Below are positions 1 through 64,000 of a DNA stretch of 64,000 nucleotides, one piece after another. Within the stretch, counting starts at the first letter, position 1; every line of letters begins with the position of its first letter. The position numbers and the translations under genes were made by a program. Under the pieces are notes generated by a model. The model saw only the letters and a list, made by a program, of their open reading frames with translations. It had not been told where the DNA came from and searched no databases. The DNA comes from Diplonema papillatum (taxonomy: Eukaryota; Euglenozoa; Diplonemea; Diplonemida; Diplonemidae): the NCBI GenBank assembly GCA_030068145.1, contig JAPJBO010000352.1:124001-188000 (forward strand). Direction: 5' to 3'.

Positions 1-1057
1 TGATACCTCTCGCGCTGCTCCCCTTGAGGTTCCTGGCTCATGCCAAAGCGCCGCCGCCCGGGTTAAGGGGTTGCGGCATCAGGCGTAGGCCTGGGCCAGG
101 GAGGCTGTTCGGAGGGGTCACCACCCACCGTTCGCGGGCTTCGTTACTTCACTGCCCCCGGCTCTCTCCGGCCTTCGTCGTCCTGGGGGAGGGTTCCACG
201 GCCATCCCCCCCGGGGAATGGATTGATGCTGTGCCGCGGGTTCTTCCGTGCGTTCTCGCGACGTCGCCGCTGTCGATGTCGCTACCGTTGTTGCTGCCGC
301 TGCAGCCGCTGTCGGGCGGTTGGTTGACGATCCCGGTCTGCACCCCGCCCGTTGCGCGTCGGCTTTCTTCTTCTCGGCGTCGCTCACATTGTAGGGCAAT
401 CCGTCCTAGAAGGATTGCCCTACAATGTGTGTTGTGCAGGCTAAGAAGATCTTAACCTGAAAAATGCCGACAGAACAATGTAGGTAAAGGAAGTCGGAAA
501 GCTGGGTTTCTTCGGGACAAGGTGAGTCTGACGCGGGACGTCGCGAAATAGGGTAAATACGGGAAACGATCAACCGGCAACAAACAAAACGAAGTGCCTG
601 TCTTTTTGCGAGTTTGTGCTGCGCACGATTGCGGGAGTCGGAAAACCTAGCATACCCTGGTACTAAGACAGGCCCCTTAAAAGCGAAGAGTAACCTAAGC
701 AGCAAACTGACAACAAAGACCGGCACCCGCACGCACTGAATAATAATGCACGTGTTGCTACTAACCACCACCACAAGCAGCACCATTCGACAAAGGTCAC
801 CCGGAGGCTGTATTCTCCCGGATTATTGTGCTGCAACTTTCATTCTCAATAAAAATCGCAACACTTACAAACTTGGCTAGCCGTAGTTAAAAAGTGCGTA
901 ATCATGCATACATCCCTCATACTACCCGCCTCGCAGCCGCAATGGTCAACCGGAGACCCTAAAACACCGAACCTCTAAACCACAATAAACGCTGAAATTC
1001 CATTCTCGCAAAACGTCACCGGGACGTCAAAACTCTTTAACGCGATCACATCGGCAG
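1..1057. other. Left edge, no gene assigned
   Basis: The first 380 bases are GC-rich and open in several frames on both strands. None has a recognisable domain or a clear splice context, so I assign no gene. The stretch also holds a hairpin (385-429) and a copy of the 'gtgcaggctaaaaa' repeat family at about 412-620. From 620 to 1057 it is AT-richer and looks like intron or intergenic DNA. Confidence 0.5.
385..429. repeat. Perfect 18-bp-arm inverted repeat
   Basis: Bases 385-402 (cacattgtagggcaatcc) are the exact reverse complement of 412-429, with a 9-base loop. The palindrome lies at the edge of a dispersed repeat copy starting near 412 (shared with 16296-16470 and 45447-45535). It could be a fold-back terminus or a cruciform-forming site. 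No function is shown. Confidence 0.85.
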
Positions 1058-1337
1058 GTAGGCGTGGTGTACAAGCCGACGGCTGGGCAGGATCCGATGG
1101 TAATGTTCTCCGACGGCCAGGTTTGGCGCATGAACCAGCGCGCCTTGGCGCGAGACAACGAGATGCGGGACCTCGTTGAAGCCGCGCAGCTCAATCAGCC
1201 CATGCCGCTGGTATCCAAGAAGCAACGCCCGAGGCGCACCGTCAGATGGCGCGTGGGGGACGTCGCGAAGACGTCGTCCCTCGAACAAACCCAGCCCGCC
1301 GCCAAAGAAACGCCGCAGGCGCGGCGAGAGCGGCTCG
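1058..1337 (+). CDS. Internal exon, gene 1 (Agenet/Tudor-like protein gene)
   Basis: The exon follows a ...tcggcag acceptor and ends at a GTATCAG donor; it is open in phase 0 and ends in phase 1. It encodes 93 residues, GC-rich at third positions. The segment PMVMFSDGQVWRMN resembles a beta strand-turn-strand of Tudor/Agenet-type modules but is too short to assign. The C-terminal half is basic (KKQRPRRTVRWR) and then polar. I place it in the same gene as the exons at 5252-5845, 8964-9118 and 10482-10740 from orientation, codon usage and the Agenet theme. The phase does not join directly to the 5252 exon, so at least one exon between them is unseen, or a border is wrong, or this is another gene. 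Confidence 0.6.
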
Positions 1338-1385
1338 GTATCAGCCAAGACGTATGTTTTTTTATGGTAACAAGCTTGCTTGTCT

Positions 1386-1490
1386 GTATCAAAAAGTGTC
1401 GGATGGCAGCGTGCTGAGTTAAATCACTCAAACCACTATCAAAAAGTGTCGGATGGCAGCGTGCTGTGTTAAATCACTCAAAACACACGT
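1386..1490. repeat. Two tandem copies of a ~51-bp motif
   Basis: The motif 'atcaaaaagtgtcggatggc' plus about 30 bases occurs twice head to tail. A diverged single copy with the same context (aagcttgctt upstream) lies at about 20290-20350, so this is a dispersed repeat with a local duplication. Confidence 0.75.
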
Positions 1491-2472
1491 ACGCACAAAC
1501 GAGGGAAGCACCCACCCCGGTTGGAGACACGGGGATCTGGATGTGAACTCGGAAGTTGCCGTTCGCCGAAGCTAGTCGTGGCCCGATAACTTGTTTCTTT
1601 GAAGACTAATAATAATCCGAACGACAGGTTTGCCGCTCCCAATCCGTCCAGAGAAACAAAGTAGCTTGCTTCTCTGCACACTTCATGTGGTCAACAGCAA
1701 GATTAGCAGCTTTCTGGCTTCACCTTCTACTCCAACCATACGGCGCGCGGCAAGCAGAGCAGGAGCGGGACGAGAGTGACAGACACAAGCATAGGAGTGA
1801 GGATTTTATTATCTTCTTCTTCTTCGAGTAAACAGCGCTGCTATCAACTCCGGTCGGATCGACAAGGGCCACGGGGAGGTTTGGCATCGGATCATATGCA
1901 CACCTCGTCTTTTACTGTTCTACAAGAAGTTTCTTAGAGCCGCTCGAAAAAAATCACCTGGTGATCTCATGCGAACTTCCACTCTAAATACAGGCCCGAA
2001 AACGCATACTTAAGCGCTCGTTGTCGCCGGATCAGCTGGAGATGAGGAACAAAGGCGCCGGCGGTCCATCGCCCCCTCGTGTGGTGTGAGTTCTTTAAAG
2101 CGATTCTTTCTTGATAAGACATCTCAAAGGTAACGCTCAGCCACTGGAATGTTCCCACTGTGGGGCAACCGAAAACCTGAGTGGCGGATCTTTTGCCAAC
2201 GCACGGGGTGTCGAACCACGAGCGCACCTGTGCAAAAAACCCCGCATGCCACCAAAATACCTAGCCCAGTCCTATCTGGAGCGCTGGCCCGGCGAGCTAC
2301 GAGGGCGCAAACCTTTTCCTTTCCCCCCGTCTCTTTTCCATTCTGGCATATCAGGCCCGCAGGCCCCATCAAAAGCAATCGAAAAGAAAACAAAAGAGCG
2401 TTTTACCACCTTGCGCGGTGTCACGGGATGTTTGGCAGCAGCTGCTAAACAACTTAAGAAAACTCGCTAAGT
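1491..2472. other. Intron-like DNA with dispersed repeats
   Basis: No convincing exon. Bases 1682-1812 are repeated at 34433-34563 (shared 'catgtggtca.cagcaagat' and 'ccaaccatacggcgcgcggc'). Bases 2288-2470 share blocks with 36281-36390, for example 'cggcgagctacgaggg' and 'ggtgtcacgggat'. A CxxC-containing frame near 2124-2240 is discussed among the rejected items. Confidence 0.5.
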
Positions 2473-2524
2473 GCATGCTAATCCATGTGGTTCATGTACT
2501 TACAAAAGAACTCAATGCTAAACA
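2473..2524 (+). repeat. Copy of the 50-bp sequence that flanks the LINE
   Basis: This is the sequence found as direct repeats around the LINE at 36391-36440 and 44967-45016 (gcatgctaatccatgtggtt, then catgtact and aactcaatgct), here without LINE sequence on either side. Its 5' neighbourhood resembles the 5' neighbourhood of the LINE. It may be an unoccupied target site or a related promoter-like sequence. Confidence 0.7.
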
Positions 2525-2589
2525 GTGAACAGAAGACAAGTCAGTGCTCTGGCGGGGGCCCTTTTAATCGATTGCAAACACGGTTGTTG

Positions 2590-3366
2590 GGGCCTTCTCC
2601 CCGTGACGGTTTTTCCTGTGCTGTAGTAGCAGTGAGCCGCGAACAGCCACCTGGCAAACCAGACAGTCACACCGCTGTCCTGTCTGCAGACTCACACCGC
2701 TGTCCTGTCTGCAGACTCACACCGCTGTCCTGTCTGCAGACTCACACCGCTGTCCTGTCTGCAGACTCACACCGCTGTCCTGTCTGCAGACTCACACCGC
2801 TGTCCTGTCTGCAGACTCACACCGCTGTCCTGTCTGCAGACTCACACCGCTGTCCTGTCTGCAGACTCACACCGCTGTCCTGTCTGCAGACTCACACCGC
2901 TGTCCTGTCTGCAGACTCACACCGCTGTCCTGTCTGCAGACTCACACCGCTGTCCTGTCTGCAGACTCACACCGCTGTCCTGTCTGCAGACTCACACCGC
3001 TGTCCTGTCTGCAGACTCACACCGCTGTCCTGTCTGCAGACTCACACCGCTGTCCTGTCTGCAGACTCACACCGCTGTCCTGTCTGCAGACTCACACCGC
3101 TGTCCTGTCTGCAGACTCACACCGCTGTCCTGTCTGCAGACTCACACCGCAGTCCTGTCTGCAGACTCACACCGCAGTCCTGTCTGCAGACTCACACCGC
3201 AGTCCTGTCTGCAGACTCACACCGCAGTCCTGTCTGCAGACTCACACCGCAGTCCTGTCTGCAGACTCACACCGCAGTCCTGTCTGCAGACTCACGTTCC
3301 GCGCTGATGATATCCGCCTCATGTTCGTGGCTTACGGAGCCGAAACACGGCGCACACACGGACTGA
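2590..3366 (+). repeat. Dispersed repeat R3 with 25 x 25-bp satellite inside
   Basis: The flanks match a repeat also present at 8005-8276 (cttctccccgtgacggtttt at the left; a ctgatga...gaaacacggcgc block at the right). In this copy a 25-bp module (accgctgtcctgtctgcag plus actcac) is amplified to exactly 25 head-to-tail units at 2671-3295. The first 19 units have 'gctgtcc'; the last six (3146-3295) all have 'gcagtcc', which fits stepwise local amplification. Because 25 is not a multiple of 3, the array reads as an artefactual 75-bp protein repeat. Confidence 0.9.
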
Positions 3367-3612
3367 AACACGGCGCCCTGGCCAAATGCACCTAAAACAA
3401 CTACCGAACGTAGCAAGAACCCCGGAAATCACAAGACACATAGGAAATGAAGTCCTGCCACTACCGCAGATACGATACGCACACTAGTACACGATACCTT
3501 AAAGGAACCGTCTCCGACAGTGGTCAGTTTTGTTGAGGTGCATTCGGCCAGGGCGTTTTTTGTCCCACCCGGCGACTATATAACCCCGGATTTCTAAGTG
3601 AACTTACGATCT

Positions 3613-5488
3613 GAAACCCAACAACAGCCCGCCGACACCCGCCCGCCGGCGAACCCGACGGCGGCGCGGAGGCTGAGCAACAATGCGACGGGAACCCCGC
3701 CGATGCCGACCCACCCGGTGTGCCCCGCCGCCGGGGGGCCGCCGAAGCCCCGCTCCGGCGGCTCGCGGGAGCAGCGCCAGCCGGCCCGGCGCCCGCGGGT
3801 TTGCGAAGGCTGCCGAGGCAGACCGGCAGCAGAAGCCGGCGGCGGGAGACTGCCACCAGGCTGCCGCGCCGCCGCCGCCGCACGGACAAGGCGAAGGCGA
3901 CGCGGGGCGTGCGGGCGAGTTGCCGGCGCGGCCGGGCGCTGTTGAAGGCCCGCAGGCGCCGTCGGACGGCAGAAAGAAAGTGAAGGACGAATCTGCGGCC
4001 AAGTGCGCTGGGGGCGGGCCTCCATGAAGAAGAGAAAAGTAAAGCAAGACCTGCTGTCTCCGGCTGCTTCGGCAGTACGACACAAACTACTAGATTGTTG
4101 CTGCGTATCAAGTTCAAACTACTATACTACCATGACTGCTTTTCCAAAGTTTGCCAATTTTGCGCAGGGATTACGCAAACACGCCTTGGTTTTTTTTTTT
4201 TTTTTGAAGTATAGAGCTCACTAGGACAACAAACGGAGGCTGGGCCTTAGCCTTTTGAGAGGGAAACATCGGGAACATGAATGTACCTGGCCATCCTTTA
4301 GCTCCGTTAGGTCGGGAGGAGGAACGGTTTCCGGGGTGCCTTGTTGTCGGCTCCGGTTAGAAGTCCGGTTGGGGAGCTTCTTTCTGGCTCGTGCCGTTGG
4401 TGTACCGTTTGTTGAAGCACCCTCATAACCCAACAACAGCCCGCCGACACCCGCCCGCCGGCGAACCCGACGGCGGCGCGGAGGCTGAGCAACAATGCGA
4501 CGGGAACCCCGCCGATGCCGACCCACCCGGTGTGCCCCGCCGCCGGGGGGCCGCCGAAGTCCCGCTCCGGCGGCTCGCGGGAGCAGCGCCAGCCGGCCCG
4601 GCGCCCGCGGGTTTGCGAAGGCTGCCGAGGCAGACCGGCAGCAGAAGCCGGCGGCGGGAGACTGCCACCAGGCTGCCGCGCCGCCGCCGCCGCACGGACA
4701 AGGCGAAGGCGACGCGGGGCGTGCGGGCGAGTTGCCGGCGCGGCCGGGCGCTGTTGAAGGCCCGCAGGCGCCGTCGGACGGCAGAAAGAAAGTGAAGGAC
4801 GAATCTGCGGCCAAGTGCGCTGGGGGCGGGCCTCCATGAAGAAGAGAAAAGTAAAGCAAGACCTGCTGTCTCCGGCTGCTTCGGCAGTACGACACAAACT
4901 ACTAGATTGTTGCTGCGTATCAAGTTCAAACTACTATACTACCATGACTGCTTTTCCAAAGTTTGCCAATTTTGCGCAGGGATTACGCAAACACGCCTTG
5001 GTTTTTTTTTTTTTTTTGAAGTATAGAGCTCACTAGGACAACAAACGGAGGCTGGGCCTTAGCCTTTTGAGAGGGAAACATCGGGAACATGAATGTACCT
5101 GGCCATCCTTTAGCTCCGTTAGGTCGGGAGGAGGAACGGTTTCCGGGGTGCCTTGTTGTCGGCTCCGGTTAGAAGTCCGGTTGGGGAGCTTCTTTCTGGC
5201 TCGTGCCGTTGGTGTACCGTTTGTTGAAGCACCCTCATAACCCAACAACAGCCCGCCGACACCCGCCCGCCGGCGAACCCGACGGCGGCGCGGAGGCTGA
5301 GCAACAATGCGACGGGAACCCCGCCGATGCCGACCCACCCGGTGTGCCCCGCCGCCGGGGGGCCGCCGAAGTCCCGCTCCGGCGGCTCGCGGGAGCAGCG
5401 CCAGCCGGCCGGCGCCCGCGGGTTTGCGAGGGCTGACGAGGCAGACCGGCAGCAGAAGCCGGCGGCGGGTGACTGCCACCAGGCTGCC

Positions 5489-5519
<31 letters not shown>

Positions 5520-5640
5520 ACGGACAAGGCGAAGGCGACGCGGGGCGTGCGGGCGAGTTGCCGGCGCGGCCGGGCGCTGTTGAAGGCCCGCAAGTGCCGT
5601 CGGACGGCAGGAAGAAAACGAAGGACGAGGCGGCTCGGCT
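3613..5640 (+). repeat. Tandem triplication of an exon (812-bp unit)
   Basis: Units start at about 3613, 4425 and 5237, exactly 812 bases apart. Units 1 and 2 are nearly identical; unit 3 is partial and diverges after about 5625 into unique exon sequence. Units 1 and 2 carry one extra C in a ggcccggcgcc run that breaks the exon frame, while unit 3 (ggccggcgcc) keeps it. Units 1 and 2 also leave the exon and run straight into the tail of the SINE-like R1 repeat (from about 3999 and 4811) and a poly-T tract. Unit 3 has an expanded GCC-triplet run. Confidence 0.9.
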
Positions 5641-5845
5641 GCGGTCCGGCGGCGACGACGGCGAAGCCAAGCGGGTTGGGCGGCGCAGCAAGCTCGAATC
5701 GTTCCCTTCGAAGGCCCGGAGTTGCTCGGCGCAGCCAGTGTCGGCCAGCGCTGACGACTCCAGCGCGCGCATCGCGAGCGCGTCTCCGAGTGCGGTGCCC
5801 CGCTTCAAGTTGTTGAAGAAGTCGCGGTTCAGTTCGTCATTCAAG
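5252..5845 (+). CDS. Pro/Ala/Ser-rich exon, gene 1 (intact third copy)
   Basis: The exon lies between an acceptor after caacaacag and a donor at caag|gtctcc and is 198 codons in phase 0-0. It is low complexity: Pro/Ala/Arg-rich at first, a run of nine prolines from a GCC-triplet expansion in the middle, and a Ser/Lys-rich basic C-terminal part (LKKSRFSSSFK). The last third has host-like codon usage and is present only in this copy. It splices in phase to the Agenet-like exon at 8964. It is probably a disordered linker of a chromatin-associated protein; no catalytic domain is visible. The exact 5' border is uncertain because the whole exon is duplicated upstream. Confidence 0.6.
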
Positions 5846-5875
5846 GTCTCCCCCCCCCCCCCCCCCCCCCCCCCA

Positions 5876-7083
5876 GGGGGGGTCAAAAGGTCTTTTTTTG
5901 CGTCAAAATGGTGACATTTTCAGCCTGTAGACTTAACGGCAGTTTAAGGCTAAAAAAACATGCAACCCGCCTCAGAAATGCCCGGAAACGTGTTTTTGGG
6001 GAAAGTTTCATGGAAAATGGCCCAGGGGGGGGTGTATTAGTTGATGGTTTTAGGGTGGACACCGTTTGGTACCGGCTAGCTGCCTGTGTGTGTGCTTCAC
6101 TGTTCATACCATGCAAAGATGAGGCTACAATCACGTGCAGGCAGCCACAAATGGAAGCAACAAAAGGGCAAACGACACCCAGGAGGAAGGCAGCTATGAA
6201 CGTTGCTCGTCTGGATGGTTAACAACGTCCCAAAAGGCTCTCTGAGTCTTGCGCAAGCTGAGGTGTTGTTGACACCGCAGGCAGCAGCTCTTCCCCGAAC
6301 TGCTGCTGGGGCGATATTCACAAAGTTCGATGTCTTTCCGAGAAAAACAATGAGATGCTCTCATCCGTAGTGGGATTTTCCAGATCCCAACGTTTTTGTT
6401 GAAGGGATGCACGCGACAGTGTCTTTTATTCAAGTTCGCCTTTCGTACACCACCCCGAAAGGGTCGCATTGCACACGCACGGAAGACAATACTGGTCACC
6501 GGGGTGTATCTGGTACCTAACCCCAACGCACGTTGAGCTTGAACAAAAATAGAAAACTGGACTTGAACGAAAAGGTTCGGCGGTGGATTCATAGGGCTGC
6601 CACGACATAGCAGCTCAGGGCAGGGTATCTGCAGCTTGCGGTAGCACGCTACACGACACAGGCCACTACGAAAGCTGGCGCTGACGTCAAGGACTCGAGG
6701 GGGCGGCACGTTACGAAGCCGTACCTCATTGAGTCGCTTGTCAATGCCTCCTACGAAGCCCCACCATCCCCAACTCTCAGGAAAGTCTTTTGAGTAAAAA
6801 TACATAGGTTTGGGCAGTGCTGTTTTCCTTCTTCGGTTCATGCTGTCACTATTTTTGGGGTTGTCACCTAAAAAGAAGAACACCGGTACCAAACGGTGTC
6901 CACCCTGAGTCCAAAAATTGGGCACTCGTAAAAAGGCCTTTTCGGGGCACTTCAGCAGCCAAAAAGCATGTTTTAGGCATTTCTATACGGTTCTGGGGCG
7001 GTTTACCAAATTTTATTGCCTTTTAGGAGCCCCTATGTGGTTCCCAAAAAAATGACCTATTTTGACAGCTTTTGACCCCCCCT
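5876..7083. mobile_element. Non-autonomous DNA transposon with ~180-bp diverged TIRs
   Basis: The left end begins ggggggtcaaaag (after a C tract) and the right end is its reverse complement at 7070-7083. About 180 bp inside each end lies a perfect 24-bp inverted match: 6052-6075 (agggtggacaccgtttggta and onward) against 6885-6908. The sequence between these matched blocks has diverged. The 0.8-kb core has no transposase frame. Family is not determinable from the sequence alone. Confidence 0.65.
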
Positions 7084-8004
7084 ACCCCCCCCCCCGTCCA
7101 AAAATACCATGGTAAAGAAAATAAAAATTAAAATTAAAAGTAAAAGGAGAAAAAAGAAATTGTCGACAACGAAAGAAAGAACAGAAAAAACAGAAAACGG
7201 GAAAAAAAGAAGAAAAAAAGACTCTGCATTCCGCGAAGAAGACTTGATGCTAGCATCAAACACTTAGAGGCAAGTAGCGCCTGAACACGAAACTAAGATT
7301 TCCCCCCCCCCCCGAGGTGCACACAACACCGCGGTGAAAAAGAATAAAGAGGACTAGTCCCTCAAGGTTTCATACCCTACCTGCGGAGTCTTACCCTCCC
7401 TGTGACCCCTTTACCCTTTTCCTTTTTCCCTTTTCTATCTTACACTCTCTTCGAAGAAGACTTGATGCTAGCATCAAACATGCATGAGAGGCAGTGTCCT
7501 GCCTAAACATTAAACTAAGTTTTCCCCCTACACCCCCATTTTTCCCCTTTCTTTTTATTTACTTTTTCCCGCCCGATGTCGCTGATGACTAACGGACCGT
7601 CGGACCCGTCCCAACGGGGGTGCTTATGGAAGCTGCAATGAAGGCTTAGACCGGTACGGGCTACATGGCAACCCCTGCTCAACATGTAGAACGTGGGGGG
7701 CCCTTGATCACATTCATTACGGGTGTGGTCGTGGTGTCGGTCGCAATAGTCGCTTTGCTAGCCAAAGAGAGAGATAGAGAGAAAAAGAGCGCCAGAGAGA
7801 AAAGAAAAGATAACGTTATCTTCCGGAAAAGAAGGGTCACGCGAACCCCCGAAAAAATAATTACCCCCAAAAAAAATATACAGAAAAAAGTAAAAACACA
7901 AACCGACGGTGACCCCCAAAACCTTTTTCAACCTTTCCAACACCCTTCAAGCTAAACCATTATACAACGACCCCCCCCCCCCCGGCCTTCTCCCCGTGAC
8001 GGTT
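7084..8004. other. Intron-like DNA with a direct repeat pair
   Basis: Homopurine/homopyrimidine-rich sequence with several C tracts. A ~75-bp block (agaagacttgatgctagcat...actaagttttcccc) is present twice, at about 7236-7305 and 7453-7527. A related end occurs near 55415. No gene recognised; the short frame at 7665-7955 has no domain. Confidence 0.55.
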
Positions 8005-8276
8005 TTTTAACTGCTTGCTCAGACAGGCACCCACCCCCGTGATAGGTGTTCGCCTGTGCTCTAGTAGCACGGGTGGTCCTGGCTGTGGCGAGCACGAACA
8101 GCCGCCTGACAAAACAGGCGCACACCGCTGTCCTGTCTGCAGACAGACTCAGGCTCCGCAAACCCGGGTTTGCGCTGATGATGGGCCGCCTTATGCGTCC
8201 TTGGCTCAAGGACCGAAACACGGCGCAGACGGGACCAGTGCGGTGTTGAGATCCAAGCACGTTCTTGCAACCCCGC
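8005..8276 (+). repeat. R3 dispersed repeat, unexpanded copy
   Basis: Shares both flanks with 2590-3366 but has only one copy of the 25-bp module (8127-8150). An 18-bp perfect palindrome (cgcaaacccgggtttgcg, 8157-8174) sits directly before ctgatga. Downstream, gtccttg/caaggac (about 8199-8215) form a perfect 7-bp hairpin where other copies have a weaker one, followed by gaaacacggcgc. Confidence 0.8.
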
Positions 8277-8373
8277 TCTCTTTTCCTCTTTACTTTGATC
8301 GTAGGTCTCACGGCAAGTTTCGGCAGCCGCTGCTTAACAATGGAAATGACCAGGTTGACCATGATTGACCCAG

Positions 8374-8870
8374 GGTAACTCGTCGCTAGCACGAGTCGCT
8401 CAATTTGGGAATGCTGAGCTAATCGGCAGGTATCCCTCTGCTAAGCCCGAATAACTCCCGGAAGCCGATAGCGTACGAGTACAGTGATGGAAAGATGCAA
8501 AGGGCGAGTGTCCCGGGTTTCCTTGACGAGCCATGTTGGATAACTCGTCGCTAGCACGAGTCGCTCAATTTGGGAATGCTGAGCTAATCGGCAGGTATCC
8601 CTCTGCTAAGCCCGAATAACTCCCGGAAGCCGATAGCGTACGAGTACAGTGACGGAAAGATGCAAAGGGCGAGTGTCCCGGGTTTCCTTGACGAGCCATG
8701 TTGGATAACTCGTCGCTAGCACGAGTCGTGCAGTTTGGGAAAGCTGAGTTAATCGGCAGGTATCCCTCTGCTGAGGAAAAATATCTCCAGAGGCCGATGG
8801 GGAACTATTACAGTATTGACGGAAAGATGCAAAGGGTGAGAGTCCCGTATTTCCTCTCGACGGAGGCTGG
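8374..8870. repeat. Three tandem copies of a ~164-bp unit
   Basis: 'taactcgtcgctagcacgag' begins units at about 8376, 8541 and 8705. Copies 1 and 2 are almost identical; copy 3 diverges in its second half. No coding potential. Confidence 0.85.
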
Positions 8871-8877
8871 TGGCACA

Positions 8878-8948
8878 TTATACTCCTTTGAGATTTCGCA
8901 GCTGGCAGTCTCCTCACGTGTTTCCTACAAAGCAGGTGCTCATACAAA
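8878..8948 (-). repeat. R2 MITE end
   Basis: Matches the reverse complement of the R2 head (agcacctgctttgtaggaaa, gaggagactgccag). It lies directly before the 8964 exon and so probably supplies intron sequence next to its acceptor. Confidence 0.7.
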
Positions 8949-8963
8949 ACATACAATTCACAG

Positions 8964-9118
8964 AGCCCAGCGCGGTCGGCGAGCGCCGACGCTGCTGCAG
9001 GACCCGTCGCGGGCTCCGAGTACCGCAAGGGCGAGCGGGTGGACATCTTCTACGACAACGGATGGTTCCCCGCCACCATCCGACGGAAGCGACCGGACGA
9101 TCACGGGTACGACATTCG
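8964..9118 (+). CDS. Agenet/Tudor-like exon, gene 1
   Basis: The exon starts after ...aattcacag and ends before GTATGC, phase 0 to phase 2. After an Ala/Ser-rich lead it encodes GERVDIFYDNGWFPATIRRK followed by RPDDHGYDIR. This is the strand pattern of Agenet/Tudor royal-family modules (basic start, VD.., G.W.PA.I, then YD.RY). It joins in phase to the exon starting YLTGELSFSVLPQYMR (10482 or its upstream copy), which supplies the last strands. Such modules usually bind methylated Lys/Arg tails or DNA-associated partners, so a chromatin role is inferred, not shown. Confidence 0.7.
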
Positions 9119-9611
9119 GTATGCCGTTTGTTCGTCGTCAAGAAAGAAAGGGAAACCGGCAAAGTGGACCCTTGCCATTTTTGGGTGTGTCCTTTGGGTA
9201 CCACAGGACACAGGGGACGCAAGGCCAGCGTTGCCTGCAGACGACTTATCAAAAACTGCAGACGCAGACGCAAACGGCTGACTGTCAGTCAGTCGGATTC
9301 ACTGTCAGTTCCAGCTTTTCCTTTTGAGCAGTCGCAACGTGAGACTCTTTCAGCGCCACGTACAGCATTTTTTTTACACGTGCGCACGGACTTCGAAGCT
9401 GTATTGCTGTGTCTTCCTTTGTTTCTGAGGTCTGCACGTCCTCAGGAAGGATGCCCGAGCAGGCTGACTTGCAGACCTATCCTACGGACGCGTCTGCATG
9501 TCTGCGGACAACACTGGCCTAGGCTAAGGGGCGGGTCACTACACCACAGCATTTCGCTTCGTCACAGCGGTGGCGAGTGGAATGTGACTTCTGCCCATTG
9601 CAAGCATCCAT
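9119..9611. other. Intron-like DNA, nothing recognised
   Basis: Follows the 9118 donor. Contains Cys/Ser-rich chance frames but no motif or splice-bounded exon that I can support. Confidence 0.5.
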
Positions 9612-10780
9612 CTGTTCATTCCTGCAAGCTTCTTAGCAAAAAAAAGGTCAAAAGCCGCCACCAAACCTTTACGTCCGATGGAACGCAAACACAACCACCC
9701 ACCCGCGCCCAGGTACCTCTCGGTCCTATGCGGAAAGGCCGCGGGCCGGGGGCCCCGCCGCACGGCGCGCGGAAGGCGTCCCCGTCGCCGAAGGGGCACA
9801 CCCGCAAGCTGAGCCCCGCCGGATCCTCCGCATAGCAACCCTCCACACACACGCGGGCTCGGCGAACACTCTCCGGCTGCTTCGGCAAACGACACATACT
9901 ACCGACACAGATTGTTGCTGTGTATCAAGTTCAAACTACTACGATTACTACATTCCTGCAAGCTTTTTACCTTTTTGAGGTCGAAAGCCGCCAACCTTTA
10001 ATCCGACGGAACGCAAGCGCAACCTCCCACCCGCGCCCAGGTACCTCACCGGCGAGCTCTCGTTCTCGGTCCTGCCGCAATACATGCGGAAAGGCCGCGG
10101 GCCGGAGGTCCCCGCGGCGGGCCCCGCCGCACGGCGCGCAGAAGCGCGCGCGGAAGGCGTCGCCGTCGCCGGCGGCGGGCGGCGGATGCTCTCCGTCCCC
10201 GTCGCCGAAGGGGCACACGCCCGCCGGATCCTCCCTCGGCGGCCGCATAGCAACCCTCCACACACACGCGGGCTCGGCGAACACTCTCCGGCTGCTTCGG
10301 CAAACGACACATACTACCACTACTACTACTACGTGTGCCGTCTATCGACACAGATTGTGCTGTGTATCAAGTTCAAACTACTACGATTACTACATTCCTG
10401 CAAGCTTTTTACCTTTTTGAGGTCAAAAGCCGCCAACCGTAATCCGACGGAACGCAAGCGCAACCTCCCACCCGCGCCCAGGTACCTCACCGGCGAGCTC
10501 TCGTTCTCGGTCCTGCCGCAATACATGCGGAAAGGCCGCGGGCCGGAGGTCCCCGCGGCGGGCCCCCCCGCGGGGGCCCCGCCGCACGGCGCGCAGAAGC
10601 GCGCGCGGAAGGCGTCGCCGTCGCCGGCGGCGGGCGGCGGATGCTCTCCGTCCCCGTCGCCGAAGGGGCACACCCGCAAGCTGAGCCCCGCCGGCGCGAA
10701 GGCGCGCTTCGCCCCGGATCCTCCCTCGGCCGCTGCGTAGCAACTTCACATACACACACACGGGCTCGGCGAACACTCTG
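9612..10780 (+). repeat. Second tandem exon triplication
   Basis: Three head-to-tail units start with attcctgcaagctt near 9612, 9949 and 10391. Each includes an acceptor (cccgcgcccag), the exon start and, in units 1 and 2, a tail of the SINE-like R1 repeat (ctgcttcggca...ttcaaactactac). Unit 1 lost about 36 bases of exon. Unit 2 shifts frame in a GGCCCC run. Unit 3 keeps the frame to a stop at 10738. As with 3613-5640, only the last copy looks usable, and again the R1 tail sits at the junctions. Confidence 0.85.
10482..10740 (+). CDS. Terminal exon, gene 1 (end of Agenet-like module)
   Basis: Starts after cgcgcccag in the phase needed by the 9118 donor, so the junction reads YDIR-YLTGELSFSVLPQYMR and completes the Agenet/Tudor-like fold. 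The rest is basic and Ser/Pro-rich (KRARKASPSP, SPSPSPKGHTRKLSPAG), possibly disordered and a target for proline-directed kinases. It ends with TAG at 10738-10740. Copy 2 of the same exon starts at 10041 but shifts frame. If copy 2 were used instead, the protein would run through both copies in one open frame to the same stop. Confidence 0.6.
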
Positions 10781-10789
10781 ATGCCGGTA

Positions 10790-11790
10790 TGAGATGGAGA
10801 TCCGATGCAGAACTCGTTGATGCACTCTGAGGCCGGTATGAGATGGAGATTCGATGCAGAACTCGTTGATGGTGGGTTGTTCCGCCACCCGGGTGTGCAA
10901 CTTCGCCTCAGATCCTCCCTCAGCAACTCCACACACACACACACACGGGCTCGGCGAACACTCTGAGGCCGGTATGAGATGGAGATTCGATGCAGAACTC
11001 GTTGATGGTGGGTTTTTTTGTTCCGCCACCCGGGTGTGCAACTTCGCCTCAGATCCTCCCTCAGCAACTCCACACACACACACACACACGTGCTCGGCGA
11101 ACACTCTGAGGCCGGTATGAGATGGAGATTCGATGCAGTACTCGTTGATGGTGGGTTGTTCCGCCACCCGGGTGTGCAACTTCGCCTCAATTCCTCCCTC
11201 AGCAACTCCACACACACACACACGGGCTCGGCGAACACTCTGAGGCCGGTATGAGATGGAGATTCGATGCAGTACTCGTTGACGGTGGGTTGTTCCGCCA
11301 CCCGGGTGTGCAACTTCGCCTCAGATCCTCCCTCAGCAACTCCACACACACACACACACGGGCTCGGCGAACACTCTGAGGCCGGTATGAGATGGAGATT
11401 CGATGCAGAACTCGTTGATGCACTCTGAGGCCGGTATGAGATGGAGATTCGATGCAGAACTCGTTGATGGTGGGTTGTTCCGCCACCCGGGTGTGCAACT
11501 TTGCCTCAGATCCTCCCTCAGCAACTCCACACACACACACACACACGGGCTCGGTGAACACTCTGAGGCCGGTATGAGATGGAGATTCGATGCAGAACTC
11601 GTTGATGGCGGGTTGTTCCGCCATCCGGGTGTGCAACTTCGCCTCAGATCCTCCCTCGGCCGCTGCGCAGCAACTCCACACACACACACACACGGGCTCG
11701 GCGAACACTCTGAGGCCGGTACGAGATGGAGATCCAATGCAGAACTCGTTGATGGTGGGTTGTTCCGCCACCCGAGTGTGCCGCTGGGTG
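10790..11790. repeat. Minisatellite of ~137-bp units with 49-bp half units
   Basis: The word 'cgatgcag.actcgttga' recurs near 10801, 10851, 10988, 11129, 11262, 11399, 11448, 11587 and 11734. Spacings are about 50, 137, 141, 133, 137, 49, 139 and 147. The two short spacings make a higher-order pattern. Each full unit holds a (CA)n tract of variable length. Its 'gatcctccctc(ggccgctgcg).agcaac' segment matches the 3' end of the gene 1 terminal exon, so the array probably grew out of that exon's 3' flank. Confidence 0.85.
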
Positions 11791-12120
11791 TTCGCGTCGG
11801 CATCCGGGCGATGAAGGGAAGCGACGAGCCCCATCTGTTGTCAACCGCCGCCGCCACCTGCTTCCTCGGAGCGCCAGGAGTGACACCATCTCCGGCTCAG
11901 GCAGAGCTGCAAGCGAGGGCACCACGGGGCACGGCCAGCAGTAAAGCGAGGGTCTGCCGGCCCGCGGGCGAACGCGTGCGCCTCGAGGGTGCCGGAGTCG
12001 AAGCCGCGGCCACAGGGCCCACGACCAACGGATCGGACCGGGCGCGCGTCGACAAGCGGGTCGACGTTCCTGACGCGACAGTCGCTGAACACTCCGGCGA
12101 CGCATGCAGACGGCACTACG
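11791..12120 (+). CDS. Possible exon, unassigned
   Basis: A GC3-rich open stretch continuing from the minisatellite and ending at a possible donor (cactacg|gttccc). It encodes an Ala/Arg-rich, low-complexity peptide containing AGERVRLEGAG, faintly like the start of another Agenet strand (compare GERVDIF). No clear acceptor is visible and all motifs are weak. It could equally be non-coding. Confidence 0.25.
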
Positions 12121-12307
12121 GTTCCCATGCTTTTCATCTCGTAAGAAAAAAAAAAAAATTCTTTTGGGAACCCCACCGATCACCACAAGCACGCACTAAG
12201 CTGAACTTCACAAGCATCCAAAAGGTCGAAAGACACCAATCTGTACGTCCATTCGGATCGTCGGAAACACAAAAAACTCGTTGCGAATTGGTGTGCCGTG
12301 GAAGACT

Positions 12308-13490
12308 CTCTAGTCATAGGTGGCGGGCGAGTCACGACTCGCCCCAGACTCGTCTTTACTCGCCCTGTCACTCGCCCTCACTCGCCCTTCACTCGCCCTC
12401 AGTACCATACAGGGTCAAAAGTTTGTGCCTTCTCCGACCCACTCAGGTGCAGGGTTTACCCACAAAAATCTCGGCAAATACCCCGTCGCCAAAAATACCC
12501 CCCATTGTGGTGAAGAAACACGTGTTGGGGGGGAACGGCGGCAAAGTTTGCGACTCCGCTGTCGACAAGTAGAATCTTTGTCGACAACTTGCCTTTGTTT
12601 GTGCGCTCGCAGCCTTCGTTCGCACTTTCTCTCGTTGAAGAGATATTGTGCTATTTGCAAAGGCTGCCTTCCTGTTGAAATCATCTGTTCTCATAGTAGT
12701 GGACGCCACACTAATTCTTGTGTACGCCGGACACAACTGTTTGGAGGCACTCGTTGCATCGAAGAGTTTGCAAAGGTCGACAGTCAACCTTGGGTTTCAC
12801 ATCGTCTGTTACGATGGAAAGGTGCGTGGCGTCCCGTGTCTTTCTTCGCACGGGCTCACCGTCGCATCGTTTGAGAGAGCTACACCACCAGGCTCGTTGC
12901 CAATCAAAAAACTGTCAGCTGCCCGTCAGCAGAGAAGTTTCCCGCGCTGTCGACCCACATCACGGCGGTGCTGGCCACCGCTGAGAATGACGGGGGTCGA
13001 CAGCGTCTTCGGTGACGAACGCCATGGAGACGATACGCTGCGCCACATGGATCCGCACAACACAAAACTGTTTCTGCGGATGCATGGTGATGACGCATTT
13101 GTCTTTGTCGCTGACGACGACAACGACGCCGACGATGACGACCTGGAAGCTCCCGACATGTGCGTTGTGTGAGGGCAGACCTTCAGCACACTAGGCAGTA
13201 TTCTGCCAAAACATCAAGATGTTCTCACCCCTACCCCTTCTCGTCATGCGCCGTAACAGGGGTGGCAGCGGCAAAACAGGTCGGAATCGAGGGGGAGTGC
13301 GCTCTTCGACGTGTGCCACCATGGTCCACGGAGGGCGAGTCTGGGGCGAGTTGGGCGAGTCGGAGGGCGAGTGTGGGGCGAGTCTGGGGCGAGTGGGCGG
13401 CACGGAGGGCGAGTCAAAAGGCGAGTTTGGGGGCTCGAGGGCCCTAGGGCGAGACTGGGGCGAGTCGTGACTCGCCCGCCACCTATGTCT
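12308..13490. mobile_element. TIR element with ggcgagt subterminal repeats
   Basis: 38-bp TIRs: cataggtggcgggcgagtca onward at 12312-12349 matches the reverse complement of about 13452-13489 with one mismatch. The sequence tctagt stands immediately outside both ends, a likely 6-bp target-site duplication. The subterminal regions carry many copies of ggcgagt in inverted orientation (about 12345-12395 and 13335-13460). Inside lies a 175-codon frame (12648-13172) with an acidic C-terminus (ADDDNDADDDDLE) and no recognised transposase motif. Family unassigned; probably non-autonomous. Confidence 0.75.
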
Positions 13491-13604
13491 AGTGGGAGGT
13501 GCCCAGGGAGGGGGGGGCATGGAAGTGCGGGTGGAAAGCCGGAGGAAAAGCCTCCTTCCCCTGAGCGACCGCGAACTGCGACCTTCGTGACTTCAACTCC
13601 CCCC

Positions 13605-13763
13605 CCCCCCCGACTCACACCGAAGTCCTGTCTGCAGACACTCAGGTTCCACGCTGATGATGGTCCGCCTTATGTGTCCGTGGCTTAAAGGACCGAAACA
13701 CGGCGCAGACGGGACCAGTGCGGTGTTGAGCACATACCCATTCCAAGCACGTTCTTGCAAACC
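13605..13763 (+). repeat. R3 dispersed repeat copy
   Basis: Contains one 25-bp module (13613-13640) and then the conserved block: ctgatga (13654-13660), ggtcc (13662-13666), gtgtccgtggctt, ggacc (13690-13694), gaaa (13695-13698), then cacggcgca...gtgcggtgtt. This is the best copy for the hammerhead-like arrangement described in the findings. Confidence 0.8.
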
Positions 13764-14619
13764 CCCCCCGAGACGTTACCATACGGCCCAACCCCCGAAC
13801 ACCAAGAGAGGTACAGTTTGGAAGGGACTGCATGTCAAAGCAGGAAAAGGCATATGGAAACGCTCAGAACCGATAAAGAACAAAAAAAGTCGTAACCCAA
13901 CACAGGACGAGAAGGAAGGAGCAGCACCACCAGAACCGAGAAAGAACAAAAAAAGAAGAATACTACGCACCAAACCCACCACCCTCCCCAACCCGGGCTT
14001 CCTTTTTACCCCTGCAAACCCGTGAATAGGTGCTACGGGAGTATCTGGCAACCGCTGCTTAACAGTGCTCACGTGGGCGGTGTCTTCGGACAGCACCTCG
14101 TGATGTTCGCATCACAAAACAAAGAAGACAGTGAAATGGTCGTTACCTGGTCGGGTTTCGCTCGCGACCGTTTCCTGAACAATCCTTCACTAAATCCGCG
14201 GTTAAATAACCTGGCCTCAGTGGTGCAAGCACCACGCGCTCTTCAAACCCAAGAAACATTTTCTCCCCGACCTGCCGAGGCAAGAAGCCGGCATCGCGCG
14301 AGGGATCCTGTCGCGTCGGGAAACGGAGGGCAGGGGGCGAGCTAATTCCGGGGGTGTCCGGGAGCATTCGCAGATGTGCTTCGCGGTCTTCCCCATTCTT
14401 CCGCCGCCGTCAGCCGGTGCGAAGGTGCACAATTAACCCCTCGCGGGCGGCAGGCACCCGTGCTCACGTCGAAGAAGGCAGGACCGAACTGGTGTTCGGA
14501 CACTGCGCCTCCAATGGTACTATAGGGGACTACGTAGGTAAACATTCACGTATGTAGATGCATAACATGCTACTGCCTATGTGATGTGCTGCTACTAGCA
14601 CCGCATGCTGCCACTGCGT
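13764..14619. other. Non-coding, nothing recognised
   Basis: No supported gene. A 'ggcaaccgctgcttaaca' block near 14049 recurs at about 2440, 8320 and 36370, marking the edge of a dispersed repeat. Confidence 0.5.
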
Positions 14620-14712
14620 CTTGACGACGCAATGGCAGGGGACGACGTCAAACAGTTAGCTGACCTACGAGAAGCATGCTAATCTATGTGGTTCATGTAC
14701 TCATAATAACTC
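14620..14712 (+). mobile_element. 5'-truncated LINE 3' end plus flank repeat
   Basis: 14620-14655 matches the last codons of the LINE's final frame (cttgacgacgcaatggcagg, compare 44910-44930). The 50-bp flank sequence follows at 14674-14712. It is a short, severely 5'-truncated copy of the 36-45 kb LINE, showing the element has transposed more than once and again abuts the same flanking sequence. Confidence 0.75.
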
Positions 14713-15489
14713 AAGCGTCCTCGTGGTTGTGTATACACTCCTCGTAGGTGTGCATCAATGCTTGCCGCAGTGAAAAGACGTCACAATACCTTTCCGATGA
14801 GCTCCCGGTCCCCCGTTTTGATTTACTGGAGTCATAAAACTCTTGAATCTTGCCCCAGTGGTCGCCCGGAAGGAGATGAATCCGCTTCACCCCGCTGCGG
14901 GCCTCGTGTTTGAGCTTTCACACTGCGACGGCTTCGTGTGTTTTGCACAAAAAAAAGCATGCGCATTGACAGACGGCATGCACTCGGCACACCGTGCAGG
15001 GTGTTCATACACTGGTGTTACGAAACTGCATCTTGATGCGTCTCTGCCACCATGCCACGACCGCAGTGTGTTACGGCACGCTGTCTCCTTGCAAGGTGCC
15101 AGCTTTTACCGCTGCTATCCGCTGCAGGTGATAGGTTTCCCTGCCCGCCACCCCGAACTTGCCAGCAGCCTTTTTTGCTCCCCGCCGTTACGATGCTCCT
15201 TTTTTCGCCCCTCAGTAACTACGGAGTTCTGCCTCACGCGTGTTCTACACCCCTTTACCCAGTTGGTCAATCACAACCCAAAGTCCTTCCTCCGCTCGCG
15301 CTGGCTGGCGCCAACGGCAATCAAAAACGTCAAGCGACGGCTCGCGTGACTTCCCTCCCCCCTGCCAAGTGCTCGCAGGTTTCTCATGCGTGGAAAGTAC
15401 CAGTCTCACGGGCAAAAGTGAACAACGTTTTCCTTCCTTACGTTTTCCGGTCGTTCCTGTATCCAAAACACCTTGTGAAATTCAATAGG
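14713..15489. other. No gene recognised
   Basis: A 168-codon frame at 14843-15349 has mixed composition, no domain and poor codon bias. I treat it as chance. Confidence 0.5.
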
Positions 15490-15845
15490 GAAAAGTGCCT
15501 TAGGGGACTAGTCCCAATGTGAAATGTGCCCTTAGGGGACTAGTCCCTATTTTGCATTACAATTCCTGGTAAGAATTTGCAAAAAAGTTGCTAAGTGCAT
15601 TTCCCAGTACTTCCCAATAAAAATGTGCCCTTAGGGGACTAGTCCCCTAAGGGCAAACAATTTCATTGGACTTTTTGCCAGGGAAGTGTACTTAGCAAAT
15701 TTTCGGAAATTTTCAGATTTTTCGGATTTTTCGGATTTTGGCCCATTTTGGCCGATTTTGGCAGATTTTGGCAGATTTTGGCCATTTTGGCCGATTTTTC
15801 CACATTTTGGCAGATTTTGGCCATTTTCGGCCATTTTGGCCGATA
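15490..15845. repeat. actagt palindromes and an attttggc minisatellite
   Basis: Three copies of the palindromic word taggggactagtcccta/c stand at about 15499, 15533 and 15633. From 15695 to 15845 the sequence is a degenerate ~12-bp minisatellite built on 'attttggcagattttggcc'. Confidence 0.8.
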
Positions 15846-15934
15846 TTTACAGCGCTTTCCAGTGCATCGAAGAGTGGTCAATTTGCCTCGTTCAATGACC
15901 ACGGTTCGATGCTCGAGCGCGGTCACTTCATCGT

Positions 15935-16137
<203 letters not shown>

Positions 16138-16295
16138 AGGAACGAACGCTTCAGAATAATTGCAGAATGTACTGCGAGGTGGACCCCAGGCAGCATTAGC
16201 TTTGTCCCCTAACTGTTCGGATGGGCACCGTCGCCCGTGGCTGCAGCTAGCGAGGCTGGCAAGAGTCATGTGCGGGTGTTTTTAGTAGTAGTAGT

Positions 16296-16830
16296 ACTGG
16301 CAATCTTGCGGGTTGCCCTTCAGTGTACTGCGCAGGCTAAAAATATGTAGGCAGCGTGTTCTGGTGGTTCAACAGAGTTCCTAACCTGAAAATGACACAG
16401 CGTAACTACAAGTGGGCAAACGATCAACCGGCACGCACACACAAAACGAAGCGCCTGTCTTTTTAAACAAGGGCATCGCGTTCACTTGCTGTTCCATACT
16501 TCCGTTATTAGGTGTGCAGCGTAGAAAAGGAAAAAGGCCGCTCCGGGTCCAGGACCGTGACGGTCAACTACAGCTGGCAAAGCTTGAGTCGAGGCAGCAC
16601 AGTGCCACAACCCCGTCCGCGCTGCCCTGTGGCTGACCGTCTTGACGAGCTTGTGTACAGCGGAAGCGCCAAGCCCCAAGGTGCGCCACGCCTAGCCACT
16701 TGACCCGTAGGCCTGTGGCTCTGCAGTACCGCCGAACACGTGAAACTTGGCTCCCGTGTAGCAGGCTTTCTCTGGTACCACCTACCTGGTGCAGCGTAGA
16801 AAGAAATCTTGAAACCAAAAACAAACGCAG
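16296..16830. repeat. R5 and R8 dispersed repeats
   Basis: 16296-16470 (cttgcgggttgcccttcagt, gtgcaggctaaaaa) recurs at 45447-45535, 34568-34660 and, inverted, 28107-28200. 16510-16830 matches the reverse complement of 35520-35830 (ggctctgcagtaccgccgaa; ggctcccgtgtagcaggctt). Pieces also occur at 17345-17400 and 45388-45440. Confidence 0.75.
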
Positions 16831-17156
16831 TGAAGTTAACCCGTTCAACTGGCACAGGGCAATCCGAGGTTTCCTCCTGAAACGATTCAAATCTCCTCTC
16901 CTGCGACAGTCCGCTATTTCACAAAGCGGGACCGACTCAATTCAACCCCTGTTCGATAAACAAGCATAAAAAAGCAAAATAGAATCCTTGCTTTCATTTC
17001 AACAGCCCTGTCACAATTATTAGCTTCACCGTTTCCGCCAACGGAGCCTTTTTCCGAAAGAAGGAGCTCGCTACTCCGGGGAGCGGAAACGGGGCGAACA
17101 AAAAGACCGCAGCATGTGAGCTTCGAGTCGGGGTTGGCGCTGGCTACAAAACCCGT

Positions 17157-17338
17157 CCTGTCTCTGCGGACACCGAAAGGCACTCTTCTTGCCTTGATGC
17201 TTGGATTCGTGCTCGCCGAAAGGCACTTCTTGCCTTGATGCTTGGATTCATGCTCACCGAAAGGCACTTCTTGCCTTGATGCTTGGATTCGTGCTCATCC
17301 AAAGGCACTTCTTGCCTTGATGCTTGGATTCGGACACT
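17157..17338. repeat. Four tandem ~44-bp units
   Basis: 'ccgaaaggcacttcttgcct' followed by tgatgcttggattc and gtgctc is repeated four times with few changes. Confidence 0.85.
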
Positions 17339-17634
17339 CGGTGCCACCAAGGCCCGCGGTACTGCTCTGCAAACCGGCCGAACACGTGTAGCTTGGCCTA
17401 CGAGGCCACGCTTTCCTTCGGTGCGCTTCCCGGCCGAAACGCAACCCGAAAGCAGGCTCAAGAGCCCGGTTCCTCGAGAGGAGTTGAAAAGGGCGCGGGA
17501 TCCCTCCACGGTATCCTGCGCTCAACGGAAAAGCTGTGAGTTTCGTACACCGTCTGACTCGGGAGCAGGTTTCGAGACTACCTACCGCCGTTCTTTGCAC
17601 GTCTCGCTTCGATCAATCTGAAGTCTTTTTTTTG

Positions 17635-17866
17635 TATTAGCACCTGCTTTGTAGGAAATACTTGAGGGGCTGCCAGCTGCAAAAGATCAAAGAAAGGGTG
17701 TAAATGTGCTGTAGCCCACACGAAACACAGGTGAATCTGGGTTCAGTGGCGGGTGTAAGCGTTCAAAAAAAAAGACCCACTTTGTAGTGTAGGTATTAGG
17801 TTCTCCCTCTAGCCTCCTTCGAAGCAAGCACAAGGCAGTCCCTCGAGTATTTGCAAAACTGCAGAA
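17635..17866 (+). mobile_element. R2 MITE copy
   Basis: A ~235-bp family with head agcacctgctttgtaggaaa and tail ggcagtccctcgagtattt. The tail is an imperfect reverse complement of the head (ggcagtctcctcaagtattt in inverted copies), so the element has TIR-like ends. Other copies: 19797-20000, 20005-20190, 62368-62570, 62722-62990 (+); 8878-8948, 36125-36175, 48150-48425 (-). It is non-coding. Confidence 0.75.
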
Positions 17867-17868
17867 CA

Positions 17869-18099
17869 TGCAGGGTCAAAACCTTGTGTCTTTTTGGTAA
17901 ACGCTGCCGCGGGGCCGATGGCCCCCAAGAGAAGAAGAAAAAAAAATTGAAAAAAAAAAATTGTTCAACGTCATCAAAAATTACCGCAGTTTTTGTTCCA
18001 TTTTTTTTTCAAACCCAAAATTTTCCCTGAAAAAATGGTGGCCATTTTTTTTGGGTCTAACCCCCTGTTACCAAAAAGACACAAGATTTTGACCCTGCA
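17869..18099. mobile_element. 231-bp MITE with 32-bp TIRs
   Basis: Left end tgcagggtcaaaaccttgtg onward (17869-17900) is the near-perfect reverse complement of 18068-18099 (one mismatch). The core is A-tract rich. Isolated half ends occur at 12411 (cagggtcaaaagtttgtgcc) and 20586 (attgaccctgcatgatt). Confidence 0.85.
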
Positions 18100-18667
18100 T
18101 GATAACGCGCTCTTGCACCGCCGGCGATTTACGTGCACCTGAATTAACTTCGAACAAATGAAGTGCAGAGTATCGCAGATTCCCTGGATTGTAGACGACG
18201 TTCGAACACAGATCCAGAGCCTGCGCGTTCAACGAAAAACAACTCTCTATTCTCTCTCTTCTGCATATTTTTTAGAGTGCAACTTTTGTATCAGTCGTTG
18301 CTGTAACATTACGTCGGCAGCTTCTGATTGAATTTATTTGTTACCAAACATGCAATGGTGGCGGAAATAAGAACGCGTCACAGGCCATCCACGGCGTTTC
18401 CTTGCACCCTGCACCAAGAAACAAACGTCTAGGGCAAAGCGTTCAACGAAAAACAATTCCCTCCTCTCATCATTTTCCGGTTTCAACCGTGGTGTGTTTC
18501 AATGCCCGCGCAACTCTGACGCCACTCCTCACAGTGTCATCATCGCTGTTGCAGCCAGAAGGTCAACGTAGGCGCCTGGCGACAGGACTGCGGCTCGCAT
18601 GAAACGACTTCCGCCCGTCGCAGTGACGAGAAAATCCTCCGATCTTGCTCGTCTCTCCTCCGGTATG
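18100..18667. other. No gene recognised
   Basis: AT-rich, no splice-bounded exon with host codon usage. Confidence 0.5.
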
Positions 18668-18835
18668 AGCCGGTCCATCCCATCTTGATAGACCGTGATA
18701 GACCGAAGAATTCTGCACCGGGCAATTCGATGCAGCTCTAGGGACTAGGGATGGACCTGATAGACCGTGGTGGACCGTGATTAACAGCGGCAGGCACTTC
18801 GATGCAGCTTCAAGAGACAGGGACGGACCGGCTCA
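18668..18835 (+). repeat. R4 dispersed repeat
   Basis: Shared with 34728-34903 and 52932-53099: 'gatagaccgtgatagaccga', 'gcaattcgatgcagctctag', 'gatagaccgtggtggaccgt'. It contains internal near-repeats of tagaccg and cgatgcag. Function unknown. Confidence 0.8.
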
Positions 18836-19392
18836 CGGTACCAGCTGCATGGCGAGGCGAGTGGCGAGTCGTCACTATTTAGGCGGAATTCGATTCCACC
18901 CCCCAACCACAGCTTCCGGACACCGAGGGCCGGTTAGCGCCTATACACACGTCCAAGGTCTCGACTAGCACAGCGTCGTTTCTCCTCTCACCTTGACTTT
19001 TTCGGACGTACTGCCTGTACGGAACTTCTCCTTTTGTTTCTCAATCAAACCCTCCATGTTTTTGTGCCCAACTTAATAATCTGTCGTCAAAAGGTGTCTC
19101 CTGCGCGCAAGGGAGTCTGAGTAGCCCCTCTAGTTAAACACAATCTCCACCGTAGGTGACCCTACCCACCGTACGGTCGCCCCCCTTGGAGGCGAATTAG
19201 GGGGGAAATGCTTCTTTTGGACAAAGAATCCCCCCAAACGGTCTCGAGCGAACTTTTCGTTCCCCATTCGGGCATTTGCCCCCACAATTGCCTCGAGGCT
19301 CTTGACGCCTTTGGAGGATCCGCCCCGTGAGGTCGTGTGTGGTACTCATCAGCATGCCGATGACTCCCCACTGTCGCGACAATATGCCAAGT
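18836..19392. other. No gene recognised
   Basis: Mixed non-coding sequence. A block near 19345-19390 (catcagcatgccgatgactc) recurs at about 20070 and 48330 next to R2 copies. Confidence 0.5.
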
Positions 19393-19545
19393 CATAGCGT
19401 ATATTAATGCTGCTGCTGTTAAAAAGCTTGTAGTTGGATCCAGAGCTCAGGTTGCAAGGTGGCCCAGTTTGCTGGGCATCAGCGTACTGCTGGTATTCAG
19501 AAGGCTGGGATAAACCCCTCGCATCAAGACCTACACGTGTCTGTG
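19393..19545 (+). rRNA. 18S rRNA gene fragment (pre-V4/V4 region)
   Basis: 19395-19440 reads atagcgtatattaatgctgc then tgctgttaaaaagcttgtag and ttgg. This is the universally conserved block before V4 of small-subunit rRNA, in the Euglenozoa version (TTAATGCTGCTGCTGTTAAA rather than TTAAAGTTGTTGCAGTTAAA). The GC-rich sequence to about 19545 could be V4. The expected flanks (ccgcggtaattccagctcc before, the gaattcttgga-type block after) are absent, so this is an isolated fragment, not a working rDNA unit. The 3' limit is a guess. Confidence 0.75.
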
Positions 19546-19796
19546 CCGCAAACAACGAGGTGCCGCCTTTTCACCACGATCCGCCTTCAAATGCCCCAGG
19601 GGAGGCAACTGTAAGGACATAATACAAGAGAATGGCATCCCGAGGGAATGGGAGAACCCCGTCTGTCTTTTCGTTTCGCCTTGTATGAAGCCCCGTGGTT
19701 CGAATGCTGCCGATCACCTTTCCTTTTCTCCCCAGCTGCGCTTCCGCTACAGTATGCCGTCGCGTTTTGGGCGGACATCCGGCATGCGAACTTTAT

Positions 19797-20190
19797 AAGC
19801 CCTGCTTTGTAGGAAATGCTTGAAGATACTGTCAGTTGCGATAGATCAAAGGAGGTAAAGGTGCTACGAAACACAGGTAAATCTGGGTTTAGTGGCGGGC
19901 GTAAGCGTTCAACGAAAAAGACCCACTTTGTAGTTGTATTGTTTTCTCCCCCTCTAGCCTCCTTCGAAATGAGCCCAAGGCAGTCCCTCGAGTATTTTGT
20001 ACAAGCACCTGCTTTGTAGGAAATGCTTGAGGAGACTGCCAGTTGCGAAAGATCAAAAGCATAGTGTGGTCGGCATGCCGATGACTCCCCACTATCGCAA
20101 CAATATTCCAAGATCAAAGGAGGTAAATGTGCTGTAGCCCACACGAAACACAGGTACATCTGGGTTTAGTAAGCGTTCAACAAAGGCAGG
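19797..20190 (+). mobile_element. Two adjoining R2 MITE copies
   Basis: The first copy ends ccctcgagtattttgtacaa and runs directly into the head of a second (agcacctgctttgtaggaaa at about 20004). The head-to-tail arrangement suggests insertion of one copy at the end of another. Confidence 0.75.
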
Positions 20191-20817
20191 GACGACAAGA
20201 AATACGGTAGAGCGCACTAAAGTTTGCTTTTGACGACACCAAGATAAGGTAGGGAAGTCGTCTCACAATTGGGGATTTCTTATGGTAGAAAGCTTGCTTA
20301 TCTTCAAAAAACATCGGATGGCAGCGTGCTGTGCTGAATCACTTCACAGGGTTTACACGTCAATGGTACAGGAGCACCTTTTGCGGAGGCTCGTTCTGGT
20401 ATACTAAGCCACCCCCTTTGGCCCTCCAAGAATCTATCGGACATTTCTTCTGTACCACTACATTTCTGCCCCCCACAAGCCGTGTTCGTGGCCCAAAACA
20501 GGTTCCAACCCAATAGGTACGCATACGGAAGAGCGGATTACCCAAATTTCTAAACGAAGGCACCCGGCACGCGGAAAAATAGCATTGACCCTGCATGATT
20601 ACCAGCTGCAGAAGACACGAGACAAGGCGTACAAAGTCGCCAACAGCGACTGAAGGACTCCACTCGCCGTTCAACCGGGCCGGCACACTCACAGAAACAG
20701 CAAATCCAGGCCGTCCACCAGCATTGATCAGTTAGAGTGTAGCCACCCAACACCCGATACATTTCCAGGGAAACCCAGAAGCGTTTGCCAAAAGCAAGAA
20801 AGAAACCCCCAAAGACA
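20191..20817. other. Upstream flank of the CLU-domain gene
   Basis: No exon recognised. Contains a copy of the 1386-type motif (20290-20350) and a MITE half end near 20586. Confidence 0.5.
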
Positions 20818-21146
<329 letters not shown>

Positions 21147-21185
21147 AACCCATAAAGGGAGCGCGCCGCCCCTTTTGCCGTCGAG

Positions 21186-23411
21186 ATGGGGTGCACAGGG
21201 GGCAAAGAAGCGCCCCCGCCGGCCCGCAAGAACCCGCAGCCCCAAGCGGGAGCCGGGAAGAAGCCGCCGACGGCGGCGGCGGCCGCCGCCGGCGGCGGCG
21301 CGAGGGCGCCAGAGAAGAAGGCCCCCGCGGCGGCGGCGGCGGCGCCGCCGCCGAAGGGGCCGAAGGTTACCCTGCCTCCGTCGCCGTTCGCTCCGTCGCC
21401 GCCCGAAAATTACAAGCAGTCGTTCCCCGTGTGGGCCCCGGAGGAGGTCTTCGTCGACTTGGACAAGGTGTCCCACGTCCGCGAAGGCGTCGAGCCCATC
21501 TTCAAGAGCGGGTCGTCGCCCACTATGGAGTTCAGCGGCTTTGCCCACACGGTCGTCGACTTCGAAAAAACCGCGCAGCCGAAGCTCGAGAACACACAGC
21601 GCCACGCGGGCCCCGCCAGCCCGCCGTCGTCCAACGAATGCGGCCTCGCCTCGAAGCTCGGCATCAACCCCGCCCTCGACCGCCACCTCATGTACCTAGT
21701 CAAGGCCCTGCACACCCTGCCGCCGCCGCTCGGCTGGGAAGAGGTCGTCGACACCCAAAGGGACAAGCGGTTGTTCAAAAAATCGTATCCTCCGCTTCCT
21801 CCCGGCTCGCCGCTGCCGCCGGCCGCGGAGATGCTGCTGCGCCGGCGGGCGCAGGTCGAGCACCCGATGTACAGGCACTACTTGTACCTCGTCCACGAGG
21901 GCAAGTTCCCGCCGAAGACGCCGGGGACGATGTGGCTGGAGGGGGCAAAGCCGGAGGTTAAGCCCAGCACCTTCACCCGGCCCGTCCGCCTGTATCTCGC
22001 GGAGCCGGCGAAGACGGGAAAAGGCGCGAACCCGTGGATCGACCCAGCGGCGCGAGACTTCAACTCCGAGTTCCAAGACCTCTGGGACACCACGCCTCTG
22101 CAGCCGGGCGCGCTGCGGGACCGTGAGGTTGCCCTGATGACGCTGCTCGACGACTTCGAAACCGAGGCGCTAAACGCGGCGGTGACCTTCGTGCTGGAAA
22201 CGGCCGTCGGCGACCGGAACAACACCCTCCGCGTCGGCAACCTGCTCCTCTCCTACCAAAACTCCGCCAAGCACATCCACTTCTACGGCTCGCGGTCGAA
22301 CGCCGTCAAAATGCACCAGCACGAGTTCCAAGGCTACCACTGCGTGCTGTCAGCCTACCTCGCGAAGCTGCACGTGCCCCTGCACGCGACCATCTGCTTC
22401 CTCGGCAACAGGGTAACCGTCGTCGCGGCGCTGCCGCTGTCCAAAACGTCGCTCGTGCTCGGGCCTTCGGACCCGAACGCATCGCCCGAGACCCGCAAGT
22501 ACGCGCAGGGCGGAGAGGCAGAATCGCTGCTTGAGATCATGGCCGCCGACTACAGGCTCGCGAAGCACGTCACGCCGTCGATGGAGACCATCAAAGTCGG
22601 TTCCGCGATGACCGAGTGCCACGCCGGGTCGGACAAACGGCTCTACGTGACGCAGGTGTCGCGGACGCTTCCATCCTGCCCTGTTTTGCTGGTCGACTCC
22701 TTCGAGTTCCGGCCCGAATTGGTGAAGACCTACCGGGAGAACAAAGGGCTGTCGACCTACTGGCAGAACCCGGAGGACGGAATCGTGCACCAGCTGCAGA
22801 CGTACGTCAACGAAGAAACCGTCGAGTTCTACTCGGTGTGGGTGTGCTCGCCGGCCGGGATCGAGGGCGTCAAGGACGGCGACGACTGGGCAGACTCGTT
22901 CCACCACTTCGGGCTGAAGATGTCGAAGCTGCGGCTGGTCCACGACAAGATCGCGTCGAAGCAGGACATCTCGGATCGGCTGAAGGAAAACAGGCTGTAC
23001 TCCCTGCGCAACGAGATGTTCGCGCGCGGGTTCAAAGCGGCGCTGAGGGAGGCAGACGACCCGTCCGAGTGCTTCACGCTGTTCATGGAGGACACCGCCG
23101 TGTTCCTGGCACCGTTCACGAAGAGAAAGTACGACTGGGATCCGATGACCGTCTTCAGCTCTGCCCAGGAGATGGACATCAAGCTCCTGCCCGACCAGGA
23201 AGCCATCCTCGCCCGCGTGGCGCCGATGATGGACAGCCACATCCAAACCAGGCGGGACCACGAAGGAAACCTCCGCATCACGGAAGTTGACCTCAGCCAG
23301 AAGGCGCTCGTCAAGGAACGCTCCCCGAAACACTGCCAGAACGTGTTCACCTTCACCAAGGGAGCCTCTCGGTTCAGACCCGAGATCATGCGTGAACTCG
23401 ACAGGAATCAG
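21186..23411 (+). CDS. CLU-domain/TPR protein, exon 1
   Basis: First of seven exons for a protein of the CLU (clustered mitochondria, CLUH/Tif31) family, whose members act in the cytosol near mitochondria and bind mRNAs for mitochondrial proteins. The start MGCTGGKE fits N-myristoylation at Gly2 with possible palmitoylation of Cys3, which would tether the protein to membranes. Residues 2-65 are Ala/Pro low complexity. The CLU core runs from about residue 376: HEFQGYHCVLSAYLAKLHVP, then FLGNRVTVVAALPLSKTSLV, LAKHVTP, ECHAGSDKRLYVTQVSRTLP (compare EGHxGTDGRFYLLDFSRTFP) and FRPELVKTY. The exon ends in phase 0 at gaatcag|gtgtgg. The family match rests on motif order and spacing. Confidence 0.85.
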
Positions 23412-23844
23412 GTGTGGCACAGTGCTTCTTTTACAACGAACTATCTCTTGCGGGTTGTCCTGGTCGCATAATCCCCCCCTGTGTTATTATTCGTTTTGTC
23501 GAATACCAAAAAAAGTTAGGGTAGCCGAGCAGTAGCGGGATCAAATAGTGTTTTCAGACAACCGGACGCGTGTCAAATAACTGTTATTATTCGACCCCCC
23601 TTTAAATGCGGCGTCCAGGCTAAAAAGAGTGTTCTGGTGGTTGCAACGAACCCCGAACCCGATTAAGAGCAATATTTTGAAAACGGTCGAACGACTTGGC
23701 TGGCCAAAAATGAAAGTTGTTCGTACGAATGCGTCTTCGCCACCATGGCCCAGCCTCAATGGTCCCGGATACTCTGAAATACTGACCTTGTAGAACACGA
23801 AGCAGTCCAAAAGAACAAGAGGGACGTCGGCCAACGACTATTCA

Positions 23845-24200
23845 ATACCCCCTCCGCCGTGTGCTGTATTTTGTCTTGAAGTACCTTCGTGACGAGTAGG
23901 TTGGGGGAAATGGATTGGATGCAGCCATGCAGTCAACGAAGCGTGCTATCCGTACTGGGCTGCTCTAATACCCCCTCCGCTGTGTGCTGTATTTTGTCTT
24001 GACGTACCTTCGTGACGATTTGGTTGGGGGGAATGGATTGAATGCAGCCATGCAGTCAACAAGCGTGCCATCAGTACTGGGCTGATCTAGTACCCCTCCG
24101 CTGTGTGCTATATGTTGTCTTGAAGTACCCTTTGGTTGGGGGGAATGGATTGGATGCAGCCATGCAGTCAACAAGCGTGCCATCAGTGGGCTGATCTAGT
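23845..24200. repeat. Three tandem ~118-bp units in CLU intron 1
   Basis: 'taccccctccgctgtgtgct' starts units near 23848, 23967 and 24086. Each continues to gcagccatgcagtcaac. The third is internally shortened. The last unit ends just before the exon 2 acceptor. Confidence 0.85.
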
Positions 24201-24222
24201 ACCCCCTCGAAACCATCCACAG

Positions 24223-25146
24223 ACGTCGACTCATATCAGTTCCGACGCGATGACAGAGGAAGCGCTGGAAGGAGACCTTTCGAATGACATGGCAAACGTC
24301 GGGAACCTCCTCGAAAGCGTGCTCCTCGGGAGGGTGATCCCGAAGTTCGCGTCCGACCTGCTGATCCGGCCGCCCGGCGACCAGGACATGCTCGCGAACC
24401 TTGCCCACGAGAAGGGCATCAACATGCGGTTCTTAGGTGTCGTGCTGTTCCACATCATGCAGTGGAAGGACGACGGTGACTGGCGGACCGTGCGTGATCC
24501 CGATACCAACATCCCCCTGGCGGTTGAGGTTGTCATCATCGAGATGTACTCCCGCACGTTCCTCGACTTTTTCGAGGACAAGGTGCAGGGCCACTCGTAC
24601 ACGGGCGCGACGCTGAAGGCGAAGGCCTGCTTCCAGTCCCTCATCGACGACCCCCAGTTCCTCACCCCGCGCATGAACCGCAAGTTCGGCGGCGGGCCCG
24701 GCAGCGTCAAGATGCCCCCCGCCGACAAGCTCGTCAAACGATGCTCCGAGCTCTGCGGCGCGCTGATCGTGATGGCCGACGAGACGTCCGTCGCTGAAGT
24801 CGCGTTGTCGCCGGTTGTCAAAACGGTCCACCTGCCGCCGCACCTGCGGTGCAAGTGGCTCGCGGACTCTGAAAACGCGGTCGACATGCAAGTGCTGCCC
24901 GCTATAGAGATGTCGCTGGTCGACAGAGTCGACGCCAGGCCGGACGGCACGTCGGCCATCCCACTGCTCGCGATGCTGTCCCTGCTGTACCAGCGCTGGG
25001 AGGAAGAGGAACCGGGCACCCGGCAGCAGCAGCTGCTCGACCGCCGCGTGCAGATCGCCGAGCAGACCGACCCGGCCTCCATCGAGCACGGTGACGCCAA
25101 CCTGCTCCTCGGCGACTACTACAAATATCTCGAAGACCACAAGCAG
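24223..25146 (+). CDS. CLU-domain/TPR protein, exon 2
   Basis: Phase 0 at both ends (acceptor catccacag, donor cacaagcag|gtcgtt); 308 codons. It carries the CLU signature HEKGINMRFLG (compare LHxxGINxRYLG), which confirms the family, then a helical region with QRWEEEEPGTRQQQLLDRR leading into the TPR part. Confidence 0.85.
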
Positions 25147-25320
25147 GTCGTTTTCCTTTTCTTCTTGCCGTACGTAGGTGTCATGGGGGGGGCCTTCACG
25201 AGGCGACACTGTTAACCGCACCTTAATTGAGTTGCGGTCGCCGATCCCCCAACCGCCAGCATCATGTACTCGACGCGACGCGGAACGAAGTGCTGCTTAG
25301 CAGCCAATGGCCTGTGATGG

Positions 25321-25590
25321 CTGAGTGCACACCTAAGCACGGCTGCATCCTTGTGTTGTAGCCGTGTTGTGTATAAGGCTTTGTGAGGGCTGGTCAACTA
25401 CCTCACCACTATAGGCACAAACCTTTCGCGACCGCGATAGGACAGTCGGGATGCCGGGGGCGGGTCTCCATGAAGAAGAGAAAAGTAAAGCAAGACCTGT
25501 CCCCTGCGCCGGCTGTCTCCGGCCGACACATACTACGACTAGTCTATCGTCACAAATTGTTGCTGCATATCGAGTTCAAACTACTTTAGT
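25321..25590 (+). mobile_element. SINE-like repeat R1
   Basis: A ~260-bp family: left part ggctgcatcc.tgtgttgtag and tgtataaggctt; middle gggtctccatgaagaagaga aaagtaaagcaagacctg; right part ggctgcttcggcagacgaca, catactactac and tatcaagttcaaactac. Fuller copies: 45538-45797 and 54328-54545. Tail-only copies: 3999-4130, 4811-4942, 9868-9950, 10283-10393, 45960-46026, 58312-58372. No tRNA or 5S promoter boxes recognised, so the SINE label is by size and copy pattern only. Confidence 0.6.
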
Positions 25591-25734
25591 ACACGGTAGG
25601 AACTGGAGCAAAGCGCATGGCAGGTTGAGCATACCACCCGAGCCTACAACAGGAGAATTTGGGTGGGTTGAGGTGGGTCTTCTGAGACTGATTTTTTCTC
25701 GCCAGACGAGCGCCTGGTCCGGGCCCTCTGGTAA

Positions 25735-26640
25735 ACGTGCCCTTCACCGTCATCGAGGAGAAGGACGGGGCGTTGCGCCAGCGATTCATTTTGTGGTCGT
25801 TCGATGGGAATCGTGTGGCCGAGGCCCAGGGTTACGAAGCGCACGTGCCACTGGGGCATGTGTCCAAGTACCTTACCGCGGTACATGAGGAGTGTGGCAC
25901 GACGCGGGACTTCAGAACGGGGTTCTACGCAGTGGCCATCCCTCCAGGCGCAACTCGGCTCTTCCGGTTTTGCGACGCGGAGGGCGCATGGTGGGAGTTG
26001 ACACGTCTCCCCATGGGGCATTCGTGTGCCCCGGAGATAATGCACACTCTTGCCGCCGTTTCGGTCGAGCACCCGGACTACGTGATGCCCCAGTTCGCGG
26101 AGCGCTCTGTGGTTGTCGATGTGTGGGTCAACATCAGATACGCCGGAACAAAGGAGTCCGTCGTCGAAGCCACTCGACGTTTGCCTAACTTGGAAAGAGA
26201 CGGATTCGCAAACTGCCTCACGGCAGTACGAGTTCATCGGGGTCCGGGTGGGATCATGTATCGCACCAGGTGGCGCTGTGCCGCAAGCTCAAGCGGAAGC
26301 TGTTGGAAACGCGCTACGTGCTGGGTGCTGCGACCGTTCCGGCGCATGAGTTGGAAACGAGGGGCGCCTGCTGCACGCAAGGGCCATCGCGGGGATTTTC
26401 CCCGGGTCCTTCTGGTTTTCGCTGAAGTTTCTCCGACGTGTCACCAACGCGTTGAATCGAGGAGCCAAGCTGCCGTCCGATTACGTGTCAATTTCCCCGT
26501 GCGTGCGGGCGTCTCTGCAGACCTGGATTGATTCGGTTTTGAAACCTCGCAGTCTTCCAACCGGAGCGGCGAGGCCGTCTATAACGGCATTTGTAGATGC
26601 CAGTAAAAACCCCGGTATTTCAAGCGAACTTTAACTCTAA
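25735..26640 (+). mobile_element. Fossil DIRS/VIPER- or LTR-type retroelement fragment
   Basis: Remnant of a reverse transcriptase-RNase H region of the tyrosine-recombinase/LTR kin, closest in feel to trypanosomatid VIPER elements. It sits in the CLU gene intron. It is broken, with a few breaks, and no ends or other element parts are seen nearby. Age cannot be judged from one copy. Confidence 0.6.
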
Positions 26641-26950
26641 AAAGGGCTGGGGGGGCGTCCTTGTGTCAGACTTCTCTCCTTCCTTCCCTTTCTGATGAAG
26701 AATGAACTGGATGACCCAAGCCGAGACCGAGTGCGATGAGGCCAGAAGCTAGCTGCCAATTCTTACTACTACCTGCCGCACGCCCAAGCTTGCTCTGCAC
26801 CCTCTGCTGACTAAACCGCCTCAGAACCATTCCCCGCAAACGGTCAATATCTGCAAACCCCTGGAACCTCTGAACTAATACCCTGGTATTAGCATACTTT
26901 CAACAAAAAAAAAAAAAAAAAAAAAAAAAACGCCAAACAATAAATAGCAG

Positions 26951-27348
26951 GCAGCGCGATACTACACCGCCGCGTACTCAGTGCTCAAAAAGAAGGTCGG
27001 AGACAGCCAGGAGACGCTGGAGGCTGTGCTGGGGCTCGCGTCCGTGCTGCGGATTGCAGGGGAAGAGAAGGCGGCGATGGAGTGGTTCGAAACGGCGCGC
27101 GCAATAGCGTCGAAGCTGACGGGCGCCGTGGCGGACGCGAAGATGATCGAAATCGACACGGTCACCGCCGAATGCTTCGTGGAAGAGTGCCGGTACAACG
27201 AAGCCGTGACCGCGTTCACGAAGGCCATCAACCTGACCGAAAAGACCCTCGGCCCCGAAGAAGAGACGCTCGCGCACCTTCTAGAGCAGCGCGCCCGGGC
27301 GAACTACAGCATGAACAAGTACAAGGAAAGCGTGAGCGATTTCGAAAG
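26951..27348 (+). CDS. CLU-domain/TPR protein, exon 3 (TPR)
   Basis: Starts after aaatagcag in phase 0 and ends in phase 2 (gaaag|gtctgc). It encodes TPR helices of the long, kinesin-light-chain-like type (LEAVLGLASVLRIAGEEKAA, then YNEAVTAFTKAINLTEKTLG). TPRs follow the CLU core in this family and mediate protein or RNP contacts. Confidence 0.85.
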
Positions 27349-28332
27349 GTCTGCCCTTTGTCCTGTCATCTCACTGAACATCCCCCCCGTCGGTCAAGAA
27401 TACGTTCGACGGGGCAACGAAAAGAACACAACAGCCTGCGCGCGTCTTTCGGCAGGAAGAAGCGTTTACAACGATATAAGAAATGTTGGAGGAAATGAGA
27501 AGCTCGTTGCCACAAACCGGCGTTTTCACTTGCGTCCTGAATCCAGCTTTCCGTAAAAACGGTCAAGCACTGCGTTCAACGAAAACAACTCTCTCTTCCC
27601 ATCATCTCCATCATCATTAGTTTTGTATTAGCCGCGGTTGTGCGTGTGTGGTTCTTTTAAGACGGATTGTGTCTGCGCTCTCTCTCCCTCAAGCTTGCCG
27701 CCCGAGGGAACCGGCTGTGAGCCGAAACTCGACGCCGGTCTCTCCGGACTGCACCAGAAGAGAACTTCGCGCACGGCTACCGTTGCACCCTCCATGTTTG
27801 CACCTTCCTCGGATGCTACGGTCGGGAAGGGGCTTCAAACTAATTGGGAAAACTCGTTCCCCTTCCCCGCGTTCTGCGTGTGGGGTTACCACCGGGCAAA
27901 TGCCTTGGCTCACTTGCGGGAGGTGTCGCTGCTCACGTACCAGGGTGGTCCTGGCTGTTGCCCTGTATTAGCCGCGGTTGTGCGTTTGTGTTTTGCAGTA
28001 CACATGTGCAGACGTGTTCCGGAAGTGTTCCCTTCAGTCAGGCGCCTCGTTTTGTTTGCGCGCGCGGTTGATCGTTTTCCCACTTGTATTTGCTCTGTGT
28101 CATTCTCAGGTTAAGAATTCTGAACAACCGCCAAAACACGCTGCCTACGTCGTTTGGGCCTGCACAATACATTGAAGGGCAACCCGCAAGATTGTTAGTA
28201 CTAAACAATCGCTCTGGGGACAAGGCACACAAAGCGTGCGTCGGGGTTAGCACCCGTCCGCTGCCCTGCGACCCGTCTTTTCGGGCTAAGTGTCCTGGAA
28301 ACTTCGCGTGAACTTTTCTCCCGCAAATACAG
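27349..28332. other. CLU intron with R6 and R5 repeats
   Basis: 27714-27840 (gagccgaaactcgacgccgg, catgtttgcaccttcctcgg) is repeated at 49529-49697. 28107-28200 is an inverted R5 copy. No other gene seen. Confidence 0.7.
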
Positions 28333-28489
28333 GGCCATCGACGTCTACCGAAAGCACCAAGGCGACTGCGTTGAAGTCGCAGACATCGCAGTCTGTCTTG
28401 GCCAAATTGAGACACACGGCGACGACATTCGCAAAGCCCGCGAGCACTTCGAGCTTGCCCTGCAGATCTACAAGGCGAAATACGGACCG
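28333..28489 (+). CDS. CLU-domain/TPR protein, exon 4 (TPR)
   Basis: Acceptor ...aaatacag, donor ggaccg|gtatga; it takes the one base needed to complete the Arg codon from exon 3 and ends in phase 0. Encodes a TPR (VADIAVCLGQIETHGDDIRK, then AREHFELALQIYKAKYGP). It was too short to be listed as a free-standing frame but fits phase, codon use and domain. Confidence 0.85.
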
Positions 28490-29225
28490 GTATGAACCTT
28501 GCTCGGGACGTTATCTACAACCATGCATGAGCACACACAGAAACACCTCCCTACATAGGGGTAGCAGTCGTCAGCATTGCACGATGCTTGGCGACGAGTG
28601 ATTACGAGTCTCGGAACAGGAGACTCGAAACTGTGACCCACGTGGTCAATCGAGTGATAAAGAGCTGCGTCGCACTGCCAGCTGCCGTCTATCGCGGTGA
28701 TGCGGACTATCGCCGCACAGATGTGCTCTATCTCCAAACCTCAGACAGTCACAACACGGTGCGGTCGAAGAGGTAGCCACCTCGTGGCTAATGTTTAGGC
28801 AGTACTGTCTGCCCCTCGTGCAGGGGATACAATTGACCGAGATAAGAACCAACGCTAGCAATAGCAGCGGTGTGTGGATGAAACGGGTCAATCGAGTGAT
28901 AGCGGGAGTGTGCGGTGCGGCTTTCAAGCCTTTGCTGATGCAACGTGAAAAAAATCCCGCAAACCAGTAGCAACTTGTCGCTGAAATCCCAGCAAACGTT
29001 TGCAACCGCCACGAATTGGGCCGCGACAAAACTGACCCTTAATACACGACTTCAAGTCGGTGCAAGCCCGCAAGAGCTTCTGCTCTATCGACTTTTGACG
29101 GTAGTGTAGTGGACTACCGTGGCCGCTGACGATGACGGGGTTGCAGCTATTCAGGCCGAGCTCATTGCGCAGAAAGAGCTTGCCACATCGGGTGAGATTT
29201 GCCTGTGTAAAGATATTCAGCCGCG

Positions 29226-32200
29226 ACGGGGCGAACTCCCGTGCATATAAGTCGATCTTTGAGTGCGTGAGCCCCTCCGAAGAAAGGTCCATCACACTAG
29301 TTCCAAGCTACTTAGCCCGGGTCTCTGGGTCGCGTCCCCCTCCTTCTTTTGGTCGCCTGGTCCTGCGTCTTGTTGGTCCGTCCGGGCTGGGGGCTTCGCG
29401 CTTCCCCTTCGTCTTGCATCACCTCGTCTCCACTCCCTGCCGCACGGGCTCCTACGTTTTGTGCCACCTGCGACGCGGGTCGCTTTACTGCTTTTCTGCG
29501 CGACGGCTGCTCTGTACTCGTTGCCTTATCCGCGATTGCCGCTTCTCGTACCGACCGCGCCTGCCTTTCCTGTTCTACGACGGGGCGAACTCCCGTGCAG
29601 CCCACACCGCAAAACGAAAACCAGCCGAGTGTCGGATGGAGAAGCGGACAACTCGTCCTCCGAAGAAACCGACCCAGTGCCACATTCATTGCGAATGTGT
29701 TCGTGGTGTCAGTCGCAGGAGTCTTTTTTGGCCAGCCAAAGCGAGTAAAAGGGTGAAAGAGCACGTATAGTAGCGAGTAGAGAAAAGAACGAGTGTAAAA
29801 GAACGGAGGTAGCACAAATTCTTGCCTTTCCCTATCCCTCAAAACCAGCACAAAATCTCTTTCCGACTGAACCCCCCACTCTATCTTAGGCTACAAAACG
29901 TAACACAGATCAGCAAGGAACTGCCTGACATACCACTCCCTAAACCAGAGCACTGCGCATGTCACAGATACAACTCCGGAAAAACGATCAACGGCCACGC
30001 CATAGGCTTCCTCTCAGCAATTACGAAAGAAAACGGGCTTTCGGAAATCGTCAGCAGAGGCAGAAAGTACAGATGCTACCAGAGCCACCACGCTCTGACC
30101 GAAACGCTACACGAGGCAATAGAGGAGTACGTACAGACATACTACCCCGCAGGCAGTGACACAACCTCATTCGAAACGGAGCTCAAAGCCGAAATATCAC
30201 GAAGAATGGCGGCTCTACCACCTTCAGACGACGAGAAATTGAATACAAAGGCCACAGCCGAACTAGCTGTCATTAAACAACACCTGGTCATCTTACCAGT
30301 AGACAAAACAACGCACGATTTTGGATACTGTTGCAAAGCCCAATACACACACGCGCTACGACAACAACTCGACGCAAACGAAACATACGAGAAACAAACG
30401 ATCACAAAAACAGAAGTAGAGAGCAACCACAAACGTATAATGGCAGAGCTCGACCTACCGTTCCACAAGGGACTACCACACCTCTACGGCTCCATAAAAT
30501 TACACAAAGCAGAACCATCTTTCCGTTGGATAGCCGGTGTCGCCGCAGAAAAAAACAAAAAGCACCGCAACACAAAACGCGAGGCACCCAAAGCAACCCT
30601 CACAAATGCCCACCTCGAACTATCAGGCCTATTGAAAAGCGTGATGAAAGCCCTCAAACGAAAAGACGAACTCAACTTCCGCCGTACAGGAATCAAACGT
30701 GTATGGTTTACAGAAGGACCAGACGACATCACCCTGCACATAAAGCAGAACCTCACCCGCCTCCGATACAAAATCCCAACTACACACGACTTCGAGGACA
30801 TGTACACAAGGCTACCTCAGGACAAGATAGTGGAAGAAGTATGCGAAGCGATCGAAGAAGCTTTCGAATTCGAAGAACAGAACGGCAACCCTAACCTAAC
30901 ACGTGGAGCGAAACAGAAAGGCAAGAAAACCTTCACCTTCAGCCGGCAGACGAACGACACGAAGCGCGCATACTCCAGAGAAGCAGTCAAAGAACTACTT
31001 GCAATCATTATCGGTAACAGCTACATAGCACAAGGCGATCAAGTACTCAGGCAGACCGACGGCATACCTATGGGCGGTAATGCTAGCTCGGATATAGCAA
31101 ACCTTTTCTGCTATCGGATCGAGAAAGCATACGTAGACAGCCTCGTAGATGAAGGAAAGATCGAAGAAGCGAAGGCACACGCACACACCTACCGCTTCAT
31201 CGACGACTTCCTCAACTTCGGGACCACACCACCACCGCAGCACCTTTACAACATGCGGTACAAAAACACAACTACAGCACACGACGACGTAGTATTTCTC
31301 GGAGTCCGGATACGCGTCGAACGTCCGGATCCTCCCCACGCACCGCACATCCGCCTCACAATACAACCGAAAAACTACGGGACCCGCTATACCCACCACC
31401 TAACAACGGCTCCCAAGGCGCAAGCGAGCGGTATCTTCAAGGGCGCGCTGATACGAGCAATCCGACAAACGAACCACCTACAAGACCTGCGTGTAGAAAT
31501 ACAGAGGAGCGTATATGCCATGATCGACAGAGGTCACAACCCACGGGTACTATACGCACCCTGGAACGCATGGCTCACAGAGGAATTCGGCAACCTGCCA
31601 CGACTCCACAGCCAGCTCAAGCCGTTCCTTGGATTCTGCGTAGCCCGGCACAAAAAACGCCAACCACGCATCAACGAACCGGAGTTCGCCGGCAAACACA
31701 GGCCAACCAACTTCTTCCCGGCCCACTTACCGAGCGAATCACCATCCTCCGTTGACTCTCCATCACAACCCACACCCGAATTAACCGTCACGGAACGAGT
31801 AGCCAGCCTCGTTGCAACCATCACCATCGCCGCAGCAGTAGCAGCCAAAACGAAGCGGAAACACCCACAGCAACTTCACAAATACACGACAAGAAACTCT
31901 TGCTTCCTGCAAGCGTCGCTAAACCTCATAGCAGCGACACACTTGTCAAATCAAATACGCAAGTACAACGACTGTCCACAACACCAAACAGGCCCATGCA
32001 CACAAGACGTGAACGAATGGATAAGCGGCAGGAAAACCCAAAACGTCGTCCAAAGGCTCTTCGAGCACATGGGCACACACCTCGGCGACGGAGAACAACA
32101 CGACCTAGAAGAAGCCTTACTTCAACTACTCGCTGCGATAGCGAACGAAAACGAAGAACACCGCACGTGCCAACCAAACTGCAGCGACGCCTTCAACGAA

Positions 32201-33240
32201 TTATTACACCTACAGACGACAACAATCCATTGCAACAACTGCGGCTACATCAAAACAGAAGATCAACCCTACAGCATGACAATCCTCGCAATACAGGCCA
32301 GCACCGCTCAAGGATGTCTGGACAGTTTCTGCAAGAAAAGCACCCCCAAAGATTACAGATGTGACAAGTGCAAAAAGACAAAGACAGCAGAAACGCAAAC
32401 CAGTATCCGAGCAGCACAAGACACATTACTACTGTGTCTTAGACGGAACGAGTTCGCAAACGAAAATCGAACCCCGGTGGCAGCTGATCCCACCCTCAAC
32501 ATTCCGGACCACGAACACAAATACGAACTCCAAGCCGTTATAACACACACAGGAAGAGAGAACGCCGGCCACTACACCATCCACAAACGTAACCGCACCC
32601 CTTTCACAGACCAAAACTGGACACATTACAACAACGAAACCACCTCACACTCCCGGGAACCTACGTACACAGACAACGCCACGTACATGTTCCTGTACAC
32701 GAAAGAAGACACCACCGACACAGACCCTACACAAACACTCGAACTGCTCGAAGAATTGCGAGGGGACACCCCTACCTCAGACGACGAGACCTCATCCGAA
32801 GAAACAACACAGCATGAAGGAACGCTGATTTGGGCATGCCCAGCCTGCAAAGCAACTACCACGGACGCAGGCAACAAGTTCAAAGGCGCCAAAGGCCTCC
32901 GTACACACATGCTTCACTGCAAAGAGATGACTCTAGCAACAAGCCCAGTACGAAAGGCGGCACAGAAAGCCCTCGGAAAACGCAAATGCCCATACTGCAA
33001 CAACGACGGACGGACCGCAGGGAAAGCGCGCTTCAAAAGTCTACGCCACCATATCTCAAAATGCAAGAGAAACCCAGCGGTATCGCACACGCTCAAGGCT
33101 ACGAAAAAGAATAAGCAAAGTAAGCGAGGAACTTAATTTCATCATCCACGGCTGCCTCGTGCAGCTAGAGAACCCCGACTGTGGAGGACAACAAACAGTC
33201 AAATGAGGTTTTTTTAAAATAAATTTTTTTATCACATCTT
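29226..33240 (+). mobile_element. Penelope-like retroelement in a CLU intron
   Basis: Sense-oriented within the intron between exons 4 and 5 (28490-33947). One long frame (29822-33136) is followed by a T/A-rich tail with an aataaa at 33218. Upstream, the 21-bp sequence gacggggcgaactcccgtgc(a) occurs twice, near 29226 and 29579, and could mark tandem 5' ends as in other Penelope-like elements. Limits are approximate; no target-site duplication was recognised. Confidence 0.65.
29822..33136 (+). CDS. Penelope-like reverse transcriptase fused to USP deubiquitinase and zinc fingers
   Basis: 1,104 open codons; no in-frame ATG before about 30206, so the true start is upstream by splicing or non-ATG. 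RT region (about 150-480): LVILPVDK (PLE 'PADKG'), LPHLYGSIKLHK ('YGLPKIHK'), motif A THDFEDMYTRLP ('SLYTNIP'), motif B QTDGIPMGGNASSDIANLF (411 on) and motif C YRFIDDF with catalytic D461/D462. USP domain (about 685-975): Cys box RNSCFLQASLNLI (C694), two CxxC pairs of the zinc ribbon (HCNNCG, RCDKCK), His box GRENAGHYTIHKRN (H917) and WTHYNNE (N938 as third residue). C-terminus: two C2HC fingers (CPACK...HMLHC; CPYCN...HISKC). No GIY-YIG nuclease. The frame is intact across all domains. Confidence 0.85.
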   Translation: MPFPIPQNQHKISFRLNPPLYLRLQNVTQISKELPDIPLPKPEHCACHRYNSGKTINGHAIGFLSAITKENGLSEIVSRGRKYRCYQSHHALTETLHEAIEEYVQTYYPAGSDTTSFETELKAEISRRMAALPPSDDEKLNTKATAELAVIKQHLVILPVDKTTHDFGYCCKAQYTHALRQQLDANETYEKQTITKTEVESNHKRIMAELDLPFHKGLPHLYGSIKLHKAEPSFRWIAGVAAEKNKKHRNTKREAPKATLTNAHLELSGLLKSVMKALKRKDELNFRRTGIKRVWFTEGPDDITLHIKQNLTRLRYKIPTTHDFEDMYTRLPQDKIVEEVCEAIEEAFEFEEQNGNPNLTRGAKQKGKKTFTFSRQTNDTKRAYSREAVKELLAIIIGNSYIAQGDQVLRQTDGIPMGGNASSDIANLFCYRIEKAYVDSLVDEGKIEEAKAHAHTYRFIDDFLNFGTTPPPQHLYNMRYKNTTTAHDDVVFLGVRIRVERPDPPHAPHIRLTIQPKNYGTRYTHHLTTAPKAQASGIFKGALIRAIRQTNHLQDLRVEIQRSVYAMIDRGHNPRVLYAPWNAWLTEEFGNLPRLHSQLKPFLGFCVARHKKRQPRINEPEFAGKHRPTNFFPAHLPSESPSSVDSPSQPTPELTVTERVASLVATITIAAAVAAKTKRKHPQQLHKYTTRNSCFLQASLNLIAATHLSNQIRKYNDCPQHQTGPCTQDVNEWISGRKTQNVVQRLFEHMGTHLGDGEQHDLEEALLQLLAAIANENEEHRTCQPNCSDAFNELLHLQTTTIHCNNCGYIKTEDQPYSMTILAIQASTAQGCLDSFCKKSTPKDYRCDKCKKTKTAETQTSIRAAQDTLLLCLRRNEFANENRTPVAADPTLNIPDHEHKYELQAVITHTGRENAGHYTIHKRNRTPFTDQNWTHYNNETTSHSREPTYTDNATYMFLYTKEDTTDTDPTQTLELLEELRGDTPTSDDETSSEETTQHEGTLIWACPACKATTTDAGNKFKGAKGLRTHMLHCKEMTLATSPVRKAAQKALGKRKCPYCNNDGRTAGKARFKSLRHHISKCKRNPAVSHTLKATKKNKQSKRGT

Positions 33241-33947
33241 ACGACTGTAAGAATAACATCGAACAATAACCAACGCTACTTCCACTTCTTCGAGCCAACG
33301 AGCCTTCATGCGAACAGCGCAAGCGTAACCTCTGTCACTCAAACCCTCCAACCACCCCCCCCCGGTACCCCGAGGACAACCCTCAAAACCCCAACTTCCC
33401 CTCTCCCCCTCTCCCCCCCTTCTTTTTCTCCCCCATTTCTTTTTCCTTTTTTCATCCCCTAATCCGTGCCTCGTAACACACAGCCGCCGATCAACACGAA
33501 ACCACCCAGAAGAAAAGCCAGGCACCGGGATCTTCCTGACGAGCACGCAACCCGGTGAACTTAATCAAGAGTCGAAGATTAGCGTCGAAACTTCCTGGCT
33601 TTTCACGCCGCAGCAGAACGACCACACCCTACCCAAACCCAAGCACCCTCTAAACGCGTTAGGGGACTTCACAAGGTTTCACAACGGAGTGACACAACAC
33701 CCGAAACGAGTCGCACTCTTTTACATTTCTCAACCCCCCGCCATACCCAAGCCTCTACGGTCAACCGGAGACTTTAAAATACCGACCTTCTAATCCACAA
33801 ATAACGCTAGTAATAACAACGACGGGGACCCAGAAGCCGGAAACTGAAAGCCGATTGGTGAAAGTGACAAGTGGACTATAGTTTGCTTCAAACATACCCA
33901 CTGTACGCCATACACCTCAACACACATGCATACATACACCCACACAG
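33241..33947. other. CLU intron, nothing recognised
   Basis: Pyrimidine-rich tract at 33340-33450, otherwise unremarkable intron DNA. Confidence 0.6.
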
Positions 33948-34043
33948 GTCAACGACCACGTGAAGCTCATCATGCAAGAGCACCTTGCCCCCTGCTACGA
34001 GAAGATTGGTTTGATCAGCCAGTATCGCAAGTGCCAACTTGAG
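33948..34043 (+). CDS. CLU-domain/TPR protein, exon 5
   Basis: A 96-base exon (32 codons, phase 0-0) between cccacacag and a GTATGC donor: VNDHVKLIMQEHLAPCYEKI then GLISQYRKCQLE. It continues the TPR helix begun in exon 4 (YGP-VNDHV). Phase, codon use and helix register all fit. Confidence 0.8.
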
Positions 34044-35320
34044 GTATGCCAAATTGCTTCAATGGCAAAGTTGTTGGTCGATGCATCCACACTGGTCGTT
34101 GAAAAAGCCGTAGCCGGTTGCCACAACGAGTTTGCCTGCTTAGCTTGCCATGTTCTGTTTTGAAAGATTACTTGCGTACACCACAGAGACTCGAAAAGTG
34201 TTACGAATTTTTACTCTGAACCCAGAACCTGGACCTCCAAGCGAACTTCACTCCAAAAACCTTAACTCAAAAACAAATGCACACACAGCTGATGCTCTCA
34301 GAAGGTAGTGACGAATGCTCCGACAACGTTGCTTTGAAGTACTACGAGGTTTGAAATGGCTTTTTTGTTTCGTGTCCTCGCGAGCAAGTGTGACGCCAGC
34401 AGCTTTGGGACCTGGACGCTTTTTGGCACCACTTCATGTGGTCAGCAGCAAGATCAGCAGCTTTCTGGCTTCACCTTTACTCCAACCATACGGCGCGCGG
34501 CAAGCGGGGCGGGAGCGGTGGACAGTGACAGACGCAAGCATATTTCGGAGTGAGGATTTTATTAGTACTTGCAATCTAGCGGGTTGGCCTGCATTGGGAC
34601 TGTGAAGGCTAAAAAAGATGTAGACGGCGTGTCAGAATCCTGAACGCGAACGAGAAGGGGTGAAGAACAAGTAGAGAGTCGATTAACCGTCACGCGCGAA
34701 GCACGTTTCACGACTGGGACGTGGTGCCATGATCCATCCCCTCTTGATAGACCGTGATAGACCGAAGAATGCAGCACCGGGCAATTCGATGCAGCTCTAG
34801 GGACCAGGGATGGACCTGATAGACCGTGGTGGACCGTGATTCACTCTGATAAACAGCAGCAGGCACTTCGATGCAGTTTCAAGAGATAGGGACGGACCGG
34901 CTCAATGAAAGTAAAACGGTAAAAACCGTCTTTGATTCTGCCTTATGATGATTCCACCATTCACTCCATTCTAAATGCTTCTCTCGAAGTTGGTCTTCTG
35001 AATGGAATGGAGTGCATTTGTGGTGGAATCATCATCAGTCAAAATCAAAGACGGTTTTACCGCTTTACTTTCATGGCACCAACATCGAGAGAACCATTTG
35101 ATTCATCGTTCTCCAAATCCACATCCCCGGGTTTCCTGATCCAACCCCACTCTTTCCAATGGAGCGAATCAGAAGATACCCGTAGGAACCGGCCACGGCT
35201 CAAGCCCAGGACCCAACAAATTCCAAGCGTTTGGCAGCAGTCTCATCAACAGTCAACTGGAGACTCCGTGATCTGGCCTTCTAAGATCATGTGCACGCAC
35301 AAGATCACGCCCTCATAGAG
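34044..35320. other. CLU intron with R4 and fold-back MITE
   Basis: Holds a copy of the 1682-1812 repeat (34433-34563), an R5 piece (34568-34660), R4 (34728-34903) and the fold-back MITE described separately. No other exon seen. Confidence 0.7.
34904..35076. mobile_element. Fold-back MITE, ~75-bp arms
   Basis: The left arm (atgaaagtaaaacggtaaaa, gatgattccacca) pairs over about 75 bases with the right arm (ggtggaatcatcatc, ggttttaccgctttactttc) around a short centre. It abuts the R4 copy directly at 34903. Snapback-type MITE, non-coding. Confidence 0.85.
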
Positions 35321-35496
35321 ATGACAATTGAACACACGGACACACGACAGATCGCGCAAGCGTACAAGGAGGAAAACCGACGGGAGCAGGCCATCAAATA
35401 CTTCCAACTCGCTCTCATTGCCCACCGCAAGTGCTACGGAGACGAGCACAAGTACACGAAGACGTGCCTCGACTGGCTTGAGTCGCTCGGTGGCAG
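35321..35496 (+). CDS. CLU-domain/TPR protein, exon 6
   Basis: Encodes IAQAYKEENRREQAIKYFQL then ALIAHRKCYGDEHKYTKTCL, a clear TPR. Donor ggcag|gtatcc leaves phase 2. The 5' border at 35321 (after catagag) is the only acceptor in the phase exon 5 needs, but its context is weak. If an unseen exon intervenes, the exon may start at 35304. Confidence 0.75.
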
Positions 35497-35519
35497 GTAT
35501 CCATTTATAACTTTCGGTT

Positions 35520-35830
35520 GGGACAAGCCCGCGGCAAGGGTACCAGGGAAAGCCTGCTACACGGGAGCCAAGCTTCACGTGTTCGGCGGTACTGCAGAGC
35601 CACGGGCCTACGGGTCAAGTGGCTACCGATTTCCCAAACTAAAGCATCAAGGCTTGGCGCAGCTTGGGGCTTGGCGCTCGCGCTGAACACAAGCTCGTCG
35701 AGACGGTCAGCCGCAGGGCAGAGCGGACGGGGTTGTGACACTGTGCTGCCTCCGACTCAAGCTTTGCAAGCTGTGGTTGAGCGTCACGTTCCTGGACCAG
35801 GAGCGGCCTTTTTCTTTTTCTTCTTCTTCG
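35520..35830. repeat. R8 dispersed repeat (inverted relative to 16510-16830)
   Basis: Shares ctgctacacgggagccaagc and ttcggcggtactgcagagcc with the reverse complement of 16510-16830; ends in a pyrimidine tract. Confidence 0.75.
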
Positions 35831-36390
35831 GTTGACAAGAATCAGTCAGCAAATCTGTTCTCATGCAAACACGAGTCCGGCTGTGAACACTGACAAGGAA
35901 CGTGCCCCCGTCGTGTTCTCTTGCGCGCTTTTTAACCCCGCCCGTCACATGGTGCAACGGTTGCTTCACCTCTCGTGCCACGGCCAACAGGTTCGAAACG
36001 GGAATTTGAAAGCCGAGTGCCTCAGACCAAGATCGTCCAATCAACTAGCGTCCAGAAGCACGTGGTGCACCCCTTTTTGCGGAACGCTCAAGCTACAGTA
36101 CATTTCCTCGCTTTTTTGAGACGCTTTGAACTGGCGGCCTCCTCGAGTGTTTCCCACAAAGCAGGTGCTTGCGTATACTTCTGTTGTTGTTCGAACGTGC
36201 AGCTTTGTTCGAATACTGGAGAACACGATAACACGGTGCGTTGTCAACCGAAACACATATCCAGTTTCACTGGAGTGCCCGTTCCCGGCGAGCTACGAGG
36301 GAACGAACCTGTAAGAGTATCAACGCTACTCTTTCAACAACGTACATATAAAGGTGTCACGGGATAAGCCGGCAGCCGCTGCTTAACATT
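35831..36390. other. CLU intron flank of the LINE
   Basis: Contains an inverted R2 end (36125-36175) and blocks shared with 2288-2470 immediately before the LINE flank repeat. No exon seen. Confidence 0.6.
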
Positions 36391-36440
36391 GCATGCTAAT
36401 CCATGTGGTTCATGTACTTAAAAGAACTCAATGCTTAACG
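36391..36440 (+). repeat. 50-bp direct repeat at the LINE 5' end
   Basis: Identical to 44967-45016 except for two C/T differences (gcatgctaatccatgtggtt, then catgtacttaaaagaactca and atgcttaacg). Together they bracket the LINE, as a long target-site duplication would. Related single copies at 2473 and 14674 show the sequence is itself repeated. Confidence 0.85.
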
Positions 36441-36471
36441 ATTTAAAAGCTACAGTTTCTGTACTTTATTG
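36437..36471 (+). other. Spliced-leader exon sequence
   Basis: 35 bases beginning aacgatttaaaagctacagt and ending ttctgtactttattg match the diplonemid spliced leader as I remember it. They share ACAGTTTCTGTACT-TATTG with trypanosomatid leaders. The next bases are GTATAAAACGG, so a leader-RNA donor is also possible. A short hairpin (accgga cccc tccggt) follows. In Euglenozoa the leader is trans-spliced to the 5' end of mRNAs. Here it is the first sequence of the LINE. Confidence 0.8.
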
Positions 36472-36591
36472 GTATAAAACGGTACCGGACCCCTCCGGTG
36501 AAAGAAGCACACCAAGAGAGCGCGGAGAGAAAATCAGTAAGAAGAAGAAAGTCAGAAAACAGACCCAGAACGGAACGTCCCAGGGGAAAAA

Positions 36592-38322
36592 ATGGAGGAG
36601 ATCGAACAATACCTCCAGAAGGCACAGCGACTCGCTGAGGAGGCGGAAGACGAAGCGCAGATCAGCGCGGTGTTCGGGATCATCAAGGTCCTGCTCATCT
36701 TGACCGAGAAGGCCGGGCAGAAGCGAGCCCGAGAACGAGGGATGGCGACGCCCCAGACGAAATCGAAGCCGAAGACAACGACGAACCCGAAGGCCGGGCA
36801 GAAGCAGCCCGAGAAGGCCGGGCAGAAGCAGCCCGAGAAGGCCGAGCAGGAGCAGCCCGCGAAGCAGACGACGGCGGCGCCCATGAAACATACGACGGCG
36901 GCGCCCGCGGAACAACTGAAGCAAGCAGACCGCCAGGCGGACACCGCGACGAAAGAAGGAACCGCCCGGAAAGAGCCGCGAGCGAGCGGATGGAAAGAAG
37001 TGGTCGGAAGGAAGAAGCCGGCTGCCCCGAAGAACGCAGGGCTACGGACCGACGACTGGGGGATGAAGGCCATCGACGTGAAGAGCGTGCTGGAAGGGAA
37101 TACGCGGCGCGGAATCGTTGAGACGACGACGGAGGAAGGGAGAAAGGTCGTCGCCCACGCGAAGGAGCTGACCGACCTGGAAGCAGACGGCGTCGCCCTC
37201 GTGGTCATCACCCCGAAGCCGGCAGACGAGGAGCGCTCGACGTACGAGATCGTTTTCTCGACGGACGGGACGCCGTCCTACAGATACGTCACCCTGTGTG
37301 GAGACGCGCGGGCCGCCCAGGGGAGGATCGGGCTCAAGAAGACGGCCAACGAGACGCAGGTGCTGGTGTTCACTGCCCTGCACCGGGAGCTACCGAAGGA
37401 AACCGTGACGCTGCTCACCGACAAGAAGAAGGGGGCCGGTGTGATCGACCGCATGTGTGCAACGGCGGCAAGGGACAACGGCGCCGAGATCGAGAAGCGC
37501 CACCGATGGCGACACGCGGACCTGCCGGAGAGGAGCACCTGCATGGTGCGAGTGACGCTGGCGCAGGCCAACAAGCTCCTCGCCTGCAGCGGGAACGGAG
37601 GCCACTTCTGGTCAGCCCCCAGCTTCGCACGGGGTGGAGAAACGGACAGCGTCCTTTGGCTCGACAAGGCCGCCACCCTCGACGACGCACTCGCCCTGGC
37701 GGCCCTGCCTGGCACCAACGGGCTGGCTGCGGCGGTGACACGCCTGGGGGTCCGCTACACCGGCGACGAAGCACTGGAGGAGCTGCAGGAGGCGGCCGGC
37801 GACCTCGTCGCCCCGCCACGATACGGCGGAGGGCTGGCGTACTTCGTCACCGGCGGGCGGAATGAGCACGCCGCGGACATCACAGCGGCGCTCAGAGATG
37901 TCGGCTGGAACGGGGCGCAGAGGAAGTCCTTCACGAAGGAAGGGAGGACGAGGCTGATCGTTGTGTCGCAGCAGCCGCCGCCAGCCACAGTAGTGTCGAG
38001 GATGGGCCGCGACCCTATCTTCGTACGCCCGATCGCAAGGGGGGACGAACCGCGCGGCGGGGCGAAGGCGAACGTGTGGGAGGGGCGAATCCCCAGGGCC
38101 TCGCTGCCTAAGCAGGCAGTCAAAAGCGACGCGCCGATGGACCCGAAGGAAGGCCACATACACGTGTGGCAGGAGCCGGAGCGGAACAAGGGCACGCAGG
38201 AATGCGAAGAGTGCGAAGCACCCCGGCAGAACGGGACGATGATGCGCACATGCTTCTGCGCTGCCCGCATCTGTGGTACGTGCTACACGGCCGCAAGCAA
38301 GAAAGTGCAGGAAGTCCGGTGA
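36592..38322 (+). CDS. LINE ORF1 protein
   Basis: 576 codons from ATG at 36592. N-terminal acidic/basic coiled-coil-like helix (EEIEQYLQKAQRLAEEAEDE), then tandem KAGQKQPE-type repeats and a basic Lys/Ala-rich stretch, a long globular middle (about 150-480) with no family I recognise, and a C-terminal Cys-rich knuckle (CEECE...CFCAARICGTC). LINE ORF1 products typically bind the element RNA, and the coiled coil plus Cys cluster fit that. The TGA stop is followed, in the same frame, by ORF2 with only CTC between stop and GTG. Confidence 0.75.
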   Translation: MEEIEQYLQKAQRLAEEAEDEAQISAVFGIIKVLLILTEKAGQKRARERGMATPQTKSKPKTTTNPKAGQKQPEKAGQKQPEKAEQEQPAKQTTAAPMKHTTAAPAEQLKQADRQADTATKEGTARKEPRASGWKEVVGRKKPAAPKNAGLRTDDWGMKAIDVKSVLEGNTRRGIVETTTEEGRKVVAHAKELTDLEADGVALVVITPKPADEERSTYEIVFSTDGTPSYRYVTLCGDARAAQGRIGLKKTANETQVLVFTALHRELPKETVTLLTDKKKGAGVIDRMCATAARDNGAEIEKRHRWRHADLPERSTCMVRVTLAQANKLLACSGNGGHFWSAPSFARGGETDSVLWLDKAATLDDALALAALPGTNGLAAAVTRLGVRYTGDEALEELQEAAGDLVAPPRYGGGLAYFVTGGRNEHAADITAALRDVGWNGAQRKSFTKEGRTRLIVVSQQPPPATVVSRMGRDPIFVRPIARGDEPRGGAKANVWEGRIPRASLPKQAVKSDAPMDPKEGHIHVWQEPERNKGTQECEECEAPRQNGTMMRTCFCAARICGTCYTAASKKVQEVR

Positions 38323-38325
38323 CTC

Positions 38326-41300
38326 GTGAACTCGACGCTGGTGTCACATGGGGCTGGTGAAGGCCAGCTCCATGTTGACTTCGAGGCGGTCTGCTGGACC
38401 AGCCACGACCTCTCCGGTGCCCCTGCAACCGCGCCACCTGACGCGTCACTTAACCACCACGACCCGAAGACCTCGGAACCAGCCGTCGCCTGCCTGGCGC
38501 CACTGCGATCTGCCCTGCCCTCGTTCGGGCTGCCGAGTCCTAGCACCCCTGCCAGGCAGTTCGATCACGCAGAGACGGAAAAAGAGAATTCCTGCTCCTC
38601 TTCTTTTCCCCTCCCTCTCTCTCACGGCGCGCCTGGCCTCAATCGCCCGGGAGCGATACCCCGAGGGACCGGTTTTGCGCACAAACAATCCCCCTACAAT
38701 AGCCAGTGTGCCCGGCCAACTTGCAACGAGGGCCCCCCCGCCAGGGTGGAGGGACCCATCCCGGGGCTAAGTTTCCAGGCGATCCCTCGGGATCTTCTGG
38801 ATAGACTGAGCCGAGCACCCGAGCTCAACCCGGAAGCCCAATGGGGAAGGCTGGGGGGTGGACGCAGCAGGGAAACCCAGCAGTGGGGGCACGCCTATCG
38901 ACTAGGTGAACCCCCGATCAGACTGGAACGGGATATCCCCGAGGGGCCCCTGAAAGAAGCGGCGGATCTCATACGTGACCGCCTTGGGTGGGAACCGGAC
39001 CAGTTGCTGGCCAACTGGTACCGGAGGGGAGTGGGGATCAACCCCCACAAAGACCAGAGAGAACTGGGTCCGAGGGTAGCGACCATATCGCTCTTGAGCG
39101 ACACGGTCATGGAATGGGAGAGGGGGAGCCGGAAAGTGAGAACCCCTCTGCCGGTCGGCACACTGTGCCACATGGAAGGCGAGGCCAGGAACCTGTGGAC
39201 ACACGGGATTCGTCCCGATGATGTCGCACGCGACCGGGTCTCGCTGACCTACAGGGCCGTGCGCGAGGCCGCCTCCCAAAGTTTGCAAGGCCGGGACACC
39301 CCGCAAGAAACTCCCATACCCCCCCCGCCCAGCCCTCAGGCATCCACTGCACCCCCCCAACATCAGTCCAGCCCCGCGCCACGGACACTTTTGCTTCATC
39401 ACCAAAGAACTCTACAATCAATCAAAGAATCAGCAAGACAGCGGCTGATAACCGCGGGGGACGTCGAACAAAACCCTGGTCCCGGCCGCGCGGAGATGAG
39501 GTTCGCGACGTTAAACGTAACCAACCTACTACAGTATCTCCCAGCGGCCGACGCGGTGGAAGCGGATCTTCTCTGCTGCCAGGAGGTGACACTCCTTCCG
39601 TGCAAACGGGTGCAGGCGGAGGAATACCTGCGGAAATGGTGCTGCCACTGGGGTCTGCCACCACCCGGAAGACTCTGTAGGAACTCCGGTAGTCGCTCGA
39701 CGATGAACGCCGCGAACGGAGGGCTCTCCACTCTAGTACTGAGACCGATACCGGCGTACGATACGATGACGGCGCTCTCGCACGCAGCAATACGGTCCCC
39801 GGACCGAGTGAGCCATACGGTAGTAGCAACAGGGGCCGGCAACACGTTCGTGCACGTGTTCAATGTCTACTGCCCTTCCGGAAACGGGAGGGCGGAGAGC
39901 GAGGAGCGTGAGGACATGCTGGAGAAGATCCTCTTCGCAGCGGCGGATAGCCTCGGTGACGTCCCCATAATGGTGATGGGTGACCTGAACACAGAAGAAG
40001 ACCGGTCCCCTGTACTGCGGAAGGCACTAAGGAATGGATGGTCCGACGCAGCGGAACTGCACCATGCGCGTACCGGTGACACACCACCACCACCGACCTT
40101 TACCAGCGCCCGGACATCGGGCACGAGGATCGACCGCATACTCCTCAACCGAATAACGACGGGAGCTTTCCGCCAATGCGTCACCACCGCGGTGAACGTG
40201 CCGGGACACCGGCTCGTGACAATGACCCTGGACATTGCGGCGCTGCGCCAAATCGTGTGGCGATTTAAAGTACCGCGGGAAATCTCTACGGAGGGGGGAC
40301 CCAAGTGGGGCCTCTCGGACACAGAAGCTTACAGGGAAGCCGTACAGAGACTGGCCAACTCCGATTTCGCAGAACGGCTGGCAGCACAGCGAGTGGAAGA
40401 GGCCTGGCTCGAGTGGTCACGAGTCAGTGAGCAGTACTTGCAGGATGCCTTCGGAATCCCTGCGGAAGAAAGGGGAAGAAGTACCGGCCGGGGGATAAAG
40501 ACGTCACCTAAAAGAGTCTGCATCACGGCAAGCACTGCGAGCGACGGGTCGGGGGCGGCGAACAGCAGACAGCTACGGCTCCGGAAGGCCATCCACAGGA
40601 TGGAACGCATCTGCAGCTACCTTGCGCAACGGCGCGGGCCGGAGGCAGTTCCGCATGAGGTATCCCGTTGCTGGCAGAACAGCAGGCGGCTGGCACAGGC
40701 GTGCATGAAAGATGGCCAAGGGACAGAAGGATTCCCGGATCATGAGGAGGCGAAGCAGCTTCTCACGGCATTGCGGGAAGAGACGAGCAGGCTCGGAAAG
40801 GAAGGATCGGCGGCCAGGTTTACGAAATACCGAGACAAGCTGAACGAGAGGGCCGATGCGAGCAGACGATGTCTGACAACCATCTGCGCCGGACGCGCTG
40901 AGCCGTCGGGGGTGTTGCGAAAGGGGGCGGGAGTGACTGCAAATGTTGACGAGATGGACGAGGTGCTGAACACTGCGTGGGACCCTATCCTGCGTAAGTA
41001 CAAGGACGGGCCAGAGCCGGAGTACGAGCCGTTTCGGGATCGGTTCCGGGATCACATCGGCCCACATATGATGGAAGCCGGAACAATCACGGGGGAGGAG
41101 CTGCGAATTCTGCTGAGGAAGAAGCCGAAGAAAAGCGCGTCAGGGGTGGATGGCTGGCGTATGGCTGAACTGCGGGAGTTGCCGCTCCCCCTGCTGAATG
41201 CACTTGCAGACGTCATGAACCTGGTCGAAGCAACTGGAGACTGGCCGGCAAGCATGACAACTGCGCTGGTGTCGATGGTGCCGAAGGATGAGAGTCAAGA

Positions 41301-42579
41301 CCCGCTGCACACAAGACCGATAACCGTCACATCCGCCGTGTACCGCTTATGGGCCTGCCGCAGGCTGGCGGACATAGTTCTGTGGCAAGAGGAATGGATC
41401 GAAGAAGGACAGAAAGGCTTTCGACCGGGTCACCGGATCGAGGACGTCTTGATGGAAATTGGGCTCGAGATGGAGGACGCCTTGTTAGACGGGGAGCCGC
41501 TCTACGGTGTGGCGCTGGACTTCCGGAAATGCTTCGACATGGTCCCGCGAGAGATAGTACTGCGCTTAGCCGAGGACTTAGGATTGCACAATCGGGTTCT
41601 CAAGCCGCTGAGGGCTATCTACAGACTGCTCGCGAGACGCTTCAAGCTACCATTAGGGGTGGGCAGGGAGTTCAGTGTGACCAACGGTATCCTTCAAGGG
41701 TGCCCTGTATCCGTCATACTCATCAATGCCCTGCTGTCGGTAGTGATGAAAGCGGTCAAGAAAGAAGCGGAGGGTGTGAGTCCAAAGTCATACGCGGACG
41801 ACGCCACACTGCTGTCCAGGCTGTCGGAGGCCGCCCTGCAAAAGGGAGTGGACGTAGTAGACGAGTTCTGCACACTCACCGGTATGGAGCTAAACCTCCA
41901 GAAGACGGTCGCGTTCTCGACGAGACGTAGGCATCAGTCGACTCTCAAACTCCGCAGCGTGGATGCGCTGCTGCGGTTTAGCAAATCCGTCAAGTGCCTC
42001 GGGGTCCTAGTCTCGACGGCGAAGAATAGGACGGAAAGGTCCGACTCGGAGAGGGTGGAGAAGGCGGCTGCCCTGGCGGAAGGCCTCCGCCATGCGCCGT
42101 TCCGGTACGAAAAGCGGGTCCGGATTGTGCAGTCGAATGTGCTACCGGCGGCGCTGTCAGGCTGCTCTTTCGCGCCGGTATCGAAGGTGGCGATGAAACG
42201 GCTGACGACGTCGGTGATGGGACTGATCTGGGGTGGATCCAACCCGAAGCGCGCGAGGGAGATGGTCCTGAACTTTCAGGAGAAGGGCCACCTGACGGAT
42301 CCCGGTACATGCCTAGCATATAGGGTGACGACAGCGTTTTACGCGGCGTGCGAGAGGTTGCCACGACTGCTGCCTCTGATGGAGAGCATCCGGGGAAGAT
42401 ACGCCGAGGGGGACCTACCCCTGGGGCCAGTTGGACTGGCGATGAGGAGCATGGGGGAGTGTGGACACGTATGGGGACCCGGGCCCCTGTCTCGCACGCT
42501 GAGGAATGGTGCAACATATGACCCGTTAGTCTTCACCGCCTCCTTCGTGACATGGGGGCTGTCCACCTCCTGCCTCTGA
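38326..42579 (+). CDS. LINE ORF2: AlkB-like dioxygenase, 2A peptide, APE endonuclease, reverse transcriptase
   Basis: 1,417 codons in the same frame as ORF1. Numbering is from the GTG at 38326; ORF2 may instead be reached by reinitiation or stop read-through. AlkB-like region (about 150-315): INPHKD (H241, D243), GTLCHMEGEARNLWTHGI (H293) and RDRVSLTYR (R304, R310). These are the HxD...H iron ligands and the two arginines that bind 2-oxoglutarate. After a Pro-rich linker comes GDVEQNPGP (379-386), a canonical 2A ribosome-skipping peptide. The APE domain follows directly (FATLNVTNL, MGDLNTEED, DRILLN, PGHRLV). RT: FRKCFDMV, GILQGCPVSVILINALLS and SYADDATLL. The frame stops at 42579 after the thumb-like region. 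Confidence 0.85.
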   Translation: MNSTLVSHGAGEGQLHVDFEAVCWTSHDLSGAPATAPPDASLNHHDPKTSEPAVACLAPLRSALPSFGLPSPSTPARQFDHAETEKENSCSSSFPLPLSHGAPGLNRPGAIPRGTGFAHKQSPYNSQCARPTCNEGPPARVEGPIPGLSFQAIPRDLLDRLSRAPELNPEAQWGRLGGGRSRETQQWGHAYRLGEPPIRLERDIPEGPLKEAADLIRDRLGWEPDQLLANWYRRGVGINPHKDQRELGPRVATISLLSDTVMEWERGSRKVRTPLPVGTLCHMEGEARNLWTHGIRPDDVARDRVSLTYRAVREAASQSLQGRDTPQETPIPPPPSPQASTAPPQHQSSPAPRTLLLHHQRTLQSIKESARQRLITAGDVEQNPGPGRAEMRFATLNVTNLLQYLPAADAVEADLLCCQEVTLLPCKRVQAEEYLRKWCCHWGLPPPGRLCRNSGSRSTMNAANGGLSTLVLRPIPAYDTMTALSHAAIRSPDRVSHTVVATGAGNTFVHVFNVYCPSGNGRAESEEREDMLEKILFAAADSLGDVPIMVMGDLNTEEDRSPVLRKALRNGWSDAAELHHARTGDTPPPPTFTSARTSGTRIDRILLNRITTGAFRQCVTTAVNVPGHRLVTMTLDIAALRQIVWRFKVPREISTEGGPKWGLSDTEAYREAVQRLANSDFAERLAAQRVEEAWLEWSRVSEQYLQDAFGIPAEERGRSTGRGIKTSPKRVCITASTASDGSGAANSRQLRLRKAIHRMERICSYLAQRRGPEAVPHEVSRCWQNSRRLAQACMKDGQGTEGFPDHEEAKQLLTALREETSRLGKEGSAARFTKYRDKLNERADASRRCLTTICAGRAEPSGVLRKGAGVTANVDEMDEVLNTAWDPILRKYKDGPEPEYEPFRDRFRDHIGPHMMEAGTITGEELRILLRKKPKKSASGVDGWRMAELRELPLPLLNALADVMNLVEATGDWPASMTTALVSMVPKDESQDPLHTRPITVTSAVYRLWACRRLADIVLWQEEWIEEGQKGFRPGHRIEDVLMEIGLEMEDALLDGEPLYGVALDFRKCFDMVPREIVLRLAEDLGLHNRVLKPLRAIYRLLARRFKLPLGVGREFSVTNGILQGCPVSVILINALLSVVMKAVKKEAEGVSPKSYADDATLLSRLSEAALQKGVDVVDEFCTLTGMELNLQKTVAFSTRRRHQSTLKLRSVDALLRFSKSVKCLGVLVSTAKNRTERSDSERVEKAAALAEGLRHAPFRYEKRVRIVQSNVLPAALSGCSFAPVSKVAMKRLTTSVMGLIWGGSNPKRAREMVLNFQEKGHLTDPGTCLAYRVTTAFYAACERLPRLLPLMESIRGRYAEGDLPLGPVGLAMRSMGECGHVWGPGPLSRTLRNGATYDPLVFTASFVTWGLSTSCL

Positions 42580-42992
42580 ACTCCCCGTAGCCCCGGCGGG
42601 GGTGCCGCCTCCTGGTGCTTCTCCCTCATGGTGCGTAGCGAGTCCTCCGTCACTGACGCAACCTTGGCCGCCGAGAGGGCTGCGATCGCTCGACCGAACC
42701 ACCGCGTTTCCCGTGCTTCAGCACCTCCTTCACCGTGGCATCGTCCAGCTGCTCCACGCTCTCCACGTCCGTTTTTTTGTAACCCGGAAAAAATGCTTTA
42801 CGCACGACCCCCGTGGACTTTTTTTTTTTGGAAGAATCGTACGGGGGCCTTCGAGGCAAACTGGGAAAAATGGGCAAGACAAGCAAGTTCCAAAAGGGGA
42901 AGTTCAAATACTTCGTTTGTGGGCCGACACTCGGGTATTCTCCGGTGTCTTTTCGATTGGTGTGACTCAGTCCCTGCTGCAAATTTTGTGAA
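42580..42992 (+). other. Disrupted junction within LINE ORF2
   Basis: Between the RT frame and the C-terminal frame, all three frames have stops and there is a T tract with TTTTTTTTTTT near 42820. Either ORF2 carries one or more frameshifts or a stop here, or a small insertion has split it. The 42993 frame has no ATG-led start of its own with known LINE function, so I read it as the detached ORF2 C-terminus. Confidence 0.55.
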
Positions 42993-44948
42993 ATGCAGGA
43001 GGAGTCAATACCCAAGATAGCACCTTCGAAGAGGGGACATGAAGTTAGGGCGGACTTGAGGGCGAAGACGTGGTCCCGACTGGTGGCGAGGCGGCCGGGA
43101 TTTGAGGGCATACAGAGAGCCGACCTGGAGCGGACGAACACCTTCTGGAGGATGCGTGAATGTCCCGCGCACACCGCGAGGCTTATACGTGTAGCGTTGG
43201 CGGGGGGGGTGAACACGGCTGAGTACACGTCGCGGATGAGGCAGGCCGGAGCTGAGCCGCAGGCGCCCAGCTGCAAGCACTGTGGAAGCGGCGACACCGA
43301 GGACGAGAAACACGTATTCTGGGACTGCGGAGCGTACTCGCACATACGGCGACGAGAGGCACATGCCGAGCTGATGGCAGCCAACCGGGCCGACTGGCCC
43401 AGATGCACGCTGGAACACGGAGTGGTAGTACCCGAGAATGCCCAATTCTCGAGGCGGCTCCAGGAGATGATGGCTGAAATCCTTGCGGAACGGGCTGGGC
43501 TCGAAGCACGTGGCTGGGTGGCCAGGAACCCCACGACCCCCTGGTCGAGAGCGAATGCGATGCCTGCCGAGAAATTTGACCACCCCTTCGCGCGGATTGC
43601 CCCGGCATGGACGTGGGAGCGGAACAAGACCTGGGGACTACCGACGTTTTATGCGTTGGTAGCGTGGCTGTCGGACATGCAATGGACCGAGAACGGGCAG
43701 GCGTCAATGCTGGAGCTTGCGATCGACTTTGAACTCTTCTCGGGCCTCAGCATGCCGCTGCACGGGAATGCGCCGAAGGGGGTGAGAGAACGGGGAAACG
43801 TCCTGCGCTGCATGATGAGCGCGTTGGACAAGCTGGCGGCACAGCAAGGGCTGGGAAGCTGCATGAGAGGAGAGAGGGTGTGCCCGACGACGTCGCTGTC
43901 GTTCATGGGCATCACGGGGATATCGGGTATACGGCCCAGGCCACGCTTTCGCGAGGCACACACGGGGACGATACTTGAGGAACAAGTGAAAGGAAGCGAT
44001 GTAGGGACGCAGTGCCCGACGTACCCTGACTGGACGATCGGGAGAGCGGCGAGGTGGGCCCTGCCTGCCCCACCACAACTGCACCCAGACCCCGTGCATA
44101 TGCCGGGTGTCGGTATAGAGAAGGCACTCGTCACGTGCGCGACCCATCACAAAGGGAAGTGTGAGGCGTGCAGAGCACTCGTCCGAAGGGACGTTCCCAC
44201 GGTAGAGATGTGCTGCCGGCACCATCACCACGCGAACGATGGGCAGCCGATCGCGGTGTGCACAGAGCACAGCACGACGAAGTGCGGCGAGTGCAAGACG
44301 GCGGCGGCGTGTTGCCGCAGCGGGCATCATGCCTGCCGCACGCATGGCAGAGGAACCTGCCAAGAGTGCAAAAGGCTCCCTACGCTGACGCAGAGGCGAC
44401 CGGCGGCATGTTGCAGCCGCGGCCACCACCAGTCCAACAAGCCGAACGTCCAGTCAACCCCCGGACGCAACAAGAAGAAGAGGCCCTCCTCACCCACCCA
44501 GGTGGACGTACAACGGGAAACGCCAGTAGGAAAGCGAGCGGCGCGAGCGCCGCTCGCGGCAACGAAAAAGGAGACGGCGACGACCGGACGGGCGACCAAG
44601 AGGCCGCCACCAACGCCAGGAACCAGCGAACGACCAGCGCTGAAGAAGAGGGTGCTCGGCACCCCGAAGGAAGGCCCGATCGCCGGCCGCAAGCGGAAGA
44701 AGACGAAGGCGACCACACCCGACTCAGGGGTGCATCGAAGGAAAAAGAAGGTACCGAGGGCAGGCAGCTCTCAGAAACGACCGGGGACCACGGGCACACC
44801 AATGCCCTCGAAAGTGAAAAACGGGCACACGTGCCCGCCCTCGTACTCGCTGACTCAGTCTCTGGAATCGCAAGAAAGCCAAATCCCGCTAGCGCCACAA
44901 ATGCTCGACCTTGACGACGCAATGGCAGGTGACGACGTCATCCGATAA
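42993..44948 (+). CDS. LINE ORF2 C-terminal part, Cys/His-rich
   Basis: 651 codons. Near the start is the CCHC-type knuckle that follows the RT in many LINEs (SCKHCGSGDTEDEKHVFWDC). A region of about 250 residues of unknown fold follows. Then come three similar Cys/His units (CATHHKGKCEACR...CCRHHHH; CTEHSTTKCGECK...CCRSGHH; CRTHGRGTCQECK...CCSRGHH), each likely to bind zinc. The last 200 residues are Lys/Pro/Thr-rich and very basic, suited to nucleic acid binding. The frame ends ten bases or so before the 3' flank. Confidence 0.75.
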   Translation: MQEESIPKIAPSKRGHEVRADLRAKTWSRLVARRPGFEGIQRADLERTNTFWRMRECPAHTARLIRVALAGGVNTAEYTSRMRQAGAEPQAPSCKHCGSGDTEDEKHVFWDCGAYSHIRRREAHAELMAANRADWPRCTLEHGVVVPENAQFSRRLQEMMAEILAERAGLEARGWVARNPTTPWSRANAMPAEKFDHPFARIAPAWTWERNKTWGLPTFYALVAWLSDMQWTENGQASMLELAIDFELFSGLSMPLHGNAPKGVRERGNVLRCMMSALDKLAAQQGLGSCMRGERVCPTTSLSFMGITGISGIRPRPRFREAHTGTILEEQVKGSDVGTQCPTYPDWTIGRAARWALPAPPQLHPDPVHMPGVGIEKALVTCATHHKGKCEACRALVRRDVPTVEMCCRHHHHANDGQPIAVCTEHSTTKCGECKTAAACCRSGHHACRTHGRGTCQECKRLPTLTQRRPAACCSRGHHQSNKPNVQSTPGRNKKKRPSSPTQVDVQRETPVGKRAARAPLAATKKETATTGRATKRPPPTPGTSERPALKKRVLGTPKEGPIAGRKRKKTKATTPDSGVHRRKKKVPRAGSSQKRPGTTGTPMPSKVKNGHTCPPSYSLTQSLESQESQIPLAPQMLDLDDAMAGDDVIR

Positions 44949-44966
44949 CCTGACTTTCAAGGCAGT

Positions 44967-45016
44967 GCATGTTAATCCACGTGGTTCATGTACTTAAAAG
45001 AACTCAATGCTTAACG
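44967..45016 (+). repeat. 50-bp direct repeat at the LINE 3' end
   Basis: Partner of 36391-36440 with two transitions. It follows the LINE 3' end directly, without poly-A. Confidence 0.85.
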
Positions 45017-45537
45017 GCTTATCACGTCGGCGGTCCTGATATTACCCCCTCAGGTGACACCACTTTATCTTTAGCCATACTTCAACACACTTACCCACAG
45101 CGATCCTGGGCTGCCCAGCGCGCGGTCCACAATGGGATATGAGAACTGCTCACCTCGTGGCCCTCGAGTTCCTCGATTGTCCCTCCCTGACCTAAACGGA
45201 GACGCCGTATGCCCTTCTTTTTCGTTATTAGGTCACGTGCACTGTGTGAGGAAACTGAACCGCCCGTCAGTAGGACCTTCTGATCATGATCATTTTGCCA
45301 AATTTTCCACCTGAAACCACGTCCAGGATTTGGGCTCAGGGTCGTGCGGTAACGAAAGTTTCCTTTTGAAAACTCGCTCAGGGGAAGCCTGCCACACGGG
45401 AGTAAGCTTAAGGTGTTCGGCGGTACTGCAGAGCCACGGGCCAGTGCTAACAATCTTGCGGGTTGCCCTTCAATGTATTGTGCAGGCTAAAAAGACGTAG
45501 GCAGCGTGTTTTGGTGGTTGATCAGAATTCCTTACAG
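45017..45537. other. CLU intron with R8 and R5 pieces
   Basis: 45388-45440 is an R8 fragment and 45447-45535 an R5 copy. No exon seen. Confidence 0.65.
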
Positions 45538-45797
45538 GGCTGCATCCTCGTGTAGCCGTGTTGTGTATAAGGCTTCGTGGGGGCCTGGTCAACCATCTCA
45601 TTACAAAATGCGCAATTCTCGACCGTGATTGGTCAGTCGGGATTGCCGGGGGCGGGTCTCCATGAGAAGAGAAAAAAAAGCAAGACCTGCCCCCTGCGCC
45701 TGCTGTCTCCGGCTGCTCGGCAGACGACATACTACTACTACTGTGCAGTCCATCGTCACAGATTGTTGTTGCGTATCAAGTTCAAACTACTACTACT
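45538..45797 (+). mobile_element. SINE-like repeat R1 copy
   Basis: Near full-length copy ending in (cta)n and ttcaaactactactac, directly upstream of the likely last CLU exon. Its tail may provide that exon's acceptor region. Confidence 0.65.
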
Positions 45798-45806
45798 TGG
45801 AAACAG

Positions 45807-45915
45807 GGTCCCGCAGAAGGCCCTGATGAGAGAGCGACGAATACGATTCCTCGGGCTCGTCAGACACCACAGCGGACATGAAGCGCGCACCGGAGACAAA
45901 CAGTACGCGGGGTAA
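45807..45915 (+). CDS. CLU-domain/TPR protein, probable last exon
   Basis: Acceptor ttggaaacag gives the one base required by exon 6 (phase 2) and reads VPQKALMRERRIRFLGLVRH to a TAA at 45913-45915. A second option starts at 45835 after gatgagag in another frame: DEYDSSGSSDTTADMKRAP, then a basic tail, stop TAG at 45953-45955. Both satisfy the phase; the first has the better acceptor, the second slightly better codon bias. Either way the protein ends near 1,350 residues, usual for CLU proteins. Confidence 0.45.
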
Positions 45916-46272
45916 GAAGCGACCGAAGCATGACACGACGCGTGCAAAGAGGTAGTCGGTAGCGGCTTGTGCAGTCTATCGTCACAGACACTGTTGTTGC
46001 TGCATAACACGTTCAAACCACTACTATGTTTGCACCATGCTACTACTACTATTTTTGTTTGTGCGATTTGACCTGTATGAGTTTATTTGGGGTGTACATG
46101 TGTAGTTGGGAAGTTCTTAGTAAGTTCATGAGCAAGTTACGTTTTCTAGGATCACACCATTCAGCACCACAACACGCAGGCGCACTTACGGATAGCGGAT
46201 CCCCAGCAGTTCAGCTCGAGAAGCGCGTATTACACATCCACTCAGCATCAACACCAACAAGATCCCTTGCAC

Positions 46273-46400
46273 ATGAACAGCCACCGCGGGGGCCCGCCTG
46301 CAGGCGTCCAGCCGCTACTCAGCGCAAGCTACAACGGCACCCAGCTAAGCTACCGAAGCAGCGACGGGAACGCGCCTCCAGGGTCTCCGAGCTTTGTCAA
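46273..46400 (+). CDS. Possible first exon, Gly/Ser/Pro-rich
   Basis: From ATG at 46273 an open, GC3-rich stretch (MNSHRGGPPAGVQPLLSASY, then polar residues) ends at a GTATGC donor in phase 2. The frame is also open upstream to 46151 with Gln/His-rich sequence after a tag acceptor. No domain. It may begin a gene whose later exons I cannot follow. The BBE exon downstream is in phase 0 and so is not directly joined. Confidence 0.35.
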
Positions 46401-46564
46401 GTATGCCTTTCCTCAACGGGCTGGACTCTTGTTTCTTTGGGTGGTATTGTCCTCCTTTGACAGAGTGATCCGATGCCTCCCATCCCTCGATCTATCAAGT
46501 AACACTCGCCCGTGAACAGTGCTTGACCGCCTCCTGGGCACCTGCACTTTACTGCCACGCCTGA

Positions 46565-46830
46565 GACTCGGGTGACACCACTATTGAATGCTTTTCTACA
46601 CACGCTCTGAGATTACCCCTCAGGTGACACCACTATTTGATTCATTTTCGATCGCATATCGCACCCTGAGGGTACCGCATATCACGCCCGTCACACCCTG
46701 AGATTACCCCCCTCAGGGGACACCACTATTGAATGCTTTTCTGCCGCATATCGCACCCCTGAGGTTACCGCATATCACGCCTTCTTGACCTCAAGTGACA
46801 CCACTATGGAATGCTTTTCTACCAACACGC
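46565..46830. repeat. Degenerate tandem repeat
   Basis: 'ctcaggtgacaccactattg aatgcttttct' with 'gcatatcgcaccctgag' is repeated about four times with variations. A single unit lies at about 45044. Confidence 0.8.
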
Positions 46831-47452
46831 CAACTCCCGTTTCCAACACAGGAACGAGCCGCGGACAGTTCGATCGATCTTGACAAGGGCGGGCATGTCG
46901 TCCTTGGATAACCTCCCCATGGCGGCCCACCACGACGCGCACGACGGCTCAACTTCGACGGAATGGGATTGAAACGGACGCCAGGAAGTAGCATCGGTTC
47001 CGAGCGGAAACTGACACACGCACCCGCGCATCCTCTTTGTGCGTCCTCTGAACCTCCCACACGGGGGGTCGAATCAAGCACCGGGGTGCAGTGCTAAAGC
47101 AAAAGGCAAAGAGCAGAAGAGGCGCCCCAGCTTGTGCACGGGTCTGCCGTTTGGTTTGAGGCCCCGCAGAACCCGAGCAGGATTGGCAGAAAGGGACCCG
47201 CGATCTCAAATCGCCCGGGGAGGGTGGAGAGCACTCAGACAAGAAGCTTGCCGACTCAAACCGGCTAAAACCTGTTAAGACCACACTGGCTCAAACCATT
47301 GGGCGTTGCCACCACGTTCCGTGTCAATTAGAGTGTTTCGACGGCAGTTTCTGTGTGTTCGAAACATGACGAATGTGTTCCCATGCCGGACCGACCGGCG
47401 AGCGAACTCGCAGCGTGTTGAAAGGTTGCATCGCCGGTTTTCGGTCCCCCAG

Positions 47453-47656
47453 GCAGATCACGCACGGCTGTACGGTGACAACTACCTGCGACTTCTCAAC
47501 GTCAAGGCCGCGGTCGACCCAACTGGCGTGTTCACATTGAAGACGCAGAGCATTCCGGTGAAGAGCTTGAGCGAGCGCGTGAAGATCTGCCTGACCGCTG
47601 CTGGGGTGGAGGCTGCGATCCCAGGCGAGTTCGAAACGAAAAGAACACAAAGCTGA
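47453..47656 (+). CDS. Orphan terminal exon with BBE-type domain
   Basis: After a strong acceptor (gttttcggtcccccag) the exon reads ADHARLYGDNYLRLLNVKAA then VDPTGVFTLKTQSIP. This closely follows the C-terminal BBE signature of FAD-linked oxidases (YYGxNYxRLxxVKxxYDPxxxFxxxQSI). It ends in TGA at 47654-47656. BBE-family enzymes bind FAD covalently and oxidise small molecules or sugars. Their FAD-binding half should precede this exon, but none is recognised in the preceding 1.5 kb, so this is either one exon of a gene with long introns or a gene fragment. Confidence 0.6.
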   Translation, partial: ADHARLYGDNYLRLLNVKAAVDPTGVFTLKTQSIPVKSLSERVKICLTAAGVEAAIPGEFETKRTQS

Positions 47657-48149
47657 GGTTGTTTGATGTTTGAAAACTCAAGAAGTAATAAGTCAACTCG
47701 GAATTCCACGAGCGCCCCTCGAACGGGGTTGTTCGATGGTATGCGGTCAGAGCGTGAGCTCAGGGTATCTAGTATCATGCTCATACCGAAACTGGAACAA
47801 CCCCCCATCGAAGGAAGAGCTGCCCGCTTCGGCACGCGCTTCAGGCCTATGGCGTGGTCTCTTACTCTGCAGTTTCTTCAGGATTCCGTCTCCCGCCCCC
47901 GTCTTTTATTTGTTTCTTTGTCAGTAGTACTGTTATGCAGAAGGGAACGTTTTCGGAACAGCGGCTGCGCACGTTGAACGAACCCGACGAACACACGGAG
48001 ATTGGGAGAGGTGCACGCGAAGAGCAAAAAACGTGTCGCCTTGATCAGTCGGTGTTGCTTCGTTGCTCCGTTTGTCAGTGTACAGCCGCCAAGTCCGTGA
48101 ATGTTCTGCGCCTTTTCTTTACAGGAGCAGAAGGAAACACAAATAACGC
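47657..48149. other. No gene recognised
   Basis: Non-coding flank downstream of the BBE exon. Confidence 0.5.
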
Positions 48150-48425
48150 TAGAAAATACCCGAGGGACTGCCTTGTGCTCATTTCGATGGAGGCTAGAGA
48201 GGGGAGAAACCAATACGGTCTTTTTTGTTGAACGCTTACGCCCGCCACTAAACCCAGATTTACCTGCGTTTCGTGTGGGCTACAGAACATTCACCTCCTA
48301 TGAAATTTGGAATACTGTTGCAATAGTGGGGAGTCATCGGCATGCTGATGAATACCCACACTATACCTTTGAGATTTCGCAACTGGCAGTCTCCTCAAGT
48401 ATTTCCTGCAAAGCAGGTGCTTATA
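48150..48425 (-). mobile_element. R2 MITE, inverted copy with insertion
   Basis: Reads ggcggg..taagcg and ggcagtctcctcaagtattt on this strand. A short block containing gtcatcggcatgctgatgaa interrupts it, as near 20070. Confidence 0.7.
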
Positions 48426-48707
48426 CAAAAGAAGAAGAAGGAGAAGCAAGAGCAAGTAGCGGCCATCGGACCGCAGCCTCAATGCCACCCCATCCGCCCT
48501 GCCCCGTGGCCTGGTCGTCAACAGCTTGTGTGCAGCTCAAGGTGCCAGAATGCCCCTTTTGTTTGGGGAATGTAGCCACTTGCTGCGGTAGGCTCACCTC
48601 CCGCGAGGCGGGCTCTTCCGGGACGCTTGTGTTCGCAGAAGTTGGCGCTGGTCGCCTCGCCCGCCAGATCTGAATGGGCCTCGTCGGATCCAACCCCCCC
48701 AGAGCCT

Positions 48708-48817
48708 CTGATGATGGTCCGCCTTATGTGTCCGTGGCTTAAAGGACGGAAACACGGCGCAGACTGGACCAGTGCGGTGTTGAGCACATACCCTTTCCAA
48801 GCACGTTCTTGCAATCC
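48708..48817 (+). repeat. R3 repeat copy (conserved block only)
   Basis: Contains ctgatgatggtccgccttat, gtgtccgtggcttaaaggac and gaaacacggcgcag without the 25-bp module. Similar partial copies are at 50403-50470, 51582-51668 and 51839-51942. Confidence 0.8.
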
Positions 48818-48979
48818 CCCCAGAGCCTCAGACAGAAACGATCGAAAGAAATGTTGGTCGGACACGGCGGGGCCAACACAGAATGCGGCAGCTCCTGGAA
48901 TGGCACTTCTGCGCCGAAACGGTGTCGAAATAGAGATCCCACGTACGAATCGTGCAGTGAGGATTGCGACGCGTACACA

Positions 48980-50400
48980 GTAAAGAATTGTAAACCCTGA
49001 AGTCAAATTGCACTTCCCGTCTATTTTTTCTTTCTGTTCTTCTCTCTCTTTTTTTCCCCATCTATTTCCCTCCCTCTTTGTTTACGCACTTTGTTTGACT
49101 CTTCTATCTTAACACAAACACACAACATCTACGGGGAAAATAATTAGGGAGAAAGACCCCCATCCGTTCCGAAAGTTCATCCTTTGAAAAAAAATATTAA
49201 AAAAAGGCAAAAACAAAACCCTTCACTTAAAAAAAAAAAAAAAAAAAAAAACACAAAAAAGAAGAAGAAACAGGTTGCAAACCCAGTCTGAAATTAAAAT
49301 GAAAAAGTTTCAAGCGAACTTTCACTCTGAAAAAGGTAAGATACAAGAGGAAAGAGCTGCCTGTCGTCCGGGCTATTGCAAGAAGATGCTTCTTTTACAT
49401 GTAAGGCGTGGTGCGACAAATTCCGAGAAACGAACCAATACAAAGAAATATAAAGCAGAAAGCCAAACGACAAATGAGATGAGGACCGCAAAAGAAAACG
49501 AAAACATATCGGGATGTTGATCCGTGGCAGGGTGTGAGCCGAAACTCGACGCCGGTCTCTCCGGATTGCACCAGGAGGGAACTTCGCGGCGGAACACAAA
49601 GCACCCTGCACGAGGCACGCGCCCAAGAACCGTGCATGGCTACCGTAGCACCCTCCATGTTTGCACCTTCCTCGGATGCTACGGTCGGGAAGGGCGATTG
49701 TCAGGCCTTCGACCACCCTAAGCAACGCACTATAGTAGATTCAAGGAAGGGAGGGGGTTATTCATTGCAGCACTTTTAGTCTTGTTCAGCGCGCTACTAA
49801 TGAAGTGCGAAGGTTGCAGCTTTTTTATCATGCTCGATAGATACGTCCCCCTCAGAGCTCGGGGTTGGACCTTCGGAATACTGGTCTTTCCAAGAGAAGG
49901 AGAGACAGAAACAAGGGTTCCGCGATCGTTCAATTCGTGACAACCCACGCATTCTCTTTTTTTTCCCGCTGGCTGCCACGTGAAGCGTCCTCCCGGTGTG
50001 CGGAAGCCTTTCTTTTGTTATAGTCGGGGGAATTGACTCTTCCTTTTACGTCGGCAAACATCCGATAGTGGCGTCGCTGCAAGAGCCAGCTTCTGCTCCC
50101 GATACAAGAGCTTACCCGCCCTGACGTGTAGGTGTCCTCCATCACGTAGTACTACGTGTGTGTAGATACATAGATACCATGCAGCGGGAGATATTTGGGA
50201 TGAGTATCCACGCCGAGATGTGGGTACTAACCCCTCCCGATGCTCCTTCATGAGGATGGTATGCGCCACGTAGACTACCCACCCACCCACCTACGTAGCA
50301 CCCTACAGGGGGACCCAAAAATGGGGATGTGGGTGTAAATATACGAGAATAATTTCCCCGCCGCTGTCACGCTGTGCTGTGACGCTGCAAGCAGCTCACA
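48980..50400. other. Non-coding with R6 and a 'gtagtac' repeat
   Basis: T- and A-rich tracts at 49020-49260, R6 at 49529-49697, and at 50110-50310 a tacgtagta/accacc-rich stretch related to 63000-63300. No gene recognised. Confidence 0.6.
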
Positions 50401-50402
50401 TG

Positions 50403-50470
50403 CCGTGGCTTAAAGGACCGAAACACGGCGCAGATCGGATTCGGTACGGCAGTGGGCGCATATGTTCTTG
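50403..50470 (+). repeat. R3 repeat fragment
   Basis: Matches only the right part of the conserved block (cgtggcttaaaggaccgaaa, cacggcgcag). Confidence 0.7.
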
Positions 50471-51581
50471 CAACCCCCACACCCTCCCTCTCTGTCTGGT
50501 CCTTGTGCTCGTTCATTGAGTTGATCTGGTGCCCCCGAACCGCAGGTTGGCCTTCTTTTAGCTGGGCGCCGTGTTTTCCCCGTGTACTTCAACGACGCAA
50601 GGAGTTCCAATGAGGACGAGGAGGGGAACCAATGGCCACGCAGAAAAGCATAAATGGAGAAAAAGAGAGAACATTTTCCGGAGCTGGGGCTTGCACTGCT
50701 TAGCAAAGTAACGGGCGATCGGCGTACCAACACTGATCAATGATGATGAAATCGACAAGCAAAAAATGTCATTGTTCTTGAAAGTATGCAAATCAAGCAG
50801 GAAATAATTGAGTTGTTGTAGGCCTCTTGAGTTCGACCTGCTCACGATTGCGGGAGTCGGAATACATAACGTAGCCTTGATGCAGTACCGACCCTGCCTC
50901 CTTTCGTGATCGTTAATTTATTCTGGGAAAGGGTCGGTTGGGCACATCTTCTAGGTTTGCCATGCCGTCATCCATCCGTCAAAAATCTAAAAGCAATTGT
51001 CCGCCAAAGTCTAACTGGCACGTTCCCTCTTCGCCTTTTCTCGCGAGTCCTGCTTTAGGCTCTGTTGGGGGTTATCCTCCCACAATCGCAACTCGCACCA
51101 ACTCAAAGAGGTCTAGTCAATTCCCTGCAGTATTAGCATATAGATTAGCGTTTCAAGAATAAAAGCACCTCCACTTGTTTCTGCGACTCAGCTGTTCTTC
51201 GCGTGTGCGACAGGGCACAATCCTCTGGGGAAGGGTATTCCTGTGCAGGCACTTTTTCCTTGGGCGTGTTCCACCTTCGCTGATCTGACCCGTGCCATCA
51301 ACAGTTGGTAGCCTCTCAGGGCAGAGGAGTACTTTATCTGCCGAAAGCCATCTGGTCAGTCACCCGGTGTGAAAACCCCCGGAGATTCAAGAACTGCGCC
51401 CGCCAGAGCAGGGGGGGTGGGCGGTGGGGGGGCGAGGCCGTTGGCAACCGCTGTTTCCGAGCGGAAGGTTTTCCTTTGAGAGCGATGGGTGCCAAGGCCC
51501 CTCTTGGGCAGCGTCGAAAAGTATCTTGACCCTTCGGTTCGACTCTGCGAAAGGGCACTCCCCCCACTGCCGCCGGCATGT
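50471..51581. other. No gene recognised
   Basis: Open frames here are short and lack domains or host-like codon bias. Confidence 0.5.
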
Positions 51582-51942
51582 GTCCGTGGCTTAAAGGACC
51601 GAAACACGGCGCAGACGGGACCAGTGCGGTGCTGAGCACATCTCCATTCCAAGCACGTTCTTGCAATCCCCCCACTGCCGCCGGCTGCAGGCTTTCTCGT
51701 AGTCGCTCCTGTTGGTAAGACCCACCTTGTGGCTATCTGTTATGACGTGCCAAAAACCTTATCTCGGTCTGCGGTCGGCATTCTTTTTTCCAACACTGGT
51801 TTCCCTCCCCCCCCCCCCCCCCCAAATTGCTGTGTATAGGTGCGCTGATGATGGTCCGCCTTATGTGTCCGTGGCTTGGAAAACCAGGACCGAAACACGG
51901 CGCAGAGCACGTATCCATTCCAAGCACGTTCTTGCAATCCCC
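51582..51942 (+). repeat. Two R3 copies flanking a poly-C tract
   Basis: 51582-51668 and 51839-51942 both carry the block. In the second, tgg...cca flanks the loop inside gtcc/ggac, so the hairpin is kept by matched changes. Confidence 0.75.
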
Positions 51943-52024
51943 CCACCCTCTTGCTGTGAAACACACACACACAACCACGCAGAGCCCACTACACATAGAA
52001 CTGCTAACAACGAGTTTCTTGACT

Positions 52025-52546
52025 ATGAGAGTAGCGACTCGCCTTCTGGGGAGTGCAAGGCGCACGTCGGTACTGCATCGGTGTCTTCCGCTGACAGGGA
52101 AGAGATTCGCTTCCGCGGGGCCGCAGCTGTCTGACGTGCGGCACATGACATTTAAGCATCACTACGACGTTCAAGTGCGGTGGGGGGACATGGATTCCTA
52201 CAACCACGTGAACAACTGCGCGTACACCACTTACATGGAAACCTCGCGGGCGCAGATCCTGACCGACATCAACAAAGGGGTCGACGCCGACTTTGCCATC
52301 CTCGTCGCAGAGATAGGAATTAAGTACGTGGGGATGGTCACGTTCCCGGACACGGTGTCGTGTCACAGCTGCGTCTCGCACGTCACAGACGATGCCTTCT
52401 ACGTCAACACCAAGGGTGTGACTGGTGCAGGCGCGACGTGCTTCGTATCCATCTGCAAGTTGGTCTCATTCGACCTAAAAGCTGGGAAGCGCAGGCCTAT
52501 TCCCGACAGCGTCCGAGCTGTGCTCCAGGGTCTTCACACAGACTGA
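52025..52546 (+). CDS. Hotdog-fold acyl-CoA thioesterase, likely mitochondrial
   Basis: Single-exon gene, 173 residues from ATG at 52025. Residues 1-32 (MRVATRLLGSARRTSVLHRC...) are Arg-rich without acidic residues, a typical mitochondrial presequence. Then a 4HBT/YbgC-type hotdog domain: VQVRWGDMDSYNHVNNCAYT, with the family's RWGDMD...HVNN motif (D55 or D57 in the usual catalytic position), followed by ETSRAQI. Such enzymes hydrolyse acyl-CoA thioesters. A (ca)n-cgcag just upstream could be the trans-splice acceptor. The natural length and intact motif suggest a working gene. Confidence 0.85.
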   Translation: MRVATRLLGSARRTSVLHRCLPLTGKRFASAGPQLSDVRHMTFKHHYDVQVRWGDMDSYNHVNNCAYTTYMETSRAQILTDINKGVDADFAILVAEIGIKYVGMVTFPDTVSCHSCVSHVTDDAFYVNTKGVTGAGATCFVSICKLVSFDLKAGKRRPIPDSVRAVLQGLHTD

Positions 52547-52931
52547 GCGAAGGCCTGACCTACCGCAACCGGGGTTTAGACCGTCCAGACTCTGGCAGGG
52601 GCAGGGCAAATCACCTTCGACCGGGAACTGCGCCTGCGTGTGCACTGCGTCAGCCGAGGGAGATTTGCCACCAGATCAGATTTGGCATCATTTTCTCCAC
52701 AGCTTCAACAAGTGCAACGTCGAATCGAAGAAGAAGGAAACAGACGAAGAAACGCCGGCACGGACGGCGTTCAATTCCGCCAACGAGAGCTTTTTCTCGT
52801 AAAACGCTGATCAATTCCCCGATCTCTCTAGATTTTTCACGATTACACCGGGAATAAGCAACACGTGTGAATACGATGTTTCTGACTTTTTGGAAACCCA
52901 GCTCGACATCCCGATCACCGGACTACACTGA
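52547..52931. other. 3' flank of the thioesterase gene
   Basis: No further exon recognised. Confidence 0.5.
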
Positions 52932-53099
52932 GCCGTTCCATCCCCTCTTGATAGACCGAATTATACGGCACCGGGCAATTCGATGCAGCTCTAGGGACTA
53001 GGGATGGACCTGATAGACCGTGGTGGACCGTGATTCACTATGATAAACAGCGGCAGGCACTTCGATGCAGTTTCGAGAGATAGGGACGGACCGGCTCAT
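52932..53099 (+). repeat. R4 repeat copy
   Basis: Third copy of the gatagaccg/cgatgcag family. Confidence 0.8.
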
Positions 53100-54327
53100 A
53101 CACGCATGACCGCAGAGGTGGGGGAACCTACGGCGGCAGTACCGAAGCTGGCTTGAGCATCCGGTGAATCTCCTCGTCAATACCACCCAACGGCTGCGAT
53201 ACGCGTAGCCCATTGCCGAGCAGTAGCGCCCGACAAGAGCAAGCCTGCCACAACACCCCCGCCCGCAACTGAAGGGCTGAATAGGTAAGACGAGAGAGGC
53301 ACCGGCTCACTCTGCCAAAATATGCCTTCGCGAATGCGAATTGCACCGGCTAGCGCAAATAGCCGTCCGGCCTCGGTTTCACGGACACTGTGCGTGCCGA
53401 CGGCAGTACCCCAGTTTGTGGAGTTTTCTCCCACTTCTCCCGACTGCGGGCAGCATACTCCTGTCTGTTCTTTCCCGTATGCCAGTCTGCCCCGCATCTT
53501 GAGGGTCGTGTACATGTAAGGATGTGCAAGTGGTGGCCATCCCAGTGGCAACCCGCCCAAGTAGTAAGCACGACAAAAAGAATGAAGAACGAAAAAAAAA
53601 ACCTCCAAAGAATCCCCCCAGAAAAGGATCCGAAAAGCACCAAGCAAATTCTTCCAGAACCGCGGTGTGCGCCCGCCGAATGGAACCCAACCACCCCAGG
53701 GCGGGGGGGCGGGGGCGTGGGCTAGTCTTAGCACTCGCTGTCGTGGGGGGGGAGGTGGGGACATTGCACGGGGTAAACCAAGGGACAGTCTTTGTTGGCC
53801 GCCCCACACCCGACCTCTTCCTTCACAGTACATGCACGCAGGAAATGGTTTCTGTTCACGACAACCCTTTCCACGTACCCCGCCCTCTGGCAGCAGAACC
53901 GGAGGCCTCCCTGAGCCTCTCAGGTTTGGCCTGGCGGCGTACGAGTGTAGTTGTCTTTCACCCACCTCCCCCCGTGTATGTCGAGACCCACAGCAGCGCA
54001 GCAGCCACCATGTGGGCTGCGTTAGCCACAACCAACAGCCACAACAGCCTGTTGCGTGGCTGCTGGTTGCGGCTAACTTTTTTCTGAAATTTCATGTCCC
54101 CACTCTGTGGCTCGGTTGGCTGCCAGCCCTGCCCAGAGCCCGTCCAAACCACCCACAAACCCGCTGTGGGCTGGATATGGAAGTCCATCTAGAGCAATCT
54201 TCAGGGCGCATTCACGTGTGCGGCCAGCTGAGAGAGCAATCTGCAGATAGTCCCGCAATCGCACACTGCTTCCCGGTATTCCAGCTGCACGGGGTAATCA
54301 CGCGTGTGAGCAGAAAAGGTTGGCTGA
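53100..54327. other. No gene recognised
   Basis: A long minus-strand frame (53177-54031) is Gly/Arg/Trp-rich with no domain and I do not support it. Confidence 0.5.
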
Positions 54328-54545
54328 GTGCACATCTAAGCAGGGCTGCATCCTCGTGTTGTAGCTGTGTTATGTATAAGGCTTCGTGAGGGCCTGGTCA
54401 ACTACCTCATCACAATAGGCGGAAACTTTCTCGACAGTGTCGGTATGCCAGGGCGGGTCTCCACGAAGAAGAGAAAAGTAAAGCAAGACCTGCGCCTGCT
54501 GTCTCCGGCTGCTTCGGCAGACGACACATACTACTACTACTTGTT
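54328..54545 (+). mobile_element. SINE-like repeat R1 copy
   Basis: Full family structure from ctgagtgcacatctaagcag to catactactactact. Confidence 0.65.
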
Positions 54546-57210
54546 TTTGTCAACATTTCCTACCCCTCCCCCGACCACCCTACCTGTCAGTTCTGTTTTG
54601 AAAAAGGCGGCCTCTCCAGAACCTTTCAGGTCTGACCCGCAGATAGGGCTATCGTCCCCCAATCCCCTCCCACCATCCACGTAAGCACTGTCACTGTAAC
54701 AACAACCCTCCTTTGTGTACTCTCATTCTGCCTTCGATTGCCGTGTCAAACACAAAAAAGAGTGCCCTATCGCCTACCCACCGGCTGCTTCCTAACCGAG
54801 GGCTGTCAAGCAGGTGGTATACGAGAGCGCGTTCGGAAACAAGAAGGAAGCTGGTTTAAGAAAAAAAAAAAAAAAAAAAAACAAGAATCAGTTCTGCAAC
54901 AATAATCAGAGGAAACCCTGCGGAGAATTGCCGTCCCGACGTGCGTGTTGTAGGAAATACTCGGCTGCGTGACCGCCAGCTGCGAATCACGAAAAATGGA
55001 GGATGTGTATACCCACACACGAACCACAGGTAAATCTAGATCTGGATTACCTACGTTGTCGTTGTAGAGTCCGCCCCTAATCCTGGCGGTGTTGAGCAGC
55101 GTTCGCGCTAAGGAAAAAAGCGGCTGATTTCAGCCGGAAATTCTTGGGCTGATACTCAGCCGGCTGATTTTTGGAAGGTCTGCCGATCGGACGGGTTTTG
55201 CATTAGCCCGGTTTGTGCGTCAGCTGATTCCGCTCCGTGGGCGGCATAGCCAAAGCTTACATGACTGATTTTGTGCGAGTCTGCCGGTAAAAAGAAAAAG
55301 GCTCGAAATTTAATCAGCCGGCAAGCCGGCTGATCGCGCGCACACTGAGTGAAAAAAAAAAAAGAAGAAAGAAATATCAAGGCTAAGGTTTCCCTCCCGG
55401 CCAGTTTTCGGCTCAAACATCGAACTAAGATCTTCCCCCTCTAGCTCCAGTTTTAGAAACGGGTACCGTCGGCACGAGTACTCTTTATTAGGTGAAGGCT
55501 CGCTTGGGCGGTCTTTTGTTCTTCAGCAGACTACCTCCAACTCTTTCTCCTGTTGCTTGTCTTTGCGTGAGTCCAGCAGCCCCGGTCCTGGGAATATCCG
55601 TCTCTTGCGCAAGTAAGCGCCAAACGTGCCGCCTTGTTAGGAACCCCGGTAGTACTATTTCTTGCTAGTCGGACCTCCTGGATGATGGTTTAGATACCAA
55701 CTTGCGCGCGTCATCTGCACAGAGCAAATCGGACCTAGGCACGTGAGGCATTACAGCCCTACACCCTTGGCTCCCGGCTCTGGAGTATCGCAGTTCCGGG
55801 GGGGGGGAAGCGTGAGAGCAGTTTGTTTTGTGAGCCGAGCGAAGCTCACCCTAGCTGCTTCCCGCACAGCGTTTGCGGGGGCACAGTCGACGGGACCCCT
55901 TGGGGTTACGATGCTCCCCCGTATTCGTGAGTGGGGCTTGAACGTCGTCGAATATAGACCGTTCTCATGAACATTCTTGACCGAGCAGTTTGGGCGGTCC
56001 TCTCTTGATCTGGTCACTGGCTGCATCATTGCGATTGTTGACAGGCCAAACCATCCAACGATCAAGAAATGCGGCCATCTGGCCGAGTATGAGCACACTC
56101 CCGTTCCCCTGCGAATCGAAGAATAGAGTTATTTGATCCTCCTTGCAAAGTTCGCTGTTCTCTCCCCCCTCGTGACTTTTTGCGTTTTTCCGACGTCTCC
56201 TTTCTCCGTCGGCCTCTACTTCTTGCTTTTTTTTTTTTTTTTTTTTTTCCTTTCCGCCCTTTATTTCCGTCGCGTCTTAGTTTTTTTGCTTCCTGTTTGT
56301 TTCTTCTTTTCCCATTATGTCGTATTTTATTCTTGTCCAATTCGGGGCATAACCCAGTTTTCCGGGGGCTCGGCCTTTGTATCCTAAACCTCTCCTTGAA
56401 CGTGAACATGTACTAGGCGGACGTACGTGTGAGACGAAAATGTGTCTTCCCGGCTACTGCTGAGTTTTGAGTCTCGAGTATTTCCTACTAGATGCTCATT
56501 CAGAAAATTTAAATTCGGGTCTGACTCGAGTGGGGGGTGGCCCAGCGGCGACCTCGACTTGTGAAGACACACCGGAAGGTGTATTGGTGAACGGCGGGAG
56601 TAACCATGACTCTCTTAAGGTCGAATTGTAGTTCTCCCAGGAACACCCTCAAGTTGGATTACTACGGCACCACCACGACTGCGAGCGCAAGGCGTGCAAC
56701 AGTCAGGACCCATCCGTTGTAGTGTTTCTGTAAGCACCAGACCATCGGGACTTTCCGTCGAATGGGAGAAAGAGTCTTGACACGCTCAAAACCTCCAACG
56801 CATTCATCACCGGACCGCATTCCGACGTAGAGCAAGGTCAACGTCAAGGAGCCCCTGCTTTCCCAGCTCGTTGCGCCTGGAAAATGGAGTCCTACATACA
56901 CCTGGAACATGGCTACCATATGCTGGAGCGACACTCCATTCTCTCTCAGGTTCTTCTCTCGTTTGACCCCAAAACACCTGAGCTCACATGTACATGTAAC
57001 CGGCGCACCGCCGTAGGCTTTCACTTGTTGATTCACTAGTGAAATATGCTTTGCTGCACCGTGCTCACCTTCTGCACACTGCACACTTTCTGCACGCGTC
57101 GTTCCGTTTGCACGTTTGCACAAACTCTTGAATGAATCCGGCAGGTAAAGGAACACCTTACAAAACACCCATCTTTTTTTGATCTCCCCCCCCGCGACGT
57201 TTTTGCGACC
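54546..57210. other. Intergenic, nothing recognised
   Basis: 2.7 kb with A and T tracts (54858, 55350, 56229), an R2 end near 54945-55040 and 'agccggctgat' clusters at 55120-55335. No supported gene. Confidence 0.5.
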
Positions 57211-58056
57211 ATGTCGAATTCAGCGCTGCTTTCGGCTTTGAATGGGGTCGCGGAGTTGTGCATGCTGCGCGGGATGCACGGCGGCGTGGGCGCGGACGGG
57301 CTGTGGCTGGACGCGAAGCACTGCCAGGGCAGGGGCGCCGGGATCGCGGGCCCGGTGCGGACAGGCGACCTCGTTGCGCAGCTGGCGATTATCGCGGTGC
57401 TGATGCTGGTCGCGGCGGGCGCCGTGTGGGCGCTCAAGTACCTGCTGCGGCTGAAGGCGCGGCGGCGCGAGGAAGAGGCCGTCCGCAACGCGAAGCACCT
57501 GGTCCCGCCGCCCCGGCGAGAGTACGACCTGACGGTGGTGCTCGACCTCGACGAAACTCTCGTTTCCTTCGGAAACGACGCGTTCGCTAAGGACGGGAGC
57601 AGAGGCGTGCGCACCCGACCGATGCTGAAGGAGTTCCTGGAGCTTCTGAAGGAGGAAGAGAACATCGAAGTCATCGTCTGGACCGCGGCCACGCGGGCCT
57701 ACAGCAAATGTGTCCACGAGACGCTGCAAAGCCTCGTCCCGGGCTTCGTGAACTACCGCATCCACCGCACGAACGCGTGGTTCGACGACAACGACCACGT
57801 GAAGGACCTGCGGCTCCTCGGGAGGGACATGTCGAAGGTGCTGATGGTTGAGAACCGTCCCGCCTCGGGCAGGCTGCAGGCGGGCAACACAATCCTCGTA
57901 CCGGACTTCGTGCACAGGGCCAAAAACAAGGCCCCGCCCCACGACCCTTCCCTGGGCCTGGTCAAGGACCTCATCCGCGAGTTCCTCCGCGCGCCGCAGC
58001 CGGTTCCCAAGTTTCTGGCCTCTACCCAGCTGGCCCAGCGCGTTTCGGCCGACAAG
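57211..58056 (+). CDS. NIF/FCP1-type phosphatase, membrane-anchored, exon 1
   Basis: From ATG at 57211 (282 codons) to a gacaag|gtgtgc donor. One transmembrane segment near residues 65-90 (LVAQLAIIAVLMLVAAGAVW) is followed by a basic stretch. The HAD phosphatase domain then starts with VVLDLDETLVSF, the DxDxT catalytic motif. It continues with TRPMLKEFLELL, EVIVWTAATRAYSKCV and DMSKVLMVENRP. This is the NLI-interacting-factor family, which includes FCP1/SCP CTD phosphatases, Dullard/CTDNEP1 of the nuclear envelope/ER and Tim50. The N-terminal anchor favours a Dullard- or Tim50-like location. Confidence 0.85.
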
Positions 58057-58663
58057 GTGTGCCTTTTTTTGGGGCACGCACAAACAAAACGAAAGCGCCT
58101 GTCTTTTTTTTTTTTTTTGTCGCATACCGTACACTGCCGACACTCGCTAGCCGTCGACGCTCATGATGACCCGTCCTGAAATGCAAATACTGCCGACGCG
58201 TCACTTCTGCTGTGTGCGCTCGTATTGGCGCCGCTCAAGCGGCCGCCTTATGTCACTCGTTTGTTTGTAAAGATTGCTCCGTTCTTCTCCCTGACTGTTC
58301 CCGGATTAGGATGACACATACTACTTCTACTTTGGTTGCTACATATCAAGTTCAAACTGCTACTACTAACAACCTACGACCGGCCGCACTGAAAAAAGGG
58401 AGGTGTACCAATCTTGAGGGCGCAGCACACAGCCCGATCTCGGTTTACTGGAAAGGGGTCGTAATAAGTACAGTTGTTGGGACCCGAGCATGATGTCGAC
58501 TATGTGCTAGATACGACGAAGCCGTAACGTGTTCACACCACACACCGCAACGTGAGCATATTTTGTTCCAGCAAGTCGCCTGTTGTCGTGTGCCCGAGCG
58601 AGCCCGTCTCGTCCTCGTCTTGGTAAATTTTGTGCTTGGTCATCCGGCACCTTCTGTGCGGAG
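58057..58663. other. Intron of the phosphatase gene
   Basis: Contains an R5 fragment (58062-58095), a T tract and an R1 tail (58312-58372). Confidence 0.6.
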
Positions 58664-58869
58664 GAAAAGTTGGACTTGCAACAGTTGCTGTCGCGCCGGA
58701 AGCAGTCTCTTCTCGACGCGGCCTTCAACCCCGAAAGCGCTCCGAAAAAGACCTATTCCGCTTCTCCTCACAGATCGACGAAGGCGACCGCCATCTGACG
58801 TTCCACTACGTCAACAACAAGTTCGACGACTGGCTCGAGACCACTGCGAGCACCCCCGCTTGCTCGTGA
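58664..58869 (+). CDS. NIF-type phosphatase, exon 2, with a frame break
   Basis: After tgtgcggag, in the phase of exon 1, the frame reads EEKLDLQQLLSRRKQSLLDA and AFNPESAPKK. Host-like coding then continues in another frame (DLFRFSSQIDEGDRHLTFHY, VNNKFDDWLE) to TGA at 58867-58869. The switch falls at the A5 run 58745-58749; one more A there would join the frames. This is either a base-call error, a recent frameshift or a short unseen intron. Domain content is C-terminal tail only. Confidence 0.5.
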
Positions 58870-59288
58870 AACGGGTGACATACTCTTATCATGATGATCT
58901 AGCACTGCAACGGCAAGGTCTCACTATCTTTTCGCACCGCGCGAGACGAGTCCCTGGCCTATGTCGGATCGTCGGAAACCAGGGGATAAGCTTCTATATC
59001 CACATTTGGACCGTCGGTCAGAATTTGGAAAGGCCGCCGGGAAAAAAAAAAAAAAAAAAAATGGCACTACCGTGGCTGCATCGTCCCCCAGGCGCCGGCA
59101 GCGGTGACCAATGTGCAATTGGAGGGGCAACCACTGCACCAGCAAAGGCTACAGAAGGAGTGCACGCAGGGGGAATCACACTTCCCAGCACCAGTAGAAG
59201 TGGCCAGTTTGGATGCAAGTTGGACGGGCACGGGGGAAAGAACAACAGCTCTGCATGACACATCACGTGCGAAGAGATAACCGCGGCG
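58870..59288. other. No gene recognised
   Basis: Contains an A tract at 59041-59060. Confidence 0.5.
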
Positions 59289-60494
59289 ATGCAGATTATC
59301 GCCACAGATTCTTTGCATCCTGACCCAAACTATCTACCAGACAAAATGCCAGGGATAAAACACATAGAAAGTCGAAAAATGAAGCGTCAAACAAGTCAAT
59401 CGACCTTGCAAGGCTTTGTCACAAGTAAGAAGCCCAAACCTGCTCCAAAGCCAGCAGACGAGCCGAAGGCTGTTCGCGAGGATGCAGAGTGGGGGAAGCT
59501 GTACTCGCAAGACTATGCCAAGTGGACAAAGAAGGACGTGGCGAGCCTGGGAGGAGGTACAAAGACGCTGAAGGAGTACGTGAAAGTCCACTGCATTGGG
59601 GGACTCACATCTTCCAGTGTTCACTACTCGGCCCATGCTTGCTCCAGAGGTACTCGGTCTCGATCCCGGCACAGCCGAGGACGCCGATGTCGTGAATGCT
59701 GCATATGAGGGTCTGGAAGGCTTCACAGCAATTGATGCACGATTCATTGAGGCCTACCACACAGAACACGCAGAGCCGTACCTCAATGCGTTACTCTCTG
59801 CCATTAAAAACCGCCTGCGCATTGCCCCTCTTCTTACTGCGATGAGCTCACTGTTTGATCCTAGTGGACCTGTTCTTCGGGAAGGTGGTGACCCCGACGT
59901 TGCAACAACGCATCTCTCCACCATCCTAACGTTTTATGGTGAAACCAAGGTGCTGGTGAACGCAAATGGGCAGCCCACAGGGCCAATGCTTTTTTTTAGC
60001 CCCCAATTCTGCAGGGAAGCTGAGGGTGAATTGCCGGGTGTGCTTGCGGCTCTGAAGAGGCTTTACGAAGCCAACCCGCATGAAAAGACGTACTCCGGGG
60101 CAGTCACCCTTTTTTAAACGACCGCACACTGCGCGACGCCCACCCCCGCACTTCCACCATCATGAGCATATCGCTGCTCATGCCACTGGCGAACGCAAGC
60201 CCTGAACGGCTCTTCTCCATGCTGAAGCTGTTGAAGACCCGCCTGCGTGGCAGTCTGGGGGATGATTCACTGCAGGAGCTGTTGACGCTCTTATTAGTGG
60301 CCGAGTACAGCGACACTGATGGATTGCCAAAGAGCGAGGTAAAAGCCTTTCTTGAGGCATTCCTCTCCGAGAAAGAACGGCACAGGCAGTTCCGGTCAAC
60401 TCCTTTCTACTTTTCTCAGAGACAAGATACTGCGGATTCGGGTCGGCAGCTCCTGCTGTTGCTTACCTGCGACTGGAGGGCAGGTGCAGGTTGA
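59289..60494 (+). mobile_element. Decayed hAT-like transposon
   Basis: Three neighbouring frames resemble parts of one transposase in order. 59289-59590 is basic and Lys-rich (MKRQTSQSTLQGFVTSKKPK). 59596-60117 is globular (DARFIEAYHTEHAEPYLNAL, then TAMSSLFDP). 60162-60494 has PLANASPERLFSMLKLLKTR, which fits the hAT C-terminal dimerisation motif (xSxxxERxFSxxxxxKxxxR). Frames change near 59600 and 60120, so the gene is broken at least twice. TIRs not found. Confidence 0.55.
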
Positions 60495-61725
60495 GGCCGG
60501 AAAGGAGGCAGAGACACCGGCAGGCGAGCCAACTCAGTGCAAAAATTGCAGAAAAACAGTGAAAACGCAAGAAAGCCGTTATCGGTCCAAATTTGGAGAA
60601 TGGGCCGGAGACCAAGCTAATGCCCTGCGGAAACACAAAAAAAAAAAAACTCCCCCTCAACCGCAAAAATTAAAAAAAGAAATCCGTATTCGTTTTCACC
60701 AGGCCTTTTTCCCTTGACCCGGGTTGGTGGAAGAGCCCATGTTCGCCCTCCCCGCGTGGCGCCCTGAATATTGCCTGGCTTCGCTGCCGGTTTCGAGCGC
60801 GTTAACGCAGAGAACATCATGCTGCACATGCAGGAGGATACGCTGTCTTGATACATGGACTTCTGAGGGTGGCACGTAATGGGCAACATTGTCGTGAATC
60901 GTCGCCCCACTGCAACGAACCACCGGCAGCTTTGCTGCGTGCGGCTTCTCTTCCATTCTCCGCCAGGAAAAGGGATTCTGTTCCAGCCGTGAAGCAGCCA
61001 ACAAGTGAGAAAAAAAGGAAAGAAAAAGCTCCAACCGAAGCTGAAAGTCCCTCGGGAAAAAGGGAACCACATAAGCATTAAGCTAAGATTTTCTCCCCGA
61101 AAAGGGTTCACGCCGGCCGGTCCGAACGGCTGCGATGGGCAAGGAGCACATTTTCGGGGAGTGATCCGCCACCCCCTGCGTCTCAAGCAAAGGGTTTCCA
61201 GCTCGGACAAGGGCCGGGCCTTGAACCCGCACTCCCGCTCCAGCAAGAGAAGGCAGAAAGCGTCTTCTTCTGTTGTCCCTTGTTTTCTTCCTTTTCAAGC
61301 TCCCGCGAGTCTAAGAGTTTGGTGTTCTCCCAGTTCCTCGACCTTCAATACGAGGAGGCGTATGCTGTAGTTGCGCTTACGACTCCACAGTCAAGGGTAC
61401 CTTAACCACTTTACGTACGGAGAGGGGTTGACCAGCGCGTAGAGAGCCTTACGTCGAGAGGTTTACGAAACTCCAAAATAGGAAACCTCGCTCCTTGGAA
61501 AGGTTTTCGTAAGACATCTCTTCGCAGCAGTTAAGATTGATCCTTCTTTGACGTGTCTTGGCTCTGGAGGCCAGTATCCGAACTCCGGCTCGGGGTTTCG
61601 CGTGTTTCGTTTTCGACATAAAGATATGTCCTCCGTCCGTAAAGGGTTAAGCAGCGTGTTCCGATACCCTCACTTCTGCAGGGTGAGAGGCCCAGTTGAC
61701 CCTGCGTACGCATAGGCCTAGATGA
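60495..61725. other. No gene recognised
   Basis: Mixed A-rich sequence downstream of the hAT-like remnant. Confidence 0.5.
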
Positions 61726-61872
61726 AGGCTTGAGAAAAAAGTGTGGCTCGACAAGGACGAGGCATTAAGCACGTCAAACCTTGGCGAACCTTACGAGCAT
61801 TTCGTGTTCAGCGACGTATCCGTTTGTGCTGGGCACACTTTAACCGACGTCAAGCGACACCGGGGCGGATAG
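61726..61872 (+). CDS. Short frame with a zinc-finger-like fragment
   Basis: 48 codons bounded by stops, with host-like composition: VWLDKDEALSTSNLGEPYEH, FVFSDVSVCAGHTLTDVKRH. The C...DVKRH end recalls the BED/C2H2-type finger at the N-terminus of hAT-like transposases. It may be an exon piece or transposon debris; there is no start codon. Confidence 0.3.
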   Translation, partial: RLEKKVWLDKDEALSTSNLGEPYEHFVFSDVSVCAGHTLTDVKRHRGG

Positions 61873-62367
61873 GGCTTCTTCATTTCCTTCGAACGCCGAG
61901 CGGCCTTCCGAACAGCAGCGCGGAGGCTGCTGTAGCAGGATGCAAGCAAAGCAGAATCTCTCGTCTATTGTTAGCTGCGTGCATGTGCTTTCCCCATCCC
62001 CTCGCGTGCGCGTAGACTTAAACAGACGAAGTCGGGACTCTCTGAGAACCTTTTACCCACCCGAGTCACGGCGATACATAGTAGCGAGATCCAGTTTCTT
62101 CTTCTGTTCCTCTCTTTTCTTCAGAAAAAATAGTACATTTGTACCGAAGGGAACATTTTAGGAACAACAGTTGCACATGAACGAACATACGAAGTCAACG
62201 AAAAAGTGCTCCCCACCAGAGAGGTGGAAACCTTGTACGCGCGACGAACAAGAAACTTCGCCGCCTCATGTTCATCACCTTTTGGTCAGTTGATGCTGAT
62301 CGTCCGTTACTTCGTTTCAGCAGTGCAAGCCCCAACTCCGAAAATGTTCGTTCTCTCTTTTTTTTTT
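61873..62367. other. No gene recognised
   Basis: Non-coding. Confidence 0.5.
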
Positions 62368-62990
62368 TTGTATAAGCACCTGCTTTGTAGGGAATGCTTG
62401 AGGAGACTGCCAGTTGCGATAGATCAAAGGAGGTAAATGTGCTGTAGCCCACACGAAACACAGGTAAATCTGGGTTTAGTGGCGGGCGTAAGCGTTCAAC
62501 AAAAAAGACCCACTTTGTAGTTGTATTGTTTGGTCACAAGGCAGTCTCTCGAGTATTTCCCCGGTGCCTGCGCGTGTCTCGCGCGCGGCCCGTCTTTCCC
62601 GGGTTCTCTCTCGTTACTCGTTTTTTTTTTTTTTTTTCTCTCTTCAATCTTCCTTCTTTGTTTTTCCTTCCTTCTTTTTTCAGTGCTTACATTCACTCAT
62701 CTGCTTTTTATCTTTTTCTGAATAAGCACCTCCTTTGTAAATACTCTGTGAGGCCGCCAGCTCTGCTGTGACCCGGCCTACGCCCAGTATGTACGGGTTT
62801 AGTTGCCGGAGTGCAAGCGTTCGACAACAAAAACTTTAACTCTAAAAAGGAACTTGACGCACCTGCTTCGTCGGAAGTACTTGACGAGGCTGCCAGTTTT
62901 TTGAAATATCAGTGGAAGGCAATGTTCTGTAACCCACACGAGACACAGGTAAATCAGGGTTAGTCCCGGGCGTCTACGTTCAGTGACGAG
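62368..62990 (+). mobile_element. Two R2 MITE copies
   Basis: 62368-62570 is a near full-length copy (gcacctgctttgtagggaat to tctctcgagtatttccc). 62722-62990 is diverged and longer, with an internal ttaactctaaaaaggaactt segment. Confidence 0.7.
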
Positions 62991-62999
62991 CTCGTGGAT

Positions 63000-63340
63000 G
63001 CAATCCTCAGCTGCTCCGTGCACCTACGAGGTGTGGTATCTACCACATACCACCACCACGTAGTACCACCGCGTAGTACCACAGGCACTACAGGGTACTC
63101 TGTAGGTAGTATGTAGGTAGTATGTAGGTAGTATGTATACCACCATACTACGTATGTGTGTATACTACCACGATACCATGCATCTAGGACCGCAGGATGG
63201 GAAATCCACCCACGCGGTGTGAGTATCCACTCACCTCCTGATGCTACGTGGTATCGCATACCACCACATGCACCTACGTAGTACCACCACATGGTACTAC
63301 AGGGTCGTATGTAGGTAGTATGTACGTACGTATGCACACA
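63000..63340. repeat. Short-motif repeat (gtaggtagtat / accaccacgtagtac)
   Basis: Dense degenerate repeats of gtagtatgtag and taccaccac; related to 50110-50310. Many local palindromes (tacgta, gtatac). Confidence 0.75.
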
Positions 63341-63937
63341 CACAAAAAGGATGTTGATGGTTTCTCCCCTCTATCCTCCGCCGAAAGAAGCCCAAGGCTG
63401 TCCCTCGAGTACTTCAGATGTATGGGTCTCCCCTAGCTTTCCGCACCGAAGTGCAGAGTCGGCGCCTATGTAGTATTTATTTTTTCCTGTTTCTTTTCCG
63501 GTCGATCGTCCTATGCCAGGTAGCGCCGACCGTCAGCCAAGTAAAAGAAGAATCCGTTTTCTGCAGTGGTGAAGAAATTGGGTCTCGTGAAAACCAGCGT
63601 AAGTCGAGTCGGTGGTCAATCCGAAAGGTGCAAGAGCGCCTGAATCTGAACGAAAAGTAACACGAACAACCCATCCACCCCACCCTTCGACTGCCGTCCA
63701 CTGATGCCAGCTAGGCATCCTAAAAAGAGCAAGCGAACCATACAGGTCGACATTTGTCGAGCTTCGAGGAAATACAAAACAGAGGCGCGAGATGCCGTTC
63801 CCGGCAGCTTATTATTATTGCCTTGTTTTCCAAAGGAAGAAAAAAAGAAAAGACGGCAGAAACACGCCCCACCCACCGGCTGTGAGCCACGCACACAAGC
63901 CTGGTGGCTAAAAGGTTCGCGTGAGCTTCCGCCTTAG
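63341..63937. other. No gene recognised
   Basis: Includes an R2 tail at 63355-63425. Confidence 0.5.
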
Positions 63938-64000
63938 CAAGAGGTTCGTCTTGACAAAGGGGATCCGAACAACCTGAAGAACAAGGACCTTGTGGCCTTC
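63938..64000 (+). CDS. Exon start at the window edge
   Basis: After a pyrimidine-led acceptor (gagcttccgccttag) an open phase-0 stretch with host codon usage reads EVRLDKGDPNNLKNKDLVAF up to the last base. It is probably an internal exon of a plus-strand gene continuing beyond the window. Too short to identify. Confidence 0.5.

Follow-up and report, generated by a model that had tools for sequence, protein, structure and literature searches.

The window analysed here, a 64,000-nucleotide stretch of the genome of the marine flagellate Diplonema papillatum, carries a 5'-truncated copy of a Penelope-like element (PLE) on the forward strand (29848..33809), inside one of the introns of a CLU-like gene. 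Blastn against the complete unit of contig C1279 places this copy at unit positions 4983-8944 of 8944, with 99.75% identity. The element's share of the open frame (29846..33136, +; residues 9-1104 of P0001) makes up the C-terminal half of a 2210-codon frame, and is followed by a 3' untranslated region (33137..33809, +) that ends in ATCCACAAATAACGCTA and is mostly repeated as a pseudo-LTR ahead of the unit start in two copies. The 3' end of the window copy is common to 19 of the 20 other fetched copies; a target duplication around it was looked for and none was found. A preliminary description had placed a reverse transcriptase (RT) and a USP-type deubiquitinase inside one Penelope-like frame, and this is borne out, with both domains matched and seen in many copies.

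The RT (30284..31681, +; approximately residues 155-620) is telomerase-like by alignments and fold matches, D323, D461 and D462 being conserved, and kinship to telomerase RT is what marks a Penelope-like enzyme. With the whole protein as query, none of 7993 candidates matched at E<=10; homologs did turn up with the RT region alone, and viral contigs yielded no match. The translated frame also contains a CxC motif (HCACH; 29954..29962, +), in what is the linker between nuclease and RT, and all but one of the 22 other fetched stretches have this motif too, the exception, L033, not extending upstream to that region. At the other end of the frame, the two C2HC fingers expected after the USP domain (32837..32920 and 32987..33064, both +) are confirmed by pattern in the window and in 21/22 other fetched stretches, and tblastn detects a finger resembling the first of them in P0012 (E 0.002) and P0018 (E 0.023).

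Between RT and fingers lies the USP/UCH deubiquitinase domain (31889..32698, +; residues 690-959), identified by fold matches and by a significant match to the Pfam UCH profile (PF00443; E=8.8e-14), on which the preliminary description had staked its reading. The catalytic cysteine, C694 (RNSCF; 31901..31903, +), is invariant in alignment A2, and its motif occurs in all 22 other fetched stretches. Alignment and motif scan likewise locate the two CxxC pairs of the USP zinc ribbon (C804 and C807 at 32231..32242; C847 and C850 at 32360..32371; both +) and the catalytic histidine H917 (AGHY; 32570..32572, +). All of these had been named correctly; the third catalytic residue is an asparagine as claimed, but the alignments put it at N937 (YNN; 32630..32632, +) rather than N938. 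With UCH profile and catalytic Cys, His and Asn together the domain classes as a USP deubiquitinase, and the triad is intact in 22/22 other fetched window-family stretches and in four sampled families. P0002, P0003, P0006, P0016, P0017 and P0018 also score above the UCH cut-off, P0016 having a lysine at the third catalytic position. USPs from different element families share approximately 20% identity. Cellular USPs (USP15, USP21, USP46, Ubp8) have the same UCH fold, Cys/His/Asn residues and zinc-ribbon CxxC pairs, but the element's USP is fused to a retroelement RT and is ∼8-20% identical to them in the structural alignments listed; block pLDDT in the USP part of our structure model is 37-73.

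The complete unit is 8.94 kb long with one 2210-codon frame, which encodes, in order, a repetitive N-terminus of ∼800 residues with tandem repeats, a GIY-YIG nuclease (858-947), the CxC linker (motif at ∼1149), the telomerase-like RT (from ∼1260), the USP and the two C2HC fingers. PF01541 (GIY-YIG) is matched in full-length frames of the window family (2e-5) and of a second family (7.5e-6), and in P0018 at 1.3e-4, at the cut-off. GIY-YIG was not found in the window copy because the nuclease part was lost by 5' truncation. On this point the preliminary description needs amending: the element itself has a GIY-YIG, and it is N-terminal.

Copies of this unit in the same genome, which the preliminary description had suggested looking for, are numerous: 42 were scored, 36 of them 99-100% identical. 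The whole USP stretch is spanned by 39/42, so that the fusion is not the one-off that copies lacking the USP part would have indicated; 36/42 have no stop inside, and the 2210-codon frame is open in 13/42. The 3' end is fixed, the 5' ends are variable and a pseudo-LTR is present. In two of the four upstream stretches fetched, segments of 585 and 592 bp from the 3' end stand directly upstream of the unit start; on C1724 3' ends are 8945 bp apart, and on C510 three copies of a sister family are spaced 5726 bp. Pseudo-LTR, partial tandem arrangement and variable 5' truncation are as in Penelope-like elements, and the family is a young, recently mobile PLE.

Elements of the Chlamys/Naiad type, reportedly the subject of work on N-terminal-endonuclease PLEs by Craig et al. 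in 2021, are defined by a nuclease N-terminal to the RT with a CxC linker, and under that definition, as commonly given, the architecture of the present element places it among them. It resembles them further in its telomerase-like RT, pseudo-LTR with partial tandems and 5' truncation, but differs in having a USP at the C-terminus, where relatives have OTU or Josephin, and in its C2HC fingers, the length and repeats of its N-terminus and its euglenozoan host. Our RT tree is built from matches of this clade only. Canonical PLEs (Penelope/Poseidon, e.g. PAc) share the telomerase-related RT, GIY-YIG, pLTR and partial tandems, but have the nuclease at the C-terminus, and no deubiquitinase is named in the available portion of that account (PMC11167929). 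A literature search, with the text of the key N-terminal-endonuclease PLE paper outside its coverage, found no description of such an element, nor of any euglenozoan PLE whose nuclease is N-terminal; such PLEs are now placed in a euglenozoan, D. papillatum, whose genome paper (PMC10161547) calls it a "model species" in its title. On the question of hammerhead ribozymes, an Rfam scan covering the window, with its truncated copy of the unit, gave no family at gathering threshold.

RT and USP are also joined in four more of the families or subfamilies sampled, in the annotated protein P0018 and in a transcript of Rhynchopus, another diplonemid genus. The author of the preliminary description knew of no USP in a PLE; the fusion stands, but the USP proves to be one of several deubiquitinase-type domains within this RT clade. 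C-terminal to the RT, P0013 has an OTU domain (1.8e-6, 28.9 bits, cut-off 23.3) and P0025 a Josephin domain (5.9e-6, 26.6 bits, cut-off 26, covering the first half of the profile). P0012 as a whole protein did not match OTU at E<=0.1, a cut piece reaching just 0.0012; P0023 matched Josephin at 0.0011, under the cut-off; and no recognised deubiquitinase was found in P0020, P0022 or P0024, members of the wider clade on short contigs, some of them fragments. With P0012 as query for OTU-type elements in D. papillatum, only RT parts were matched (51 scored matches from 578 candidates, none extending outside query 1-474), which does not prove absence.

By eye, a papain-like Cys/His pair suggested Josephin for the domain of P0011/P0019, and P0022 was suspected to be a decayed Josephin; neither assignment is claimed, hhalign giving 4.6% probability for P0011/P0019 against the Josephin pair and 10% for P0022. 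The P0011/P0019 domain has no match above Pfam cut-off, and confidence in its model is low, with one block at 72 and most between 24 and 62; we therefore leave it unassigned. The 50 Foldseek matches listed for that model are polymerases, bar one spliceosome chain.

The domain labels track the RT tree, with 5 changes, the minimum for six labels, against a shuffled mean of 8.6, a difference to which near-copies contribute. We lean towards the view that this clade depends on deubiquitination for its spread, at least three unrelated families (USP, OTU, Josephin and perhaps a fourth in P0011/P0019) having been recruited into one C-terminal slot, and that ubiquitin-based restriction of retrotransposons would be an old protist arms race.

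USP, OTU and Josephin enzymes have ubiquitin as a common substrate and no common cleavage motif. Since all three act on ubiquitin, deubiquitination is the likely function of the element's USP, as judged from sequence; and since relatives carry other deubiquitinase-type enzymes in the same place, the elements may depend on defeating the host ubiquitin system. We suggest that the element ribonucleoprotein (RNP) nicks DNA by means of GIY-YIG, and that the RT would copy element RNA at the nick, a target-primed reaction that would give rise both to 5' truncations and to short duplications of the target. The USP, as a putatively active deubiquitinase tethered to the RNP, would strip ubiquitin from the element's own protein or from insertion-site proteins, so that the RNP might escape ubiquitin-dependent removal. 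Taken as a whole, a young PLE with a constrained USP serving as such a tethered deubiquitinase is probably the best explanation of our results. Protection of the RNP in cis is, on these sequence data, a tentative proposal, although we consider it more likely than a role of the USP at the target site, on chromatin or repair factors bearing ubiquitin. RNP protection and a chromatin role had both been put forward in the preliminary description.

In the latter case the USP would deubiquitinate histones or DNA-damage and repair proteins, allowing insertion or second-strand synthesis. Its tethering to nuclease and RT favours this, as does the histone deubiquitinase Ubp8 being the first USP among the Foldseek matches listed, a rank that says little about substrate; we regard it as possible but rather unlikely. 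Less probable still is self-processing, in which the cysteine protease would cut the long polyprotein that contains it and deubiquitination would be incidental. Viral papain-like proteases can do both, and a frame of 2210 codons whose modules are separable and whose N-terminus is long and repetitive suits such a role. However, USP, OTU and Josephin have a substrate in common rather than a cleavage motif; the single GG of the window-family protein sits in the RT motif GIPMGGNAS, the GG sites examined in four other proteins do not fall at any shared domain border, and two full-length frames searched with Pfam show no ubiquitin-like domain.

Retroelements are known to capture host genes, and the USP could in principle be a captured host exon without function. 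Between copies, the comparison the preliminary description had proposed, the USP evolves with dN/dS well below 1: six pairs from four families give 0.09-0.26 for the USP, 0.05-0.13 for the RT and 0.23-0.45 for the linker, these ratios being rough in 5/6 pairs, where dS is 1.35-2.0 in RT and USP. Against the divergent copy L033 the values are 0.16, 0.10 and 0.43. In the sole unsaturated pair, L035-L037, the USP (0.26) is constrained no more than the linker (0.27), compared with 0.13 for the RT, which favours a passenger. In the young window family itself, USP variants number 4 nonsynonymous and 0 synonymous, a sample too small for judgement that does not by itself indicate constraint. L034, listed at 90% protein identity with stops, proved to be 99.4% identical at the DNA level and to carry small insertions, and for that reason gave no usable dN/dS. 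The selection data nevertheless largely contradict a passenger, as do the intact triads and the presence of the USP in divergent families and another diplonemid genus, making it very improbable; the USP is apparently under selection. Nothing was found to support a chance ORF fusion or an assembly chimaera, and both are refuted by the 42 scored copies across many contigs and by separately annotated proteins.

The ubiquitin system turns over some retrotransposon proteins in model organisms, and these elements carry an enzyme of a kind that would oppose such turnover, fused to their own polymerase, with related elements using different enzymes for seemingly the same task. A direct test is feasible, given that one catalytic-cysteine mutant would separate ubiquitin removal from RT and nuclease function. 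Among other mobile elements, helentrons can carry a deubiquitinase-type cysteine protease too, but they are rolling-circle DNA transposons with other replication machinery, and theirs is OTU-like rather than a USP (PMC6431247).

The preliminary description of the window identified a single Penelope-like element (PLE) frame joining a reverse transcriptase (RT) to a USP-type deubiquitinase. The frame is indeed open from 29813 to 33136 (+) and its translation is as described; Pfam detects UCH over residues 690-959 (E=8.8e-14), and among solved structures phmmer picks out USP15 (8.4e-7). Pfam RVT_1 scores the RT at 0.04, the RT having diverged too far for that profile. Despite this, its identity as an RT is settled by its relatives and by the predicted fold, in which telomerases match the front half and USPs the 690-960 part. 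Mean pLDDT of the model is 68.5, with RT blocks mostly at 76-97 and USP blocks at 37-73.

A one-off chimaera would lack further copies carrying both domains in the same genome. In the assembly of Diplonema papillatum, a euglenozoan (271.4 Mb, 2910 contigs), we scored 42 of 1996 candidate matches to the window protein. The whole USP stretch is covered in 39 of the 42, 36 are 99-100% identical to the window protein, 36 contain no internal stop, and 13 keep a 2210-codon frame open. The 41 non-window matches all start at residue 7 or later, mostly at 9, so we regard window sequence upstream of about 29846 as flank. A 22-nt inverted match (82%) links 29819-29840, in the 5' flank near the junction, with 30906-30927 inside the element; it is perhaps a template-switch scar, or chance.

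Twenty of the 42 copies were retrieved with flanks for comparison of their ends. Nineteen share with the window copy, which ends at 33809, the 3' end ...ATCCACAAATAACGCTA, and the exception, L028, deviates over its final three bases. The 5' ends differ between copies. The complete unit, measured on contig C1279, is 8944 bp. On two of four upstream stretches (C1279 and C743) the unit start directly follows 585 or 592 bp of 3'-end sequence, a pseudo-LTR; the other two start later, at unit position 238 on C1 and 1199 on C309. Head-to-tail arrangements were also seen: two 3' ends of the window family lie 8945 bp apart on C1724, and three copies of a sister family are spaced 5726 bp apart on C510. 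Reading by eye the nine copies with both junctions, we found exact abutting target duplications of 4-7 bp in five (L009, L014, L016, L020, L028), duplications with a one-base offset in two (L019, L023), and none in L021 or the window copy. L009 and L019, with unlike 5' truncations, have a common 3' flank (AAAAGTACCTCTGACTGG...), as would follow either from a duplication or from integration of both at a single site of a host repeat.

The full-length frame, taken from copy L010, contains a GIY-YIG nuclease (858-947, 2e-5), a CxC motif at about 1149, the RT (about 1260-1723), UCH (1796-2065, 8.9e-14) and, after 2070, the C2HC fingers. Its first in-frame ATG is codon 118, and the N-terminal part holds 3.4 copies of a 180-bp repeat. 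A GIY-YIG nuclease was looked for upstream of the window copy and not found. A second-family copy (L036, P0006 type) likewise has GIY-YIG (7.5e-6), CxC and UCH (2.4e-15), and the related protein P0018 has GIY-YIG at 1.3e-4, its 22.6 bits coinciding with the cut-off, along with UCH (1.3e-20) and a single finger. Nuclease and RT would together carry out target-primed reverse transcription of the kind that PMC11167929 outlines for PAc.

Searches with the window RT returned 12 related proteins by sequence and 25, including those 12, by profile; the domain survey of these leaves out the short P0021 and P0026. UCH is complete in P0002, P0003, P0006, P0016, P0017 and P0018. P0017 is a EukProt transcript named Rhum, which we take to be Rhynchopus humris; Rhynchopus is a diplonemid genus. 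In P0004, P0008 and P0015 the front part of UCH alone matches, below cut-off, where the gene models end or enter other sequence, and P0005, P0007, P0009, P0010 and P0014 read as partial or fused gene models. P0006, an annotated D. papillatum protein, has a 100% match in the assembly over 870 residues; its 52 scored matches mostly group at about 99-100, 90-91, 75 and 72% identity, and the copy sampled from the 75% group (L038) is P0003 (99.8%). Other relatives carry OTU (P0013, 1.8e-6; the whole P0012 protein gives no match, a cut piece of it 0.0012) or Josephin (P0025, 5.9e-6; P0023, weaker at 0.0011). P0011 and P0019 have a further domain matching no assigned family, and the domain search recognised no deubiquitinase in P0020, P0022 or P0024. 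On a 16-row RT tree, a starred branch splits off each of the OTU, Josephin and P0011/P0019 pairs, P0016 has a long branch, and the USP rows need three changes, their deep order being without support; as the tree is unrooted, gain and loss of domains are indistinguishable.

Comparison of copies on the USP part, as the preliminary description proposed, yields dN/dS of 0.09-0.26 over six pairs drawn from four D. papillatum families or subfamilies (L035, L037, L038, L039), against 0.05-0.13 for the RT and 0.23-0.45 for the linker. Five of the six are near saturation (dS 1.35-2.0 for RT and USP); the unsaturated pair, L035-L037, gives RT 0.13, USP 0.26 and linker 0.27. Within the window family, dN/dS components against the divergent copy L033, which carries its own stop and a 1-base insertion, are 0.022/0.216 (RT), 0.023/0.148 (USP), 0.009/0.109 (fingers) and 0.054/0.126 (linker). 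Catalytic Cys, His and Asp are kept in all four between-family copies; all 22 other stretches fetched for the window family retain Cys and His, and Asn too (in L033 by inspection). The RT is more conserved than the USP (for example, 81% vs 68% identity between P0003 and P0006). Faster USP change is as expected if the USP has to meet changing host factors, or simply marks a less constrained domain.

USP, OTU and Josephin domains have ubiquitin as their common substrate, and hhalign between the three sets gives probabilities of 0.1-1.0%. Since what they have in common is ubiquitin and not sequence, the constant demand across these elements is probably deubiquitination. We favour a role in which the predicted USP would protect the element RNP, and rank action at the target site second. 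Because the only GG in the window-family protein is that of the RT motif, it is less likely that the protein processes itself through a ubiquitin-like cut.

Searches of titles and abstract starts for PLE or retrotransposon with ubiquitin, deubiquitinase, OTU, Josephin, UCH or Diplonema found no description of such an element among the papers listed, and many of the 'Josephin' hits may reflect the first name Josephine; an earlier mention may exist in subscription papers or the 2021 N-terminal-EN PLE paper. The literature covered also included passages of PMC6431247, PMC5408684, PMC12278014 and PMC11167929. The D. papillatum genome paper (PMC10161547) names LINE, SLACS, R2, jockey and DNA elements and reports TEs within introns; its main text contains neither 'Penelope' nor 'ubiquitin'.

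The window PLE itself lies in an intron (about 28.49-33.95 kb) between two TPR-type exons, read by eye, of a CLU/eIF3-like gene on the same strand (21186-25212, with further by-eye exons to about 35500; CLU 1.1e-16, eIF3_p135 2.3e-5). Downstream, a LINE-like element (36592-42579) is a further retroelement with an unusual added enzyme: ORF2 (38326-42576) combines endonuclease (9.4e-9), RT (1.1e-20) and an AlkB-like 2OG-Fe(II) oxygenase (3.6e-12) in one frame, and ORF1 (36592-38319) has no match in Pfam. A frameshifted remnant of the window PLE's C2HC finger at 2140-2235 (CSHCGATENLSGGSFANARG / GVSNHERTC; weak in tblastn, E 0.47-2.6) may be the end of a related element. The window also contains a 25-bp minisatellite whose frame stays open (2667-3295), tandem units at 812-bp spacing (3615-5628), and a MITE-like 38-nt inverted repeat (34922-35058), 92% complementary, with arms 61 nt apart.
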